From contig NZ_CP020046.1 of the NCBI RefSeq assembly GCF_002028405.1, positions 2,542,001 through 2,606,000 of the forward strand: 64,000 nt of DNA. The letters run 5' to 3'. The translations under genes were made by a program, and so were the position numbers. This DNA comes from Thiomonas intermedia. Its GTDB lineage: Bacteria; Pseudomonadota; Gammaproteobacteria; Burkholderiales; Burkholderiaceae_C. Every line of letters starts with the position of its first letter. The stretch's first letter is position 1. Shown here one piece after another: positions 1 to 64,000 of this stretch. The notes beneath the pieces were generated by a model that saw only the letters and a list, made by a program, of their open reading frames with translations, was not told where the DNA came from and did no database searches.

Positions 1-42
1 CTCGGTTTCCAGATGCAGGTCGGACAGGAGTTGAATGCGCAT
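1..42 (-). CDS. Metallophosphoesterase, N-terminal fragment (runs off left edge)
   Basis: Only the first 14 codons are in the window; they read MRIQLLSDLHLETE. The S-D-L-H-L-E string is the first metal-binding motif (D-x-H) of calcineurin-like metallophosphoesterases, where Asp and His bind the first metal. The ATG is the only sensible start, because a TAA stop lies in frame six codons upstream. The gene diverges from rpsO and has a promoter-like sequence just before it. Substrate cannot be judged from so little sequence. Confidence 0.6.
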   Translation of the reverse strand, partial: MRIQLLSDLHLETE

Positions 43-59
43 GGCGCGTGGGTCGTTGC

Positions 60-88
60 GTTATCAAAGTTTGTTAACGCACTGTAAA
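60..88 (-). promoter_or_regulatory. Candidate sigma70 promoter for the metallophosphoesterase gene
   Basis: Read on the minus strand, TTTACA (83-88) is followed after 17 bases by GATAAC (60-65). Transcription would start about 10 bases before the ATG at 42, giving a very short leader. Read by eye only. Confidence 0.35.
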
Positions 89-447
89 CCCGTTCCTGAT
101 GTCTGCCCTCGTCGTGAAGACAACAAAGTGGGCAGGACGTGAACAAATCCGCAACGCCGTCCTTCGTCGCCGACGAAGACGATTCGCTTGCGCTGGCTGG
201 CCGCGTAGCTGCCGCGGCTCGTTCACCAGCGTCAAGCAATTCGTGCAGCGAATCGACCCCTTCGCCACAGTCGACTCGATCGTCGAAAAATTGCGAAACA
301 TTTGGGGCCATGCGGCACGCGGCGGCGTGGGGAGCGATTCGCGCGAACGCCGACGACCTGCGGGTTCAGGCTACAATGCGCAGCTTTTCACCATCACGGC
401 GTGGAATGGTTTCTTCCGCGTTCGCGAGTTCTCATTAGGAAACTGAC
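89..447. other. Intergenic region upstream of rpsO
   Basis: About 360 bases between the divergent metallophosphoesterase and rpsO. Overlapping open frames here have no recognisable protein features. The only signal I see is a TACAAT -10-like box at 372-377, about 70 bases before the rpsO ATG, with a weak -35 (GCCGAC, 349-354). I see no RNA gene or repeat. Confidence 0.4.
349..377 (+). promoter_or_regulatory. Candidate rpsO promoter
   Basis: TACAAT at 372-377 is a good -10 box; GCCGAC at 349-354 is a poor -35 at 17-base spacing. Position fits a 60-65 nt leader for rpsO, long enough for the S15 autoregulatory structure known in other bacteria, though I did not find such a structure here. Confidence 0.3.
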
Positions 448-717
448 ATGTCTGTTGCAGATATCAACAAGGCGCAAATCGTCGCCGACAATGCCCGCGG
501 TACGGGCGATACCGGATCTCCCGAGGTGCAGGTCGCGTTGCTGACCGCGCGCATCAACGAGTTGACGGGCCACTTCAAGACGCACGCCAAGGACCACCAT
601 GGTCGCCGCGGCCTGCTCAAGATGGTGAGCCGTCGCCGCAAGTTGCTGGACTACTTGAAGGACAAGGACGCCGATCGCTATCGCGCCCTGATCGCCAAGC
701 TCAGTCTGCGGAAGTAA
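448..717 (+). CDS. rpsO: 30S ribosomal protein S15
   Basis: An 89-residue protein, the standard length for S15. It binds the central domain of 16S rRNA early in 30S assembly and forms the B4 bridge with 23S rRNA. The family core is clear: [14 protein letters not shown] near residue 24, the H-x3[10 protein letters not shown] stretch near 45-56 and a basic C-terminus. AGGA at 437-440 lies eight bases before the ATG. It is followed by a strong terminator and then pnp, the classic rpsO-pnp pairing; in E. coli S15 represses its own translation. Confidence 0.97.
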
Positions 718-733
718 GTGCCTGCTTTGCAAG

Positions 734-769
734 AACGCCTGTGTGAGTTTGTCGGCACAGGCGTTTTTT
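734..769 (+). terminator. Intrinsic terminator between rpsO and pnp
   Basis: AACGCCTGTG (734-743) pairs perfectly with CACAGGCGTT (756-765), a 10-bp stem with a 12-base loop, running into six T residues (764-769). In E. coli the matching terminator is partly read through into pnp, so it may act as an attenuator here too. Confidence 0.85.
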
Positions 770-839
770 GTATTGGTGTCGTGATTTGCAAGGTCTGGAA
801 CGACGTCCCGTTGATGCGGAGCGTCGTGTGTTTCAAGGG

Positions 840-910
840 GGCGGTGTGACCCGTGTCATTCCACCGACGTGTCGGCTCGCCGGGCGTCGCTGGAATGGCA
901 TCACTCCGCC
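840..910 (+). promoter_or_regulatory. Long leader stem-loop upstream of pnp (RNase III-like processing site)
   Basis: An imperfect stem of about 25 pairs. Outer part: GGCGG (840-844) with CCGCC (906-910) and GTGA (846-849) with TCAC (901-904). Middle: 854-863 with 891-900, one G-T pair. Inner: CGACG (865-869) with CGTCG (885-889). It ends about 80 bases before the pnp ATG. In E. coli a similar long duplex in the pnp leader is cut by RNase III and then used by PNPase to repress its own translation. The structure is seen; the function is inferred. Confidence 0.6.
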
Positions 911-992
911 AGGTTTTCAACAGGCGCCGCGCGTCGTGGTCTTCGACCCTGCGGAAGAAGCTTGCCGTTGCGCCTCGATCAAGGAGTAAGCC

Positions 993-3152
993 ATGTTCAA
1001 CAAAGTTGTCAAATCATTCCAATGGGGACGCCATCAAGTCACGATGGAAACGGGCGAGATCGCGCGTCAGGCCGGCGGTGCGGTGCTGCTCAATATGGAC
1101 GATACCGTGGTGCTGGCCACCGTCGTGGGCGCGCGTTCGGCCAAGGCGGGGCAGGATTTCTTTCCCCTGACCGTCGATTACATCGAGAAGACCTATGCGG
1201 CAGGTCGCATTCCGGGCGGGTTCTTCAAGCGCGAGGGCCGTCCCAGCGAGAACGAGACACTGACGTCGCGATTGATCGACCGCCCCATCCGCCCGTTGTT
1301 CCCTGAGGGCTTCTTCAATGAGGTTCAGGTGGTGGTGCATGTGTTGTCCATCAACCCGGAAGTCGAGGCCGATATTCCCGCCTTGCTCGCCTCGAGCGCG
1401 GCGCTGGCGGTGTCGGGTCTGCCGTTCAACGGGCCTGTCGGCGCGGCCCGCGTGGGTTACGTCAACGGCAGCTATGTGCTGAATCCGAGTCGTGCCGAAC
1501 TGGCGGACAGTCGGCTGGAGCTGGTTGTCGCAGGCACGGAGTCGGCCGTGCTGATGGTCGAGAGCGAGGCCGATCAGCTGTCTGAGGAAGTCATGCTGGA
1601 AGCCGTGATGTTCGGTCACGCCCAATTCCAGACAGCGATCAACGCCATCCACGAACTGGTGCGCGATGGTGGCAAGCCCGCCTGGGACTGGACGGCACCC
1701 GAGAAGGATCAGGCGCTGATCGACCGCATCCAGGCGCTGGCGGGCGAAGATCTGCGCGCGGCGTACAAGCTCACGCAAAAACAGGCTCGCACCCAGGCGC
1801 TGCGCGAGGCGTCGGCCAAGGTGCATGCCGGGCTGGCTGAGGCGGGCGTCGGGGCGGACGGCCCGAAGGTGGACGGCATTCTGTTTGACATGGAAGCCCG
1901 TATCGTGCGCGACCAGATTCTCGCGGGCGAGCCGCGCATCGACGGTCGCGACACGCGGACGGTGCGTCCCCTGAACATTCGTACCTCGGTGCTGCCACGC
2001 ACGCACGGCAGCGCGCTGTTCACCCGCGGCGAAACGCAGGCGCTGGCCGTGGCCACGCTGGGCACCGACCAGGATGCGCAGATCATCGACGCGCTCACCG
2101 GCGAATACCGCGATCGCTTCCTGCTGCACTACAACATGCCGCCGTTCGCGACGGGCGAGACCGGCCGCGTGGGCAGCCCCAAGCGTCGTGAGATCGGCCA
2201 TGGCCGTCTGGCCAAGCGCGCGCTGCTGGCCGTGCTGCCGAAGAAGGAAGATTTCGCCTACACCATGCGCGTGGTGTCGGAAGTGACCGAGTCCAATGGT
2301 TCGTCGTCCATGGCGTCGGTCTGCGGCGGCTGCCTGGCGCTGCTCGACGCCGGCGTGCCGCTGAAGGCGCATGTGGCCGGTATCGCCATGGGGCTGATCA
2401 AGGAAGGCAACCGTTTTGCCGTGCTGACCGACATCCTGGGTGACGAAGATCACCTCGGCGACATGGACTTCAAGGTGGCGGGTTCGGCTACCGGGGTGAC
2501 CGCGCTGCAGATGGACATCAAGATTCAGGGCATCACCCGCGAGATCATGCAGGTGGCGCTGGCGCAGGCCCGCGAGGCGCGCATGCACATTCTGGGCGTC
2601 ATGCAGCAGGAAGTGGGCGGTGCACGCGAGGAAGTGTCCCAGTTCGCGCCGCGACTCTACACCCTGAAAATCAATCCCGAGCGCATCCGCGACGTGATCG
2701 GCAAGGGCGGTGCGACCATTCGCGCCCTCACCGAAGAGACGGGTACCCAGATCGACATCGGCGAAGACGGCACCATCACCATCGCCTCGACCGACGCCGC
2801 CAAGGCCGAGATCGCCAAGCAGCGCATCAAGGATCTCACCGCCGAAGTGGAAGTGGGCCAGGTGTACGACGGCGCCGTGGTCAAAATCCTCGATTTCGGC
2901 GCTCTGGTGAACGTGCTTCCGGGCAAGGACGGTCTGCTGCATATTTCGCAGATCGCCAATGAGCGCATCAACAAGGTCAGCGATTACCTGCAAGAGGGGC
3001 AGAAGGTGCGGGTCAAGGTCATCGAAACGGATGACAAGGGTCGTTTCCGTCTGTCGATCAAGGCGCTGCTGGGCGAAGAGCCGGCCGTTGAGACGACGAT
3101 GCCGCCTGCGGCTCCCGTCATGGCGGCTGCAGACTCTGAGCCGGGCGTCTGA
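993..3152 (+). CDS. pnp: Polyribonucleotide nucleotidyltransferase (PNPase)
   Basis: A 719-residue phosphorolytic 3'-to-5' exoribonuclease, a trimer and degradosome component that turns RNA plus phosphate into nucleoside diphosphates. Two RNase PH-like domains fill residues 1-550, with the second carrying the active core ([11 protein letters not shown] near 344 and [14 protein letters not shown] near 445). A KH domain with IGKGGATIR sits near 568 and an S1 domain spans about 625-698. AAGGAG at 981-986 supports the ATG at 993. It sits downstream of rpsO and a leader stem-loop that may allow RNase III-dependent autoregulation. Length is normal. Confidence 0.97.
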
Positions 3153-3166
3153 TTCAAGCGGGTTGC

Positions 3167-4147
3167 ATGCGCGCCATCGAGATCACCCAGCCCGGCGGGC
3201 CCGATGTCCTTCACCTCTGCGAGCGGCCCATGCCGCAGGCAGGGGCGGGGGAGGTCGTGCTGCGCGTCGTAGCCTTTGGCGTCAATCGGCCCGATGTGCT
3301 TCAGCGCAAGGGTCTGTATCCGCCGCCGAAAGGCGCTTCCGACATTCCCGGTCTGGAGGTCTGCGGCAAGATTGTTTCCGGCGATCTCTCGGGCACGGAT
3401 TGGCGTATTGGCGATGAGGTCTGCGCGTTGGTGGCGGGCGGGGGTTATGCCGAGTACTGTGTCGCGCCCGTGGGGCAATGTCTGCCCCTGCCCAAAGGGC
3501 TGAGCCCCGAAGAAGGGGCTGCTCTGCCCGAGACGGTGTTCACGGTCTGGCACAACGTGTTCGAGCGTGGTCGGCTGCAGCCAGGAGAGACCTTGCTTGT
3601 GCAGGGGGGCAGCAGCGGAATCGGCACCATGGCCATTCAGCTCGCGATGGCCAGCGGCGCGCGGGTCATCGCCACGGCGGGTTCGGAGGAGAAGTGCGCG
3701 GCGTGCGTCAAACTCGGTGCCGAGCTCGCCATTCCCTATCGGACGCAGGATTTCGTCGAGGTCGTCCAGGCCCATACCTCACAGCGTGGCGCCGACGTCA
3801 TTCTGGACATGGTTGCCGGAAGCTATTTGGCCCGCGAACAACAGTGTCTCGCGGAAGAGGGGCGGCTGGTGGTCATCGCGGTTCAGGGCGGAGTGCAGGC
3901 TGAGATCGATGCGGGTCTTCTCATGCGAAAACGCCAGACGCTGACCGGCTCGACCCTGCGCGCGCGCAGCGTGGCTTTCAAGGCGGCCCTTGCGCAGGCC
4001 CTGCGCCAGACCGTGTGGCCCTGGATCGAACAAGGCCGCGTGCGGCCAGTGCTCGATGCCGTGCTGCTGGCCGAGGACATCGTGCTGGCACACCAGCGCA
4101 TGGAGCAGGGACAGCACATTGGCAAACTTGTGCTGCGCTGGTCCTGA
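3167..4147 (+). CDS. NAD(P)H quinone oxidoreductase, zinc-free MDR family (PIG3/QOR type)
   Basis: A 326-residue medium-chain dehydrogenase/reductase. The N-terminal GroES-like half has the [17 protein letters not shown] segment typical of the PIG3/QOR subgroup, and the Rossmann half has the nucleotide-binding motif [15 protein letters not shown] near residue 145. Catalytic-zinc cysteines of alcohol dehydrogenases are absent, as expected for zeta-crystallin relatives, which reduce quinones with NADPH. It starts 14 bases after pnp and is followed by tpiA. This order is common in Burkholderiales. The exact substrate is unknown. Confidence 0.88.
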
Positions 4148-4185
4148 GCCACGCGCCCTATCACGACATCAAACAGGAGCAGAAC

Positions 4186-4929
4186 ATGCGTCAGCAATTC
4201 GTTGCCGGAAACTGGAAAATGCATGGCAGCCTGGCAGGCAATGCCGCGCTGCTGGCCGAGGTTCTTGCTGGAGCCGCGGAAGCGCGATGCGACGTGGCCG
4301 TCTGCGTGCCCTATCCCTACCTGGCCCAGGCGCAGCAACAACTGCAAGGCGGCAAGGTTGCCGTTGGGGCGCAGGATTGCTCAGTGCACCTGAGCGGCGC
4401 CCACACCGGAGAAGTCGCCGTGGGGATGCTGCAGGAATTTGGTTGCCGCTATGTCATCGTCGGTCATTCCGAGCGTCGAGCCGATCATCATGAGTCGGAC
4501 GAGTGCGTTGCGGAGAAGGCAATGCGCGTGCTTGAGGCCGGCATGACGCCGATCGTCTGTGTCGGCGAAACACTGGACGAGCGTGAGTCTGGGCAGACCA
4601 ATGCGGTCGTGCTGCGCCAGTTGCTGGCCGTCACGGAGCGGCTTGGCGAGCAGACCTCCCGCATGGTTCTCGCTTACGAACCCGTTTGGGCCATCGGCAC
4701 GGGCCGCACGGCGACGCCGGAGCAGGCCCAGGCCGTTCACGCGGTGCTGCGTGCCCACCTGACGACCCTGGGTGAGGCCTCTGGCGCTGTGCGAATTCTG
4801 TACGGCGGCAGTGTGAAGCCGGACAATGCGCAGGTGCTGTTCGCTCAGGACGACATTGACGGCGGGCTCATTGGCGGCGCGTCGCTCAAGGCGGCCGATT
4901 TTCTGGCGATCATCGCCGCGGCGCGCTGA
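4186..4929 (+). CDS. tpiA: Triosephosphate isomerase
   Basis: A 247-residue TIM barrel that interconverts dihydroxyacetone phosphate and glyceraldehyde 3-phosphate. All catalytic elements are visible: NWKM with Lys11, VGHSERR with the electrophilic His near 95, and [10 protein letters not shown] with the base Glu near 165. The phosphate-binding YGGSVKPDN and GGLIGGASL strings close the barrel. The frame is open upstream to 4015, but the ATG at 4186 is preceded by AGGAGC and gives the family N-terminus, so the longer frame is rejected. Next to secG, as in most proteobacteria. Confidence 0.97.
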
Positions 4930-4998
4930 AGCCGCCTGATGGATTCGCAGGCTTGGTCCTGCTCTTGGGAAGTAACGTTGTAAGGCGCCCTGGCGCGA

Positions 4999-5436
4999 AT
5001 GAGTGCACAAATGCAAATTCTGATGACATTGACTCTGGTGGTGCAAATTCTGTCTGCACTGGTAATGATCGTTCTGGTCTTGATGCAGCATGGCAAAGGG
5101 GCCGACATGGGCGCGTCCTTTGGCTCCGGCGCATCCGGCAGCCTGTTCGGAGCAACCGGGTCGGCCAACTTCCTGAGTCGCAGCACCGCAGTTGCCGCGA
5201 CGCTGTTTTTCGTCGCTACGCTGATGATGGCCTACTTCGGCAATCGCGCCAATTCGGGTGAGGGTGGGCTGATGGAAAAGCTGGCCGCGCCCGCGCCCGT
5301 GGCTTCTGTTGCAGCGCCCGCCAAACCGGCGGGGCCAATCAGTGAAATTCCTGGCGTGCCCGGCGCGTCCACCAAGGCTTCTCAGGCAGCGGCGCCCGCC
5401 ACAAGTGCGGCTTCGGCAGTGCCTGCGAAACCTTAA
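4999..5436 (+). CDS. secG: Preprotein translocase subunit SecG
   Basis: A 145-residue inner-membrane protein of the SecYEG channel. It has two transmembrane helices (about residues 8-28 and 63-83) around the conserved cytosolic loop QHGKGADMGASFGSG. The C-terminal 55 residues form an Ala/Pro-rich tail, which makes it longer than the E. coli protein, as is common in betaproteobacteria. The ATG at 4999 is used; a second ATG at 5011 is possible since neither has a strong Shine-Dalgarno sequence. Confidence 0.95.
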   Translation: MSAQMQILMTLTLVVQILSALVMIVLVLMQHGKGADMGASFGSGASGSLFGATGSANFLSRSTAVAATLFFVATLMMAYFGNRANSGEGGLMEKLAAPAPVASVAAPAKPAGPISEIPGVPGASTKASQAAAPATSAASAVPAKP

Positions 5437-5859
5437 ATTCGCGCGAAATGCGCCCTCGGAAACCCGTGATGGTGCATTGCAGCAAACACAGGCTCTGCGA
5501 CTTGTCAATCTGTTCTAGGGTTGAGCATTGCGTTAGAGCAAAATCCGACGGTCACGTGTTGCTTCGTGGCCTTGGAAGCATGTAAGATTCTCTTGTTTTG
5601 CGAATCCAGTAACAAACAATAAAAACACCGTGTTCTTGAGTCCGCCTAAGGGGAGTCTGCCTGAGGGCTTTTGTGGCTTTTGAACCGCGTGGCGAACAAG
5701 TGTAGGTGTGTGTCCGGAATGGGTAACTCCTGATGGCTCTGCACCCCGGCGAAGATCCTCCAGATCGCTGCGGCCTGTTTTTGATGAAGTTTGTTGCGCT
5801 GGGCTGCCTTCGCCGCGTAGGTCAAGCGGTTGTGTGTTCGGGCGGTATCCGGTTTTTGA
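5437..5859. other. Intergenic region between secG and tRNA-Leu
   Basis: About 420 bases without a credible gene. A promoter-like pair lies at 5559-5588. A minus-strand open frame across 5646-5945 is the well-known spurious translation of the antisense of tRNA-Leu plus flank and should not be called. The T-rich stretch near 5666-5680 has no clear stem for a secG terminator. Confidence 0.5.
5559..5588 (+). promoter_or_regulatory. Candidate promoter for tRNA-Leu and the nuo operon
   Basis: TTGCTT (5559-5564), 18 bases, then TAAGAT (5583-5588). It lies about 270 bases before the tRNA, so a closer promoter could also exist. Read by eye only. Confidence 0.3.
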
Positions 5860-5944
5860 GCCGACGTGGTGGAATTGGTAGACACGCTATCTTGAGGGGG
5901 TAGTGGCGAAAGCTGTGCGAGTTCGAGTCTCGCCGTCGGCACCA
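5860..5944 (+). tRNA. tRNA-Leu (anticodon GAG)
   Basis: An 85-base tRNA of the long-variable-arm class. The acceptor arm GCCGACG (5860-5866) pairs with CGTCGGC (5934-5940), followed by an encoded ACCA end (5941-5944). The D-arm holds GGAATTGGTAGACACGC, the anticodon stem CTATC/GGTAG encloses TTGAGGG with anticodon GAG, and the T-arm has GTTCGAGTC. It closely matches E. coli leucine tRNA of the same anticodon. It sits directly before nuoA, a typical Burkholderiales arrangement. Confidence 0.95.
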
Positions 5945-6001
5945 AAAGATCGAAGGGCAGGGCTCCAGCCCGACCCAGACAACAACAGGAGATGGAGTGC
6001 G

Positions 6002-6361
6002 ATGAACCTTGAGCAGTATCTGCCGGTGTTGTTGTTCATCCTGGTGGGCGTTGGTGTTGGTGTGGCGCCCCAACTGCTCGGTTATCTGATGGCTCCGCGT
6101 CGCCCTGACGCCGAGAAAAACTCCCCCTATGAATGCGGCTTCGAGGCCTTCGAAGACGCCCGGATGAAATTCGATGTGCGCTACTACCTTGTGGCCATCC
6201 TGTTCATTCTTTTCGACCTCGAAATCGCCTTCCTGTTTCCGTGGGCCGTGGCCCTGAAGGACATTGGCCAGATTGGCTTCTGGGCGATGATGATTTTCCT
6301 CGCCATCCTCACGATCGGCTTCATCTACGAGTGGAAAAAGGGGGCCCTCGATTGGGAATGA
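6002..6361 (+). CDS. nuoA: NADH-quinone oxidoreductase subunit A
   Basis: A 119-residue, three-helix membrane subunit of complex I located near the quinone site. The family signature [20 protein letters not shown] is present near residues 44-63, with helices around 8-28, 64-83 and 90-110. The frame is open further upstream across the tRNA, but the ATG at 6002 gives the normal N-terminus. First gene of a 14-gene nuoA-N operon. Confidence 0.95.
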
Positions 6362-6434
6362 GCCCTTGCGGCATGAACTCGTGCGCCGGGTTTGCCCTGC
6401 AGCGCTGATCTGAATCGATGAGGAGGGATGCATC

Positions 6435-6911
6435 ATGAGTATTGAAGGCGTATTGCAAGAGGGCTTCATCACGACGTCCGCGGACAAGCTAATTAACTGG
6501 ACGCGCACGGGTTCGCTCTGGCCCATGACCTTTGGTCTGGCCTGTTGCGCGGTGGAGATGATGCACGCCGGGGCGGCTCGTTATGACCTCGATCGATTCG
6601 GCATCGTGTTTCGCCCGAGTCCGCGCCAGTCCGATCTGATGATCGTGGCCGGTACGCTCTGCAACAAAATGGCGCCGGCCTTGCGCAAGGTCTACGACCA
6701 GATGGCCGAGCCCCGCTGGGTGCTCTCCATGGGGTCGTGCGCCAACGGGGGCGGCTATTACCACTATTCCTATTCGGTGGTGCGCGGCTGCGATCGCATC
6801 GTGCCGGTGGACGTCTACGTGCCGGGCTGCCCGCCGACCGCCGAGGCGCTGCTCTACGGGCTGATCCAGTTGCAGAACAAGATCCGCAGAACCGAAACGA
6901 TCGCGCGCTGA
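6435..6911 (+). CDS. nuoB: NADH-quinone oxidoreductase subunit B
   Basis: A 158-residue peripheral-arm subunit that holds the terminal [4Fe-4S] cluster N2, which passes electrons to quinone. All four ligands are visible: the tandem Cys37-Cys38 in GLACCAVEM, Cys102 in [10 protein letters not shown] and Cys132 in PGCPPTAE. Start ATG follows GAGGAGGG with suitable spacing. Length matches the short betaproteobacterial form. Confidence 0.97.
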
Positions 6912-6943
6912 TCGGCCTTCACCAACTTCGCACTATCGACGCC

Positions 6944-7585
6944 ATGACCAGCAAGCTCGAACAACTCGACAGCGCATTGCGTGCCACTCTGGGGGAGCGC
7001 ATCGTGGCCTTGCAGGCCAGCGTAGGCGAACTGACCCTGGATGTCGCGCCGACCCATTACCGTGACGTGTGTCTTGCGCTGCGCGATGCAGCCGAGCTGC
7101 ATTTCGAGCAGTTGATCGATCTGTGTGGCGTTGATTACGCGCAGTATGGCAATGCGGTGCGTGATGAGTCGGGGCGGTTCATGGTGGTCGTGCACTTGCT
7201 GTCGCTGCGCCACAACTGGCGCCTGCGTCTGCGCGTGCGCTGCGCCGATGACGACCTGCCGGTGGTGGATTCCATCAACGATCTTTGGAATGCGGCCAAC
7301 TGGTTCGAGCGCGAGGCCTTCGATCTGTACGGCATCATCTTCGAGGGCCACCCTGATTTGCGCCGCATCCTGACGGACTATGGCTTCATCGGACACCCCT
7401 TCCGCAAGGATTTTCCGCTCTCGGGTACGGTCGAAATGCGTTACGACCCCGACAGCAAGCGCGTGATCTATCAGCCCGTCACCATCGAGCCACGCGAGAT
7501 CACACCTCGCATCATTCGCGAGTCGGGATATGGTGGCCTGGGGCGTTTCGACGCGGCTGCCGCGCGCAGCGGCCAGGGGCATTGA
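6944..7585 (+). CDS. nuoC: NADH-quinone oxidoreductase subunit C
   Basis: A 213-residue subunit of the complex I Q-module. The family signature ending in [20 protein letters not shown] is near residues 123-143, followed by the [15 protein letters not shown] segment. The open frame extends upstream into nuoB, but the ATG at 6944 lies after the nuoB stop and gives the expected length. It is separate from nuoD here, unlike the fused nuoCD of E. coli. It ends two bases before nuoD begins. Confidence 0.96.
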
Positions 7586-7586
7586 G

Positions 7587-8840
7587 ATGGCCGACATCAA
7601 GAACTACACCCTCAACTTCGGCCCGCAGCATCCTGCGGCCCACGGCGTGCTGCGCCTGGTGCTCGAACTCGACGGCGAGGTGGTGCAGCGTGCCGATCCG
7701 CACATCGGGCTGCTGCACCGCGCCACCGAAAAGCTGGCCGAGCACAAGACCTATATCCAGGCATTGCCCTACATGGACCGTCTCGACTACGTGTCGATGA
7801 TGTGCAACGAGCATGCCTATTGCCTGGCCATCGAGAAGCTGCTGGGCGTCGACGTGCCGGTTCGTGCGCAGTACATCCGTGTGATGTTTGCGGAGATCAC
7901 GCGTCTGCTCAACCACCTCATGTGGCTGGGCGCGCACGGTCTGGATTGCGGCGCGATGACCATCTTCCTTTACGCCTTCCGCGAACGCGAAGATCTCTTC
8001 GATATGTACGAAGCGGTTTCGGGCGCGCGCATGCACGCTGCGTACTTCCGGCCCGGCGGTGTGTACCGCGATCTGCCCGAGAGCATGGCGCAGTACGGCG
8101 AATCCAAGATTCGCAATGCCCGCGCGGTCGAAGCCCGCAATGCAGGGCGCCAGGGCTCGCTGCTGGACTTCATCGACGATTTCACGAAGCGGTTCCCAGC
8201 CTATGTCGATGAATACGAAACGCTGCTGACCGACAACCGGATCTGGAAGCAGCGCACGGTGGGCATCGGCGTGGTCACGCCCGAGCGCGCGCTGAATCTG
8301 GGCATGACCGGGCCAATGTTGCGCGGTTCCGGCGTGGTGTGGGATCTGCGCAAGACCCAGCCGTATGACGTCTACGACCGCCTCGACTTCGATATTCCGG
8401 TTGGCAAGAACGGCGACTGCTACGACCGCTATCTGGTACGCATGGAAGAAATGCGTCAGTCCAACCGCATCATCAAACAGTGCGTGGACTGGCTGCGATC
8501 CAACCCGGGGCCTGTGATCACCGACAACCACAAGGTTGCCGCGCCGGGCCGCGAGGAGATGAAGACCAGCATGGAAGCGCTGATCCATCATTTCAAGCTG
8601 TTCAGCGAAGGCATGCGCGTGCCCGAAGGTCAGGCTTATGCCGCCGTCGAGCATCCCAAGGGCGAGTTCGGCATCTATCTGGTGTCCGACGGGGCCAACA
8701 AGCCCTATCGCCTGAAGATCCGCGCACCCGGCTTCGCCCACCTGGCCGCGCTTGACGAAATGTCTCGCGGCCACATGATTGCCGACGTCGTGGCCATCAT
8801 TGGCACGCTCGACATCGTTTTCGGGGAGATCGACCGCTGA
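7587..8840 (+). CDS. nuoD: NADH-quinone oxidoreductase subunit D
   Basis: A 417-residue 49-kDa-type subunit forming the quinone pocket with NuoB. The start has [15 protein letters not shown], where the His of the HPAAHG loop contacts quinone. [15 protein letters not shown] and the C-terminal VDRS-like region (here [26 protein letters not shown]) are conserved. The ATG at 7587 is preferred to the longer frame beginning inside nuoC. Its TGA overlaps the nuoE ATG by one base, implying coupled translation. Confidence 0.96.
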
Positions 8841-9379
8841 TGGATCGCTCGCCTGTCACTCGTGAAATGCAAAGCATGATGCTGTCCGAATCCGCGCGTC
8901 AGCGTATCGACCAGGAGGTCGCCAAATACCCGCCCGAGCAGAAGCAGTCTGCCGTCATCGCGGCGCTGTCCATCGTTCAGCAGGAGCAGGGCTGGGTGTC
9001 GCCCGAGGCGCAACAAGCCGTCGCAGACCACCTGGGTATGCCGCCGATCGCGGTGCACGAGGTGGTGACCTTCTACAACATGTTCAACACCCGCCCGGTC
9101 GGACGTTTCAAGCTCAATGTCTGCACCAATCTGCCCTGCGCCCTGAGTGGCGGCGGCACCGCGGCGCAGTACCTGAGCGAGAAACTGGGCGTCGCGCTGG
9201 GCGAGACCACGCCGGACGGCGTGTTCACCCTGCAGGAGTCGGAATGTCTGGGAGCCTGTGGTGACGCTCCTGCGCTGCTGGTCAATGATCGCCGCCTGTG
9301 CAGCTTCATGCGCGCCGAGCGTCTGGACGCCCTGGTGGACGAGTTGCGCGCCGAGGCGGCCAAGGGAGGCACCCAATGA
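8840..9379 (+). CDS. nuoE: NADH-quinone oxidoreductase subunit E
   Basis: A 179-residue subunit of the NADH dehydrogenase module holding the [2Fe-2S] cluster N1a in a thioredoxin-like fold. The four ligands are Cys95 and Cys100 (CTNLPC) and Cys136 and Cys140 (CLGAC). A start at the later ATG at 8867 would trim nine residues and cannot be excluded. Stop and nuoF start overlap (ATGA). Confidence 0.96.
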
Positions 9380-10704
9380 ATCGCCCCTTCGGACAAAGCA
9401 CGGGTCTGGAGACCTGCTTCCACGGCCGCCATCTGCAGCCGCAAATTCTCGCCGGGCTGAACGGCGACAACTGGGCGCTGGAGGGCTATCTGCAGCGCGA
9501 TGGTTACCAGGCCCTGCGCAAAATCCTGACCGAAGGATGGACGCCCGAGCAGGTCATCGCCGAGGTGAAGGCTTCGGCGCTGCGCGGGCGCGGCGGGGCG
9601 GGGTTTCCCACCGGGCTGAAGTGGAGTTTCATGCCGCGGCAGTTCCCGGGGCAGAAGTATCTGGTCTGCAATTCCGACGAGGGCGAGCCGGGCACGTTCA
9701 AGGATCGAGACATCCTGCGCTTCAACCCGCACGCCGTGATTGAAGGCATGGCCATTGCCGCCTTCGCCATGGGCATCTCCGTGGGCTACAACTACATCCA
9801 CGGCGAGATTTTCGAGGATTACGACCGTTTCGAAGAAGCGCTGCGGCAGGCGCGCGATGCCGGGTATCTGGGCGACCATATTTGCGGCAGCAGCTTCAGC
9901 TTCCAGCTGCACGCCTCGCACGGCTTTGGCGCCTATATCTGCGGCGAAGAAACCGCGCTGCTCGAATCGCTCGAAGGCAAGAAGGGCCAACCGCGCTTCA
10001 AGCCACCTTTCCCGGCCAGCTTCGGGCTGTATGGCAAGCCCACGACGATCAACAATACCGAGACCTTTGCAGCAGTGCCCTGGATCATCCGCAACGGCGG
10101 CCAGGCCTACCTCGAAGTAGGCAAGCCCAATAACGGGGGCACCAAGATCTACTCGGTTTCGGGCGATGTGGCGCTGCCAGGCAACTATGAAGTGCCCATG
10201 GGCACACCGTTCTCCGCCCTGCTCGAACTCGCCGGTGGCATGCGCGAGGGACGCTCGCTCAAGGCCGTGATTCCCGGAGGGTCGTCCGCGCCGGTGTTGC
10301 CAGCCGACATCATGATGGACTGCACCATGGACTACGACTCCATCGCCAAGGCCGGCTCCATGCTGGGATCGGGGGCCGTGATCGTGCTGAACGACACGCG
10401 CTGCATGGTCAAGTCGCTGATGCGTCTGTCCTACTTCTATCAGCATGAATCGTGCGGGCAGTGCACGCCCTGCCGCGAGGGCACTGGATGGCTGTACCGC
10501 ATGGTCCATCGCATCGAAAACGGCCAGGGCCGGATGGAAGATCTGGATCTGCTGAACTCGGTATCCGACAACATTGCCGGTCGCACCATCTGTGCCCTGG
10601 GGGACGCCGCGGCCATGCCGGTCAAGTCGTTCGTCAAGCATTTTCGCCATGAGTTCGAACACCACATCACGCACAAGACCTGCCTCGTGCCGGCCTCTGT
10701 CTGA
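9376..10704 (+). CDS. nuoF: NADH-quinone oxidoreductase subunit F (NADH- and FMN-binding)
   Basis: A 442-residue subunit where NADH is oxidised and electrons enter through [16 protein letters not shown] near residue 76 and the acidic [12 protein letters not shown] near 105 form the NADH/FMN sites, and [13 protein letters not shown] follows near 195. The N3 [4Fe-4S] ligands are Cys360, Cys363, Cys366 and Cys406. The ATG at 9376 overlaps the nuoE stop; the longer frame from 9298 is rejected. Confidence 0.97.
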
Positions 10705-10739
10705 TCCGCCGCACCGGACGCCTTCAGGACGCTTTCATC

Positions 10740-13145
10740 ATGGTTGAACTCGAAATCGACGGTCAAAAAATCCAGGTGCCCGATGGCGCCATGGTCATGG
10801 ACGCGGCCACCCGGCTCGGCATCTATGTGCCGCATTTTTGCTACCACCACAAGCTGACCATCGCGGCGAACTGCCGCATGTGCCTGGTCGACGTGGAGAA
10901 GGCGCCCAAGCCTCTGCCGGCCTGTGCCACGCCGGTGTCTCAGGGCATGATCGTGCGCACGCATTCCGACAGAGCCCTTCAGGCCCAGAAAGGGGTGATG
11001 GAGTTTCTGCTCATCAACCACCCGCTGGACTGCCCCATCTGCGATCAGGGCGGCGAATGCCAGTTGCAGGATCTCGCCGTGGGCTATGGCGGCTCCGCCT
11101 CGCGATATGCCGAGGAAAAGCGCGTCATCTTCCACAAGGATGTCGGCCCGCTCATCGCCATGGAAGAGATGAGCCGCTGCATCCAGTGCACCCGTTGTGT
11201 GCGCTTCGGCCAGGAAGTTGCGGGCATCATGGAACTCGGCATGGCCCATCGCGGCGAACATTCCGAGATCATGGCCTTCGTCGGCAGTACGGTCGACTCG
11301 GAACTCTCCGGCAACATGATCGATCTTTGCCCCGTCGGTGCGCTGACGAGCAAGCCCTTCCGCTACAGCGCCCGCACGTGGGAGCTGTCCCGCCGCGCCT
11401 CCATCAGCCCGCATGACAGCGTTGGCGCCAACCTGATCGTGCAGGTCAAGGGCGACCGCGTCATGCGCGTGCTGCCGCAGGAGAACGAAGCCGTCAACGA
11501 ATGCTGGCTGTCCGACCGCGACCGTTTTGCCTACGAAGGGCTCAACAGCGTCGAGCGTCTCACCTCGCCGCAAATCCGCGAGAACGGGCAGTGGAAGTCG
11601 GTCGATTGGCCAACGGCGCTTGAATTCACGGTGCAGGGTCTGCGCCGGGTGCTGGCCCAGCACGGCGGTGATGCCCTGGCCGCACTTGCCGCGCCGACCA
11701 GCACGGTCGAAGAACTGTATCTCCTGAAAAAACTGCTCACCGGGCTGGGCAGCAAAGGCCTGGACACCCGCTTGCGCCAGAGCGATTTTTCGGCTGACGC
11801 CCAGGGTGCCGGTGTGCCGTGGCTTGGCATGCCGATCGCCGAGATCGGGCAGCTGCAGGCAGCGCTCTTCATCGGCAGTACCTTGCGCAAGGAGCAGCCG
11901 CTGCTGTCGGCACGGGTGCGCCACGGCGCCAAGGCGGGTGCGCAGATTTCCACGCTGCACGCGGCCGATGATGACTGGCTCATGCCCATGCACACACGCA
12001 TTGCTGCGGCGCCGAGCCAATGGGTCGCCGAACTGGCTGGTGTGGCCAGCGCCGTGGCCCAGGCCAAGGGCATCACGCCACCCGCTGCGATCGAGTTCGC
12101 CGGGTCGCCAAGCGAACAAGCCCAGGCCATCGCGCGAAGCCTGCTTGGCGCCGAGCGCAAGGCCGTGTTCCTGGGCGATGCCGCCGTGCAACACGACCAG
12201 GGCGCCGCATTGCGAGCCCTGGCCCAATGGATCGCCCACGAAGTCGGCGGTGTCTGCGGCGACTTGACGGAGGCAGCCAACACGGTCGGGGCGGCCTTGT
12301 TGGGGGTTTCACCCTTGGCACAAGGCCGTGATGTGGCGCAGATCGCGGCGCAACCGTCGCGTGCCATGATGCTCTTCGGGGTGGAGCCCGAAGAAGACTG
12401 CGCGAACCCCGAGGTCCTGGTCCGGGCGTTGAAGCAGGCCGAGTTCATCGTGTCGTTCAGCCCTTTCGTGAATGCGGCCGAGGGCTACGCTCATGTCATG
12501 TTGCCGATTGCGCCCTACACCGAAACGGCGGGCAGTCTGGTGAGCGCCGAAGGCCGCTTGCAGAGTTTCAATCCGGTCGCGCAGCCTTTGGGCGAAACCC
12601 GTCCGGGCTGGAAGGTGTTGCGTGTTCTGGGCAATCTGTTCGAACTGCAAGGCTTCGATTACCAGAGCACGGCCGAGATTCGCACCGAGGCGTTTGCCGC
12701 CCTGGGCGGCGCCGATCAGATCGGGGCGCGCCTGTCGGCGTCCAGCCCGCTTGCGCTGCCGGCGCAATGGCCGAGCCGCGCCGCTCCTGCCGTCGAGCGT
12801 TTTGCACCGGTACCCCTCTATTCGAGCGACGCGATCGTGCGTCGCGCCCCCAGTTTGCAGCGCACGCGCGATGCGCGCAACGCGCGCATGGTGGGTGTGT
12901 CCGCCGCGCTCTGGGAGCAACTGGGCTTGCACAACGGTGATTCGGTGCGCGTGAAGTCGGGAGCGAATGCCGTGGTGTTGCCGGCCCGCCGCGATGCTGC
13001 GCTGGCACCTACCGTGTTGAGCATTCCTGCCGCCTGGGCCGAGGCCGCCGCGCTGGGCGCGATGTTCGGCGCGGTACAGGTCGAGCGAGTGGGTTCGACG
13101 ACTGCCGTTCCTGCCGACGCCAACGCAAGCCTCGAAAAGGTCTGA
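10740..13145 (+). CDS. nuoG: NADH-quinone oxidoreductase subunit G
   Basis: An 801-residue multi-cluster subunit of the electron-input arm. The N-terminal ferredoxin domain binds [2Fe-2S] through Cys34, Cys45, Cys48 and Cys62. A His-Cys3 site (NHPLDCPICDQGGECQLQD, near 97-115) and a second [4Fe-4S] site (CIQCTRCVRFGQ, near 146) follow. The rest is the molybdopterin-oxidoreductase-like domain that no longer carries the cofactor. Length is near 780, the usual betaproteobacterial size. Confidence 0.96.
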   Translation: MVELEIDGQKIQVPDGAMVMDAATRLGIYVPHFCYHHKLTIAANCRMCLVDVEKAPKPLPACATPVSQGMIVRTHSDRALQAQKGVMEFLLINHPLDCPICDQGGECQLQDLAVGYGGSASRYAEEKRVIFHKDVGPLIAMEEMSRCIQCTRCVRFGQEVAGIMELGMAHRGEHSEIMAFVGSTVDSELSGNMIDLCPVGALTSKPFRYSARTWELSRRASISPHDSVGANLIVQVKGDRVMRVLPQENEAVNECWLSDRDRFAYEGLNSVERLTSPQIRENGQWKSVDWPTALEFTVQGLRRVLAQHGGDALAALAAPTSTVEELYLLKKLLTGLGSKGLDTRLRQSDFSADAQGAGVPWLGMPIAEIGQLQAALFIGSTLRKEQPLLSARVRHGAKAGAQISTLHAADDDWLMPMHTRIAAAPSQWVAELAGVASAVAQAKGITPPAAIEFAGSPSEQAQAIARSLLGAERKAVFLGDAAVQHDQGAALRALAQWIAHEVGGVCGDLTEAANTVGAALLGVSPLAQGRDVAQIAAQPSRAMMLFGVEPEEDCANPEVLVRALKQAEFIVSFSPFVNAAEGYAHVMLPIAPYTETAGSLVSAEGRLQSFNPVAQPLGETRPGWKVLRVLGNLFELQGFDYQSTAEIRTEAFAALGGADQIGARLSASSPLALPAQWPSRAAPAVERFAPVPLYSSDAIVRRAPSLQRTRDARNARMVGVSAALWEQLGLHNGDSVRVKSGANAVVLPARRDAALAPTVLSIPAAWAEAAALGAMFGAVQVERVGSTTAVPADANASLEKV

Positions 13146-13241
13146 GATGAAACATCCGAGGTTTTCACAAAGTTCGCCAAGTTTTCCCTCTCCCATGGGG
13201 GATGAAGCGCGCCTGGCGCGGTCCTACGCATTCTGCTGACT

Positions 13242-14303
13242 ATGCTCGAATCCTTCAACCAAGGCGGACTTTCCCTGCTCGGGCCGATGGTCTGGCCGAT
13301 CGTCTGGAATCTGATCAAGATCGTCGTCATCGTCGCGCCGCTGATGGGGGCCGTGGCGTATCTCACGCTCTGGGAGCGCAAGCTGATCGGCTGGATTCAG
13401 ATCCGCATCGGCCCCAACCGCGTGGGGCCCTTCGGCTTGCTGCAGCCGGTGGCCGATGGCCTCAAGCTTCTGCTCAAGGAAATCGTCATTCCGTTCCGCT
13501 CGAACAAGCGGCTGTTCCTGCTGGGGCCGGTCATGACCATCATGCCTGCCTTGGCGGCCTGGGCGGTCATCCCGTTCGGCCCTGACGTCGCCCTGGCCAA
13601 TGTGAACGCCGGGCTGCTTCTGCTTCTGGCGCTGACTTCGCTCGAGGTCTACGGCGTGATCATCGCCGGCTGGGCTTCCAACTCCAAGTACGCCTTCCTG
13701 GGCGCCATGCGCGCCTCGGCCCAGATGGTGAGCTACGAGATCGCGATGGGTTTCGCCATGGTCATCGTGCTCATGGTGTCCGGCAGTCTGAACATGACCG
13801 AAATCGTGATGGGGCAGACCCATGGCACGTTTGCGTCCATGGGGCTGAACTTCCTCTCCTGGAACTGGCTGCCGCTGCTGCCCATCTTTGTGGTGTATTT
13901 CATCGCCGGGGTGGCCGAGACCAATCGTGCGCCGTTCGATGTGGTGGAAGGCGAATCGGAAATCGTCGCCGGCCACATGGTCGAGTATTCGGGCATGGCG
14001 TTTGCCATGTTCTTCCTGGCCGAATACGCCAACATGATCCTGATCTCCATCCTCACCACGGTGATGTTCCTGGGCGGTTGGGATGCGCCGGTGGCCTTCC
14101 TGGGTTTCATTCCGGGGTGGATCTGGCTGGGCATCAAGACCTTTGTCGTGGTCAGCATGTTCCTCTGGCTGCGGGCCACATTCCCGCGCTATCGCTACGA
14201 CCAGATCATGCGCCTGGGCTGGAAGATCTTCATTCCCGTCACCCTCATCTGGCTTGTCGTTGTGGCCGCCTGGATGCAAACCCCCTGGACTATCTGGAAG
14301 TGA
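13242..14303 (+). CDS. nuoH: NADH-quinone oxidoreductase subunit H
   Basis: A 353-residue membrane subunit with eight or more helices at the junction of the two arms, forming the floor of the quinone chamber. Family motifs are [18 protein letters not shown] near residue 50 and [19 protein letters not shown] near 227, where acidic residues link quinone reduction to proton pumping. It follows nuoG after a 96-base gap in which I see nothing of note. Confidence 0.96.
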
Positions 14304-14312
14304 GGCAGACCC

Positions 14313-14801
14313 ATGGCCGCTTTGCGTGACACCTTCAACAGTTTTTTCCTGGTCGAACTCTTCAAGGGTCTGGCGCTGACGGGCAAGTACGCCTTCAAGA
14401 GCAAGATCACCGTGCAGTATCCGGAAGAAAAGACGCCGTTGTCGCCGCGATTTCGCGGTCTGCATGCGCTTCGCCGCTACCCCAACGGAGAGGAGCGTTG
14501 CATTGCCTGCAAACTCTGCGAGGCCGTCTGTCCGGCGCTGGCCATCACCATCGAGTCGGAACAGCGCGACGATGGCACGCGCCGTACCAGCCGCTACGAC
14601 ATCGATCTGACCAAGTGCATTTTCTGCGGCCTGTGCGAAGAGAGTTGCCCGGTGGACTCGATCGTCGAGACGCCCATTTTCGAATACCACGGCGAGAAGC
14701 GCGGTGATCTCTACTTCACCAAGGAGATGCTGCTGGCCGTGGGTGACCGCTACGAGAAAGACATCGCCGCCACCAAGGAGGCCGACGCCCCATACCGCTG
14801 A
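14313..14801 (+). CDS. nuoI: NADH-quinone oxidoreductase subunit I
   Basis: A 162-residue ferredoxin-like subunit with two [4Fe-4S] clusters (N6a, N6b) that wire electrons to N2. Both motifs are complete: Cys63-66-69-73 ([11 protein letters not shown]) and Cys102-105-108-112 ([11 protein letters not shown]). Starts nine bases after nuoH. Confidence 0.97.
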
Positions 14802-14809
14802 TCGCCGCA

Positions 14810-14834
14810 GGCCCGCCGCTGTTGAAGGCGGGCC
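14810..14834. repeat. Perfect 8-bp inverted repeat in the nuoI-nuoJ gap
   Basis: GGCCCGCC (14810-14817) and GGCGGGCC (14827-14834) with a nine-base loop, no T tract. It could stabilise or attenuate the transcript between the soluble-arm and membrane-arm genes of the operon. Function unknown. Confidence 0.5.
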
Positions 14835-14900
14835 GCTGGCGGACTTCCCCACCGTTTCAATGCCTGCGGTTTTCGCCGCGGCAAAGCCTCTGCTGTGACC

Positions 14901-15530
14901 ATGGACGTTCAAACCCTCCTGTTCTACGTGTTCTCCGCCGTGCTGCTGTTTGCAGCGCTGCGGGTGATCACGGCGCGTAACCCGGTGCACTCCGCGCTCT
15001 ATCTGGTGCTGGCGTTTTTCCAGATGTCCGCCATCTGGCTGCTGCTGCGAGCCGAGTTCCTCGCCATCGTGCTGGTCCTGGTCTATGTGGGGGCGGTCAT
15101 GGTGCTGTTCCTCTTCGTCGTGATGATGCTCGACATCAATCTCGACAGCCTGCGCAAGGGTTTCTGGCGTTACTTTCCGGTGGCGGCGCTGGTCGGCGTG
15201 CTCATCGTGCTGGAGATGGCGGCGGTGCTGATGCAGGGCTTTCAGATCGGCGGCATGACTCGCGCCGCCCAGGTCGGCGCAGCGGTGTCTGCCGACAATC
15301 CGCTCACGCATCTGTCCAACACCCGTGCGCTGGGCGTGGTGCTGTATTCGCAATACCTGTTCGCGGTGGAGATCGCGGCGGTCATCCTGCTGGTGGCCAT
15401 CATTGCCGCCATCGCGCTGACCCTGCGCAAGCGCAAGGATGCGCGGAACATGCCGGTGTCCGAACAGCTCAAGGCCCGCCGCGCCGACCGCGTGCGCCTG
15501 GTCTCCATGCCTGCCCAACCCAAGGAGTAA
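14901..15530 (+). CDS. nuoJ: NADH-quinone oxidoreductase subunit J
   Basis: A membrane subunit of about 209 residues with five helices, containing the pi-bulge helix that couples the quinone site to the proton-pumping arm. The start MDVQTLLFYVFSAVL and the third helix VLVLVYVGAVMVLFLFVVMML (trimmed in family comparisons to YVGAVMVLF) are typical. An in-frame GTG at 14895 would add two residues; neither start has a clear Shine-Dalgarno sequence. Long basic C-terminal tail, as in other betaproteobacteria. Confidence 0.94.
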   Translation: MDVQTLLFYVFSAVLLFAALRVITARNPVHSALYLVLAFFQMSAIWLLLRAEFLAIVLVLVYVGAVMVLFLFVVMMLDINLDSLRKGFWRYFPVAALVGVLIVLEMAAVLMQGFQIGGMTRAAQVGAAVSADNPLTHLSNTRALGVVLYSQYLFAVEIAAVILLVAIIAAIALTLRKRKDARNMPVSEQLKARRADRVRLVSMPAQPKE

Positions 15531-15533
15531 GCC

Positions 15534-15848
15534 ATGCTCGGATCATTGACCCTGGCGCATTACCTGGTGCTTGGCGCCATCCTGTTCGCCATTTCGGTGG
15601 TGGGTATTTTTCTCAATCGCCGCAACCTCATCGTCATCCTCATGGCGATCGAATTGATGCTGCTGGCGGTGAATCTGAATTTCATCGCGTTCTCCCACTA
15701 CCTGCAGGATTTTTCCGGGCAGGTGTTCGTGTTCTTCATTCTGACCGTCGCCGCGGCGGAATCGGCCATTGGCCTGGCCATCCTGGTCGTGCTGTTCCGC
15801 AACCTCAACACCATCGACGTCGAAGAACTCGACCAACTCAAGGGCTGA
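15534..15848 (+). CDS. nuoK: NADH-quinone oxidoreductase subunit K
   Basis: A 104-residue, three-helix subunit homologous to MnhC/MrpC. Conserved acidic residues needed for proton transfer are visible in [14 protein letters not shown] (Glu near 39) and [11 protein letters not shown] (Glu near 75). AAGGAG at 15521-15526 supports the start. Four bases separate it from nuoJ. Confidence 0.96.
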
Positions 15849-15852
15849 GTCC

Positions 15853-17874
<2,022 letters not shown>

Positions 17875-17894
17875 CAGCGAAGCGCGATACAAGA

Positions 17895-19379
17895 ATGCAA
17901 TCTCTTCCTCTGCTCAGTCTGTCCATCTGGATTCCCATCGCCTTCGGTGTCGTCTTGCTCTTCGTGCAAGGAGAGCAGCGCGCCAACGCAGCGCGTTGGC
18001 TGGCGCTGATCGGTTCGCTCATCGCCTTTCTCGTCACGCTGCCGCTGATCAGCGGATTCGACAGCGCGCAGGCGGGCATGCAGTTCGTCGAGTCCGTACC
18101 CTGGATCCGACCCTTCAACATCAACTACGCCCTGGGTATCGACGGCGTCTCGCTGTGGTTCGTGCCGCTGACCGCGCTGATGACCGTGATCGTGGTGATC
18201 AGCGCCTGGGAAGTCATCAAGGATCGGGTCAATCTTTACCTGGGCGCCTTCCTCATCCTGTCGGGGCTGATGATCGGGGTGTTTTCCGCAACCGATGCCT
18301 TGCTGTTCTATGTGTTCTTCGAAGCGACGCTGATCCCGATGTACCTGATCATCGGCATCTGGGGCGGACCGCGCCGTGTCTACGCCGCCTTCAAGTTCTT
18401 CCTCTACACCCTGCTCGGTTCGCTGCTCATGCTGGTGGCGTTGATCTACCTGTACCTGCAGTCGGGCGGCAGTTTCGACATCGCCAACTGGTACCACGTC
18501 CCCTTGTCGATGACGGCCCAGATTTTCATTTTCATCGCGTTCTTCTTCGCCTTCGCGGTGAAGATCCCGATGTGGCCGGTGCACACCTGGTTGCCGGATG
18601 CCCACGTCGAAGCGCCCACGGGCGGATCGGTGATTCTGGCGGCCATCATGCTCAAGCTCGGCGCCTATGGCTTCATCCGCTTCTCCCTGCCGATGCTGCC
18701 CGACGCGAGCCATGCGCTGGCACCCGTCATGATCACGCTCTCCTTGATCGCCGTGATCTACATCGGCTTTGTCGCCCTGGTGCAGGCCGACATGAAAAAG
18801 CTGGTGGCCTATTCCTCCATCGCGCACATGGGCTTCGTCACCCTGGGCTTTTTCCTGTTCTCCGATCTTGGCGTGCAGGGGGGGCTGGTGCAGATGATTT
18901 CGCACGGCTTCATCTCAGGGGCCATGTTCCTGACCATCGGCGTGTTGTATGACCGCATGCACACCCGACAAATTGCCGATTACGGTGGCGTGACCAACAC
19001 CATGCCCAAGTTCGCGGCCCTGGCCGTGCTGTTCGGCATGGCCAATGCGGGCCTGCCCGGTACCAGCGGCTTCGTGGGTGAGTGGATGGTCATCCTTGCC
19101 GCGGTGCAGTTCAACTTCTGGATCGGTCTGCTTGCCGCGACCACGCTGATTCTGGCGGCGAGCTACACGCTGTGGATGGTCAAACGGGTGTATTTCGGCC
19201 CCGTCGCCAACGAGCACGTTGCCGCGCTGAAAGACATCAACGCGCGCGAGTTCTTCATGTTGGCCGTGCTGGTCGGCGCGGTGCTCTGGATGGGCGTGTA
19301 TCCCAAATTCTTCACCGACCCGATGCAGGCCTCGGTGCAACATCTGCTGCAGTTTGCGGCGTCTTCCAAATTGCAGTGA
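17895..19379 (+). CDS. nuoM: NADH-quinone oxidoreductase subunit M
   Basis: A 494-residue antiporter-like subunit with about 14 helices. FEATLIPMYLIIGIWGG near residue 142 has the key Glu, and KIPMWPVHTWLPDAHVEAPT near 222 has the Lys/His of the proton path. Translation starts at the ATG at 17895, 20 bases after nuoL; the frame open from 17289 overlaps nuoL and is rejected. Confidence 0.96.
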   Translation: MQSLPLLSLSIWIPIAFGVVLLFVQGEQRANAARWLALIGSLIAFLVTLPLISGFDSAQAGMQFVESVPWIRPFNINYALGIDGVSLWFVPLTALMTVIVVISAWEVIKDRVNLYLGAFLILSGLMIGVFSATDALLFYVFFEATLIPMYLIIGIWGGPRRVYAAFKFFLYTLLGSLLMLVALIYLYLQSGGSFDIANWYHVPLSMTAQIFIFIAFFFAFAVKIPMWPVHTWLPDAHVEAPTGGSVILAAIMLKLGAYGFIRFSLPMLPDASHALAPVMITLSLIAVIYIGFVALVQADMKKLVAYSSIAHMGFVTLGFFLFSDLGVQGGLVQMISHGFISGAMFLTIGVLYDRMHTRQIADYGGVTNTMPKFAALAVLFGMANAGLPGTSGFVGEWMVILAAVQFNFWIGLLAATTLILAASYTLWMVKRVYFGPVANEHVAALKDINAREFFMLAVLVGAVLWMGVYPKFFTDPMQASVQHLLQFAASSKLQ

Positions 19380-19390
19380 CTACGACAGCC

Positions 19391-20857
19391 ATGAACTGGA
19401 TCGCCATTTATCCGGAAATTCTTCTCCTCGTGCTGGCCTGCGTGGTCATGCTCGTCGACCTGTTTGTGAAAGACGCGCAGCACCGCGTGAGCTACTGGCT
19501 GACCCTGCTGGGCTTGGTCGGTCTCGGCGTGCTCTGCGGCCTTTACTACGCCTCGGGCATGCAGGATTTCGCCATGGCGCGCGCGCTCATCGTCGATCCG
19601 ATGGCGATGCTGCTCAAGCTGTTCACGGTCATCGCCACGGCGGTGACCCTGGTCTATTCAAGGCGCTATGCCCTTGATCGCGGCATGTGGGGCGGCGAAC
19701 TCTTCAGTCTGGTGTTGCTGTCGCTGCTGGGGCAGTTCATCATGATTTCCGGCAACAACCTGCTGACCATTTATCTGGGCCTGGAGTTGCTGTCGCTGGC
19801 GCTGTATGCGCTGGTGGCCCTGCGTCGCGATCACGCCGTGTCCACGGAAGCCGCGATGAAGTATTTCATTCTCGGCGCGCTCGCCTCGGGCTTTCTGCTC
19901 TACGGCATGTCGATGCTGTATGGCGCAACGGGGTCGCTCGATCTGGTCACGATCTTCCGCATGATTGCCGTCGAGCCGATCAACCGCGCCGTGCTCGTGC
20001 TCGGCGTGGTGTTCATCGTGGCGGGACTGGCGTTCAAGCTGGGCGCCGTGCCCTTCCACATGTGGATCCCCGATGTATATCAGGGCGCGCCGACCGCCGT
20101 GGTGCTCATGGTGGGGGCGGCGCCCAAGCTGGCGGCTTTCGCCATGGCCATCCGCCTGTTGGTGGAAGGGATGTTTCCGCTGGCGATGGACTGGCAAGGC
20201 ATGCTGGTGGTGCTGGCCGTGCTGTCCATCGGCCTGGGCAATCTGGCGGCCATCGCACAGACCAATCTCAAGCGCATGCTGGCCTATTCCACGATTGCCC
20301 AGATCGGTTTCGTGCTGTTGGCGCTGCTGTCGGGCATGCTCAACGGCAATGGCCTGTCGGCCTCCACCGCGTACAGCGGGGCACTGTTCTACATGGTGAT
20401 CTATGTGCTCACGACGCTGGGAACTTTTGGCGTGATTCTGCTTCTCTCACGGGAAGGTTTCGAAGCCGAGGACATCCGCGATTTCGCCGGTCTGGCCAAG
20501 ACCGACCCCTGGATGGCGGGTGTCATGACGTTTCTTCTCTTCTCGCTGGCCGGTATACCGCCGTTCGCGGGCTTCTATGCCAAGCTCGAAGTGCTCACCA
20601 TTCTGTTCAATACCGGGCGCGTCTGGCTGGTGGTGTATTCGGTCATTCTCTCGGTCATTGGCGCCTACTATTACATCCGCATGGTCAAGGTGATGTACTT
20701 CGATGCGCCCACGGCGCTGTCGGCCACGCGTGCAAACGGCGTGGGCGGCGCGCGGGCTCTGCTGTCGCTCAATGGACTGGCTGTCTTGTTTCTCGGGTTG
20801 GTGCCTGGCGGTCTGATGACCTTGTGTTATCAGGCCATCGCCAACAGCCTGCACTAA
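19391..20857 (+). CDS. nuoN: NADH-quinone oxidoreductase subunit N
   Basis: A 488-residue antiporter-like subunit, the third proton-pumping member of the set. GLELLSLALYALVAL near residue 129 holds the membrane Glu, and KLGAVPFHMWIPDVYQGAPT near 217 the Lys and His. Begins 11 bases after nuoM at a clear ATG. Last core subunit gene of the operon. Confidence 0.96.
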   Translation: MNWIAIYPEILLLVLACVVMLVDLFVKDAQHRVSYWLTLLGLVGLGVLCGLYYASGMQDFAMARALIVDPMAMLLKLFTVIATAVTLVYSRRYALDRGMWGGELFSLVLLSLLGQFIMISGNNLLTIYLGLELLSLALYALVALRRDHAVSTEAAMKYFILGALASGFLLYGMSMLYGATGSLDLVTIFRMIAVEPINRAVLVLGVVFIVAGLAFKLGAVPFHMWIPDVYQGAPTAVVLMVGAAPKLAAFAMAIRLLVEGMFPLAMDWQGMLVVLAVLSIGLGNLAAIAQTNLKRMLAYSTIAQIGFVLLALLSGMLNGNGLSASTAYSGALFYMVIYVLTTLGTFGVILLLSREGFEAEDIRDFAGLAKTDPWMAGVMTFLLFSLAGIPPFAGFYAKLEVLTILFNTGRVWLVVYSVILSVIGAYYYIRMVKVMYFDAPTALSATRANGVGGARALLSLNGLAVLFLGLVPGGLMTLCYQAIANSLH

Positions 20858-20867
20858 AGGTTTCATC

Positions 20868-21185
20868 ATGCAGAATTCCGCCATCTGGCTGGTCATCGTC
20901 CTGGCGTTCGTCGCCGCGAATCTCCCGTTTGTCTCCAATCGGTTCTTCCTGGTTTTTCCGCTGAAGAAAGCGACCAAATCGATCTGGCTGCGCCTGCTCG
21001 AATTGCTGATCCTGTTCTTCGTGGTCGGATTCATCGGTCGCGCGCTCGAGGCGCGAATCGGCCAGAACTATCCGCAGCATTGGGAGTTCTACGCCGTCTC
21101 CGTGGCCATGTTCCTGGTGCTGGCCTTTCCGGGCTATGTGCTGCGCTATATGGTCAAGCGCCACCCCGCGCCGAGTCGCCCATGA
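20868..21185 (+). CDS. DUF2818 family membrane protein, likely complex I associated
   Basis: A 105-residue protein with three predicted helices (about residues 6-26, 42-62 and 76-95), beginning MQNSAIWLVIVLAFVAAN. I recognise it as DUF2818, a family found right after nuoN in many betaproteobacteria. Ten bases from nuoN and ATGA-overlapped with the next gene, so it is almost certainly in the nuo transcript. An accessory or assembly role for complex I is inferred from position only. Confidence 0.8.
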   Translation: MQNSAIWLVIVLAFVAANLPFVSNRFFLVFPLKKATKSIWLRLLELLILFFVVGFIGRALEARIGQNYPQHWEFYAVSVAMFLVLAFPGYVLRYMVKRHPAPSRP

Positions 21186-21781
21186 GCGGCGATCCCGCAC
21201 GCGCGCCGCAGGCCGCCGCCCTGCGTGAGCACACCCTCGACAGCGAGATGGTGTTTCGCGGCACCTTTCTCAACATCTCCCGTGATCTGGTGCGTCTGGC
21301 CAACGGCGCGCAGGTGACCCGCGAATACATCCGCCATTCCGGCGCGGTGATGATCATCCCTTTACTCGACAACGGCAATGTGTTGATGGAGCGGCAGTTC
21401 CGCACCCCGATGCAGCGGGTGATGGTCGAGTTTCCCGCGGGCAAGCTCGACGCCGGAGAAAGCTGGCTGGCCTGTGCCCAGCGTGAACTTCGCGAGGAAA
21501 CCGGCTACAGCGCACGCGAGTGGGCCTATATCGGCCCGATCAACAACGCGATTTCCTATTCCGACGAAACCATACACCTGGCGTTCGCACGCGGCCTGGT
21601 GGCCGGTGCTCAGGCGCTCGACGACAACGAACTGCTCGACGTCTTTGAGGCCAGCCCGCACGATACGCTTGCATGGGTGCGCAGTGGCCAGATCACCGAT
21701 GTCAAGACCGTGATCGGCGCCTTCTGGCTCGAGAAGATGTTGCAGAACGCCTGGTCGTTCGATTGGCAGCCCAGTGCCTGA
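21182..21781 (+). CDS. Nudix hydrolase, ADP-ribose pyrophosphatase type
   Basis: A 199-residue Nudix protein. The full Nudix box runs from Gly87 (GKLDAGE) through Arg101-Glu102 to Glu105-Glu106 and Gly108 (RELREETGY), which binds Mg2+ for cleavage of nucleoside diphosphate derivatives. The N-terminal VFRGTFLNISRD and ERQFRTPMQRVMVEFPAG segments resemble the NudF/ADP-ribose pyrophosphatase group. The start overlaps the DUF2818 stop (ATGA). Substrate is inferred from family. Confidence 0.88.
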   Translation: MSGDPARAPQAAALREHTLDSEMVFRGTFLNISRDLVRLANGAQVTREYIRHSGAVMIIPLLDNGNVLMERQFRTPMQRVMVEFPAGKLDAGESWLACAQRELREETGYSAREWAYIGPINNAISYSDETIHLAFARGLVAGAQALDDNELLDVFEASPHDTLAWVRSGQITDVKTVIGAFWLEKMLQNAWSFDWQPSA

Positions 21782-21793
21782 GCAACCCTGAGG

Positions 21794-21814
21794 CCGCACC
21801 CGCGAGGCGTGCGG
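21794..21814. terminator. Possible weak bidirectional terminator between convergent genes
   Basis: CCGCAC (21794-21799) pairs with GTGCGG (21809-21814) around a nine-base loop in the 44-base gap between two convergent genes. No T tract on either strand, so termination is uncertain. Confidence 0.3.
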
Positions 21815-21825
21815 TATGAGCTGCC

Positions 21826-22890
21826 CTAGATCCGCCGCTGCACCAGCAGACGGTAGGCCAGCAGGTAGAGGGTGATAAACACCACGCAGCAGATCATGAG
21901 CACATGGGTTTGTCCCCACCACAACATGGCCGGGCCCACGCTGAAAGCGGCGACGGCCCAGAGGTAGGGCGAGGTTGCGGCATTGCGGCGCAGCCTGGGG
22001 TCCGGGTGATCGTCCTGATCGACCAACCTCGTCAGCCGCCAGTACACCAGATGATGTAGATGCAGCGTGTCAGGCGCGGTGCCGGCGCGTTGGCGGAACT
22101 TGCGACGCCATAGCGAATAGAGCAACTCCCACACCGGGTACATCAGCACCATCAGCGCAAACCAGGCAGAGACCGCCGGGTTGCGGGCCACCAGCAGCAC
22201 GCTGAGCAGCGCCATCCAGAAACCGAGCAGATACGCGCCGGTATCCCCCAGGAAAATCTGGCCGCGCGGCCAGTTCCAGAACAGAAAGCCCAGCAGTGCG
22301 CCGATGGCAGCGAGGCTCAGCGCCATCACCAGGACGTCGCTGACCTTGAATGCTACGTAGCCGATTGCTCCGAAGATCATGAAACTCACCATGCCGGCCA
22401 GTCCGTTGTAGCCATCGATCATGTTGACCGCATGGGGCAGGGCACTGAGGGCTACGAGCGCGATGAGCCAGCCCAGCACCGGCCAGGCCAGCAGCCATGC
22501 ATCCACCGGCCAAAGCCCCAGTCGGGTGACGGTGGCGCCAAGCAGCCCGACCGACAGGCCCGCGGCGAGAACCGTGGCCAGCGCCCGCCAGACTGGCGGC
22601 ACATGGCGGCGCAGATCTTCCACCATGCCGGCGAGCAACACCGGCGCGATGGCGACGGCCAGACGAGCGGTGTAAGGCGCACTGACATAGTTGAGGTGCA
22701 TGAGCCACATCATGCCGCCTGCCATGCCCAGCGCCATGGCAAAACCGCCGGTGCGAGGGGTCGGGTGCTTGTGCCACTTCTGTATGCCCTGGGTCTCGTC
22801 CAGACCGAAGTGCCTGCGCCGTCCCAGCACGATGAGGACGGCACAGCCCAGCCAGCAGAGCAGGGCGGACAGGGCGGTGGCGTGAAGCAT
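21826..22890 (-). CDS. MraY/WecA-family polyprenyl-phosphate glycosyl-1-phosphate transferase
   Basis: A 354-residue inner-membrane protein with about ten helices. Family motifs are visible: DETQGIQKWHKHPTPRTGG near residue 32, NMIDGYNGLAG near 157 (catalytic Asp region) and FLGDTGAYLLGF near 205. These enzymes load a sugar-phosphate onto undecaprenyl phosphate to start O-antigen, enterobacterial common antigen or capsule chains. The WecA/TagO branch fits better than MraY, since no cell-wall genes flank it. The ATG at 22890 is chosen over the longer frame, which runs into the lolC start region. It diverges from lolC. Confidence 0.88.
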   Translation of the reverse strand: MLHATALSALLCWLGCAVLIVLGRRRHFGLDETQGIQKWHKHPTPRTGGFAMALGMAGGMMWLMHLNYVSAPYTARLAVAIAPVLLAGMVEDLRRHVPPVWRALATVLAAGLSVGLLGATVTRLGLWPVDAWLLAWPVLGWLIALVALSALPHAVNMIDGYNGLAGMVSFMIFGAIGYVAFKVSDVLVMALSLAAIGALLGFLFWNWPRGQIFLGDTGAYLLGFWMALLSVLLVARNPAVSAWFALMVLMYPVWELLYSLWRRKFRQRAGTAPDTLHLHHLVYWRLTRLVDQDDHPDPRLRRNAATSPYLWAVAAFSVGPAMLWWGQTHVLMICCVVFITLYLLAYRLLVQRRI

Positions 22891-22999
22891 GGGTGCGGTC
22901 GGAAAACGCGAGAAGGCCTCATTGTGCCTCGGCCTCGGGCCGTTCCCGCCGATGGCACACACGCCATACTGCAACCAGCCGTCGCCTACACTGCTGCCC

Positions 23000-24268
23000 A
23001 TGTCTGCATCCTTCTCATGGCCTTACGAACTGCTCATCGGCTGGCGCTATACCCGCAGTGGGCGGCGCAGTCGGCGCAACGGCTTCATCTCCTTCATCTC
23101 CGCCGTCTCCGTGGGCGGCATCGCGCTCGGGGTGGCCGCGCTGATCGTGGTCATCTCGGTGATGAACGGGTTTCAAAAAGAGGTGCGCGACCGGATGCTG
23201 AATGTCATTCCGCATATCCAGATCTTCAGCGTCAACGGTCAGGCGCTGCCCGACTGGCGCGGTGTGGCGCAGCAGGTCAAGCGCAATGCGGCCGTGACCG
23301 GCGTGGCGCCGTTCGTGCAGGGCCAGGCCTTGGTGGCGCAGGGCAGCCAGCTGCAGGGCGTGCTGGTCTGGGGCGTCGAACCGGCCGAGGAGACGCAGGT
23401 GTCGCAGATTCCCGAGCACATGGTCGCGGGCAGTCTGGCTGCGCTCAAGCCGGGCGACTTCGGGGTGGTGCTGGGCAATGAACTGGCCAATGCCCTGGGG
23501 GTCACGCTGGGCGACCAGGTCACCATGGTGGTTCCCAGCGGCTCGATCACGCCGGCCGGCATGATTCCCCGCCTGCGCACCCTGCGCGTGGTGGGTATTT
23601 TCAATGTCGGCCACTACGAGTACGACAGCACTCTGGCGCTGGTGAATCTGCAGGATGCCAGCGCGCTGTTCCGCACGGGTGGCCCTACCGGGCTGCGGGT
23701 ACAGACGCGCAATATGAATGACGCGCCGCAGATCGCCCAGGACTTGCAGCGGGTACTGCCTGCAGACCTCGTGGCGCAGCCCTGGACCGAGCAGAACCGC
23801 ACCTGGTTCGAGGCGGTGGTGATCGAGAAACGCATGATGTTCATCATCCTCACGATGATCGTGGCGGTGGCGGCGTTCAATCTGGTGTCCACGCTGGTCA
23901 TGACGGTCACGGACAAGCTGGCGGATATCGCCATTCTGCGCACGCAGGGCGCAAGTCCTGCATCCATCATGTCCATCTTCCTGCTGCAGGGCGCGGTGAC
24001 GGGTTTTCTCGGCACCTTCGCTGGCGTTGCGCTGGGTTGTCTGATCGCGTTCAACCTCGATCCCATCGTCTCCTTCCTCGAAGCCGTGCTGCATACCCAG
24101 TTTCTGCCGCGCAGCGTGTACCTGATCCACACCATGCCCAGCGATCCGCGGTTTGGCGACATCGCCACCATCACCGTGGCCTCGCTCGTGCTGTCCTTGC
24201 TGGCCACGCTCTATCCCAGCTGGAGCGCCTCCCGGGTGCAACCGGCGCAGGCGCTGCGGTACGAGTGA
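23000..24268 (+). CDS. lolC: Lipoprotein-releasing ABC transporter permease (LolC/LolE family)
   Basis: A 422-residue permease of the Lol system that extracts outer-membrane lipoproteins from the inner membrane and passes them to LolA. The N-terminus (SWPYELLIGWRYTRSGRR, then NGFISFISAVSVGGIALGVA) is family-typical, with one N-terminal helix, a large periplasmic MacB-like domain and three C-terminal helices (about 277-297, 320-345, 385-410). The usual lolD ATPase gene does not follow; an RpfE-type gene does. The ATG at 23000 gives the conserved start. Confidence 0.9.
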   Translation: MSASFSWPYELLIGWRYTRSGRRSRRNGFISFISAVSVGGIALGVAALIVVISVMNGFQKEVRDRMLNVIPHIQIFSVNGQALPDWRGVAQQVKRNAAVTGVAPFVQGQALVAQGSQLQGVLVWGVEPAEETQVSQIPEHMVAGSLAALKPGDFGVVLGNELANALGVTLGDQVTMVVPSGSITPAGMIPRLRTLRVVGIFNVGHYEYDSTLALVNLQDASALFRTGGPTGLRVQTRNMNDAPQIAQDLQRVLPADLVAQPWTEQNRTWFEAVVIEKRMMFIILTMIVAVAAFNLVSTLVMTVTDKLADIAILRTQGASPASIMSIFLLQGAVTGFLGTFAGVALGCLIAFNLDPIVSFLEAVLHTQFLPRSVYLIHTMPSDPRFGDIATITVASLVLSLLATLYPSWSASRVQPAQALRYE

Positions 24269-24280
24269 GGCCCTGAACCG

Positions 24281-25306
24281 ATGCTCCACCTGCTGCTCGC
24301 CGATGTGCCCCTGTCTGCCCCGGCCTTCGGTCGGCTGCTGATCGAGCCGGGCCTGTCGGCGACCGCCGCGCTTTGTCGCCAGGCCGTGGTGTTGGGGCAG
24401 GAAGCGCCGCGCGACGACGCCCAGGCTGCCTGGCTGACGCCGTCCGAACGCTGGCTGCTGCACGCCTTGCAACTCGATGGCGCCGACGCCGAGCAGGCAC
24501 CATGGGCACGCCTGGCCGCGCTGGCCGATGGCGTGCCGGACGACTTTGCCGAAGATCAGCCGCTCGGTCTGCTCACCCCGGCTCATCTGCGCCTGGGGCG
24601 CGACAGTCTTTCGCTCACCGACCCCAATGCGCTCGACCTCACGGTAGACGAAGCGCAACAACTGTTCGCTGCGGTCGAGCCGTTGTTTGCCAGCGCTGGC
24701 TGGCGGCTCCGCTGGGTCACGCCGCTGCGCTGGTATGCCGCGCACCCCAGCTTGCGCGAGGTCGTCACGGCGGGCGTGGCGCGGGCACAAGGACGAAGCG
24801 TGGCGGCGTGGATGCCCGGCGGTCCGGCGGCCCGGCCCTGGCGGCAATTGCTCACCGAAGTGCAGATGACCTGGCAGCACCACGACGTCAACGAATCGCG
24901 CGAGCAACGCGGCCTTCCGGATGTCAACACCCTGTGGATCCACGGATGCGGGCCGCTTCCGCCCGACTGGCGCAGCCCCATGCGTCTTGCCGAACCCGAC
25001 CAGGTCTTGAGCGACCCCGCGCTGGAAGCGGCGCTGCGTGGCCTGGCCCTGCGGCCACGCACGGGTGCCCTGGACCGCCTGCACATTCTCGACGCCCCTG
25101 CCCGGCTGGTCGGTGACCCCGTCGAGGGCCTGCGCCAGCTCGATGCGCAACTCGCAGCGGCTCTCCAGCAGGCGCTTGAGCAAGAGGGGGCAGCACGCCT
25201 GACAATCGCGGGCGAACAACGCTGGCGCACCTTGCAGATCCGCCGCCCGCAAAGCTGGAAGTTCTGGCAGCGGGCCGAGCTGCCTCGGCTTTTCAGCGGC
25301 TTGTAA
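24281..25306 (+). CDS. RpfE-type regulatory protein family (COG4255)
   Basis: A 341-residue soluble protein of a proteobacterial family named after Xanthomonas RpfE, which lies in the rpf virulence-regulation cluster. Features matching my memory of the family: N-terminal LHLLLADVPLS, LTPSERWLLHAL, LGLLTPAHLRLG near residue 85, LRWYAAHPSLREV near 150, LLTEVQMTWQHHDVNESRE near 190 and the GLPDVNTLWIHGCG segment near 210. It has distant likeness to cofactor-independent phosphoglycerate mutases. Biochemical role unknown. In many betaproteobacteria it neighbours lol genes and recJ. Confidence 0.75.
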   Translation: MLHLLLADVPLSAPAFGRLLIEPGLSATAALCRQAVVLGQEAPRDDAQAAWLTPSERWLLHALQLDGADAEQAPWARLAALADGVPDDFAEDQPLGLLTPAHLRLGRDSLSLTDPNALDLTVDEAQQLFAAVEPLFASAGWRLRWVTPLRWYAAHPSLREVVTAGVARAQGRSVAAWMPGGPAARPWRQLLTEVQMTWQHHDVNESREQRGLPDVNTLWIHGCGPLPPDWRSPMRLAEPDQVLSDPALEAALRGLALRPRTGALDRLHILDAPARLVGDPVEGLRQLDAQLAAALQQALEQEGAARLTIAGEQRWRTLQIRRPQSWKFWQRAELPRLFSGL

Positions 25307-25378
25307 GGAGTCTATCCGGTTACATTTTGTCGCCACATTCGCATACAGTAATGGCTTTGCGAAGGCCGGAGGCAAGTC

Positions 25379-28300
25379 ATGCGTTTGAGGCTGCGGTGGA
25401 GTCGATGCTGGCTGGGTCTCGGCCTGCTGCTGGGTGCAGCCCAGGGAGCCGCCGCGCTGCAGGTCAGTAGCCTCAGCCCGCAAGGCGAGGTGGCGCAGGT
25501 CCGCCAGGTAGTGGCCAGGTTTGACGCCCCGGCGGTGAACTTCGGCGATGCCAAGTCCGCTGCGCCGCTCCTCGTGAGCTGCAACGACGCCCAGGCTGCT
25601 CAGGGCCGTGGCCGCTGGATCAGCGCCAAGGAGTGGGCGTTTCAGTTCGCGGATGATCTGCCCACCGGCACGCGCTGCACGGTGCAGGCCGTCCCGGGGT
25701 TCCTCAGCCCCGAGGGCGAGTCGATCAGCGGTCGCAGTCGCTGGACGTTCAACATCGGCGGGCCGTTCGTGCGGCGCATCTGGCCGGGCGACGGCGCCAC
25801 CATCGACGAGGCCCAGACCTTCGCGCTGAGACTCAGCGGCGATGCCACTCTGCAGAGTCTGCTCGATCATGTGCACTGCCACATCGAGGGTCTGGGCGAG
25901 CAGGTTGCCGTGGAGACCGTGACGGGTGCGGCACGCGAGGCCGTGTTCGAGGCGGTTGGGCTGAGCGACGATGCGGCGCAGCATCCGCGGCAGGTGGCCG
26001 TCTTGCGTTGTGCCCGCCGCTTTCCTTCCGGGGGGCGCGTCACTCTGGTGTACGGCGCAGGCGTGCGCACACCCGGCGGCGTGGCCAACCAGGTGGAGCG
26101 GCGGTTTGATTACCGCGTGCGCGAGCCGTTTGCCGCCAACTTCAGTTGTGAGCGTGAGAACGTTCAGGCGGGTTGCGTGCCGCTGAAACCGTTCGTCCTG
26201 AGTTTCAACGCGCCGGTGTCGCGCAAGCTGGCCGAAGCCATCCGGCTTCAGGCTGGCGGCCGCAGCGTGGCGCCCGTGCTGGGCGGGGAAGGCGAGACCT
26301 CAGCCGATGCCGAGGTGGATAACGTCACCTTCGCCCCGCCTTTTGCCGAAAGCGTCGCGATGCAGATCGTCTTGCCGCCGCAATTCGTCGACGTCGATCG
26401 ACGGCCGCTGTGCAACGCCGATCAGTTTCCGCTCAAGGTAGCCACCGGGGCCATGCCGCCGCTGGCCAAATTTGCCACGTCGCCGTTCGGCATCGTCGAG
26501 CGTTTTGCCGAGGGCGTGGATCGCGGGCCGGCCTTGCTGCCCGTCACCCTGCGCAAAGTGCCACTGGCGCAGGGGGTGCGCGACTATGCCGTGTCCGACT
26601 TGCAGCCGCAGACCGATGCGCAGACCCTTGCCTGGTTCCGACGTGTGCAGCGCTTCAGCGCTTTCTTTGTTTCACGCGAGGAGGCGCGCAAGGCGGTCAG
26701 CGGCCCGTTGCCGCCGGTGTTGCATGAGAGCGATGGCGATGCGATCGACCCCGACCGGGTGCAGACCCGCATGGTGTCGCTGCTGGACGGCAAGCCTGGC
26801 CTGCGCAAGATCGCGCTGCCTGCGCTCGAGGGCGCGGCGTCGCGGCCGTTCGAGATCGTGGGCATTCCGCTGCGCCCCGGCTTCCATGTGGTCGAGATCG
26901 CCTCCAAAACCCTGGGCCGGGCGCTGCTCGATCCGCGCTACGGAGCGAATCGCGAGATGGTGGTGCGCACGGCGGCGCTGGTCACCAATCTGAATGTCAG
27001 CGTCAAGATCGGCCGCGAGAATGCCCTGGCCTGGGTGACCACGCTGGACAAGGGGCGGCCCGTAGCGGGCGCCAAAGTGCAGGTGTCCAACTGCGAAGGC
27101 ACCTTGCTCACCACGGCGACCACCGATGCGCAGGGTATCGCGCGCCTGCATGGGCTCGACCCCGAGGCTCCTTATTGCAACGACGAGGAGGGCGAATCGC
27201 TGGGTTACTTTGTCTCGGCCCGCGCGACGGGCGACGATGGCGTGTCCGACATGGCGTTCGCCTGGAGCCGCTGGAATGAAGGCTTCGAGCCCTGGCGCTT
27301 CGACGTGCCCACCAGCCAGGGCTCCAAGCCAGACGCCGCCGCCCACACCGTGTTCGACCGCACCCTGCTGCGGGCCGGCGAGACGGTGTCGATGAAACAC
27401 ATCCTGCGCCTTGAAACCCTGGCAGGGTTGGTGCTGCCCAAGACCTTCCCCGACACGCTGGCCATCACCCATGTGGGCAGCGGCCAGACGTTCAAACAGC
27501 CGCTGCAATGGCGGCCCACGCCCACCGGCGGTAAGAGCGCCAGCAGCCAGTTCGCCCTGCCGGAGGCGGCCAAGCTTGGGGAGTACAGCGTGGGACTCCA
27601 GCGCGGCGATACAGGCCAGACGCTGGAAAGCGGCCGCTTCCGCGTGGAAGAGTTCCGCCTGCCGGTGTTCACGGGCCGCGTTGTCCCGGTGGACAGCAAG
27701 CCGTTGATCCGTCCCGGGGATGTGCCCGTTTCGGTGCAGGTGAGCTACACCGCGGGCGGTCCCGCAGCGCAGTTGCCCGTGCAGGTATCGGCGCTTTTGC
27801 GCAGCAGGGATCTCGCGTTCAACGGCTATGAGGCATTCGACTTTTCTCTGCCGCAGCACATGAGCGAACGCCTCGTCGCCGACAAGCTCGCCGTCACTCT
27901 AGACCGCCAGGGGCTGGGACGAGTGACGATCGAACAGGTCCCAGCCTCCAGCCAGGCCAGCGAGCTGCTGCTCGAAGCCAGCTATGCCGACCCCAATGGC
28001 GAAATCCAGACCCTGCGCAGCACCCAGACGGTCTGGCCTGCCGCAGTTGTCGCGGGAATCAAGACCGAGCGCTGGGTCTCGGCGGGCAAGCAGGTCAAGC
28101 TGGAGGCGCTGGCGCTGAACCTGCAAGGCCGGCCGCAGGCGGACGTGGCGCTTGCTGTCAAGGGAGTGGCGCACATCACCACCACCAGCCGCAAGCGCAT
28201 GGTGGGCGGCTTCTACGCGTACGACAACCAAACCTCGACGAAAGACCTGGGCACGCTGTGCCGTGGCAAGAGTGACGCGCACGGGCTGCTGCGCTGCAAT

Positions 28301-31300
28301 GTGCCGCTGAACCAAGCGGGCGAGATCGAGCTGATCGCCACGGCCACCGACGCGAAGGGGCGCGATGCGCAAGCGGCCACCAACGTCTGGGTGACGCGGC
28401 AGGGCGAGTTGTGGTTTGGCGGGGAGAACCACGACCGCATGGATGTGCTGCCCGAGAAAACAACCTACCAGCCCGGTGAGACGGCGCAGTTCCAGGTGCG
28501 CATGCCTTTCCGCCGCTCCACCGCGCTGGTGGCGGTGGAGCGTGAAGGCGTGATGCACACCGAAGTGATTCAGCTCGACGGGCGCGATCCCACCGTGCGC
28601 CTGAAAGTGCGGCCGGAATGGGGGCCGAACGTCTATGTGAGTGTTCTGGCATTGCGCGGGCGCCTGTACGACGTGCCCTGGTACAGCTTGTTCACCTGGG
28701 GCTACAAAACGCCGGTGACGTGGTGGCGCATGTTCTGGGGCGACAGCAAGGAAGACGTCCCGCCCACCGCCCTGGTGGACTTGAGCAAACCGGCCTTCCG
28801 CTTCGGCATGGCGGAGATCCGCGTCGGCACCGCCGAACATGCCCTCAAGGTCACGGTGCAGAGCGACAAGCCGAGCTACCCGGTGCGCGGCAAGGCGCGC
28901 GTCACCATCACGGCGACCCTGCCCGATGGCAAACCGGCGGCCGGGGCCGACGTGGCGCTCGCGGGGGTCGATCAAGCCTTGCTCGAACTCATGCCCAACC
29001 CGAGCTGGGACTTGCTGCAGGCCATGCTCCGTCGCCGCGACTGGGGTGTGGCGACCGCTACGGCGCAGTCCGAGATCATCGGCCGTCGCCACTACGGGCT
29101 CAAGGCCGTGCCCGCCGGAGGCGGTGGCGGCAAGACCGAAACCCGAGAGCTGTTCGATACCCTGCTGCTGTGGAAGCCCGATGTCGTGCTCGACGCGCAG
29201 GGCAGGGCCGTGGTGGACGTGCCGCTCAACGACAGCCTCACCACGTTTCGCATCGTGGCGGTGGCCGAGCGGGGCCTGAGCCAGTTCGGCACCGGCGAGG
29301 TTACCCTTCGCAGCACGCAGGACTTGCAGATCCTTTCGGGCCTGCCGCCGCTCATCCGCGAAGGCGACCGTTTCACCGCGCCCTTCACCCTGCGCAACAC
29401 CACCCAGCGGCCGATGCGGGTGACCCTCACCCCGCAGGTTGCGGGTCTGCGGCTGCAAGCCCAGGCCGTGGATATTCCGGCCGAGGCCGCGCGAGACGTG
29501 GCCTGGACGGTGGACGTGCCGCTGTCCGACACGCCCGATGGTGCACACACGCTGGCCTGGCAGATCGACGCCCGCGACGCCCTGCACGGCGCGCGTGATG
29601 CCCTGAAGGTGCAGCAGCAGGTGCTTGCCGCGGTGCCGCTGTCCGTGCAGCAGGCCACGCTGACGCAGTTGGACGGCAGCTTCAACCTGCAAGTGGCACC
29701 GCCGCCCGATGGCCTGCAGACTGCCCACGGACGACCTCGCGGCGGGGTCAAGCTGGCCTTGCAGCCCACGCTGGTGGTCGGACTCGACGGCGTACGCGAT
29801 TGGCTGCGCCGCTATCCCTACGGCTGTCTGGAGCAGAAGTCCAGCGTCGCCTTGGGTCTGATGGATGCGGCGCGCTGGCAGGCGGTCATGGCGTCGCTGC
29901 CCAGTTATCTCGACGCCGACGGTCTGGCGAACTACTTCCCGGTGCGCGAGGGCGATGGAAATACCGGCAGCGATGTGCTCACCGCTTATCTGCTGGCGGC
30001 GTCCGACGAGGCGGTCAAGCTCGACCCTGCCTTCGCCATCCCAGACCACCTCAGGGCGCAGATGCAGGCCGGGTTGGCCGCCTTCGTGGCCGGCCGACTC
30101 GAGCGCAAGTTCTGGGCGCCGCGCGCCGATCTCGAGGTGCGCAAACTCGCCGCCATCGAGGCGCTGGCGCGAGCAGGCAAGGCGCAGCCGCGCATGCTGG
30201 AGAGCATCACCCTCGCCCCCAATCAGTGGCCGACCAGCGCCGTGATCGACTGGCTGTCCGTCCTGCAGCGAATGCCCGACGTGCCGCAGCGCGCGCAGCG
30301 CCAGGCGCAGGCCGAGAGCATTCTCAAGGCACGGCTGAGCTGGCAGGGCACCCGGCTGGTGTTCAGCACCGAGCGAGATGATGACTGGTGGTGGTTGATG
30401 ACCGGCGGCGATGTGAACACCGCGCGGCTGATGCTGCTGGTGATGCACAACCCGGCGTGGCGCGACGAGCTGCCGCGGCTGGCGAGCGGCTTCATCACCC
30501 GGCAGCAGCGCGGCGCGTGGTCCACCACCACGGCCAATCTGTGGGGTTCGCTGGCATTGCAGCAGTTTGCCCGCACCTTCGAGTCGCAGCCGGTGGCGGG
30601 CATCACCCGCGTCCGTCTGGGCCAGGAGACCGGCGTGGTGGATTGGAGGCAGGTCGCACGGCCGACGGCCGCATCGGCCAGCGGCGCGATCCATGCGGCG
30701 GGCGGCATCGGCGTGCCGAACGCGGCGCAGAACGGGTCACGCAACACGGTGTTTCTCTCGTGGACTTCAAGCGCGGCGCAAACCCTTCAGCTACAGCAGC
30801 AAGGCAGCGGCAAACCCTGGGTCACGATCCAGTCGTGGGCGGCGGTGCCACTGAAAGCCGCGTTCGATGCGGGCTACGGCATCAAAAAGACCATCGACCC
30901 GGTCGAGCAGGCCGTGCCCGGCAAATGGACGCGCGGCGATGTGCTGCGCGTCACTCTGGAGATCAACGCCAGCAGCGACATGAGCTGGGTGGTCGTCTCC
31001 GACCCCATTCCGGGAGGTGCGTCCATCCTGGGAGGCGGCATGGGGCGCGATTCGGAAATCGCCACCCGCGGCGGGCAGGTTGCAGGCGGTGCCTGGAACG
31101 CCTACGAAGAACGCAGCTTCAGCGCGTTCCGCAGCTACTACGCTTATCTGCCCAAGGGTAAGTTCAGGCTGCAATACACCCTGCGACTGAACACCGTGGG
31201 CCGCTTCGCCCTTCCGCCCACACGGGTGGAGGCGATGTACGCGCCCGAGATGTTCGGAGAGTTGCCCCATGCGAGCTTCAGCGTGGAGGCGCGGCCTTGA
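25379..31300 (+). CDS. Bacterial alpha-2-macroglobulin (YfhM-like), thioester-containing
   Basis: A 1973-residue exported protein. A signal peptide (about residues 1-26, ending in AAA) has no lipobox Cys, so this looks like a soluble periplasmic form, unlike the E. coli lipoprotein. The macroglobulin domains run through the first 1200 residues. A flexible Gly-rich stretch near 1243 may be part of the bait region. The thioester motif is YGCLEQ with Cys1483 and Gln1486. Such proteins trap attacking proteases, guarding the periplasm when the outer membrane is breached. Its stop overlaps pbpC, whose product repairs peptidoglycan. Confidence 0.92.
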   Translation: MRLRLRWSRCWLGLGLLLGAAQGAAALQVSSLSPQGEVAQVRQVVARFDAPAVNFGDAKSAAPLLVSCNDAQAAQGRGRWISAKEWAFQFADDLPTGTRCTVQAVPGFLSPEGESISGRSRWTFNIGGPFVRRIWPGDGATIDEAQTFALRLSGDATLQSLLDHVHCHIEGLGEQVAVETVTGAAREAVFEAVGLSDDAAQHPRQVAVLRCARRFPSGGRVTLVYGAGVRTPGGVANQVERRFDYRVREPFAANFSCERENVQAGCVPLKPFVLSFNAPVSRKLAEAIRLQAGGRSVAPVLGGEGETSADAEVDNVTFAPPFAESVAMQIVLPPQFVDVDRRPLCNADQFPLKVATGAMPPLAKFATSPFGIVERFAEGVDRGPALLPVTLRKVPLAQGVRDYAVSDLQPQTDAQTLAWFRRVQRFSAFFVSREEARKAVSGPLPPVLHESDGDAIDPDRVQTRMVSLLDGKPGLRKIALPALEGAASRPFEIVGIPLRPGFHVVEIASKTLGRALLDPRYGANREMVVRTAALVTNLNVSVKIGRENALAWVTTLDKGRPVAGAKVQVSNCEGTLLTTATTDAQGIARLHGLDPEAPYCNDEEGESLGYFVSARATGDDGVSDMAFAWSRWNEGFEPWRFDVPTSQGSKPDAAAHTVFDRTLLRAGETVSMKHILRLETLAGLVLPKTFPDTLAITHVGSGQTFKQPLQWRPTPTGGKSASSQFALPEAAKLGEYSVGLQRGDTGQTLESGRFRVEEFRLPVFTGRVVPVDSKPLIRPGDVPVSVQVSYTAGGPAAQLPVQVSALLRSRDLAFNGYEAFDFSLPQHMSERLVADKLAVTLDRQGLGRVTIEQVPASSQASELLLEASYADPNGEIQTLRSTQTVWPAAVVAGIKTERWVSAGKQVKLEALALNLQGRPQADVALAVKGVAHITTTSRKRMVGGFYAYDNQTSTKDLGTLCRGKSDAHGLLRCNVPLNQAGEIELIATATDAKGRDAQAATNVWVTRQGELWFGGENHDRMDVLPEKTTYQPGETAQFQVRMPFRRSTALVAVEREGVMHTEVIQLDGRDPTVRLKVRPEWGPNVYVSVLALRGRLYDVPWYSLFTWGYKTPVTWWRMFWGDSKEDVPPTALVDLSKPAFRFGMAEIRVGTAEHALKVTVQSDKPSYPVRGKARVTITATLPDGKPAAGADVALAGVDQALLELMPNPSWDLLQAMLRRRDWGVATATAQSEIIGRRHYGLKAVPAGGGGGKTETRELFDTLLLWKPDVVLDAQGRAVVDVPLNDSLTTFRIVAVAERGLSQFGTGEVTLRSTQDLQILSGLPPLIREGDRFTAPFTLRNTTQRPMRVTLTPQVAGLRLQAQAVDIPAEAARDVAWTVDVPLSDTPDGAHTLAWQIDARDALHGARDALKVQQQVLAAVPLSVQQATLTQLDGSFNLQVAPPPDGLQTAHGRPRGGVKLALQPTLVVGLDGVRDWLRRYPYGCLEQKSSVALGLMDAARWQAVMASLPSYLDADGLANYFPVREGDGNTGSDVLTAYLLAASDEAVKLDPAFAIPDHLRAQMQAGLAAFVAGRLERKFWAPRADLEVRKLAAIEALARAGKAQPRMLESITLAPNQWPTSAVIDWLSVLQRMPDVPQRAQRQAQAESILKARLSWQGTRLVFSTERDDDWWWLMTGGDVNTARLMLLVMHNPAWRDELPRLASGFITRQQRGAWSTTTANLWGSLALQQFARTFESQPVAGITRVRLGQETGVVDWRQVARPTAASASGAIHAAGGIGVPNAAQNGSRNTVFLSWTSSAAQTLQLQQQGSGKPWVTIQSWAAVPLKAAFDAGYGIKKTIDPVEQAVPGKWTRGDVLRVTLEINASSDMSWVVVSDPIPGGASILGGGMGRDSEIATRGGQVAGGAWNAYEERSFSAFRSYYAYLPKGKFRLQYTLRLNTVGRFALPPTRVEAMYAPEMFGELPHASFSVEARP
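31285..31289 (+). promoter_or_regulatory. Shine-Dalgarno sequence fixing the TTG start of pbpC
   Basis: A perfect GGAGG lies seven bases before TTG at 31297, inside the end of the alpha-2-macroglobulin gene. There is no nearby in-frame ATG or GTG before the signal-anchor, so TTG is the best start. Confidence 0.7.
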
Positions 31301-33549
31301 ACGGCGCAAGGCGGCCGCTGCCGCGTGCGCTGCGGCTTGCACCGTTGTTCGCGGCTTGGGCGCTGCTGCCGTTTCTGGCGGAGCCAGCGGCCGCTGCCGC
31401 CGTGCCGTCCTTCGCCGAGGTCCAGCGCGACTTCCGGCCTTCGGACACCCTGATCCTCGACCGTCACGGCGTCGTGGTCCAGCGCCTGCGTACCGATCCC
31501 GCCGTGCGGCGCGGCCAGTGGGTTGCGCTCACCGAGGTGTCGCCCGCGCTGCGTGCGGCGCTGGTCCTGAGCGAAGACCGCCGCTTCTATCAGCACAGCG
31601 GGGTTGACTGGCAGGCCGTGTCGGCCGCGGTCTGGGGGCATCTATTTCATGGCCGCACGCGGGGGGCTTCGACCCTCACCATGCAACTGGCAGGCCTGCT
31701 CGATGCCAACTTGCGCGTGCGCGGCGGCGGACGAGACTGGGGCCAGAAACTAGGCCAGACCTTGACCGCGACCGCGTTGGAGCGGCAGTGGCGCAAGGAT
31801 GAGATTCTGGAGGCCTATCTCAACCTGGTGCCGTTCCGCGGCGACATCGTGGGCATCGACGCGCTCTCCCGTACCCTGTTCGGCAAGGCCCCCCAGGGGC
31901 TGGACGCACGCGAGGCCGCGATCACCGCGGCGCTGGTGCGCGCCCCCAACGCTTCCGCAGCCAAGGTGGCGCAACGGGCCTGCGGCGTGCTGCAGGATAT
32001 GCAGCCACGGGAGCGGTTGTCCGACGCTCGCCACGATCCGTGCGCAGGACTGGTGCCGGAAACCGCAGCGGCGCTGCAGCGGCGCGCATTTCCGGCGAGC
32101 GAGGGCATCGCGCCGCATCTGGGGCGTCGGCTGGTGGCGCTGGCCGTGCAGCCCGGCAGCCGCGCGCCCGCGCAGATTCAGTCCACGCTCGACGCCCGCA
32201 TCCAGCGCGTGGCACAGGCGGCGCTGCTGCAGGCCCTGGGCGAGCTGTCCGGCCGCAATGTGCAGGACGGCGCCGTGCTCGTGCTCGACAATGCCAGCGG
32301 CGAGGTGCTCGCCTGGGTCGGTTCCTCGGGCGACTTCAGTACGGCGACGGAGGTTGATGGCGTGACCGCCCGCCGCCAGCCCGGCTCCACCCTCAAGCCG
32401 CTGCTTTATGCCCAGGCTCTCGCCGAGCACCGGCTCACCGCCGCATCGCTGCTCGACGACACCCCCACGCAAATTCCCACAGCGTCAGGGCTCTACATGC
32501 CGCAGAACTACGACCATCGCTTCAAAGGATGGGTCAGCGTGCGCACGGCGCTGGCGTCGTCGCTCAATATCCCGGCGGTACGCACCCTGGTGATGGTGAC
32601 GCCGGAGGCCTTTGCCCGCGAACTCAAGGCGCTGGGCGTGTCCCTGGCCCAACCCGGTGACTACTACGGCTACAGCCTGGCGCTCGGTGCGGCCGAAGTG
32701 TCGCTGCGCGACCTCACCAACGCCTATCGTGCACTGGCCAATGGCGGCAGGGTGTCGCCCGTCGTGCTGCTGCCAGGACGCCAGAGCCGTCCCCGGAGCG
32801 TGCTCGATCCGGGGGCGGCGTGGATCATCGGCGACATCCTCTCCGATCCCAATGCGCGTGCGCCGACCTTCGGCACCGACAGTCTGTTGGCCACCCGGTT
32901 CTGGACGGCGGTCAAAACCGGCACCAGCAAGGACATGCGTGACAACTGGGCGGTGGGTTGGTCGCGGCGCTATACCGTCGGCGTGTGGGTGGGCAACGCC
33001 GCAGGGGCGCCCATGCACGACGTCAGCGGAGTCAGCGGCGCGGCGCCCATATGGGCGGAAGTGATGCGGGCTCTCCACGCAGCCTCGCCGAGCCGCCAAT
33101 CCCTGCCGCCGCCGGGCTTGCTGCGTGCCCAGGTGCACTTCGACCCGAACGGCGAAGCGCCGCGCCGCGAGTGGTTTCTGCCCGGCACGGCCCAGCCCCG
33201 CTTTGTGCTCGGCCCGAGGGCCCACACCCCCTCGCTCAGTGCCGACCTGCGACCTGACGGCGGGCCGGAGGCCGGCGCCTCAGGACGCCAGCGCATCATG
33301 GCCCCAGTGGATGGCACCATCCTCGCGCTCGATCCCGACATTCCGCCGCGACATCAACGCGTCGAGCTCGTCGCAGTCGTGGCCGATGCGCGCTGGCAGC
33401 TCGATGGCCGCGACCTAGGACGCGGTGCCCGGCTGCCCTGGTTTCCCCAGCCTGGCCGTCACCGCATCGCGCTGGTCGACGCCCATGGACAAGTTCTCGA
33501 CAGCATCGCGCTGGAAGTTCGCGGCGCCGGGCTGCAAACGCCGCGATAG
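31297..33549 (+). CDS. pbpC: Penicillin-binding protein 1C
   Basis: A 750-residue bifunctional peptidoglycan synthase. The N-terminal signal-anchor (about residues 12-32) is followed by a GT51 glycosyltransferase domain with catalytic Glu93 in LSEDRRFYQ and the ASTLTMQLAGLL motif. The transpeptidase has Ser364-x-x-Lys367 (STLK), Ser422-Leu-Asn424 and Lys540-Thr-Gly. The last ~90 residues are the PBP1C-specific C-terminal domain. TTG start overlaps the A2M stop, implying coupled translation; the A2M-PBP1C pair is conserved in many Gram-negative bacteria. Confidence 0.93.
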   Translation: MNGARRPLPRALRLAPLFAAWALLPFLAEPAAAAAVPSFAEVQRDFRPSDTLILDRHGVVVQRLRTDPAVRRGQWVALTEVSPALRAALVLSEDRRFYQHSGVDWQAVSAAVWGHLFHGRTRGASTLTMQLAGLLDANLRVRGGGRDWGQKLGQTLTATALERQWRKDEILEAYLNLVPFRGDIVGIDALSRTLFGKAPQGLDAREAAITAALVRAPNASAAKVAQRACGVLQDMQPRERLSDARHDPCAGLVPETAAALQRRAFPASEGIAPHLGRRLVALAVQPGSRAPAQIQSTLDARIQRVAQAALLQALGELSGRNVQDGAVLVLDNASGEVLAWVGSSGDFSTATEVDGVTARRQPGSTLKPLLYAQALAEHRLTAASLLDDTPTQIPTASGLYMPQNYDHRFKGWVSVRTALASSLNIPAVRTLVMVTPEAFARELKALGVSLAQPGDYYGYSLALGAAEVSLRDLTNAYRALANGGRVSPVVLLPGRQSRPRSVLDPGAAWIIGDILSDPNARAPTFGTDSLLATRFWTAVKTGTSKDMRDNWAVGWSRRYTVGVWVGNAAGAPMHDVSGVSGAAPIWAEVMRALHAASPSRQSLPPPGLLRAQVHFDPNGEAPRREWFLPGTAQPRFVLGPRAHTPSLSADLRPDGGPEAGASGRQRIMAPVDGTILALDPDIPPRHQRVELVAVVADARWQLDGRDLGRGARLPWFPQPGRHRIALVDAHGQVLDSIALEVRGAGLQTPR

Positions 33550-33597
33550 CTCCAGCGCCGCGTCAGCGTCGCCGCGCCGCCCGCGTCCGTGAGTTCA

Positions 33598-35235
33598 TCA
33601 AAGCAGCACGGCCGCCTTCTGCAGGGCGATGTAAACGCCGATGAGAAAGGGAATGCCGACCGCAGCCCAGGCCAGGATGCCACCGAGGCCAAAGCCGCCG
33701 CGCGCTGCATGTTCGGCGTCGCCGGTGAGGCGGTCCTCGTGCTTGAGGGCGCGTTCGCGCGCAAGCTCCTCGGCCGTCATGCGGTGCCTGGCATGAACAG
33801 GACGGACCAGCAGATTCAGGACAAAACCCACCAGTAGCAGACCGGCCAGGATGTAGAGCGTGCGGTCATAGACCAGGTTTTTCGGCACGCCGGCATCGAT
33901 CTGCGTCTGTCGGATGGCAGCAATCAGGAAGGGACCGGCAACGCCGGCGACCGACCACGCCGTGAGCAGGCGGCCATGAATGGCGCCGACCATCTGCGTG
34001 CCAAACAGATCGGCCAGATAGGCCGGCACCGTGGCGAAACCGCCGCCGTACATGGTCATGATCACGCAGACCGCCAGGATGAACAGCCCCGCCGCGCCGG
34101 TATGCCCCAGCGCGGGCAGGCTGGCATACAGCACCACGCCGAGCGCAAAGAACACGGCATAGGTCGCCTTGCGGCCGATGTAATCGGACAGCGCGGCCCA
34201 GAACAGCCGTCCACCGCTGTTGAACAGACTGATCAGGCCGACCAGCCCTCCGGCCGCGGCCACCAGCGCGGCCTTTTGCGTGGCATCCAGGGTTGCGGCA
34301 CCATCCAGGCCGATGAGACGCCCGCCGAACACATCCTGCAGCATGGGGCTGGCCATGGCGATCACACCGATACCCGCGGTCACGTTCAGGCACAGAATCC
34401 ACCACACCAGCCAGAACTGCGGCGTCTTCCAGGCCTTGTTCAGGTGCACTTCGTGGTCGGTGATCATGGTGTTGCCACCCTGGGCCTTGGGGGTCCAGCC
34501 CCGTGGTCTCCACCCGGCGGGCGGTACGCGAAAGCCAAACGCCCCGGCCGTCATGACCGCGAAGTAAATCACCCCCATGACCATCAGCGTGGGCGCCACG
34601 CCTTGCGTGCCACTGGCGCCGAAGTGCTTCATCAACGCCACGGCCAGCGGTGCGCCGATCATCGCCCCGCCGCCGAAGCCCATGATGGCAAAGCCGGTCG
34701 CCAGTCCACGTCGGTCGGGGAACCATTTGATCAGCGTGGAAACCGGCGTGATATAGCCCAATCCCAGGCCAATGCCACCGAGAACTCCGATGCCCAGAAT
34801 GACCAGCCAAAGCTGGTGGATGGACACGCCGATGCCTCCCAGCACCAGCCCGCCGCCCCAGCAAAGCGCGGCGATCAAACCGGCCTTGCGCGGGCCCGCA
34901 TGTTCCAGCCATGCACCCCAGATCGCGGCCGAAATGCCCAGAAAGGCGATGAACACTTCGAAGATGTGCGTTACGGAAGGAACTCCCCAGTTGCAGGTCG
35001 AGGTGGTGAGCTGGGCCCAGAAACCCATCGAGCCACAGATGGCGGGATCGGTCCCTTCGAGCAGCTTGCTCATGGGCAGCCAGAACACGGAAAAGCCATA
35101 CGCCATGCCAATGCACAGATGAATGGCCAGCGCCGCGGGTGGAACCAGCCAGCGGTTGAAGCGGGGACCTGCGACCGTGCGTTCACGCACGAGCAGTCCG
35201 GTATGGCTGCGGATTGTGGCAAGAGCTTCGGACAT
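33598..35235 (-). CDS. MFS transporter, oxalate/formate antiporter (OFA) family
   Basis: A 545-residue inner-membrane transporter with about 12-14 helices. NRWLVPPAALAIHLCIGMAYG near residue 26, GLGLGYITPVSTLIKWFPDRRG near 150 and GGRLFWAALSDYIGRK near 340 are OFA-type. A basic cytosolic tail ends with one more hydrophobic segment (about 520-540). The family exchanges small carboxylates such as oxalate/formate, pyruvate or lactate; the substrate here is unknown. The ATG at 35235 with GGAG five bases upstream replaces the longer frame. Confidence 0.85.
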   Translation of the reverse strand: MSEALATIRSHTGLLVRERTVAGPRFNRWLVPPAALAIHLCIGMAYGFSVFWLPMSKLLEGTDPAICGSMGFWAQLTTSTCNWGVPSVTHIFEVFIAFLGISAAIWGAWLEHAGPRKAGLIAALCWGGGLVLGGIGVSIHQLWLVILGIGVLGGIGLGLGYITPVSTLIKWFPDRRGLATGFAIMGFGGGAMIGAPLAVALMKHFGASGTQGVAPTLMVMGVIYFAVMTAGAFGFRVPPAGWRPRGWTPKAQGGNTMITDHEVHLNKAWKTPQFWLVWWILCLNVTAGIGVIAMASPMLQDVFGGRLIGLDGAATLDATQKAALVAAAGGLVGLISLFNSGGRLFWAALSDYIGRKATYAVFFALGVVLYASLPALGHTGAAGLFILAVCVIMTMYGGGFATVPAYLADLFGTQMVGAIHGRLLTAWSVAGVAGPFLIAAIRQTQIDAGVPKNLVYDRTLYILAGLLLVGFVLNLLVRPVHARHRMTAEELARERALKHEDRLTGDAEHAARGGFGLGGILAWAAVGIPFLIGVYIALQKAAVLL

Positions 35236-35533
35236 GATGTCTCCAAGGGTGTTGTTGTGTCGTCCGTCGAAGGTGCAGCGCACGACGAGGGTGCTTCTGC
35301 AGCGTGCGTTATATCGCGAATCCCGCATGTCGGCTGGCTGTGCGGGGGGCTGCGGTGTGGTGTCGGTGCCCGGGCGAACTTCTGCCGACCGGGTTGTCTC
35401 AAGAAAGCGCAGGGCTCGTCCTGGGAGGTAGAGGCGATCCCTACAATTCACGCACGATCCGTCAGCCACCGCGGGTCAGAGAGGGCGCCTTCGGTGGTGG
35501 CCAGCGGACTGTCCTTGAAACGATACGGGAACC
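35236..35533. other. Divergent intergenic region between MFS gene and pigment plus-strand operon
   Basis: About 300 bases. TACAAT at 35442-35447 on the plus strand, 87 bases before the first pigment gene, is a possible -10 box, but the -35 position (TCCTGG) is poor. On the minus strand TATAAC near 35309-35314 may serve the MFS gene. I see no gene, terminator or palindrome. Confidence 0.35.
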
Positions 35534-36889
35534 ATGAAAGAACAACTGATCGCTGCGGGCGATTCTGAGGCGCGCCACCAGGTGGATGTGCTGGTCATCG
35601 GCGGCGGTCCGGCGGGCACGACCGCGGCCACGCAGTTGCAAACACGCGGGTTTAGAGTTGCCTTGCTCGAGAAGGACCACCACCCTCGCTTTCACATCGG
35701 CGAGTCACTGCTGCCGGCCAATCTGCCTCTGCTGGAAAAACTCGGCGTCGCTGATGACGTGAAGGCGATTGCGATGGAGAAATGGGGAGCGGAGTTTGTT
35801 TCTCCGTGGCACGCGCAGGAGACGCAGACGTTTGCCTTTGCCGAAGCCTGGGATAAGTCCATGCCCATGGCCTATCAGGTTCGCCGCTCGGAGTTCGACG
35901 AGATTCTGATGCGCAACACGCGCAGTAAGGGCGTGGACGTCAGAGAAGGCTGCAAAGTGGATGCGGTGGAGTTCCTGCCTGGCGGCGAGGGGGCGATCGT
36001 CTCGGCCACCCACGAGGACGGCCGCCATTCCACGTGGCAAGCGCGCCAGGTTGTCGATGCCTCCGGCAGAGACACCGTGCTGGGAAGCCGCTTCAGGACC
36101 AAGACGCGCAATCCCAGACACAACAGCGCGGCCCTCTACGCCCATTTCAGCGGCGCCCGGCGGCTCGACGGTAAGGCGCAGGGCAATATCAGCATTTTCT
36201 GGTTCGAGCATGGCTGGTTCTGGTTCATTCCCCTGGCCGACGGCACAACCAGCGTAGGTGCCGTGGTCTGGCCGTACTACCTCAAGCGGCGGGACAAGCC
36301 GCTTGAGGCTTTCTTTGCCGATACCCTGGCGATGTCGCCCGCGCTGAGTGCGCGGCTCGCCGATGCCACCCGGGTCTCCGCGGTCGAGGCCACGGGCAAT
36401 TTTTCCTACAGCTGCAGCCAGACGCATGGGCCGAATTACGTGCTGATTGGCGATGCCTTTGCGTTCATCGATCCGGTGTTCTCCTCGGGTGTGATGCTTG
36501 CGATGCAGGGCGGCTTTTTCGCGGCCGACGCCCTGGAGACTTGCCTGCGTCAGCCGGCCAAGGCGAGCCAGGCGCTGGCCCTGTTCGATCGACAGATGCG
36601 TCATGGCCCGCGGGCGTTCTCCTGGTTCATCTACCGGGTCAACCACCCGACCATGCGCGATCTGTTCATGGGGCCACGCAATGTTCTGCGCGTGAAGGAG
36701 GCTCTTCTTTCTGTCCTGGCGGGAGATATTTTTGGCAGGACGCCGATCTGGCCCTCGATTGCCGTGCTGAAGGCGATCTTCTACGCCGCTTCGCTCAAAC
36801 ACCTCGGTCGCACCTTGGCGGCACGCGCGCTGCGCAAGCGCCAGATTCAGGTGCATGATGATCTTCAGACCGAGATGCGTCAGGGCTGA
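35534..36889 (+). CDS. Flavin-dependent oxidoreductase, halogenase-like, of the aryl polyene locus
   Basis: A 451-residue FAD protein. Dinucleotide motif GGGPAG at residues 23-28, HIGESLLP near 54-61, Lys83 in KWGAEF, the second FAD motif DASGRDT near 175-181, and GDAFAFIDPVFSSG near 302-315. Residues 228-233 are WFWFIP, which fits the WxWxIP signature of flavin-dependent halogenases, and Lys83 sits where such enzymes carry the haloamine lysine. Xanthomonadins are brominated aryl polyenes, so halogenation of the pigment head group is plausible. It could instead be a non-halogenating hydroxylase or dehydrogenase. First gene of the plus arm. Confidence 0.75.
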   Translation: MKEQLIAAGDSEARHQVDVLVIGGGPAGTTAATQLQTRGFRVALLEKDHHPRFHIGESLLPANLPLLEKLGVADDVKAIAMEKWGAEFVSPWHAQETQTFAFAEAWDKSMPMAYQVRRSEFDEILMRNTRSKGVDVREGCKVDAVEFLPGGEGAIVSATHEDGRHSTWQARQVVDASGRDTVLGSRFRTKTRNPRHNSAALYAHFSGARRLDGKAQGNISIFWFEHGWFWFIPLADGTTSVGAVVWPYYLKRRDKPLEAFFADTLAMSPALSARLADATRVSAVEATGNFSYSCSQTHGPNYVLIGDAFAFIDPVFSSGVMLAMQGGFFAADALETCLRQPAKASQALALFDRQMRHGPRAFSWFIYRVNHPTMRDLFMGPRNVLRVKEALLSVLAGDIFGRTPIWPSIAVLKAIFYAASLKHLGRTLAARALRKRQIQVHDDLQTEMRQG

Positions 36890-36901
36890 GCCTGTATCCC
36901 C

Positions 36902-37954
36902 ATGCTGCAACTGCACCATCTGTCGGCTGACGGCCTTGCCCAGACCTCGGCCGCCGCACCCTACGCCTGCATGGGTGCGGCATGTTTCGGGGCGGGCGGG
37001 CGCGCCAGCAGCGACGATGCCGCTCTGTGTCTGGCACATGTGCGGGTTGAGCCGCTCGCGGATCAGCCCGAAGTCTGCGAGGCCTGGCTGACTCGCGGGC
37101 CCCTGCAGCACGGACGAGCCGGGCCGATGCGGTGGAGCGGCAATGCCGATCTGGTGTTTGGCGTGGTGGAGATTGCCGAGCATGCCCGGCCCGAGCTGCC
37201 GGATTCCACGCCGCCCCTGCAAGCGGCCGCGCGGGAGGCCTATGCGGCCTTGTTCGGCACGCTGGACGTGCTGGGCTACCCGTATCTGCTGCGAGTCTGG
37301 AACCATGTTCCCGACATCAACGGCACGAGCCACGGCCTGGAACGCTATCGTCTGTTCAACATCGGGCGACAGGATGCCTTCCTGGCACACGGACGCACGG
37401 TCGACGGAGGCAGCGTGCCCGCGGCCAGCGCCTTGGGGGCCGCGACAGGTGCACCGTTGCTGGTGTATGGCATTGCGGCGCGGCAGGCGCCCACGGCAAT
37501 CGAGAACCCCCGCCAGGTCAGCGCCTATGACTACCCGCGGGACTATGGTCCGCGCAGCCCCACGTTTTCGCGGGCCAGTCTGGCGCGTTTGGGCTCGCAG
37601 CATCTGCTCTTCATCTCGGGGACCGCCAGCATCGTTGGCCATCGCACCCTGCATGCGCATGATGTGGCCGAACAGACTCGAGAGACCCTGCGCAACATCG
37701 ACGCTGTACTGAAACAGGCGCATGAACATGGGGCTGCGGGCATCTCTCTGGCTGATCTGCACTTCAAGGTCTATGTACGCCACGGATCGGACTGGCCGGT
37801 GATACGTGCCGAGCTTCGGCGGGCCGTGGGGGCGAATGTGCGCGCCATCGCGCTTCAGGCCGACGTGTGCCGGCAGGACTTGCTGGTGGAAATCGAGGCA
37901 AGCGGCATACGCTGCATGCCCGGGCCGATCTGCCCAGGGAATCGCGATGAATGA
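36902..37954 (+). CDS. Chorismatase, XanB2-like (hydroxybenzoate-forming)
   Basis: A 350-residue member of the FkbO/Hyg5/XanB2 chorismatase family. Recognisable blocks are LRVWNHVPDINGTSHGLERY near residue 130, FNIGRQDAF near 151, AYDYPRDYGPRSPTFSRA near 208 and ISGTASIVGHRT near 237. XanB2 of Xanthomonas cleaves chorismate to 3- and 4-hydroxybenzoate plus pyruvate; 3-hydroxybenzoate is the xanthomonadin starter and 4-hydroxybenzoate feeds ubiquinone. The location in the pigment locus fits supply of the aryl starter. It overlaps the next gene by eight bases. Confidence 0.82.
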   Translation: MLQLHHLSADGLAQTSAAAPYACMGAACFGAGGRASSDDAALCLAHVRVEPLADQPEVCEAWLTRGPLQHGRAGPMRWSGNADLVFGVVEIAEHARPELPDSTPPLQAAAREAYAALFGTLDVLGYPYLLRVWNHVPDINGTSHGLERYRLFNIGRQDAFLAHGRTVDGGSVPAASALGAATGAPLLVYGIAARQAPTAIENPRQVSAYDYPRDYGPRSPTFSRASLARLGSQHLLFISGTASIVGHRTLHAHDVAEQTRETLRNIDAVLKQAHEHGAAGISLADLHFKVYVRHGSDWPVIRAELRRAVGANVRAIALQADVCRQDLLVEIEASGIRCMPGPICPGNRDE

Positions 37955-38753
37955 GGACGTGATGACGCACGAAGCACGCCCACATTCGAGGGTACGCGGC
38001 GTCTGGGACATGTCGCGGGTCTTCTTCGGCCTTGGACTGTTGGGAGGGATGGGGCTGCTGTGGTCCCTGCTGGCCGTGCCGTTGTACTACCTGTTGCCCC
38101 GCAAGACGGGTCTGGTGTTCGGACGCTGGCTGATCCACTCGGCGTTTCGCGTCTATCTGCGCACGCTATCGCTGATCGGCGCCTGCCGCTTCGACCTCGG
38201 CGCACTTGATGAACTGCGCGGCCAGCCAGCCATGATCGTCGCGCCCAATCATCCCTCGCTGATCGATGCGGTGCTGGTGATCTCGCGCCTGCCGGGGTTG
38301 TCCTGCATCATGAAATCCAGCATCGTCGACAACCCGTCGCTGGGTGCGGGTGCAAGGCTGGCACGGTACATCCGCAACGATGCGCTGCGCAGCATGATTC
38401 ATCTGGCCGTGGCCGACTTGCGTGCCGGGCATCACTTGCTGCTCTTTCCGGAAGGCACGCGAACGGCGCGACGACCGATCGGCCCCCTGCGTGGCAGCGT
38501 GGCGCTCATCGCCAAGCAGGCGCGCGTGCCGGTTCAGACGGTGTTCATCGAGACCGACTCGCCCTTTCTCGCCAAGGGCTGGCCATTGAGGCGTCGTCCG
38601 CAACTGCCTATTACCTATCGCATCAGACTGGGGCGTCGTTTCGACCCGCCGCACGATGCACAGGCTTTCCTGGCCGAACTCGATGCCTACTTTCGCGAAG
38701 GCCTGGCCGGGGCCATGCTGCCCGAGCCCATGCCCGAGCCATCGGATGAGTGA
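37947..38753 (+). CDS. PlsC-type 1-acylglycerol-3-phosphate acyltransferase, pigment locus
   Basis: A 268-residue membrane-bound acyltransferase. An N-terminal hydrophobic segment spans about residues 25-50. The catalytic HX4D motif is His102-Asp107 in NHPSLID, and the FPEGTRT phosphate-binding motif has Glu169. Enzymes of this type in aryl polyene loci are thought to place the polyene acyl chain on a glycerol or sugar lipid anchor. The ATG at 37947 lies eight bases inside the chorismatase end, and its own stop overlaps the next gene by eight bases, so the genes are likely co-translated. Confidence 0.82.
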   Translation: MNEDVMTHEARPHSRVRGVWDMSRVFFGLGLLGGMGLLWSLLAVPLYYLLPRKTGLVFGRWLIHSAFRVYLRTLSLIGACRFDLGALDELRGQPAMIVAPNHPSLIDAVLVISRLPGLSCIMKSSIVDNPSLGAGARLARYIRNDALRSMIHLAVADLRAGHHLLLFPEGTRTARRPIGPLRGSVALIAKQARVPVQTVFIETDSPFLAKGWPLRRRPQLPITYRIRLGRRFDPPHDAQAFLAELDAYFREGLAGAMLPEPMPEPSDE

Positions 38754-39543
38754 TTGCACTCTCCTTTATGGCGGGCCGACGCCGAGTGCAAGTCATCTCG
38801 TGCTCATTCCCAGCTACAACCCCGGCGCCAAGGTCTACGAGACCGTGCGTGCGGCCCGGGCGCAATGGGCGCCGGTCTGGGTCGTGGTCGATGGCAGCAC
38901 GGACGGCACGGCCCAGGGGCTTCGCGAACTGGCGGCGGGTGATCCGCAGTTGCGCGTGTTCGTGCTCCCGACCAATCACGGCAAGGGTGCCGCCGTGCTG
39001 CATGGGTTGGAGGCCGCAGCCGCAGCCGGATTCAGTCACGCGCTCACGATGGATTCCGATGGGCAGCATCCCGCCGAACGCATTCCCGAATTCATGGCCG
39101 CGTCGCAGCGACAGCCTCCGGCGATGGTGCTGGGTGTGCCGGTCTTCGACGCCAGCGCACCCAATCTTCGGGTTCAGGGGCGCAAGATTTCCAACGGTTG
39201 GGCCAACCTCGAAACGCTCTGGGCGGGTATCGGCGATTCGCTGTACGGCTTTCGGATCTACCCCATTGCAGAGCTGCGCGCGGTGATGCGTCGCCAGCAC
39301 TGGATGCGTCGGTTCGACTTCGATCCCGAAGCCGTGGTGCGTCTGAGTTGGCGCGGTGTGCCCGCCATCAACCTGCCCGCCCCGGTGCGCTACCTGCGGG
39401 CCGACGAGGGCGGTGTGTCGCACTTCAACTACTTGCGCGACAACCTGCTGTTGACCTGGATGCACACCCGTCTGTTTCTCGGCTTTGTGATGCGTCTGCC
39501 GTTGTTGGTGGCGCGCCGGATGAGGCACCGGGTCTCAGGCTGA
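38746..39543 (+). CDS. Family 2 glycosyltransferase, pigment locus
   Basis: A 265-residue GT-A glycosyltransferase. IPSYNPG near residue 21, the VVDGSTDGT sugar-nucleotide site near 46 and the metal-binding TMDSDGQHP near 100-108 are visible; no N-terminal membrane anchor, but a hydrophobic C-terminus. In E. coli-type clusters a glycosyltransferase is fused to an acyltransferase; here the two are separate neighbours. It probably glycosylates the polyene lipid or its anchor. Its 3' end overlaps the convergent antiporter gene by nine bases. Confidence 0.82.
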   Translation: MSDCTLLYGGPTPSASHLVLIPSYNPGAKVYETVRAARAQWAPVWVVVDGSTDGTAQGLRELAAGDPQLRVFVLPTNHGKGAAVLHGLEAAAAAGFSHALTMDSDGQHPAERIPEFMAASQRQPPAMVLGVPVFDASAPNLRVQGRKISNGWANLETLWAGIGDSLYGFRIYPIAELRAVMRRQHWMRRFDFDPEAVVRLSWRGVPAINLPAPVRYLRADEGGVSHFNYLRDNLLLTWMHTRLFLGFVMRLPLLVARRMRHRVSG

Positions 39544-40848
39544 TCCGTGATCGGTGCCGATCGTCTGCGCCGGGCGCGACTGAAGCGCCGCGTGCGGAAG
39601 CCAGAGTCGCAGCAACGGAGCGGTGATCACGGTGCTGAAAATCGCCATCAGCACCAGCATGGTGAACACGTTGTGCGACAGTACGCCGAGGTCATAGCCC
39701 ACGTTGATGACGATGAGCTCCATGAGCGCGCGGGTGTTCATCAACGCACCCATCACGCCCGATTGCGCACGACTCATGCCGCATCGGCGTGCCGCCAGGT
39801 AGGCGCCGCCGAACTTGCCCAAGGTGGCCAATGCGATGAGCAGCAAACACCAGCCCCAGAGCGGCGCGCTGGACAGTCCCCCCAGATCGGTGCGCAGTCC
39901 GGTATAGGTGAAGAAAATGGGTAGGAAAAACACCAGGACGAAAGGACTGATCTGAGTCTTCCAGGCCTGCACAAGGCGGGCCTGATCGTGCAGGATGACG
40001 CCCATCATGAAGCCGCCGAAGATGGCGAAGATGCCTATTTGATAGGTCGTCATGCCAGAGACGAAGATGGCGGCCAGCACCACGCCCAGCAAATTGGGCG
40101 ACAGATCGTCGCCGTCCGACTGCAAGCGGCGGATGATTCTGCGCATCAGCGGGCGAACCGCGAGAACCCAGATGAGCGCAAACCCGACGACCAGGGCTAC
40201 CTTGAGGCCGAACGCCGCGGGCTGGAACCCACTCACCGCCAGCATGGTGACCAGGGCCAGCAGCAGCCAGCCCACCACGTCGTTGAAAGCTGCCGCGCTG
40301 ATGGCGATGACCCCTAGTGGCGTGCGATGCAGGTCGAAGTCCACGAGGATGCGTCCGAGAATGGGCAGGGCCGTGATGGAAAACGCCGTCGCGACGAACA
40401 GGGCGCTGATGCCGAAACGGGCGTCAGGTGACAGCGTTGACGCGCTGGCGGCGCCGAACCCCAGACCGAGCGCGAAAGGGGCCGTCATGCTGGCCACGCC
40501 GATCCAAAGGACCGCGCGACGATTCTCTCGATGGCCGAGGTGAGCAAAGTCGAACTCCAGGCCGATCTGGAACATCAGCAGAATCAGCCCGATCTGTGAC
40601 AGGATCTGCAACGGCGTTCCGGATGTGGAGTGAAAGACGAAGGCAAACAGGTTCGGGGCCAGCAGGCCCAGGAGCGAGGGCCCCAACAGGATGCCGATCA
40701 CGATTTCACCGACCGCGGCCGTCTGCCCCAAACGCAAGGCCACCACGCCACCAACCCGACCCGCAAGCACGATGACCGTGAGTTGCAGCAGGGTGAAGAA
40801 CAGCAGGGTTTCGGTCGCGTGGACGGGCAAAGGCGTGTGGGTACTCAT
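39535..40848 (-). CDS. Cation:proton antiporter, CPA2 family
   Basis: A 437-residue membrane protein with about 12-13 helices. It shows CPA2 features: LGQTAAVGEIVIGILLGPSLL near residue 41, LLMFQIGLEFDF near 89 and NDVVGWLL near 188 with the ion-binding Asp. No RCK/TrkA-N domain follows, so it is a bare transport domain. It starts 25 bases after fabG and may be the last gene of the pigment operon. A link to pigment function, for example coping with the proton gradient used by the exporter, is only inferred. Confidence 0.82.
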   Translation of the reverse strand: MSTHTPLPVHATETLLFFTLLQLTVIVLAGRVGGVVALRLGQTAAVGEIVIGILLGPSLLGLLAPNLFAFVFHSTSGTPLQILSQIGLILLMFQIGLEFDFAHLGHRENRRAVLWIGVASMTAPFALGLGFGAASASTLSPDARFGISALFVATAFSITALPILGRILVDFDLHRTPLGVIAISAAAFNDVVGWLLLALVTMLAVSGFQPAAFGLKVALVVGFALIWVLAVRPLMRRIIRRLQSDGDDLSPNLLGVVLAAIFVSGMTTYQIGIFAIFGGFMMGVILHDQARLVQAWKTQISPFVLVFFLPIFFTYTGLRTDLGGLSSAPLWGWCLLLIALATLGKFGGAYLAARRCGMSRAQSGVMGALMNTRALMELIVINVGYDLGVLSHNVFTMLVLMAIFSTVITAPLLRLWLPHAALQSRPAQTIGTDHGSA

Positions 40849-40873
40849 GGCTGGCGTGGAAGAGCCGCGCGAG

Positions 40874-41614
40874 TCAGATCATCCCGCCATTGATGGAGAT
40901 GATCTGTCCGCTGATATAGGCAGAGCGCTCGGAAGCGAGGAATCCCACAAGGTCGGCAACCTCCTCGGGTTGTCCGGCGCGCTTCATCGGTACCAGACGG
41001 GCCACAGCCTCGGCATTGAAATGGTCGGCGCTCATCGGGGTGGCGATGATGCCTGGGGCGACGGCATTCACCGTGATGCCCCGGCTGGCCACCTCCAGCG
41101 CCAGGGATTTGGTGGCCGCATGCAGCGCCCCCTTTGCGGCGGCATAGTTCACCTGGCCACGATTGCCCGCGATGGCCGCCACCGAGGTGATGTTGATGAT
41201 CCGGCCCCAGCGGGTTCGGATCATGGGCAACAGCAACGGCTGCGTCAGGTGAAAAAAGCCATGGAGATTGACGTCGATGACCCGTTGCCACTGATCGGCG
41301 CGCATGCCGGGAAACACGGCGTCGTCATGCAGGCCGGCATTGTTGACCAGGACTTGCACTGGCCCGTCGGCCAACATCGTTTCGACGGCCGTGGCCGTGG
41401 CCGTGGCGTCGGTGACATCGAATGCCACCGCCTGTGCGGCACAACCCCGACCGCGCAGTTCCGTCGCAAGTGCCTGGGCGCGGGCAAGTCCGCTGTTGGC
41501 GTGGACGATGACGGCATAGCCGTCGGCCGCGAGGCGACGGCAGATGGCGGCGCCGATGCCGCCGCTGCCGCCGGTGACCAGGGCGCGGCGTGTGACAGGG
41601 GTCGAGTCAGTCAT
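40874..41614 (-). CDS. 3-oxoacyl-ACP reductase, FabG-like (ketoreductase of the polyene PKS)
   Basis: A 246-residue short-chain dehydrogenase. The cofactor motif TGGSGGIG spans residues 14-21, NNAG 91-94, and the catalytic triad is Ser144, Tyr157, Lys161 (NYAAAK). It should reduce each beta-keto group with NADPH before dehydration, since a polyene needs reduction and dehydration in every cycle. The ATG at 41614 overlaps the upstream dehydratase stop by eight bases; the longer open frame is rejected. Confidence 0.88.
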   Translation of the reverse strand: MTDSTPVTRRALVTGGSGGIGAAICRRLAADGYAVIVHANSGLARAQALATELRGRGCAAQAVAFDVTDATATATAVETMLADGPVQVLVNNAGLHDDAVFPGMRADQWQRVIDVNLHGFFHLTQPLLLPMIRTRWGRIINITSVAAIAGNRGQVNYAAAKGALHAATKSLALEVASRGITVNAVAPGIIATPMSADHFNAEAVARLVPMKRAGQPEEVADLVGFLASERSAYISGQIISINGGMI

Positions 41615-42080
41615 GGAGGAACGATGCGTTTGTTGGGACGGTTGTGCCGCGGTCGAGGAGGACCGAGGCGCGGCCTTCGAGCAGGCAGCGATCCGCCCCG
41701 CAGACCTTGAATTGATAGAGCAACAGACCGAGATCGCCACTGATGCGCTCCGCCTCGACGACAAGATCGTGGGGGATGTCATCGAGCCGGTTCACATGGA
41801 GATCGACCGCACGCACGCTGATCAGCATGCCAGGCCGGGGCGGCGCATCCTGATCGCTGACCAGCGCCCCATGGATGGCCATGGCTTGTGCGGCATATTC
41901 GATGCCGCAGGCCGCACCCAGCCGGCCGTGCTGACACAAAGGATGATCCGGAAGGCGATGGTTGATGGCGACGCATGCGATGCGCTCTCCATCCCAGGTG
42001 AGAACGCTTTCGAGCAGGCACATCCGACCCTGATGCGGGATGTGAGCGGCGATCCAGGTGTGATCGAGGGCGGCGACCAT
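41607..42080 (-). CDS. Hotdog-fold 3-hydroxyacyl-ACP dehydratase, ApeP-like
   Basis: A 157-residue hotdog protein. The IPHQGRMCLLESV string near residues 14-26 carries the family His, and the central helix ACGIEYAAQAMAIHG near 57-71 carries the acidic partner, which resembles the dehydratase ApeP of E. coli-type aryl polyene systems. It would remove water from hydroxyacyl-ACP to form double bonds. A second, FabZ-like dehydratase is encoded further up the operon (49127-49462), so the two probably work as a pair, as ApeI and ApeP do. Confidence 0.78.
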   Translation of the reverse strand: MVAALDHTWIAAHIPHQGRMCLLESVLTWDGERIACVAINHRLPDHPLCQHGRLGAACGIEYAAQAMAIHGALVSDQDAPPRPGMLISVRAVDLHVNRLDDIPHDLVVEAERISGDLGLLLYQFKVCGADRCLLEGRASVLLDRGTTVPTNASFLHD

Positions 42081-42094
42081 GGCGTGGGGGCGGG

Positions 42095-42913
42095 TCAGCT
42101 TGGATCGATCGTCACGGCGAGGCCCTGACCAGGCAGGTGATCGAGTACCACCGTGCCTGATTCGCCCCGACTCAACGCCTCAAGCAAGGGCAAGGCACGG
42201 GCCGCGGGAATCGAGCGGCGCAGCGCGTCGAGGTCTGCATTCGTCAGGGTGTTGGCGGGGTCGTCCGTGAAGGGAGCTGCGGCCCGGATGCTGAGCCGGG
42301 CCAGGCTGCGGTCGCTGCGTTTGGGAGTCAAGGCCAGCGCCAGGCCGAAGCTGTCCGGAATGGGGCGAACGCTGTGCAGCGGCTCGGGGTAGCCCGTGTC
42401 ATAGGCCAGCAGCAGGACGGGCTGCTGCAGCACGGCGACCTGAACCAGTGCTTCCAGCAGGCCGACGCCGAAGCTGGCATCGAGTGCGCACAACACGGTC
42501 GAGGGCGCCATCGCCCCGGTGGCGATGCCCCAGTAGCCGGAGGCTGCGTTGTGTACCGAATTGTGGAACCGTGTGGGCGAGATCATGCGATCACTGCAGG
42601 CGAGTGCCGCACAGATCTCATGGCAGTTGAGGCCGTCACTTCCCGATGAGGTGAACACCGTGGCCAGATGAGCTGCTTGCATCCCGGCGGCAGCCACAGC
42701 CTCCAGACCGGTCGCGAGGGTGAGCTTGACGGCCGCGGTGGCGCGCCTTCGCTCGGCCGCAGGCAGGGTCTGGGGGGCGGGCAGCTGCGTGCGGCACGAC
42801 AGATATATCGCTTCGCCGCGCAGGATCGATCGGGTCTGGGGCCAATTCTGCAGGCCCGGCCCCAGCAGGCCGATGCCGTCCAGCGAGGCGGTCAGACGGG
42901 TCATGACGCTCAT
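42095..42913 (-). CDS. Short ketosynthase-like protein (chain-length-factor type)
   Basis: A 272-residue protein with only the N-terminal thiolase-type half of a ketosynthase (beta-ketoacyl synthase N-terminal-2 family). Where active ketosynthases have the nucleophilic Cys, it reads HNAASG with Ala123-Ala124, so it is probably non-catalytic and pairs with the full ketosynthase encoded directly upstream, as the chain-length factor ApeC does. Start at ATG 42913, two bases from the upstream stop; a second ATG lies at 42904. The region upstream in frame overlaps that gene and is rejected. Confidence 0.78.
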   Translation of the reverse strand: MSVMTRLTASLDGIGLLGPGLQNWPQTRSILRGEAIYLSCRTQLPAPQTLPAAERRRATAAVKLTLATGLEAVAAAGMQAAHLATVFTSSGSDGLNCHEICAALACSDRMISPTRFHNSVHNAASGYWGIATGAMAPSTVLCALDASFGVGLLEALVQVAVLQQPVLLLAYDTGYPEPLHSVRPIPDSFGLALALTPKRSDRSLARLSIRAAAPFTDDPANTLTNADLDALRRSIPAARALPLLEALSRGESGTVVLDHLPGQGLAVTIDPS

Positions 42914-42915
42914 CG

Positions 42916-44139
42916 CTAACCTCCTCGTGCCAGAACCAGGCTGCAATTGGTTCCGCCAAAACCAAAGGAGTTGCTCATCACATGCCGTGGCGCCGTCTCG
43001 ACGGGCTGCAACAGATAGTTCAGCGGGGTGTCGCGCGTGAAGGCTGGGTCGAGCATGTCGGCTCCCGTGCCTCCCGGCAGGAAGCCGTGACGCAACGCCA
43101 ACATGCAGAAGACCGCTTCCACACCGCCCGCTGCACCCAGGGTGTGGCCGGTCGCGCCCTTGGTCGAACTGCAGGGCGTGGTGGGGCCGAACAGGGACGC
43201 CACGGCCCGGCCTTCCGCACGGTCATTGCTGGGGGTGGCGGTGCCGTGTAGGTTGATGTAGTCGATGGCCGAGGGCTGCAGTCCCGCCTGGGCAAGCGCA
43301 GCCTGCATGGCCAGACGCGCGCCCAGTCCCTCGGGGTGGGGCGAGGACATGTGATGGGCGTCGCTGGACTCGCCTGCGCCCAGCAGAAGCACGGCCTCGT
43401 CGGCGGCTTGTGCTGGCGCGGCTTCGAGCAGCACAAACGCGGCGGCTTCGCCAATGGAAAGACCCATTCGCCGGGCATCGAAGGGGCGACAGGGGTCGGG
43501 GGCCAGCAGTTCCAGGGCGTTGAACCCGTACAACGTGGTCAGGCACAGACTGTCCACGCCGCCCACCACGGCGCAGTCGATCATGTTCGCCGCAATCATG
43601 CGCTGCGCGGTCGCGAACACTTTGGCACTGGACGAGCAGGCGGACGAGACCACCATGGCGGGGCCACGAAGCCCGAACCGGGCGCTGACATACGCGGCGA
43701 GGGAGTAGGTGTTGTGCGTCTGTGCGTAGTGCAGATCGGTGGTGAATGCGCCTTGCGCGTCGCGCTCCCGGTAGGCCAGTTCGGTTTGCAGAATGCCCGA
43801 AGTGCTGGTGCCGAGGAAGACGCCGACCCGGTGGCTGCCGTGGCGGGCCGCAGCGGCCTGCACGGCTGCGGCAAAGCCGTCCTGCTGCAAGGCGAGTTCG
43901 GCCAGACGGTTGTTGCGGCAGTCGTAGTCGGCCCATTGCCGCGGCAGACGCACCTCGTCCACGCCCGCGACTTCGCCGATCCATGTGGGCAGGTCGACGG
44001 TTTCGAAGCGGCAAGGCGCAAGCCCGCTGCTGCCCTGGCGCAAGGCCAGCCGATGAAGCTCCAGGCCCGTACCCAGGCAGCTGGTGACGGTGGCGGCGGC
44101 GAACTGCAATGGAGGCGAGGGAGAGGCTGGGGGTTGCAT
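42916..44139 (-). CDS. Beta-ketoacyl-ACP synthase (polyene ketosynthase)
   Basis: A 407-residue condensing enzyme with an intact Cys-His-His site: Cys168 in SSACSSSAK, His298 in NLHGTATPSND and His332 in KGATGHTLGAAGG, with Lys327. The C-terminal SNSFGFGGTNCSLVL signature is present. It extends the aryl starter with malonyl-ACP units, most likely as a heterodimer with the short ketosynthase-like protein. A 60-base gap separates it from the deacetylase gene, the largest break inside the minus arm. Confidence 0.9.
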   Translation of the reverse strand: MQPPASPSPPLQFAAATVTSCLGTGLELHRLALRQGSSGLAPCRFETVDLPTWIGEVAGVDEVRLPRQWADYDCRNNRLAELALQQDGFAAAVQAAAARHGSHRVGVFLGTSTSGILQTELAYRERDAQGAFTTDLHYAQTHNTYSLAAYVSARFGLRGPAMVVSSACSSSAKVFATAQRMIAANMIDCAVVGGVDSLCLTTLYGFNALELLAPDPCRPFDARRMGLSIGEAAAFVLLEAAPAQAADEAVLLLGAGESSDAHHMSSPHPEGLGARLAMQAALAQAGLQPSAIDYINLHGTATPSNDRAEGRAVASLFGPTTPCSSTKGATGHTLGAAGGVEAVFCMLALRHGFLPGGTGADMLDPAFTRDTPLNYLLQPVETAPRHVMSNSFGFGGTNCSLVLARGG

Positions 44140-44199
44140 GTCCAGGGGGACGACTTTGAGACTCGGTTCATTTGAGGGGATATCGACCCGGCTGATGGT

Positions 44200-45084
44200 T
44201 CACGGCAACACGGCAGGTCGGGATCGGGCGTTCTGGTCTGCCGGGCGATCGGCGCACGCAGCCTTTAAGGTCACGGGTTGAAGCCCGGCTTGGCGCAGAG
44301 CCTGCAGCAATTCGGGAAGAACCTCCAGGATGACGGGCCGGCCCTGCGCCGTGCGCGCGGCATGGCCATCGTGAAGCAGCAGGATGTCGCCCGCCTTCAA
44401 ATGACGCAAGAGCCGCCGCAGCACCACGGCCGGGCGGGTTTCGCGGGTATCGAAGCCGCGGCGTGTCCAGCTCGTTAGCCGGAGGTCGTGTTGGGCCAGT
44501 ACGGGGGAAAGAAACAGGTTGCGCAGCCCAGCGGGCGCGCGGAAGAAGCGTGGTCTCACGCCCGTGCAGGTCTGGATCATTTGCTGAGCCTGCTGCAGTT
44601 CCCGGGCGAAGCCGCGCGGCCCGAGCAGCGAAAAGTGGTGACGGTGATGTGCGCTGTGATTCTCGATCGCATGGCCGCGCCGTGCGATGGCCCGGCTCAG
44701 CGCCGGATGGGCCTGCACGCGCTCGCCGATGCAGAAAAAGGTGGCACGCACATCGTGGCGATCGAGCAAGTCGAGGACTTCGGGCGTGACTTCCGGGTCC
44801 GGCCCGTCGTCTATGGTCAGCGCCACTTCACCGCGCAGAGCTGCCTCTCTGGGCAGTCGGCTGAGATTGGCGCCCAGGGCGTGACAGCGCGGCCACAGAC
44901 CCGCAAGCGTCAGCACCAGATGATTGAGCGCGAGCAGGGCGAGAAGCCAGGGCCACAGGCCAGGCCGCCAGGCGATGGCGATCAGTGCGCCCAGATGCAG
45001 GAGCACCGAGGCCGTCACCAGGGGCGGTGGGCGCCAGGCCGGCACAGGCGGCAGGGAGGGGGCGGCATTGTCGAACATGGTCAT
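44200..45084 (-). CDS. Polysaccharide deacetylase (NodB domain) with membrane anchor
   Basis: A 294-residue protein. Two hydrophobic segments lie at about residues 22-38 and 43-62. The NodB domain has TIDDGPDP (Asp92-Asp93), the metal-binding HSAHH (His143, His147) and the RAPAGLRN motif near 180, so it should be a metal-dependent carbohydrate esterase. It is uncommon in described aryl polyene clusters and hints that an N-acetylated sugar carried by the lipid anchor is deacetylated. ATGA overlap with the exporter gene (start 45084; ATG at 45078 also possible). Confidence 0.82.
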   Translation of the reverse strand: MTMFDNAAPSLPPVPAWRPPPLVTASVLLHLGALIAIAWRPGLWPWLLALLALNHLVLTLAGLWPRCHALGANLSRLPREAALRGEVALTIDDGPDPEVTPEVLDLLDRHDVRATFFCIGERVQAHPALSRAIARRGHAIENHSAHHRHHFSLLGPRGFARELQQAQQMIQTCTGVRPRFFRAPAGLRNLFLSPVLAQHDLRLTSWTRRGFDTRETRPAVVLRRLLRHLKAGDILLLHDGHAARTAQGRPVILEVLPELLQALRQAGLQPVTLKAACADRPADQNARSRPAVLP

Positions 45085-47498
45085 GGCGGATTGTGCCCTG
45101 CCTCTGACGGTCGATCAGGCGCCGACAGCATGGCCGAGAACAACAGGGCCAGCAGGGCCCCGGGGGCTACGGTCGCACCCAGGGCCTGCAGCACCGGGAC
45201 ACCCGACAGCAATAAGGGGCCAAAACCCGCCACGGTCGTCAGATTGGCGAACAGCAACGACGCCAGAGTGGTCGGCTCCGGTCCGTCTCCCTCCTGCTGG
45301 CTCCGGTTGAAAAACAAGGCGTAGTTCGAACCGACTGCGACGATCAGCATCATGCCCACCAGATGCAGCAGGGTGAGTTGCACGCCGGCCAGCAGCAGCC
45401 CCGCCACCACGACCAGCACGGCGGCCAACAACGGGGCCAGGACGCGGGCGGTGCGCCGCGGCGAGCGCAGGGCGATCAGCAGCAAGAGGGCAATGGCTGC
45501 GATGCCGGCCAGCGAGAGCCAGGCCGCCGTATGCAGATATCCGTCATACAGGCGCGTGCTGGCCGCCCCCAGATTGATGACTTGCGCGCCAGTGCCGGCG
45601 AGCGCGGCCTGCACGCGGGTTTCGTCAATGGAACCGTTGACGGGCGCGCGCAGCGGCATCAGGGCCACCCAGCCGCCCGTCGGCGGATGCAGCAGCAGTC
45701 CATCGAGTGCCATGGCGAACGAGGTGTGCGCCAGATCGGCCCGGGTGAGCAGTGGCAGATGCCGGGCAGCCGCCACGTCTCGCACGAAGGGGGCCAGCAC
45801 CGAGGGTTGGACCGGCAGGTTCTTCAGGGCGGCATCCAGCCGGCCCTGAAGCTGTGGCGCATCGGGCAAGGCCTGCTGCCGGGCTCGCTGCGCAGCCTGA
45901 CTCGGCAAATAGCGGGCGGGACTGTCGAAGCCCGCAATCACACCCTGCGTCTGAAGCTCTTGCAGATGCGGGCTGATGCGCTCGGCCGCGGCCAGCGCGG
46001 CGTCGAGATGGGGCGCATGAACGGTGACCAGATCCACGGCGTCGGGCGCGCCGAGCTGTGAACGCAACTCGGCGTTGAGCGCCAGCGATGAGGCGCTGAT
46101 CGGGCTGAGCGCGGATAGACGCGTATTCCAGACGTCATCGCGATGACGTGCGATGACGATGATCGCAGCCAAGGCCAGCAGGACCACCGCCCAGCGTGCG
46201 CGTCGCAGATGCGCCACTCCCTGACGGAGCGCCTGTCCGGTGCGGCGAAGGTCGCGCACGGCGAAGTTCGCGGGCAGAAGCAGCGGCAGCACGAAGCGGG
46301 TGACCAGGGCTGCGGCCAGCAGCCCGGCAATGGAGTAGGCCCCGAGTTGCGCGAGGCCCGGGAAATCGGACAACAACAACGTGGCGAAACCGACGACGGA
46401 GGTGAGCATGCCCAGGCGGATGGTCGGCCAGAAGCGCTGCAGCCAGTCGCGGCGGGCCGTGGCGTTCTGCTGGCCCGACTGAACAAACAAATAGATGGAG
46501 TAATCCACAGCCTCGCCGATGAGCGTGGTGCCGAACCCGAGAGTGATGCCCTGGACCACGCCGAACCCCAGGCTGACGGCGGTGATGCCGGCGACCACGC
46601 CGGTAAGCACCGGAAGCAGCCCCAGCAGCAACACGGATATGGATCGATAGACCAAGAGCAGCAGGACAACGATGAGAACGCCCCCGATCCAAGAGACCCG
46701 CTCGACCGCGCCCCTGATGGTGCTGCGTGATTGCACGGCGAAAACGGCGGTGCCGCTGATCACCAACGTAGTGGGACGAACCGAGGTCGGGCCGTGGGTC
46801 GATGCCGAAGAGTCGGCCCTCGTTTGCTGTGGGGTGAGTTGTCGCTGCGCTTCGGCAAAGGCGTCTTGCACCGCCGTGAGCGCCGCCTGCTGGCCGTCGG
46901 TATCAGTCCCGGCGGCACGAGTCTGCAACAGCAGCAGGGCGCGAGACATGTCCTTGGCGGCCCAGACGCCATCCACCTTGTGAGGCTGCGTACCGTTGGC
47001 CATAGTGCCAAGCAGCTGAAGCAGAGTGCCCGTGGGGTCTGCGGGGAAAAGGGCCTTGAGGCTGCCGCCCATGGGCGAGGCAAGCTGATCGATGCTGCTG
47101 GAGATGGCACGGTGCAGTCCGGCTTCGGAGAAGGCCTGCGGCGTGGTCTCGGGGCTGAGCAGATAGCGGTATTGAAACAGCAGGGTCTCGTCGGGCTGCG
47201 CAGGGTTCGACTCGCCGTTGTTCACGGAGACGAAAGCCGGGTTGTGGCGTAACCGGGCGGCGAGTGCCCGCGAGAGCGCGGCACGGGTGCTTGCGTCACC
47301 GCCGTCGATGCCCACCAGCAGAAGGCGTGAAATCAGCCCGTCGCGCAATTGATCGACCAGCACCTGTTCCTGCGCCGTGGGCTTGCTCGGAAGAAAGGCC
47401 GACATGTCTGCCGTGTAGCGGCTTTGCACGATGACGGCAAGCCCGGCTGCCCATGCCGCCAGCCAGCACAGCAGCGGGATGAAACGACGCGGCATCAT
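45081..47498 (-). CDS. MMPL/RND-family exporter, pigment locus
   Basis: An 805-residue membrane protein with the RND layout: one helix at residues 6-26, a periplasmic loop to about 245, five helices to about 410, then the mirrored second half. SRYTADMSAFLPSKP near 26-40 matches aryl polyene and hopanoid-type MMPL exporters. Such proteins are expected to move the finished polyene lipid from the inner membrane toward the outer membrane. A LolA-like partner is encoded just upstream. No clear Shine-Dalgarno; two adjacent ATGs (47498, 47495). Confidence 0.85.
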   Translation of the reverse strand: MMPRRFIPLLCWLAAWAAGLAVIVQSRYTADMSAFLPSKPTAQEQVLVDQLRDGLISRLLLVGIDGGDASTRAALSRALAARLRHNPAFVSVNNGESNPAQPDETLLFQYRYLLSPETTPQAFSEAGLHRAISSSIDQLASPMGGSLKALFPADPTGTLLQLLGTMANGTQPHKVDGVWAAKDMSRALLLLQTRAAGTDTDGQQAALTAVQDAFAEAQRQLTPQQTRADSSASTHGPTSVRPTTLVISGTAVFAVQSRSTIRGAVERVSWIGGVLIVVLLLLVYRSISVLLLGLLPVLTGVVAGITAVSLGFGVVQGITLGFGTTLIGEAVDYSIYLFVQSGQQNATARRDWLQRFWPTIRLGMLTSVVGFATLLLSDFPGLAQLGAYSIAGLLAAALVTRFVLPLLLPANFAVRDLRRTGQALRQGVAHLRRARWAVVLLALAAIIVIARHRDDVWNTRLSALSPISASSLALNAELRSQLGAPDAVDLVTVHAPHLDAALAAAERISPHLQELQTQGVIAGFDSPARYLPSQAAQRARQQALPDAPQLQGRLDAALKNLPVQPSVLAPFVRDVAAARHLPLLTRADLAHTSFAMALDGLLLHPPTGGWVALMPLRAPVNGSIDETRVQAALAGTGAQVINLGAASTRLYDGYLHTAAWLSLAGIAAIALLLLIALRSPRRTARVLAPLLAAVLVVVAGLLLAGVQLTLLHLVGMMLIVAVGSNYALFFNRSQQEGDGPEPTTLASLLFANLTTVAGFGPLLLSGVPVLQALGATVAPGALLALLFSAMLSAPDRPSEAGHNPP

Positions 47499-47532
47499 GG
47501 GGCAGGAGGCCAGGGCTGCACGGCGGCGGAGG

Positions 47533-48150
47533 TCATGGCACAGGCTGCTCGCGCAGGGTCATCAGCGAGCTGTCGCCGTCAGCCTGCTGCACGGCGATGG
47601 TCTGCACCTGCCCCTGTCGGCCTGCGATCTGGATGCTGCGCACACGGGTGCGCGCCTTCGCATCGACCGGCACCAAGGTGAGTTTCCAGTGAGTCGCGGG
47701 ACCCTTAAGCGTGGTGGTGTAGTCGCGTTGCAGTGCCCTGCGGTCGCCATTGAGTGTCGCGCGGATGCTGTTGATCAATACGGCGATGTCGGGATGGTCT
47801 CGCAGGTCGAACTGATGGCTGCGCCCGTCCATTTCGACCGTCACTTGATTGGCCTGCAGGATCAAGGTCTGGGCCTTGGGCTTGAGGGTGCGCATTTCAA
47901 GAAAGTCAGGTGCAGCAAAACGCAGCTCGCCCGACGATTCGACCGGGGCATCGAGCATGGCAAGCGTCTTGGTCTCCACGAAGCTGGCGCGGTTGGCCGG
48001 ATGGCTGGCCAGGGCTTGCATCAGGGTATCGAGCGTCCAGTCCGCAGCCATCGACCAGGACGATAGGCACAGCAGGCTGCTCATCAACGCGGCGCGAAGA
48101 AGCGCACCTGGCGCAAAGCGGTTTGAGCGTGAAAGGGGGCGTTTCGTCAT
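47533..48150 (-). CDS. LolA-like outer-membrane carrier protein, pigment locus
   Basis: A 205-residue exported protein with a signal peptide (about 1-35, ending SSWSMA-A). The sequence after it (WTLDTLMQALASHPANRASFVETKTLAML) and the LRFAAPDFLEMRTLKP segment near 75 match the LolA-like proteins of aryl polyene loci, which share the half-barrel fold that carries lipids through the periplasm. It overlaps the acyltransferase gene (ATGA) and sits before the exporter gene, which suggests that the two proteins hand over the polyene lipid. Confidence 0.8.
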   Translation of the reverse strand: MTKRPLSRSNRFAPGALLRAALMSSLLCLSSWSMAADWTLDTLMQALASHPANRASFVETKTLAMLDAPVESSGELRFAAPDFLEMRTLKPKAQTLILQANQVTVEMDGRSHQFDLRDHPDIAVLINSIRATLNGDRRALQRDYTTTLKGPATHWKLTLVPVDAKARTRVRSIQIAGRQGQVQTIAVQQADGDSSLMTLREQPVP

Positions 48151-49130
48151 GGCTCGGCGGGGCCGGCGGCTTCTGCCTCGGGGCCCCTCCAGAAATCATA
48201 GAAATTGAACCAGTTGTAGGGGGCCTCGCGGCAACGGTCTTCGAGACGCTGCACGTACGTTTGCAGGGCGCGATCGATGGCGTCGGAGCGTTCGCTGCGG
48301 TCGTGTTCCGAGAAATCCGCCAATCGCTCGAAGTGCACCTCATAACGGTTGCCACCTCGATAGATGCCGAACATCAGCACGACGGGCCGCTTGAGGAGAG
48401 CGGCAATACGCATGGGGCCTCGGGGCCAGGGCGCCGCCTGTCCCAAGAAAGGAAGGGTGGTTGTGCTGTCGTCATGCAGGGAACGGTCGGCCAGGATGCC
48501 CACCATGCCGCCCGCGTCGAGCCGAGCCTGAAGGCGAAGCATGGCATCGAAACGCCCGAGGGGAATGATGTCCTGCGCGGCGGCGGGGTTGATGGCATGC
48601 AGGGCAGCGTTGATCTTGCGGGCGTTGTCGGGGTACATCAACAGCGACACCGGCGGTGCGGCAACGTGCTTTGCGATGGCGCGCAGCACTTCGAAGCTGC
48701 CGAAATGGGCTCCCATGAGGAAAGCGCCTCTTCCTTGGGAGAGTACCGACTCCATCACCTCGGCGCCGTGGACCTTCAGGTCGAACAGGTCCCGACGGTC
48801 ATTGAGCAGGTAGACGCGATCGTGGATGGTCGAGGCGAAGCTTAGTACATGCCGATAGCCGTCGGCCCAGTTGGCATCACGTCCCAGGACGCGTTTGAGG
48901 TACTGGCGCGAGGCGCGCCGGGCACCCGGCGCGAAAAGCACGAAATACACGGCGATGCCCCTGAGCACGACGCGCGCAATGCGGCGTCCGAGGCGCAGTG
49001 AAATCCAGGTCATCAGACGCAGCATGTGGCGGTTGCTTCGCTCGTGTTCCTGCATCCAGGAGGTATCGCCCCCAGGGTTGCGGGCATCCTCTTGCGAAGG
49101 GACCATGGGGGATGCGCCCGGCTCGTTCAT
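48147..49130 (-). CDS. LpxL/HtrB-type acyltransferase, pigment locus
   Basis: A 327-residue lysophospholipid acyltransferase of the lipid A late-acyltransferase family. The catalytic HX4E motif is His142-Glu147 (AHFGSFE), followed by a second conserved block (MVGILADRS near 209). One hydrophobic segment lies near residues 48-67. In aryl polyene loci this type of enzyme is thought to transfer the ACP-bound polyene or a fatty acyl chain to the anchor. A long upstream open frame covers the dehydratase gene in another frame and is rejected; the ATG at 49130 overlaps the dehydratase stop. Confidence 0.84.
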   Translation of the reverse strand: MNEPGASPMVPSQEDARNPGGDTSWMQEHERSNRHMLRLMTWISLRLGRRIARVVLRGIAVYFVLFAPGARRASRQYLKRVLGRDANWADGYRHVLSFASTIHDRVYLLNDRRDLFDLKVHGAEVMESVLSQGRGAFLMGAHFGSFEVLRAIAKHVAAPPVSLLMYPDNARKINAALHAINPAAAQDIIPLGRFDAMLRLQARLDAGGMVGILADRSLHDDSTTTLPFLGQAAPWPRGPMRIAALLKRPVVLMFGIYRGGNRYEVHFERLADFSEHDRSERSDAIDRALQTYVQRLEDRCREAPYNWFNFYDFWRGPEAEAAGPAEP

Positions 49131-49462
49131 GGACTGGCGACGCGCCGTGGGGGCTCGGTCATGCTGTGCACCTGGCCGGAGGCGACCAGACGCGCGCCAT
49201 CGACCGTGTGCAGGCGAAAATGCCACTGCCCGGTGGCATCGGTGCTGTGGCTGAGCTGAAGGGATTGCCCCGGTTCGACCGGGCTGATGAACTTGGTGTT
49301 GACGATGCGGCAATGACCTTCGTCCAGGCCCCGGACGAGGCAGAGCCGCTGCAGCACCGCATCGAGGAGCAGGACGCCAGGCACGATGGGGCGCCCCGGG
49401 AAGTGTCCCGGGAAGGCGGGGTGATCCGCGCCGTAGGTGGGCAGAATCTCGGTGCAGGTCAT
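49127..49462 (-). CDS. FabZ-like hotdog dehydratase (ApeI-like)
   Basis: A 111-residue single hotdog domain. HPAFPGHFPGRPIVPGVLLL (residues 14-33) is the FabZ/FabA-like active-site segment, with His20 as the likely catalytic base. It should dehydrate hydroxyacyl-ACP intermediates together with the second dehydratase encoded at 41607-42080. It was found by reading the frame inside a longer open frame that continues upstream into the AMP-ligase gene. Both ends overlap neighbours (ATGA junctions), so it is certainly part of the operon. Confidence 0.85.
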   Translation of the reverse strand: MTCTEILPTYGADHPAFPGHFPGRPIVPGVLLLDAVLQRLCLVRGLDEGHCRIVNTKFISPVEPGQSLQLSHSTDATGQWHFRLHTVDGARLVASGQVHSMTEPPRRVASP

Positions 49463-50844
49463 GGCTGAGCGGTCGTCCTGTGAGCGAACTCCGTCGCCAG
49501 GGCCTGCAGTACGGTGCGGGGCAGCTTGCCAGTCGGGTTGCGAGGCAGAGCATCCATCATGATCAGCGGCCGCGGCAGGAATGTCGGCTCGATGCGCAGG
49601 CGCAGCGCGGCCATCACTTCGTCTTGCGGCAGGCCGGGCGCCACGACAAAGGCCATGAGTCGCTGGACGCCTGCGGCAGTGTCGTCGTCGGGCATGTGAA
49701 ACGCGCCGTCCTTCACGCCGGGTATGTCGAGCAGCTGGTGATTGAGATGGGCGATCGAGCTGCGCTTGCCGGCGATGTTGACCATATCGGCATGGCGTCC
49801 CAGCAGCCGGAACCGCTGGGCATCGCGCTGGTCGATGTGGTCGCTCAGTGCAGTCGGCTCGGACAGATGGCCGCCAAGCGCCCAGATCTGACCTTGGGCC
49901 GTTTCCTGAAGGGTCACCTCGGGGAAAAGCGTCCAGAGTTCCGTTCTGGCGGTGCGACGCGTGGCGATCTGTCCGGTTTCGGTTGAGCCGTAGATTTCCA
50001 GCAGGGGCGCGCCGAGATGTTGTTCCAGTGCGGTGGCCAGTGGACTGTCCAGCGGTGCGGTGGCACAGAGGACCATGGCGATGGGCGGCAGACTGACCCC
50101 GGAATCCATCAGGGCGCGCAGATGCACCGGGGTGGACACCAGCAGGCGCGGCGAGGGCACATCGGCCAGGGCGGTTGCGATGTCTGCCGGGTAGAACGGA
50201 TGGGCGGCGCTGAGCACCGCGCCGCCCTGCAGCGCCAGCAGCAGGGTGGACTCGAAGCCGTACATGTGCTGCGGTGGCACCGTGCCTACGATCTGCAGCG
50301 GACCACATTGCGCTTCTTCGCGGATTCTTGTCGCGCCGGCCTGAACGCAGTGCGACAGCGCCCCCCAGGTCTTGGCATGGGCCTGCGGCGCGCCGGTGGA
50401 ACCTGAAGTAAATACCTTGGCGACGCACTGATCCACCGGCATCGTCGGCATCGCCGGCATCGCCGGCATCGCCGGCATCGCCGGCATCGCGGCACCGGCG
50501 CCAGCGATGTGCTCGGGAAAACGCATGAACGGCAGATCGAGCCCTCCGGGCGCGTCGCCGAGGTGAAACAGGTCGGGGGCGAGCTCACGCAGTTGCGCCA
50601 CCGTATCGGGCGTACGTGTCGAGGGCAGCAGACTGACGCGCCCACTGCTGACGGCCGCAGCAAAACCGACACAAAATTCGTAGCGGTCTGAACAGGTATT
50701 GAGAACGTGCCTCCCTTCGGGCATGGCGGCGGCGAGCTGCTCGACTTCGCACAGAAACTCTCTGACTCGCACAGGGCGCCCCTGACGCCAGGCGAAAAGG
50801 TCATCGGGCGATTTGAAGTCGGCGAGCAGGGGCAGGGTGGGCAT
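49459..50844 (-). CDS. Aryl-ACP/AMP-dependent ligase of the polyene locus
   Basis: A 461-residue ANL-superfamily adenylating enzyme. The P-loop FTSGSTGAPQ covers residues 145-154, YGSTETGQ lies near 284 and the C-terminal NPTGKLPR with the catalytic Lys is near 439. It should activate the hydroxybenzoate starter with ATP and load it on the ACP. It is shorter than stand-alone acyl-CoA ligases, like ApeH. Just before the P-loop the protein carries a run of Ala-Met-Pro tripeptides (residues 119-136), encoded by a 9-bp tandem repeat. Confidence 0.85.
   Translation of the reverse strand: MPTLPLLADFKSPDDLFAWRQGRPVRVREFLCEVEQLAAAMPEGRHVLNTCSDRYEFCVGFAAAVSSGRVSLLPSTRTPDTVAQLRELAPDLFHLGDAPGGLDLPFMRFPEHIAGAGAAMPAMPAMPAMPAMPTMPVDQCVAKVFTSGSTGAPQAHAKTWGALSHCVQAGATRIREEAQCGPLQIVGTVPPQHMYGFESTLLLALQGGAVLSAAHPFYPADIATALADVPSPRLLVSTPVHLRALMDSGVSLPPIAMVLCATAPLDSPLATALEQHLGAPLLEIYGSTETGQIATRRTARTELWTLFPEVTLQETAQGQIWALGGHLSEPTALSDHIDQRDAQRFRLLGRHADMVNIAGKRSSIAHLNHQLLDIPGVKDGAFHMPDDDTAAGVQRLMAFVVAPGLPQDEVMAALRLRIEPTFLPRPLIMMDALPRNPTGKLPRTVLQALATEFAHRTTAQP
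50437..50490. repeat. 9-bp tandem repeat, six copies, inside the AMP-ligase gene
   Basis: Six head-to-tail copies of CGGCATCGC; the first copy has one change (T at 50445). On the coding strand it encodes repeated Ala-Met-Pro. Being a multiple of three, gain or loss of copies would keep the frame, altering only a linker before the ATP-binding loop. Confidence 0.95.
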
Positions 50845-50865
50845 GGGCGGCCTGGTCGTGGGGCT

Positions 50866-51561
50866 TCAGCGAAGTTCGCTTGTTCGCGCGCGCGCCGGTT
50901 GCACTTTCGCAGCGTGCCGGTGCTGGTTGTAGTGCCAATAAGCGCGGATCGCCGCAATGGGCCCTGATCGCTCGTGTGCCGGTACCAAAATGCGGCGCAC
51001 TAGGTATTCCCCCACAAACATCGCCAGCATGAGCAAAGGACTCACGACATTGGCGAAGACGGCCCAGAGCGACAACGGGGTGATGACGAACACCAGAATC
51101 GAGGTGAACGCCATAAGACAGAAAAACAGAGTCCAGGCCCAGGTGACGCCCCGTGTGTAGTGACGCACCAGGGGTGAAAGGGTTCCATGGGCCATCAGCG
51201 CGAACCGGCTGACCAGCGGCGTTTGTCCTTCAAGCAGGGTTCGTCCGAAGACCCAGGCGAGCAGCCCCATCATGCCCGCATACTCGGCCAGAAAGGCCAG
51301 GTTGTAATGGCGTAGCAGCAAAGCGCGCTGAGACCACATCGCGCCGAGCAGCAAGACCAGAAGGAACAGCGCCACAGCGCGCCGTTCGGCCTGCCAAGCC
51401 ATCCATGTCACCATCAACAGGGTGGGCGCCGTCGCAGCCGCCGCGCCGAATGCGTTGGGCTCGGGCAGACGTGCTCCGATGAAGGACAGGACCGGAAAGG
51501 CGGCAAGCAGGATCCCGATCAAGGCGCGGGGCAGCCACCCAGCGCGCGCAGCGGGGTTCAT
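50866..51561 (-). CDS. COG4648-type integral membrane protein, pigment locus
   Basis: A 231-residue membrane protein with about six helices, beginning MNPAARAGWLPRALIGILLAA and ending in a basic tail. It matches the membrane protein family (COG4648, ApeG-like) found after the ACP genes in aryl polyene clusters. The long conserved block is LLLRHYNLAFLAEYAGMM near residues 82-99 and LMAHGTLSPLVRHYTR near 122-137. Role unknown; it could scaffold the synthase at the membrane. Start overlaps the ACP stop by one base. Confidence 0.75.
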   Translation of the reverse strand: MNPAARAGWLPRALIGILLAAFPVLSFIGARLPEPNAFGAAAATAPTLLMVTWMAWQAERRAVALFLLVLLLGAMWSQRALLLRHYNLAFLAEYAGMMGLLAWVFGRTLLEGQTPLVSRFALMAHGTLSPLVRHYTRGVTWAWTLFFCLMAFTSILVFVITPLSLWAVFANVVSPLLMLAMFVGEYLVRRILVPAHERSGPIAAIRAYWHYNQHRHAAKVQPARARTSELR

Positions 51562-51851
51562 TACGCCCCTCTCATGGCAGCAATGTGATCGGCGAGATGC
51601 CGCAGCGAACTGAAGATGCGCTGATTGTCGGCGTCGTCTGCCCGCAATTGCACGCCGAATCGTTTGGAAATCACCAAGGCGATCTCAAGGATGTCGATGG
51701 AGTCCAACCCCAGCCCTTCGCCATAGATCGGAGCGTCCGGATCGATCCGGTCGGCTTCGACGTCGAGGCCAAGAGAGGTCACGATGAGCTGCGAAATCTC
51801 GTGGATGAAGGCAGGATCGGCGGATTGTGAGGGGAAATCAGACACGGACAT
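51561..51851 (-). CDS. Acyl carrier protein of the polyene locus
   Basis: A 96-residue ACP. The phosphopantetheine attachment site is Ser51 in GLDSIDILE, followed by the usual helix II and a hydrophobic C-terminal helix. It would carry the aryl starter and growing polyene. The E. coli-type system has two ACPs; I find only this one in the window. First gene of the 13-gene minus arm, preceded by a TATACT box. Confidence 0.92.
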   Translation of the reverse strand: MSVSDFPSQSADPAFIHEISQLIVTSLGLDVEADRIDPDAPIYGEGLGLDSIDILEIALVISKRFGVQLRADDADNQRIFSSLRHLADHIAAMRGA

Positions 51852-51904
51852 GGAGGCAAGCAGGCGGTGGCACAGCGTTGGGTGTGCATCTCAAACTGGG
51901 GCGG

Positions 51905-51910
51905 AGTATA
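51905..51910 (-). promoter_or_regulatory. Candidate -10 box of the pigment minus operon
   Basis: On the minus strand TATACT at 51905-51910 lies 54 bases before the ACP ATG; a -35 box is not convincing (GCATCG at 17-base spacing), which could mean an activator is needed. Confidence 0.35.
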
Positions 51911-52138
51911 AAAGATGGGGGTGGGTCCGATGCCGCCGCGAGTCGGCAGGGCAGACGCCGGTTTGTCACTGTTTTTTGCTGCCAGAACCAACGTGTTACT
52001 CACGATAGGACCCCGCATCGCAGGTGGTGGAAAGGAGCTGTACCGATGGCTTTGGAGCCTGCGCTCCTTCGTCCGGATTCTTATCGGGGCCGCCTTCGCG
52101 CGCACAATGGAGGTTTAGCCGTCTTCAAGGCCAACATC

Positions 52139-54115
52139 ATGACTTCCCAAGAAAACTCCCCCTTTGCCGAACTCGGCTTGCCTGAACCGCTGTTGCAAGC
52201 CCTGCGCGATGTGGGGTATGAAACTCCGTCGCCCATTCAGGCGGCCACTATTCCGCCGTTGCTGGACGGGCGCGACGTCCTGGGTCAGGCCCAGACCGGA
52301 ACGGGCAAGACGGCAGCGTTTGCGCTGCCCATCCTGGCGAAGATCGATTGCAGCGCCCGGCATACCCAGGCGCTGGTGCTGGCGCCCACGCGTGAACTGG
52401 CCATTCAGGTGGCCGAGGCCTTTGCGCGCTATGCCACTCATCTGCCGGGTTTCAACGTACTGCCGATCTATGGCGGGCAAAGCTACATTCCGCAGCTCGC
52501 CTCGCTCAAGCGAGGCGCGCATGTGGTGGTCGGTACGCCGGGGCGCATCATCGATCACCTGGAGCGCGGCACGCTCAAGCTCGATCAACTGGCGCACATG
52601 GTGCTCGACGAGGCCGACGAGATGTTGCGCATGGGCTTCATCGACGACGTCGAGTCCATCCTGCAGAAGACGCCGCCGCAGCGGCAGGTGGCGCTGTTTT
52701 CGGCGACCATGCCTGCGGCCATCCGCCGGATTGCGCAAACCTATCTGCGCGATCCGCAGGAGATCACCATCAAGGCGGCCACGACCACGGCCACGCACAT
52801 TCAGCAGCGCTACTGGATGGTCAGCGGTCTGCACAAGCTCGACGCGCTCACCCGCATCCTGGAGGTCGAGCCTTTCGACGGCATGATCATCTTCGCCCGC
52901 ACCAAGCAGGCGACCGAGGAATTGGCGGAAAAGCTCGCGGCGCGCGGGTTCACCGCGGCCGCGCTCAATGGCGACGTGCCGCAGGCGTTGCGCGAGCGCA
53001 TGGTGCAGCGGCTCAAGGACGGTCAGCTCGACATCCTCGTGGCCACCGATGTGGCGGCGCGGGGGCTGGACGTCGAGCGCATCAGCCATGTGGTGAACTA
53101 CGACATCCCGACCGATACCGAAAGCTATGTGCACCGCATCGGCCGCACCGGCCGTGCGGGGCGCAGTGGCGATGCCATTCTGTTCGTCACCCCGCGCGAG
53201 CGGCATTTGCTGCGCGCCATCGAGCGGGCCACGCGCCAGCCCATCACGCAGATGCAACTGCCCAGCACCGAAGCGGTCAACGACAGCCGCATCAACCGCT
53301 TCATGGACCGCATCACCGAAGCGCGGGAGCAGGAGGGACTGGAGGATTATCAGCGGCTGGTCGAGCGTTACGAGCAGGCGTTCGACATTCCGGCCATCGA
53401 GATTGCCGCCGCGCTGGCGCGCATGGTGCAGGGCAACAAGCCTTTGCTGATGCGCCCGGGCAGTGAGCCCGCCTACAGTGCAGAATCGTCGCCACCTCGC
53501 CGCGAGCGCGAGCCGCGCGAAACCCGCGAGCCGCGCACGGCTCGTCCCGCGCGGCCCTCACGTGAGGAGACGTCGGCGGCACGCGCTCCGCGTGAGCGCG
53601 CCAAAGCCCGCGATCTCGACGATTTCACCCAGACTCTGATGCAGGCGCGTGAGGCGGCTGATGCCGCGCCGCATGAGGCGCCTGCGGAGACCGCGCCGCG
53701 CGCCGAGCGCACGGCGCGTGGTCCGCATGGCTCGGGCGATCTGCGCTTCGAAACCTATCGTGTGGAAGTCGGTCGCGATCACGGTGTGGAGGTGCGCAAT
53801 CTGGTCGGCGCCATCGCCAACGAGGCCGGGTTGGAGAACAAGCACATCGGCAATATCGCCATTCGCGGCGACCACAGCTTCGTCGAACTGCCCGAAGGCA
53901 TGCCCAAGGATGTGTTCCGCACCCTGCAGAAGACCTGGGTGGGCGGACGGCAATTGCAGCTCAGCAAGGCGGAGCCGGTGCGCGATACGGGCGGCCGGGA
54001 GCGTCCGGCGACGCGAGCGCCCGCGCGGCGTTTCGACTCGGGCGATGCGTCGACTGCGCCCAAGCGCCGCGCCGCGCCGATGCCCGGCGGCAAGTCGTTC
54101 AAGCGCAAGCCTTGA
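52139..54115 (+). CDS. DEAD-box RNA helicase, DeaD/CsdA type
   Basis: A 658-residue ATP-dependent RNA helicase. Helicase motifs: Q motif (TPSPIQ, 29-34), motif I AQTGTGKT (51-58), DEAD near 157-160, SAT near 190, and HRIGRTGRAG near 330. An Arg/Glu-rich linker (about 455-530) leads to a DbpA-like RNA-binding domain (about 538-610) and a basic tail, the DeaD/CsdA layout, with roles in ribosome assembly and cold adaptation. The ATG at 52139 is chosen because the longer frame has no family sequence. The nearly 290-base gap before it could hold a long regulated leader, as in other cold-shock helicase genes. Confidence 0.92.
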   Translation: MTSQENSPFAELGLPEPLLQALRDVGYETPSPIQAATIPPLLDGRDVLGQAQTGTGKTAAFALPILAKIDCSARHTQALVLAPTRELAIQVAEAFARYATHLPGFNVLPIYGGQSYIPQLASLKRGAHVVVGTPGRIIDHLERGTLKLDQLAHMVLDEADEMLRMGFIDDVESILQKTPPQRQVALFSATMPAAIRRIAQTYLRDPQEITIKAATTTATHIQQRYWMVSGLHKLDALTRILEVEPFDGMIIFARTKQATEELAEKLAARGFTAAALNGDVPQALRERMVQRLKDGQLDILVATDVAARGLDVERISHVVNYDIPTDTESYVHRIGRTGRAGRSGDAILFVTPRERHLLRAIERATRQPITQMQLPSTEAVNDSRINRFMDRITEAREQEGLEDYQRLVERYEQAFDIPAIEIAAALARMVQGNKPLLMRPGSEPAYSAESSPPRREREPRETREPRTARPARPSREETSAARAPRERAKARDLDDFTQTLMQAREAADAAPHEAPAETAPRAERTARGPHGSGDLRFETYRVEVGRDHGVEVRNLVGAIANEAGLENKHIGNIAIRGDHSFVELPEGMPKDVFRTLQKTWVGGRQLQLSKAEPVRDTGGRERPATRAPARRFDSGDASTAPKRRAAPMPGGKSFKRKP

Positions 54116-54162
54116 CGCGACTGGGCGACGCAGGGGCCTAAGGCGCTTCGTCGGCTGAACGG

Positions 54163-55395
54163 ATGCTCAACCGTCTCTGGCTTGGCTTCTTTCTGGTGTC
54201 GGCCGGGGCGGCGCTGGCTCGCTGGGCTCTGGGGGATGCGGCGGTGTTCGCCGCCATGACCGAGAGCCTGTTCGCCATGGCCAAGCTCTCGGTCGAGGTC
54301 ATGGTGCTGCTGTTCGGTACCCTCACCCTGTGGCTGGGCTTGCTTCGCATCGCCGAGCGCGCGGGCTTGGTCGAACTGCTGGCGCGTGCGCTGGGGCCCC
54401 TGTTCAGGCGGCTGATGCCGGAGGTGCCGCAGGGGCATCCGGCCATCGGGCTCATCACACTGAATTTCGCCGCGAATGTGCTGGGCCTGGACAACGCCGC
54501 CACGCCCATCGGCCTGCGCGCCATGCGCGAGTTGCAGACGCTCAACCCCAGTCAGGACACGGCCAGCAACGCGCAGATCCTGTTCCTGGTGCTCAACGCC
54601 TCGTCGTTGACGCTGCTGCCGGTGAGCATTTTCATGTACCGCGCACAGCAGGGAGCGCCCGACCCCACGCTGGTGTTTCTCCCCATCCTCATCGCCACCA
54701 GCGCATCCACGCTGGCGGGCCTGCTCAGCGTGGCCTGGATGCAGCGACTCAAACTGTGGGATCCTGTGGCGCTGGCCTACTTGGGCGGCGGCGCGCTGCT
54801 GCTGGGCGCGCTGCTCGCGGGGCTGGCCACGCTCAGCGCGGCGGCGCTCGCCAGCGTCTCGGCGCTGGTTGGCAATCTGGTGCTGTTCGGCGTCATCCTC
54901 GCCTTTCTGCTGGCAGGGGCGGTCAAGCGGGTACCGGTGTACGAGGCCTTCATCGAAGGCGCAAAAGACGGTTTCGGCGTGGCCCGCGACCTGCTGCCCT
55001 ATCTGGTAGCCATGTTGTGCGCCGTGGGAGTGCTGCGTGCCTCGGGCGCGCTGGGCTATGCGCTCGAAGGCATTCGCTGGGCGGTGCACGGGCTCGGGAT
55101 GAACACCGACTTCGTGGCTGCACTGCCCACGGCCCTGGTCAAGCCCTTCTCAGGCAGTGCCGCGCGCGCCATGCTGATCGAGACCATGCAGCACTACGGT
55201 GTGGACAGCTACCCGGCGCTGCTTGCGGCGACGATGCAGGGCAGTACCGAGACCACCTTCTACGTAGTGGCGGTGTATTTCGGGGCGGTGGGCATACGCC
55301 GGGTGCGCCACACCGTTGGTTGCGCGCTGGTGGCCGATCTGGCGGGTGTGGTGGCCTCGATCGTGGTCTGCGCCTGGTTCTTCGCTCCGCGCTGA
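54163..55395 (+). CDS. Fused SpmA-SpmB-type nucleoside recognition (Gate) membrane protein
   Basis: A 410-residue inner-membrane protein with about ten helices and two Gate-type halves. The first half resembles SpmA (NFAANVLGLDNAATPIGLRA, near residues 107-126) and the second SpmB (GSTETTFYVVAVYFGAVG near 349-366). In spore formers these are two proteins needed for spore core dehydration; in non-sporulating bacteria the fused form has no known role and may transport or sense a small molecule. It follows the helicase gene by 47 bases. Confidence 0.82.
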   Translation: MLNRLWLGFFLVSAGAALARWALGDAAVFAAMTESLFAMAKLSVEVMVLLFGTLTLWLGLLRIAERAGLVELLARALGPLFRRLMPEVPQGHPAIGLITLNFAANVLGLDNAATPIGLRAMRELQTLNPSQDTASNAQILFLVLNASSLTLLPVSIFMYRAQQGAPDPTLVFLPILIATSASTLAGLLSVAWMQRLKLWDPVALAYLGGGALLLGALLAGLATLSAAALASVSALVGNLVLFGVILAFLLAGAVKRVPVYEAFIEGAKDGFGVARDLLPYLVAMLCAVGVLRASGALGYALEGIRWAVHGLGMNTDFVAALPTALVKPFSGSAARAMLIETMQHYGVDSYPALLAATMQGSTETTFYVVAVYFGAVGIRRVRHTVGCALVADLAGVVASIVVCAWFFAPR

Positions 55396-55402
55396 GGGTG
55401 TA

Positions 55403-55948
55403 TCACTGACGCAGTTGGCGCAGCAGTGCAACGGCCTTGACCTCGCCGTGTTTGGCCACCAGCGCGGCCTTGATTTCGGGGAGCAGGGCAATCAACTGAT
55501 CGGGCGTCTGGCATTGTTCGATTTTGAGCTGCATGCTGTAAGCCTTGATCATTCCCAGATTCGCACTCACCAGACCGTTGAGCTGTTGGTAAAGGCGGGA
55601 AAAATCGGCCGTGACGTCGGTGTGCTCGGGTGCCGTGCGGGTATCGAGATTCAGTTCCGACGGCAGCTCGTCGTCGTCATGCAGGAAGGAATCGCTCGCT
55701 TCGACCGGCGTCGGCGCAGGCGGGGGCGGCGGGGCCGCGGGTGCCGCGATCAGGCCCAGGGCGAGCAGTTGCTGCAATGCGTCTTGCGGCGCGGAAATCG
55801 AACCGATCAAAGCCTGCAACGCGATGACGTCGCGCTTGCCGTCCACCATCAGCAACACATTGCGCAGGGGCCGCGAGTGCAGCAGATTCTGCTTCGCGAT
55901 TTCGCGCTGTCCCAGCTCGGTCTTGAAGTAGAGGATGTCTGGACTCAT
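55403..55948 (-). CDS. Conserved Burkholderiales protein of unknown function
   Basis: A 181-residue soluble protein. The first 68 residues (YFKTELGQREIAKQN, then LRNVLLMVDGKRDVIAL and a final LLALGLI) follow a pattern, Y-x-K-T-x2-G-x2-E-I ... R-x-L-L-x-x-D-G, seen in many small Burkholderiales proteins; it may be a winged-helix-like or regulatory domain. A Pro/Ala-rich linker (about 69-84) and an acidic stretch lead to a helical C-terminal domain (about 110-181). Function unknown. It converges on the SpmA-SpmB gene with seven bases between stops. Confidence 0.7.
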   Translation of the reverse strand: MSPDILYFKTELGQREIAKQNLLHSRPLRNVLLMVDGKRDVIALQALIGSISAPQDALQQLLALGLIAAPAAPPPPPAPTPVEASDSFLHDDDELPSELNLDTRTAPEHTDVTADFSRLYQQLNGLVSANLGMIKAYSMQLKIEQCQTPDQLIALLPEIKAALVAKHGEVKAVALLRQLRQ

Positions 55949-56098
55949 CGATGATCTGCTTTATGGCCGAATGGCGCTTGCCAAAGCGAGCTGTCGCGCT
56001 CATGGCCGAGAACGATGCGTCGAGTGTAGAGGAGTCGATGCGTGGCTGGCAGCGGGCCGTACAAGAGGATCGGCTGGGCCGGAACAGAGGCGAAGGGT

Positions 56099-57538
56099 TC
56101 AGTGCAGGCTGCCCGCGCCTTCTGCGGCGCGCCGCGAGGCTCCCGTGTCTGCAACATAGCCATTGAAAAACAGATTCAACCCTGCGGCAACGATAGTGCT
56201 CAGCAGAATACCGCTGTGCAACAGTGGGGAAAGTGCGGCAGGGAAATGAAGAAAGAACTGCGGCGCCACCAGGGGAATCATGCCAAAACCAATCCCGAAG
56301 GCCACGATCAGCAGATTGTGCCGATTCGTCTTGAAGTCCACCCCGCCGAGAATGCGAATGCCCGTGGCCGCCACCATGCCGAACATGGCCAGCCCAGCTC
56401 CGCCCAGCACAGCCTGGGGCACGGCGGCAACCAGCGCGCCCAGTTTGGGGATGAGCCCGAGCACCAGCATGATGAGCCCTCCGGTCACCGTAACCCAGCG
56501 ACTGCGCACGCCGGTCACGCCGACCAGCCCGACGTTCTGCGAGAAGGAGGTGTAGGGAAAGGTGTTGAAGACGCCGCCGAGCACGGTACCCAGGCCGTCC
56601 GTACGCAGGCCACGGGCCAGGGCGGCGCGGTCAATGGTGCGGCCGGTCATCTCGCCCAGGGCGAAGAACATGCCGGTGGACTCGACGAACACCACCAGCA
56701 GCACGGTACACATGGTCAACACGGGCACGAGTGCGAACTGCGGCAGGCCGAACTGGAAGGGCAGGACGAGATGAAAGGCATCGGCCCGCGCCACGTCGCC
56801 GAAATGCATCTGCCCGAGCGAGGCCGCGAGCGCGCAGCCGGCCACCAGCCCCAGCAAGACGGCAACATTGCCCAGAAAGCCGCGTCCGTACTTGCTGATG
56901 AGCAGAATGACGATCAGCACGAACAGCGCAATGCCCAGCCCTTGCAGCGACGCATAGGCCGGATTGGCCGTCATCGCGCCAGCGGCAGCGCCCGGTGTGG
57001 TGTCGGGAATCATCGGCTTGAGCCAGGCGCCGCCCACGGCCCATTCGATGCCGACTTTCATCAGCGAGACGCCGATGATGGTGATGACCGTGCCCGTGAC
57101 CACGGGCGGAAAGAGCCCGAGCAGCCGACAGGCCAGCGGAGCCATCAGCATGCCGAATAGGCTCGCGGCGATGACCGCGCCGAAGATGTCCGGCAGGCCC
57201 ATGCCGGGTGTGGTGCCGATGGCGATCATCGGGCCGACCGAGGCGAAGGTCACGCCCATCATCACTGGCATGCGGATGCCGAACCAGCGTGTCATGCCGG
57301 CTGACTGGATGATGCTCACCAGACCGCAACAGAACAGGTCGGCACTGATGAGCAGCGCCAGATGCTCGGGGGACAGTTTGAGCGCTGCGCCGACGATCAG
57401 GGGTACGGCCACCGCGCCGGCATACATCACCAGCACATGCTGCAGGCCGAGGGCGAGCAGTTTGGGCGGTGGCGGTACCGTGTCGACGGCGGAAACGGTG
57501 GGCGATGCAGGAGACGGTTCGGGCGTGATGGAGGGCAT
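56099..57538 (-). CDS. NCS2 family xanthine/uric acid permease
   Basis: A 479-residue transporter with 14 expected helices. GLQHVLVMYAGAVAVPLIVG near residue 31-50, FVESTGMFFALGEMTGR near 285 and the NAT signature QNVGLVGVTG near 333-342 place it in the nucleobase-ascorbate transporter family, near XanQ/UacT-type purine permeases that import xanthine or urate with protons. Last gene of the permease operon, 41 bases after the racemase. The ATG at 57538 with GAGG upstream is preferred to a frame overlapping the racemase. Confidence 0.9.
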   Translation of the reverse strand: MPSITPEPSPASPTVSAVDTVPPPPKLLALGLQHVLVMYAGAVAVPLIVGAALKLSPEHLALLISADLFCCGLVSIIQSAGMTRWFGIRMPVMMGVTFASVGPMIAIGTTPGMGLPDIFGAVIAASLFGMLMAPLACRLLGLFPPVVTGTVITIIGVSLMKVGIEWAVGGAWLKPMIPDTTPGAAAGAMTANPAYASLQGLGIALFVLIVILLISKYGRGFLGNVAVLLGLVAGCALAASLGQMHFGDVARADAFHLVLPFQFGLPQFALVPVLTMCTVLLVVFVESTGMFFALGEMTGRTIDRAALARGLRTDGLGTVLGGVFNTFPYTSFSQNVGLVGVTGVRSRWVTVTGGLIMLVLGLIPKLGALVAAVPQAVLGGAGLAMFGMVAATGIRILGGVDFKTNRHNLLIVAFGIGFGMIPLVAPQFFLHFPAALSPLLHSGILLSTIVAAGLNLFFNGYVADTGASRRAAEGAGSLH

Positions 57539-57579
57539 GGCGACGACCTCGCGAGAGTGGGTGGGCAGTGTCCTGGCGG

Positions 57580-58308
57580 CTACCTTGCGATACGGGCCAG
57601 ACCGCATAGCGGCTTCACGGGCGGTGGGGCCCATGGCCCCAGCTTGCTGGTTTTCAGTCCGAGCGTGGCCAGAGATTCGGCGAATTTGACAGCCACAGAC
57701 ACGCCGTCGATGACCGGCACGTCGAGTTCGGCCGAAAGCCAGCGGCACAGGTCGGTCATGCCGGCACAGCCCAGCACGATGGCCTCGCTGCGGTCTTCCT
57801 GCAAGGCCCGCAGGCATTCGTCGCGAATCAGTGTCCGGGCGTTCTTGGACGGGTCTTCCAGGTCGAGGACGGGAACGTCGGCGGCGCGCACGTTCTTGCA
57901 AAAGCGCTGCATGCCATAGCGTTCGGCCAGATGCCATGCCATGCCCGTGGTACGCGCCAGTGTGGTGACCACGCTGAAGGAAGGCGCCACCAGACTGGCC
58001 GCATGCATGGCGGCTTCCGCGATGCCGATCACCGTACCCTTGGCGAGTTCTCGCGCGGCTTCAAGGCCCGGATCACCAAAGCAGGCTATGACGTAGGCGT
58101 CATAGCCTTGCGCTTCCCCATCCTGAATGCAGCGCAACAGGCCAGGCACACACAGCGCCTCCTCGGTATGGCACTCGATGGAGGCTGGAGAGTCCGTCGG
58201 GTTGACGGCAGTGACCGTGGTGCCGGGCGCCGCGACCTCGGTGGCGACGGCGCCGATCTTGGCCGTCATGCTGGCCGTGGAATTGGGATTGACGATCAGG
58301 ATTTTCAT
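57580..58308 (-). CDS. Asp/Glu racemase superfamily, hydantoin/allantoin racemase
   Basis: A 242-residue cofactor-independent racemase. MKILIVNPNST is the family start, and the two catalytic cysteines are Cys76 (IACFGDPG) and Cys181 (LGCAGMTD). Related enzymes racemise hydantoins (HyuE) or allantoin (HpxA of Klebsiella). With allantoinase, allantoate hydrolase and purine permeases around it, allantoin racemase is the better guess. It overlaps the NCS1 gene stop by one base. Confidence 0.88.
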   Translation of the reverse strand: MKILIVNPNSTASMTAKIGAVATEVAAPGTTVTAVNPTDSPASIECHTEEALCVPGLLRCIQDGEAQGYDAYVIACFGDPGLEAARELAKGTVIGIAEAAMHAASLVAPSFSVVTTLARTTGMAWHLAERYGMQRFCKNVRAADVPVLDLEDPSKNARTLIRDECLRALQEDRSEAIVLGCAGMTDLCRWLSAELDVPVIDGVSVAVKFAESLATLGLKTSKLGPWAPPPVKPLCGLARIAR

Positions 58309-59804
58309 CAGTGCGGAATAGGTTTTGAGGTGCCGTGGATCACGACATAAAGCAGCATCCCAAGCCCGCAACCGATGAACCAGGTGAAGTTGGCGAAGCT
58401 GGAGAACGCAGGGATCAGCACCATGAGCACGGCGATCAAGGCCGCTGGAATGAGCGCGGCAACGGCCTTGAGGTTGACTCCGCCCGCATACCAGTATCGG
58501 CCTTCGGGCTCCATGCTGTAGAGCGAGTCGATGTCGATGCGCTGCTTTTTGATCAGGTAGTAGTCGGCGATGAGAATGCCGAACAGCGGCCCAATGAAGG
58601 CGCCCAAAATGTCGAGGGTGTAATGGATCATCGTCGGGTTGTTGAAGATGTTCCACGGCGTGATGAAGATCGAGCCGACCGCAGCGATCATGCCGCCCAT
58701 GCGCCAACTGATTTTCTGCGGAGCGACATTGCAGAAGTCAAACGCGGGCGGCACGAAGTTGGCCACGATGTTGATGCCCATGGTGGCCAGCGTAAAGGTC
58801 ATCGCGCCCAGGACCACGGCAAAGGTGCTGTCGATGTGGCTCACCGTCTCGACCGGGTCGGTGATGAGTTTGCCGAACACCGGCAGTGTGGCCGCCGTGG
58901 TGATCACGGTCAGGATGGAGAAGCCAAGAAAGTTGACCGGCAAGCCCCAGAAATTGCCTTTCTTCACCGCTTTCATGCTTTTGTTGTAGCGGGCGAAGTC
59001 TCCGAAGTTCAGCAGAGGCCCGGAGAAATACGAGACCACGAGTGCAATGGCATTGATCATCACGGGCAGTGCCTGCAGACCGGTGAACTTCACCGAGCCG
59101 AGATTCAGGTCGATGTGCGCCCAACCCGCCTTGGCGACCAGGTAAACAGTCAGCGCGGCCATCACGACATAGACCGCAGGACCTGCCCAGTCGATGAACA
59201 CCCGAACCGCCTCCATGCCCTTCCAGAACACCAGGGCCTGCAGCACCCATAGCACCATATAGGCCGCCCAGCCCAGTGCGGACAGGCCGACGAAGCCATA
59301 GCGTCCGACATCGGCATAGGGCGCCAGGTCCGGCAGAAATTTCAGGATGACCACAATCAGGGCACTCGAAGCCAGATAGGTCTGGATGCCAAACCAGGCG
59401 AAGGCGATGAGGCCCCGGATGATGGCCGGAATGTTGGCGCCCAGCACGCCGAAGGATGCGCGGCTTATGACGGCATAGGGTACCCCGCACACCTGGCTGG
59501 GTTTGGCGACCAGATTGGCCAGTATCTGCACGATGACGATGCCCACCAGCAAACAGACCAGCACCTGCCAGCTTGCCAAGCCCAGGGCGAACAGACTTCC
59601 CGCCGTGATGTAGCCACCGACGCTGTGCACGTCGGACATCCAGAACGCGAAGATGTTGTAGGCACCCCAACGCTGAGTTTTCAAAGGGGCCAGTTCGGCA
59701 TTGACCAAGCGTGGGTTGTAGCCGGGTTTGATGAGGATGTCGGTTGAGGATGCGTGAGGCGGGGTGGGGGCTCCGGCATCCAGGGCGTCGGTTGAAGCAT
59801 TCAC
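58308..59804 (-). CDS. NCS1 family permease (allantoin/cytosine/hydantoin type)
   Basis: A 498-residue transporter with 12 expected helices. The NCS1 block starts with NPRLVNAELAPLKTQRWGAY and continues NIFAFWMSDVHSVGGY, both within residues 30-70; later ISRASFGVLGANIPAI and NFGDFARYNKS are typical. The context favours allantoin as the substrate. The start is GTG at 59804, set by GGAGG eight bases upstream; the longer frame begins with TTG (59909) and lacks a ribosome site. It lies downstream of a long, palindrome-rich leader region. Confidence 0.9.
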   Translation of the reverse strand: MNASTDALDAGAPTPPHASSTDILIKPGYNPRLVNAELAPLKTQRWGAYNIFAFWMSDVHSVGGYITAGSLFALGLASWQVLVCLLVGIVIVQILANLVAKPSQVCGVPYAVISRASFGVLGANIPAIIRGLIAFAWFGIQTYLASSALIVVILKFLPDLAPYADVGRYGFVGLSALGWAAYMVLWVLQALVFWKGMEAVRVFIDWAGPAVYVVMAALTVYLVAKAGWAHIDLNLGSVKFTGLQALPVMINAIALVVSYFSGPLLNFGDFARYNKSMKAVKKGNFWGLPVNFLGFSILTVITTAATLPVFGKLITDPVETVSHIDSTFAVVLGAMTFTLATMGINIVANFVPPAFDFCNVAPQKISWRMGGMIAAVGSIFITPWNIFNNPTMIHYTLDILGAFIGPLFGILIADYYLIKKQRIDIDSLYSMEPEGRYWYAGGVNLKAVAALIPAALIAVLMVLIPAFSSFANFTWFIGCGLGMLLYVVIHGTSKPIPH

Positions 59805-59812
59805 AGAAAGCA

Positions 59813-59817
59813 CCTCC
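59813..59817 (-). promoter_or_regulatory. Shine-Dalgarno sequence fixing the GTG start of the NCS1 permease
   Basis: GGAGG on the minus strand, eight bases before GTG (59804-59802). This decides the start against the upstream TTG. Confidence 0.75.
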
Positions 59818-59915
59818 AGTCGAGTGTGTCGCAAAGTTAAGGCCGCCGTTTTCTGCTTGAGGGTCGGCGGCTCTTCGGGTTTGACAACGTCAGTTGGGTA
59901 ACGAGTCAATCCATT

Positions 59916-59925
59916 TTGTATGCAA
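59916..59925. promoter_or_regulatory. Operator-like site, near-palindrome TTGTATGCAA
   Basis: Differs by one base from the perfect palindrome at 60085-60094. Two such sites bracketing a hairpin upstream of a catabolic operon suggest one regulator, of the GntR type by site shape. Inferred. Confidence 0.45.
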
Positions 59926-59951
59926 TATCTGTGCCTGTGCTGCGGGGCTCA

Positions 59952-59991
59952 GGCAGCGGTCAATGAGGGCCTGACTTCATTGACCGCTGCC
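59952..59991. repeat. Perfect 15-bp inverted repeat in the permease leader
   Basis: GGCAGCGGTCAATGA (59952-59966) and its exact complement (59977-59991) with a 10-base spacer. No T tract on the minus strand side, so not a standard terminator. It could be a leader hairpin, a protein-binding site or a small dispersed palindromic element. Confidence 0.85.
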
Positions 59992-60084
59992 AGTTCGGCA
60001 AGCATCTCAACCAATCATCTGAAAATGCCGACACTTCATCTGAGAAAATAAAAAATCAAGTTTTGCGATAAGCGACGGAATACG

Positions 60085-60094
60085 TTGTATACAA
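60085..60094. promoter_or_regulatory. Operator-like perfect palindrome TTGTATACAA
   Basis: It overlaps the -10 box (TATACA) of the candidate minus-strand promoter, a good place for a repressor. Perfect palindromes of this form are typical for GntR-family regulators. No regulator gene lies in the window. Confidence 0.5.
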
Positions 60095-60115
60095 AATTAT
60101 TCAAATAGTCTACAA
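60086..60115 (-). promoter_or_regulatory. Candidate promoter of the NCS1-racemase-NCS2 operon
   Basis: On the minus strand TTGTAG (60110-60115), 18 bases, TATACA (60086-60091). Transcription would begin near 60079, giving a leader of about 270 nt that includes the 15-bp hairpin. Confidence 0.4.
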
Positions 60116-60153
60116 AAAATCCATATTTGACCCTAGGGAAAACACCGAAAATG

Positions 60154-60179
60154 AAAACGCCGCAGCGGATGCTGCGGCG
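60154..60179 (-). terminator. Intrinsic terminator after the M20 hydrolase gene
   Basis: CGCCGCAGC (60158-60166) pairs with GCTGCGGCG (60171-60179), a perfect 9-bp stem with a 4-base loop. On the minus strand it runs into TTTTCATTTTC. It ends the puuE-uraD/allC-hydrolase transcript and separates it from the permease operon. Confidence 0.75.
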
Positions 60180-60233
60180 CGGGGCGTCCGGGGGTGAGCG
60201 TGGTGCGCCATGCACCAGCCGGGTTCATCAGCG

Positions 60234-61499
60234 TCAGGCGTCGTCGAGCAGGTCGAGCAGGGTGCGGGCGATGACTTGGGTGGCGCGGCGGAGGTCTTCG
60301 AGGACGATGTGTTCGTCGGCGCGCTTGGCATTGCTTTCGCGCACGGTGCGGGGGCCGGCACCGTAGATGACCGCGGGGATGCCGTGTTCGGCATAGAGGC
60401 GTACATCGGTGTAGAGCGGTGTGCCGACGATGGGGATGTCCTCCTGGAACAGGGCTTGCGCGTGGCGCTGCAACGGCACGGCGAGTTTCTCGTGACCGGC
60501 CAGCGGGGTGAGTGCGCGTGCGAGCAGCATGCGGCGGATGTCCACGGAGATGCCGGGCACGCTGGCGGCGGCCTGTTCGATGACGCGACGCAGTTCGGCT
60601 TCGACCGCAGCCGGGTCTTCCTCGGGAATCATGCGGCGGTCGAGTTTGAGGATGACCTTGCCCGGCACCACGTTGGTGTTGGTGCCGCCTTCGATCAGTC
60701 CGACGTTGAGGTAAGGATGGTCGATGCCTTGCACTGCCGAGTGCAGATGGCGATAGATCGCATTCTGGGCGTAGAGGGCGTTCAGGATGGCCACGGCGCC
60801 CTGCAGCGCGTCCACCCCAGTGTGCGGAATGGCGGCATGGGCCATGACGCCGTGCACCGTCACTTCGAGTTGCAGGCAGCCGTTGTGGGCGTTGACGACC
60901 TGATAGCTGAAGCCGGCGGCGATTTCCAGATCGGGGTGGGTCAGGCCGTGCTCAAGCAGCCATCCGGGGCCGAGGGTGCCGCCGAACTCTTCGTCGTAGG
61001 TGAAGTGCAGTTCGATGCCGCCCCTGAGCGGCACGCCCAGGGCCTCAAGCGCACGCACGGCAAAGGTGAAGGTGGTGAAGTCGCATTTGCTGACGGCGGC
61101 GGCCCGGCCGTAGAGCTTGCCGTCCACGACCCCGCCGCCGTAGGGGGCGTGGGTCCATCCTTCCCCCGGGGGCACCACGTCGCCGTGGGCGTTGAGGGCA
61201 ATGACCGGGCCGCCCGCGCCATACGGCCTGCGCACGATGAGGTTGGTGATGGATTGCAGGCCCTGCTCGCGGCAGAGCGCCGGGGGAATGGCGATTTTTT
61301 CGGCGGTCATGCCGAACTCGGCAAGAAGCTCGGCGGTGCGTTCGGCGTGCGGTGCATTGTTGCCGGGCGGGGTGTCGGTGGGGACGCGCACCAGCTCCTG
61401 CAACAGGCGGGTCTGTTCGTCGAAATGCGCGTCGATCCAGCGGTCGAGCGTCGCGTAGAGCGCTTCACGGGAGGCGGGGGCGAGGTGGGTGTCGGTCAT
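60234..61499 (-). CDS. M20 family (ArgE/DapE-like) hydrolase with variant metal site
   Basis: A 421-residue M20 metallohydrolase. The first metal motif is normal (NAHGDVVPPG, His105 and Asp107) and so is the catalytic Glu pair Glu170-Glu171 (YDEEFGG). The bridging-Asp motif, normally GRGxxD, reads GRAAAVSKCD (131-140), so Val136 sits where the metal-bridging Asp should be. The family removes acyl or carbamoyl groups from amino acids. The ATGA overlap with the uraD-allC gene suggests a step in ureide breakdown, such as hydrolysis of an N-carbamoyl product, but the substrate is unknown. Confidence 0.78.
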   Translation of the reverse strand: MTDTHLAPASREALYATLDRWIDAHFDEQTRLLQELVRVPTDTPPGNNAPHAERTAELLAEFGMTAEKIAIPPALCREQGLQSITNLIVRRPYGAGGPVIALNAHGDVVPPGEGWTHAPYGGGVVDGKLYGRAAAVSKCDFTTFTFAVRALEALGVPLRGGIELHFTYDEEFGGTLGPGWLLEHGLTHPDLEIAAGFSYQVVNAHNGCLQLEVTVHGVMAHAAIPHTGVDALQGAVAILNALYAQNAIYRHLHSAVQGIDHPYLNVGLIEGGTNTNVVPGKVILKLDRRMIPEEDPAAVEAELRRVIEQAAASVPGISVDIRRMLLARALTPLAGHEKLAVPLQRHAQALFQEDIPIVGTPLYTDVRLYAEHGIPAVIYGAGPRTVRESNAKRADEHIVLEDLRRATQVIARTLLDLLDDA

Positions 61500-63349
61500 G
61501 ATGCGGCGAGTTGGTCGAGCAGTTGAGTGAAGGCGGCGCAGGCGAGGTCGAGGTCGTCCGCGGTGCTGGACTCCAGCGGGTTGTGGCTGATGCCGGCGTT
61601 TTCGCCGCGCACGAACAGCATGGCCTGGGGGAAGGCGGTGTGGAGTTTCATCGCGTCGTGGCCGGCGCCGCTGGGCAGTCGGTGCAAGGGCAGGCCCAGG
61701 GCGGTGACGGCCTGTTCCCAGCGGCCTTGCCAGACGGGATCGCTCGGCGCGGCGGATTCGCGCATGGTTTCTTCGATCGTGTGGCGCAGGCCGCGCCTTG
61801 CGCAAAGCGCGGCGAGTTCGGCCAGCACGTCGTCGCGCAGGCGGTCGCGCTGGTCGTTGCTGGGCGCGCGCAGGTCGAGGCTGAATCGGCAGCGTCCGGG
61901 CACCACGTTGATCGAACCGCCGGGCACTTCGAGCAGCCCGACCGTGCCCACGCTGTCGCCATCGACGCCGGCGCGGCGCTCCAGATACAGGGCGAGTTCA
62001 GCGGCGGCGCAGGCGGCGTCGCGGCGTGCGTTCATCGGCGTGGTGCCGGCGTGGCTGGCCATGCCGATGATCTCTCCCACGTAGCGCACGCTGGCGTTGA
62101 TCGAGGTGACGATGCCCAGGGGCAGGTCGAGGGAACTCAGCACCGGCCCTTGTTCGATGTGGACTTCGACGAAGCCGAGGTAGCGGGCTGGGTCGCGCCG
62201 CAGTGCGGCAATGGCGGGCAGGTCGGCGGGGAGCCCGGCATGCTTCATCGCCTCTCGCATGGCGATGCCGTCGCGATCGCGCTGGTCGAGCCAGGCGGGG
62301 TCGAAGCCGCCCACCAGAGCGCCCGAGCCGAGGAAAGTGGCCTTGTAGCGCTGGCCTTCTTCCTCGGCGAAGGCTACGACCTCCAGGCCAAAGGGCAGGC
62401 GGCGCCCGTGGCCGTGCAGGGCGCGTACGCAGGCCATGGGGACGAAGTGGCCGATGCGGCCGTCGTACTTGCCGGCATTGCGCACCGTGTCGTAATGGCT
62501 TCCCGTCAGCAGCCTGCGGCTGCCCGACGGAAACCCATGGGGCCTGTGGCCCGGCCCCTCCCCAACCCTCCCCTGGCCAGGGGAGGGGGCAAGCCCGGCG
62601 GTCAGGTCTTCTGTGCCGTGGTAAATGCCGACCACGTTGCCCACCGCGTCGATTTCCACCTGGTCGAAGCCGCAGTCGCGCATGGTGGCCGCGATCTCGG
62701 CCGCTGCGGCGCGATGAACGTCGGTGAGGTAGGTGGCGGTGAGTTCGCCCCGTTCAGCCCAGGGCGGTTCACTGTGGCGGGCGAGGCGCTCGCACCAGTC
62801 CCAGACTTGGTGACCTTGTTCAGGCATGAAACCGAACTTGTCGTTCAGCCGCAGTTCGGCGATGCGATGGATCTGGCGCAGGGCCTCGGCAAACTCGAAC
62901 TCCGCCGGGTTGTCGATGCGGCGCGCCAGGGTGGCGAGGATCTGGGCGCGGCTCAGTCCGGTGCCGCGCGGCCCCCGCACCGCGAGGATGAAGGGCCAGC
63001 CAAAGCGCGCGCCATAGTCGGCGTTCAAGGTGTTGATGCGCGCGAACTCTTCGGGCGTGCAGTGCGCCAGGCCGGCGCGGGCCTGCTCATGCGTGGACTC
63101 GGCGGTGAGCGCACCGTCCACCGCGGCCTTGCCCGCCAGCTCCGGGTGGGCGCGGATCAGTGCGAGCTGTTCGTCGTGGCTGGCCTGGCGCACCACCTGC
63201 ACCATGGCGTGCTTGAGCGCGGCCAGCGTGGCAAAGGGGCGGGCCGACCAGGCGCGGGCGGGGACCCACGGTGAGTGTTCATACACGCCTTCCATCGCGG
63301 CGGTGAAGTCGGTCTGGGTGGCGGCGTTGAGTTCGGCAAGGGTGGGCAT
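61496..63349 (-). CDS. OHCU decarboxylase fused to allantoate amidohydrolase (UraD-AllC)
   Basis: A 617-residue two-domain protein. Residues 1-165 are OHCU decarboxylase: His68 and Glu70 in RAHPELAGK, Glu88 in STHEQARAGL and the NADYGARFGWPFI segment near 110. It makes S-allantoin from the urate oxidation product. From about 175 on it is M20-type allantoate amidohydrolase, with GSHYDTV, GKYDGRIG, EEEGQRY and EVHIEQGPVL giving the metal ligands. A stretch of about 30 odd residues near 240-275 (SPGQGRVGEG) breaks the AllC domain and is coded by a palindromic repeat. Start ATG at 63349. Confidence 0.9.
   Translation of the reverse strand: MPTLAELNAATQTDFTAAMEGVYEHSPWVPARAWSARPFATLAALKHAMVQVVRQASHDEQLALIRAHPELAGKAAVDGALTAESTHEQARAGLAHCTPEEFARINTLNADYGARFGWPFILAVRGPRGTGLSRAQILATLARRIDNPAEFEFAEALRQIHRIAELRLNDKFGFMPEQGHQVWDWCERLARHSEPPWAERGELTATYLTDVHRAAAAEIAATMRDCGFDQVEIDAVGNVVGIYHGTEDLTAGLAPSPGQGRVGEGPGHRPHGFPSGSRRLLTGSHYDTVRNAGKYDGRIGHFVPMACVRALHGHGRRLPFGLEVVAFAEEEGQRYKATFLGSGALVGGFDPAWLDQRDRDGIAMREAMKHAGLPADLPAIAALRRDPARYLGFVEVHIEQGPVLSSLDLPLGIVTSINASVRYVGEIIGMASHAGTTPMNARRDAACAAAELALYLERRAGVDGDSVGTVGLLEVPGGSINVVPGRCRFSLDLRAPSNDQRDRLRDDVLAELAALCARRGLRHTIEETMRESAAPSDPVWQGRWEQAVTALGLPLHRLPSGAGHDAMKLHTAFPQAMLFVRGENAGISHNPLESSTADDLDLACAAFTQLLDQLAAS
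62566..62587. repeat. Perfect 22-bp GC-rich palindrome inside the allC part of the fusion gene
   Basis: CCCTCCCCTGG followed at once by its complement CCAGGGGAGGG. Together with the flanking CCCCTCCCCAACC (62556-62568) it looks like a small intergenic-type palindromic element that landed in frame in a coding gene and now encodes a Gly/Pro-rich loop. Confidence 0.75.
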
Positions 63350-63351
63350 GA

Positions 63352-64000
63352 TCACTCCCAGACAAAGGCCGTGGCGGCATCGAAGGGATGTTCGGCCTGC
63401 CAGTGACGCGCGATGTCGATGCGGCGAGCGATCCACACGCGGTCGTGACGCTGCACATGATCGAGAAAGCGTTGCAGCGCCCGGATGCGGCCGGGCCTGC
63501 CGAGCAGGCGCGCATGCATGCCGATGCTGAGCATCTTCGGCTGGTCTTCGCCCTCGGCGTAGAGCGCGTCGAAGCTGTCGCGCAGGTAAATGTAGAAGTC
63601 TTCGGCCTGCGCAAAGCCCTGGGGCAGGGCGAAGCGCATGTCGTTGCTGTCGAGGGTGTAGGGCACGACCAGATGGGGGCTGAGACTGCCGTCGGTCTTG
63701 CGCACCTGCAGCCAGAAAGGCAGGTCGTCGCCGTAATAGTCGCTGTCGTAGGCGAAGCCGCCGAAGTCGGCCACCAGGCGGCGGGTGTTGGGGCTGTCGC
63801 GGCCGGTATACCAGCCCAGCGGACGCACGCCGCAGACGGCCTCGATCGCGTCCATGCCCAGGCGCATGTGCTCGCGCTCGGTGGCTTCGTCGAGATTTTG
63901 ATAGTGAATCCAGCGCCAGCCGTGACAGGCGATTTCATGACCGAGTTCCACGCAGGCGCGGGCCAGGTCGGGTGTGCGTTGCAAGGCCATGCCCACGCCG
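63352..64000 (-). CDS. puuE: Allantoinase PuuE-type polysaccharide-deacetylase family (N-terminus outside window)
   Basis: At least 215 residues of the C-terminal part; the frame is open to the right edge. GHEIACHGWRWIHYQNL carries the HxW/H metal-site region, followed by GWYTGRDSPNTRRLV, FAYDSDYYGDDLPFW and KMLSIGMHARLLGRPGR, all typical of PuuE, the non-urease allantoinase that opens allantoin to allantoate. The normal length is about 300 residues, so roughly 85-100 lie beyond the edge. It ends two bases before the uraD-allC start. The N-terminal Asp-Asp motif cannot be checked. Confidence 0.88.
   Translation of the reverse strand, partial: GVGMALQRTPDLARACVELGHEIACHGWRWIHYQNLDEATEREHMRLGMDAIEAVCGVRPLGWYTGRDSPNTRRLVADFGGFAYDSDYYGDDLPFWLQVRKTDGSLSPHLVVPYTLDSNDMRFALPQGFAQAEDFYIYLRDSFDALYAEGEDQPKMLSIGMHARLLGRPGRIRALQRFLDHVQRHDRVWIARRIDIARHWQAEHPFDAATAFVWE

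Follow-up and report, generated by a model that had tools for sequence, protein, structure and literature searches.

A halogenase-like flavoprotein encoded within an aryl-polyene pigment gene cluster of Thiomonas intermedia

The window, that is, the whole 64-kb stretch of Thiomonas intermedia DNA that was analysed, was found by translation to contain P0001 as an intact open reading frame of 451 residues, open throughout. The P0001 gene stands at the head of 17 genes (positions 35534-51851), which are arranged as four genes on the plus strand followed by a convergent block that runs from the antiporter to the acyl carrier protein (Table 1). Pfam families were found for 15 of the 17 genes, with the ApeP-like dehydratase falling below its cut-off; the other two, the membrane protein and the acyl carrier protein, were placed by position or by eye. 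As evident from the presence of a ketosynthase and chain-length factor (CLF), reductase, dehydratases, AMP ligase, acyl carrier protein, LolA, exporter, acyltransferases and chorismatase, the 17 genes make up an aryl-polyene cluster of xanthomonadin/arcuflavin type, and P0001 is an integral part of it. The first-pass annotation had described a halogenase-type enzyme in a pigment locus with a chorismatase directly downstream. The 17-gene cluster agrees with the first point, as do the motifs and fold described below, and the second was confirmed: the chorismatase-family gene begins 12 bp downstream of P0001, and its product matched the FkbO/Hyg5-like chorismatase N-terminal domain (PF21168) with 111.8 bits against a cut-off of 27, while remaining under the cut-off of NCBIfam TIGR04444 (231.9 versus 325). 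No methyltransferase was present among the 15 Pfam-scanned genes, though one may lie elsewhere; the ring hydroxyl may thus remain unmethylated, a state that would promote electrophilic halogenation. Separately, the AMP ligase gene was seen to carry an in-frame Met-Pro-Ala repeat run, AMPAMPAMPAMPAMPTMP, at approximately residues 115-135.

Table 1. Genes of the aryl-polyene cluster in the 64-kb window and the basis of each assignment.
Feature	Position	Strand	Basis
P0001, flavin-dependent halogenase-like protein, 451 aa	35534..36889	+	motifs, Pfam, alignment, tree, model
Chorismatase, FkbO/Hyg5-like; XanB2/ArcB equivalent by position and family	36902..37954	+	PF21168, synteny
Acyltransferase (ArcD-like)	37947..38753	+	PF01553, synteny
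Glycosyltransferase family 2 (ArcE-like), start approximate	38740..39543	+	PF00535, synteny
Cation:proton antiporter (ArcG-like)	39535..40848	-	PF00999
3-oxoacyl-ACP reductase, FabG-type (ArcH-like), start approximate	40874..41614	-	NF004200 over cut-off
ApeP-like dehydratase (ArcI-like)	41607..42080	-	PF22817 E 5e-4, below cut-off; synteny
Chain-length-factor-like ketosynthase (ArcJ-like), start approximate	42095..42946	-	PF13723
Beta-ketoacyl-ACP synthase (ArcK-like)	42916..44139	-	NF006618 over cut-off
Polysaccharide deacetylase (ArcN-like)	44200..45084	-	PF01522
MMPL/RND-type exporter (ArcP-like)	45081..47498	-	PF03176
LolA-like carrier (ArcQ-like)	47533..48150	-	PF19574
Lipid-A-type acyltransferase (ArcR-like), start approximate	48147..49103	-	PF03279
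Second FabA-like dehydratase (ArcS-like), start approximate	49127..49555	-	PF07977
AMP-dependent ligase (ArcT-like, aryl-acid activation)	49459..50844	-	PF00501
Cluster membrane protein	50866..51561	-	ORF; recurs in related clusters
Acyl carrier protein	51561..51851	-	DSIDILE serine site by eye; recurs in related clusters

Inspection of the P0001 sequence revealed the FAD motif GxGxxG as GGGPAG (residues 23-28), the WxWxIP motif as WFWFIP (residues 228-233) and the third halogenase motif FxxPxxSxG, which the available text of PMC7336383 defines as Fx.Px.Sx.G, as FIDPVFSSG (residues 311-319). A six-frame search of the window gave a single match to the pattern W.W.IP, at position 36215, inside the P0001 gene. 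Upon alignment, the Lys83 column contained lysine in all six halogenase chains, the counterparts being K76 in CndH, K78 in FasV (8zop), K75 in Mpy16, K76 in PltA, K74 in RadH and K77 in Bmp2, the last represented by the triple mutant 5bul. This comparison of sequences supports Lys83 as the equivalent of the halogenase catalytic lysine, and it bears out the WFWFIP motif and the lysine position that had first drawn attention to the gene. The size of P0001 lies within the range of approximately 400-450 residues of PltA, Mpy16, ChlB4 and Bmp2, with no extra domain.

The family searches placed P0001 nearest to halogenases. Its best Pfam match was Trp_halogenase (113.8 bits), and the hydroxylase-type family FAD_binding_3 was likewise over its cut-off (75.7 bits). 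Among the best 25 of 75 NCBIfam models, none reached its cut-off; CmlS ranked first (NF033113, an equivalog model, 194.2 versus 900), followed by the QhpG-type monooxygenase (NF049967, 171.1 versus 240) and the geranylgeranyl reductase GG-red-SF (TIGR02032, 116.2 versus 158.8). The solved structures nearest in sequence were halogenases, namely CndH (3.8e-59) and 8zop (FasV; 5.9e-59), and then Mpy16, ChlB4, PltA and RadH. A 12-sequence profile widened the gap between halogenases and reductases, giving 286 bits for CndH and 78.5 bits for digeranylgeranylglycerophospholipid reductase.

We then compared P0001 with 177 locus proteins and seven structure chains in an alignment of 185 rows, which was restricted to matches of at least 60 bits and 330-620 residues. 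Rows at least 40% identical to P0001 were taken as clade A (n = 139, a number that counts the window gene twice, as P0001 and L001, and includes near-duplicates). Nine signature residues (K83, W228, W230, I232, P233, F311, P314, S317 and G319) were invariant in 139 of 139 clade-A rows and were also found in all six halogenase chains; given this invariance across the aligned sequences, the halogenase-motif match of P0001 is no chance event. Of 12 distant control loci, two (L019 and L020) gave no readable match; WxWxIP and FxxPxxSxG were absent from all 10 others, although two of these 10, L266 and L267, may encode proteins other than flavoproteins. Outside clade A, the full signature was present in 39 of 46 rows, comprising the six known halogenase chains, 3nix and 32 locus proteins with no assigned function. 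Since only six of these 39 are proven halogenases, the signature alone is no proof of halogenation. The seven rows with an incomplete signature were L136 and L154, which had lost the WxWxIP proline, L137 and L138, which had lost the signature serine, and L155, L190 and L193. In L136 (9031-10350) and L154 (8761-10080), the IP of WxWxIP reads IV and the lysine and FxxPxxSxG are retained; L154 sits amid aryl-polyene-type genes, the surroundings of L136 gave weak matches to exporters and membrane proteins, and the two proteins provide a natural test of WxWxIP function.

A quick maximum-likelihood tree was calculated from 62 of the 185 rows, picked by hand to span the clades; L162 and L163 were missing from this set, probably because they were dropped as copies of other rows. 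Clade A formed one side of a branch with an SH-aLRT value of 94. Clade A, the 3nix-like clade B and the known halogenases formed a fan with no settled order, in which Bmp2, RadH and FasV had long branches. A geranylgeranyl-reductase-like enzyme, or a reductase that saturates the polyene, could be misread as a halogenase, and P0001 does gain 116 bits from the GG-red-SF model. That score is below the model's cut-off, however, and the geranylgeranyl-reductase-like rows L155 and L190, in which the nine signature sites are occupied by T,Y,W,F,P,F,P,G,G, branched off with a support of 100. A reductase would also be expected to oppose polyene making. We therefore rejected a geranylgeranyl-reductase origin on the model score, the signature residues and the tree, and regard the reductase reading as highly improbable. 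Placement inside such a clade, which the first-pass annotation had named as the outcome that would speak against a halogenase, was not seen in the alignment or the tree.

A model of P0001, built from the window protein and 30 homologues, had a mean pLDDT of 85.9, with only 63 for residues 311-320, which contain the third motif. Foldseek matches to this model were re-examined with VIA-align 2. The highest Z-scores were those of FasV (42.3), 3nix (42.1), Bmp2 (41.1), ChlB4 (41.0), PltA (40.5), Mpy16 (40.3), RadH (38.5) and CndH (37.8), such that halogenases occupied eight of the nine top rows (seven proteins, with Bmp2 twice; Z 37.8-42.3). The top hydroxylase reached 34.3 and the p-hydroxybenzoate hydroxylases approximately 33. 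The hydroxylase comparison, on which the original idea also depended, thus left the top hydroxylase below these eight halogenase-type rows, which include all the variant-B structures among the matches seen except CmlS. The Z-score of CmlS, 34.1, was no higher than those of the hydroxylases, and therefore the fold alone cannot tell the two chemistries apart. The predicted fold points to a halogenase, short of proof of chemistry. Fold and quick tree together point to a grouping of P0001 with the variant-B flavin-dependent halogenases, apart from the geranylgeranyl-reductase-like proteins.

The same data bear on a flavin monooxygenase, a hydroxylase or epoxidase on a halogenase scaffold, that would introduce oxygen into the aryl or polyene chain, or into an intermediate of pigment assembly. 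Hydroxylases of the p-hydroxybenzoate type share the fold of P0001 (Z of approximately 33-34), FAD_binding_3 passes its cut-off, and the QhpG model, from a flavin-dependent monooxygenase family, gives 171 bits, though under its cut-off of 240. Such an enzyme would not be expected to keep the three halogenase motifs and the lysine invariant over clade A, and we consider this alternative unlikely.

In a sample of 368 genomes from the class, its own genome excluded, 34 had a close homologue of P0001 (43-67% identity), with clade A defined in this survey by an E-value of 6.3e-107 or better and an identity of at least 43%. The best 80 of 578 relatives in the genome collection included proteins from Acidithiobacillus, Polaromonas, Thiobacillus, Methylococcus and Dechloromonas, and none of these 80 came from Xanthomonas. 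Plasmid records with homologues were found for Caballeronia, Azospirillum, Variovorax and Roseomonas. In a set of 60 genomes that included the own genome, the clade-A gene and the cluster CLF were each present in 12; they occurred together in 11, and each occurred alone in one, the clade-A gene in a draft of 320 contigs (G010) and the CLF, 39% identical, in G057. This near all-or-none co-occurrence indicates that the clade-A gene belongs to the cluster. In another cluster (L140), we observed two distinct halogenase-like genes together with a chorismatase, acyl carrier protein and AMP ligase, as described for Xanthomonas.

The chorismatase had suggested the hydroxyphenyl head as the substrate. 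The adjacency itself was common: at 79 usable loci of 80, the next downstream gene was a chorismatase at 47, an acyltransferase at 22, a glycosyltransferase at five and an opposite-strand antiporter at one, with no gene at one and a contig end at three. As a rule that fixes the substrate, however, the neighbour was rejected, since 29 of the 79 loci had another neighbour or none. At the genome level, the association was nevertheless real (Fisher p 2e-15): both genes were present in 26 of the 368 genomes and neither in 294, while eight had the clade-A gene alone and 40 had a chorismatase alone; a chorismatase match was thus absent from eight of the 34 clade-A genomes. Of the 60 genomes, 11 had a chorismatase; in G027 it was separated from the clade-A gene by approximately 470 kb, and in G017 the two were on different contigs. 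Given these neighbours and positions, the substrate cannot depend on an adjacent chorismatase. Two UbiC (chorismate lyase, PF04345) matches over the cut-off were present in the own genome outside the window, at 1610922-1611386 and 1510226-1510690, and 4-hydroxybenzoate should therefore be on hand even without the chorismatase.

Taken together, the observed family, motifs, fold, cluster membership and co-occurrence lead us to the view that P0001 is, on balance, probably a variant-B halogenase of the CndH/FasV/PltA branch that tailors a xanthomonadin-like pigment, its halogenation being a prediction. In the family mechanism, as outlined in the available text of PMC10696468, hydroperoxyflavin yields HOX, which passes to a lysine-positioned substrate site, and WxWxIP is proposed to prevent hydroxylation; HOX is described in that of PMC7336383 as travelling approximately 10 Å to the substrate site. 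The P0001 sequence holds nothing at odds with this mechanism, from which we infer its flavin chemistry and the role of Lys83. FADH2 from a separate reductase would react with O2 to give C4a-hydroperoxyflavin, which would oxidise halide to HOX, while the WxWxIP wall would keep the organic substrate off the flavin. HOX would then be handed to Lys83, which would assist halogenation at an activated carbon, in either the aryl end or the polyene. A flavin reductase of the PF01613 family is a frequent halogenase partner. No PF01613 match was found in the own genome (100% complete), whereas 13 of 14 control genomes had one, and the FADH2 would therefore have to come from a reductase of another kind. 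Our guess is that the substrate would be bound to the acyl carrier protein of the cluster, since P0001 is close to Bmp2, PltA and Mpy16 in size and fold and is surrounded by a carrier-based cluster, and that bromide would be the likelier halide. PltA and Mpy16 act on carrier-bound substrates. We found no clade-A member with measured activity.

A P0001-type gene is already known. In the available text of PMC3949708 (2014), the arc cluster of Azoarcus sp. BH72 has arcA, annotated as a 'halogenase', beside the chorismatase gene arcB, followed by arcD (acyltransferase), arcE (glycosyltransferase), arcG (antiporter), arcH (reductase), arcI (dehydratase) and arcJ/arcK (synthases). The window cluster shows the same gene order as Table 1 of that paper, and ArcA (azo3921) is likened to P0001 by annotation and gene order. 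According to the same text, the arc cluster differs in being divided between two loci and in having the further genes arcC (MipA), arcF and arcM (a methyltransferase). Its product, arcuflavin, is described there as C41H52O4, a halogen-free aryl-heptaene ester from cells grown in LB with 0.5% NaCl, with a polyene acid of C22H22O3 and a polyene fragment of m/z 317.2. By formula arithmetic, the acid fits methoxyphenyl-heptaenoic acid and the fragment fits C22H21O2 (computed, 317.154), with neither halogen nor extra oxygen. Because arcuflavin is halogen-free despite the NaCl, chlorination by P0001 is unlikely. The gene disruptions given in that text are of arcK and arcT only, with arcA neither disrupted nor assayed, and non-brominated pigments of the arcuflavin group are stated to occur in Xanthomonas too. 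The family reading of P0001 is well supported, while the claim of pigment halogenation faces one published result against it.

The halogen-free pigment lends some weight to the monooxygenase, but the polyene acid carries no extra oxygen either, such that hydroxylation leaves no more trace than halogenation. It would also fit a conserved halogenase-like protein with a role other than halogenation of the final product, such as halogenation that is transient or cryptic, a step of redox chemistry or desaturation, or the scavenging of oxidants close to the pigment: arcuflavin has no halogen and no hydroxylation other than that of its starter, and even so the gene accompanies the cluster almost without exception. 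Against such a role stand the invariant halogenase signature and the aryl polyenes made by Lysobacter with no halogenase gene and by E. coli with no flavoprotein. Two 20-kb stretches (L225 and L226) likewise contained aryl-polyene clusters and no clade-A match, so the enzyme is dispensable for chain assembly as such. We consider this role quite unlikely. Returning to the halogenase, P0001 may brominate the pigment or act conditionally; the closest studied pigment is halogen-free. Tentatively, and with more doubt than confidence, clade A could be a large unrecognised family of aryl-polyene brominases active only when bromide is present; many yellow pigments of beta- and gammaproteobacteria would then, like those of Xanthomonas and Pseudoalteromonas, carry bromine under some conditions, which would have been missed because laboratory media lacked bromide and chloride was not accepted.

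Aryl polyenes rank with the most common pigments of bacteria, and one large branch of their clusters is accompanied by a halogenase-like gene. The halogenase signature is invariant, yet the published pigment is free of halogen. Chlorinated flexirubins are made by Bacteroidetes. If pigments of such clusters are brominated when bromide is supplied, aryl-polyene bromination, known from Xanthomonas and Pseudoalteromonas, would reach many environmental bacteria; if they are not, three motifs and a lysine would not predict halogenation.

Comparison with other pigment systems revealed both likenesses and differences. According to the available text of PMC3691225, halogenase genes adjoin the conserved ketosynthase pair in selected clusters, Lysobacter enzymogenes and Xylella have no halogenase gene and the Lysobacter pigment is non-brominated; the E. 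coli cluster of 18 genes has no flavoprotein in that of PMC8253772. 'Halogenase' genes of xanthomonadin-like clusters outside the xanthomonads have thus been in print since 2013-2014 (PMC3691225, PMC3949708). In Xanthomonas, where the pigments are described as carrying 0-2 Br (PMC3691225, PMC3838355), the putative reductase/halogenase XanB1 adjoins the chorismatase XanB2 and the cluster has a further halogenase, as set out in the available text of PMC3838355; XanB1 is likened to P0001 by this description, both lying beside a chorismatase in an aryl-polyene cluster. The bromoalterochromides of Pseudoalteromonas have a brominated aryl-polyene chain (PMC7551054, PMC5577590, PMC7333567, each in its available text). 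Deletion of altN is reported to strip the bromine from these hydroxyphenyl-polyene lipopeptides and to leave non-brominated analogues (PMC5577590, PMC7333567). Flavin-dependent bromination of an aryl-polyene chain therefore has a genetic precedent, and the suggestion that a halogenated aryl polyene would be new outside the xanthomonads did not hold. AltN, likened to P0001 by description, is encoded in a cluster that makes an aryl polyene on an acyl carrier protein, but its product is a polyene-peptide hybrid from coumarate, with no chorismatase named in the available accounts.

Among the solved structures, that of CndH (3e1t), the chondrochloren halogenase, was 36-37% identical to P0001, with WFWYIP, K76 and FVDPVFSSG, although it belongs to another pathway and lies outside clade A. 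FasV was the nearest in fold, with 31% identity, the lysine and both motifs, but it also comes from another pathway and sits on its long branch outside clade A. PltA, Mpy16 and Bmp2 share the lysine and motifs with P0001, whereas their substrates are of the pyrrole type, bound to the acyl carrier protein in the case of Bmp2 (PMC5577590, available text), unlike the expected aryl polyene. The Cytophaga hutchinsonii flavoprotein 3nix retains all the motifs and belongs to clade B (L014, L015, L135, L143, L144, L145, L147, L152, L153, L156, L158 and 3nix; L014 and L015 were viewed in wider context as L149 and L150). Clade B is set apart from clade A with a support of 100, and its members, with the full signature, recur beside aryl-polyene clusters of another type.
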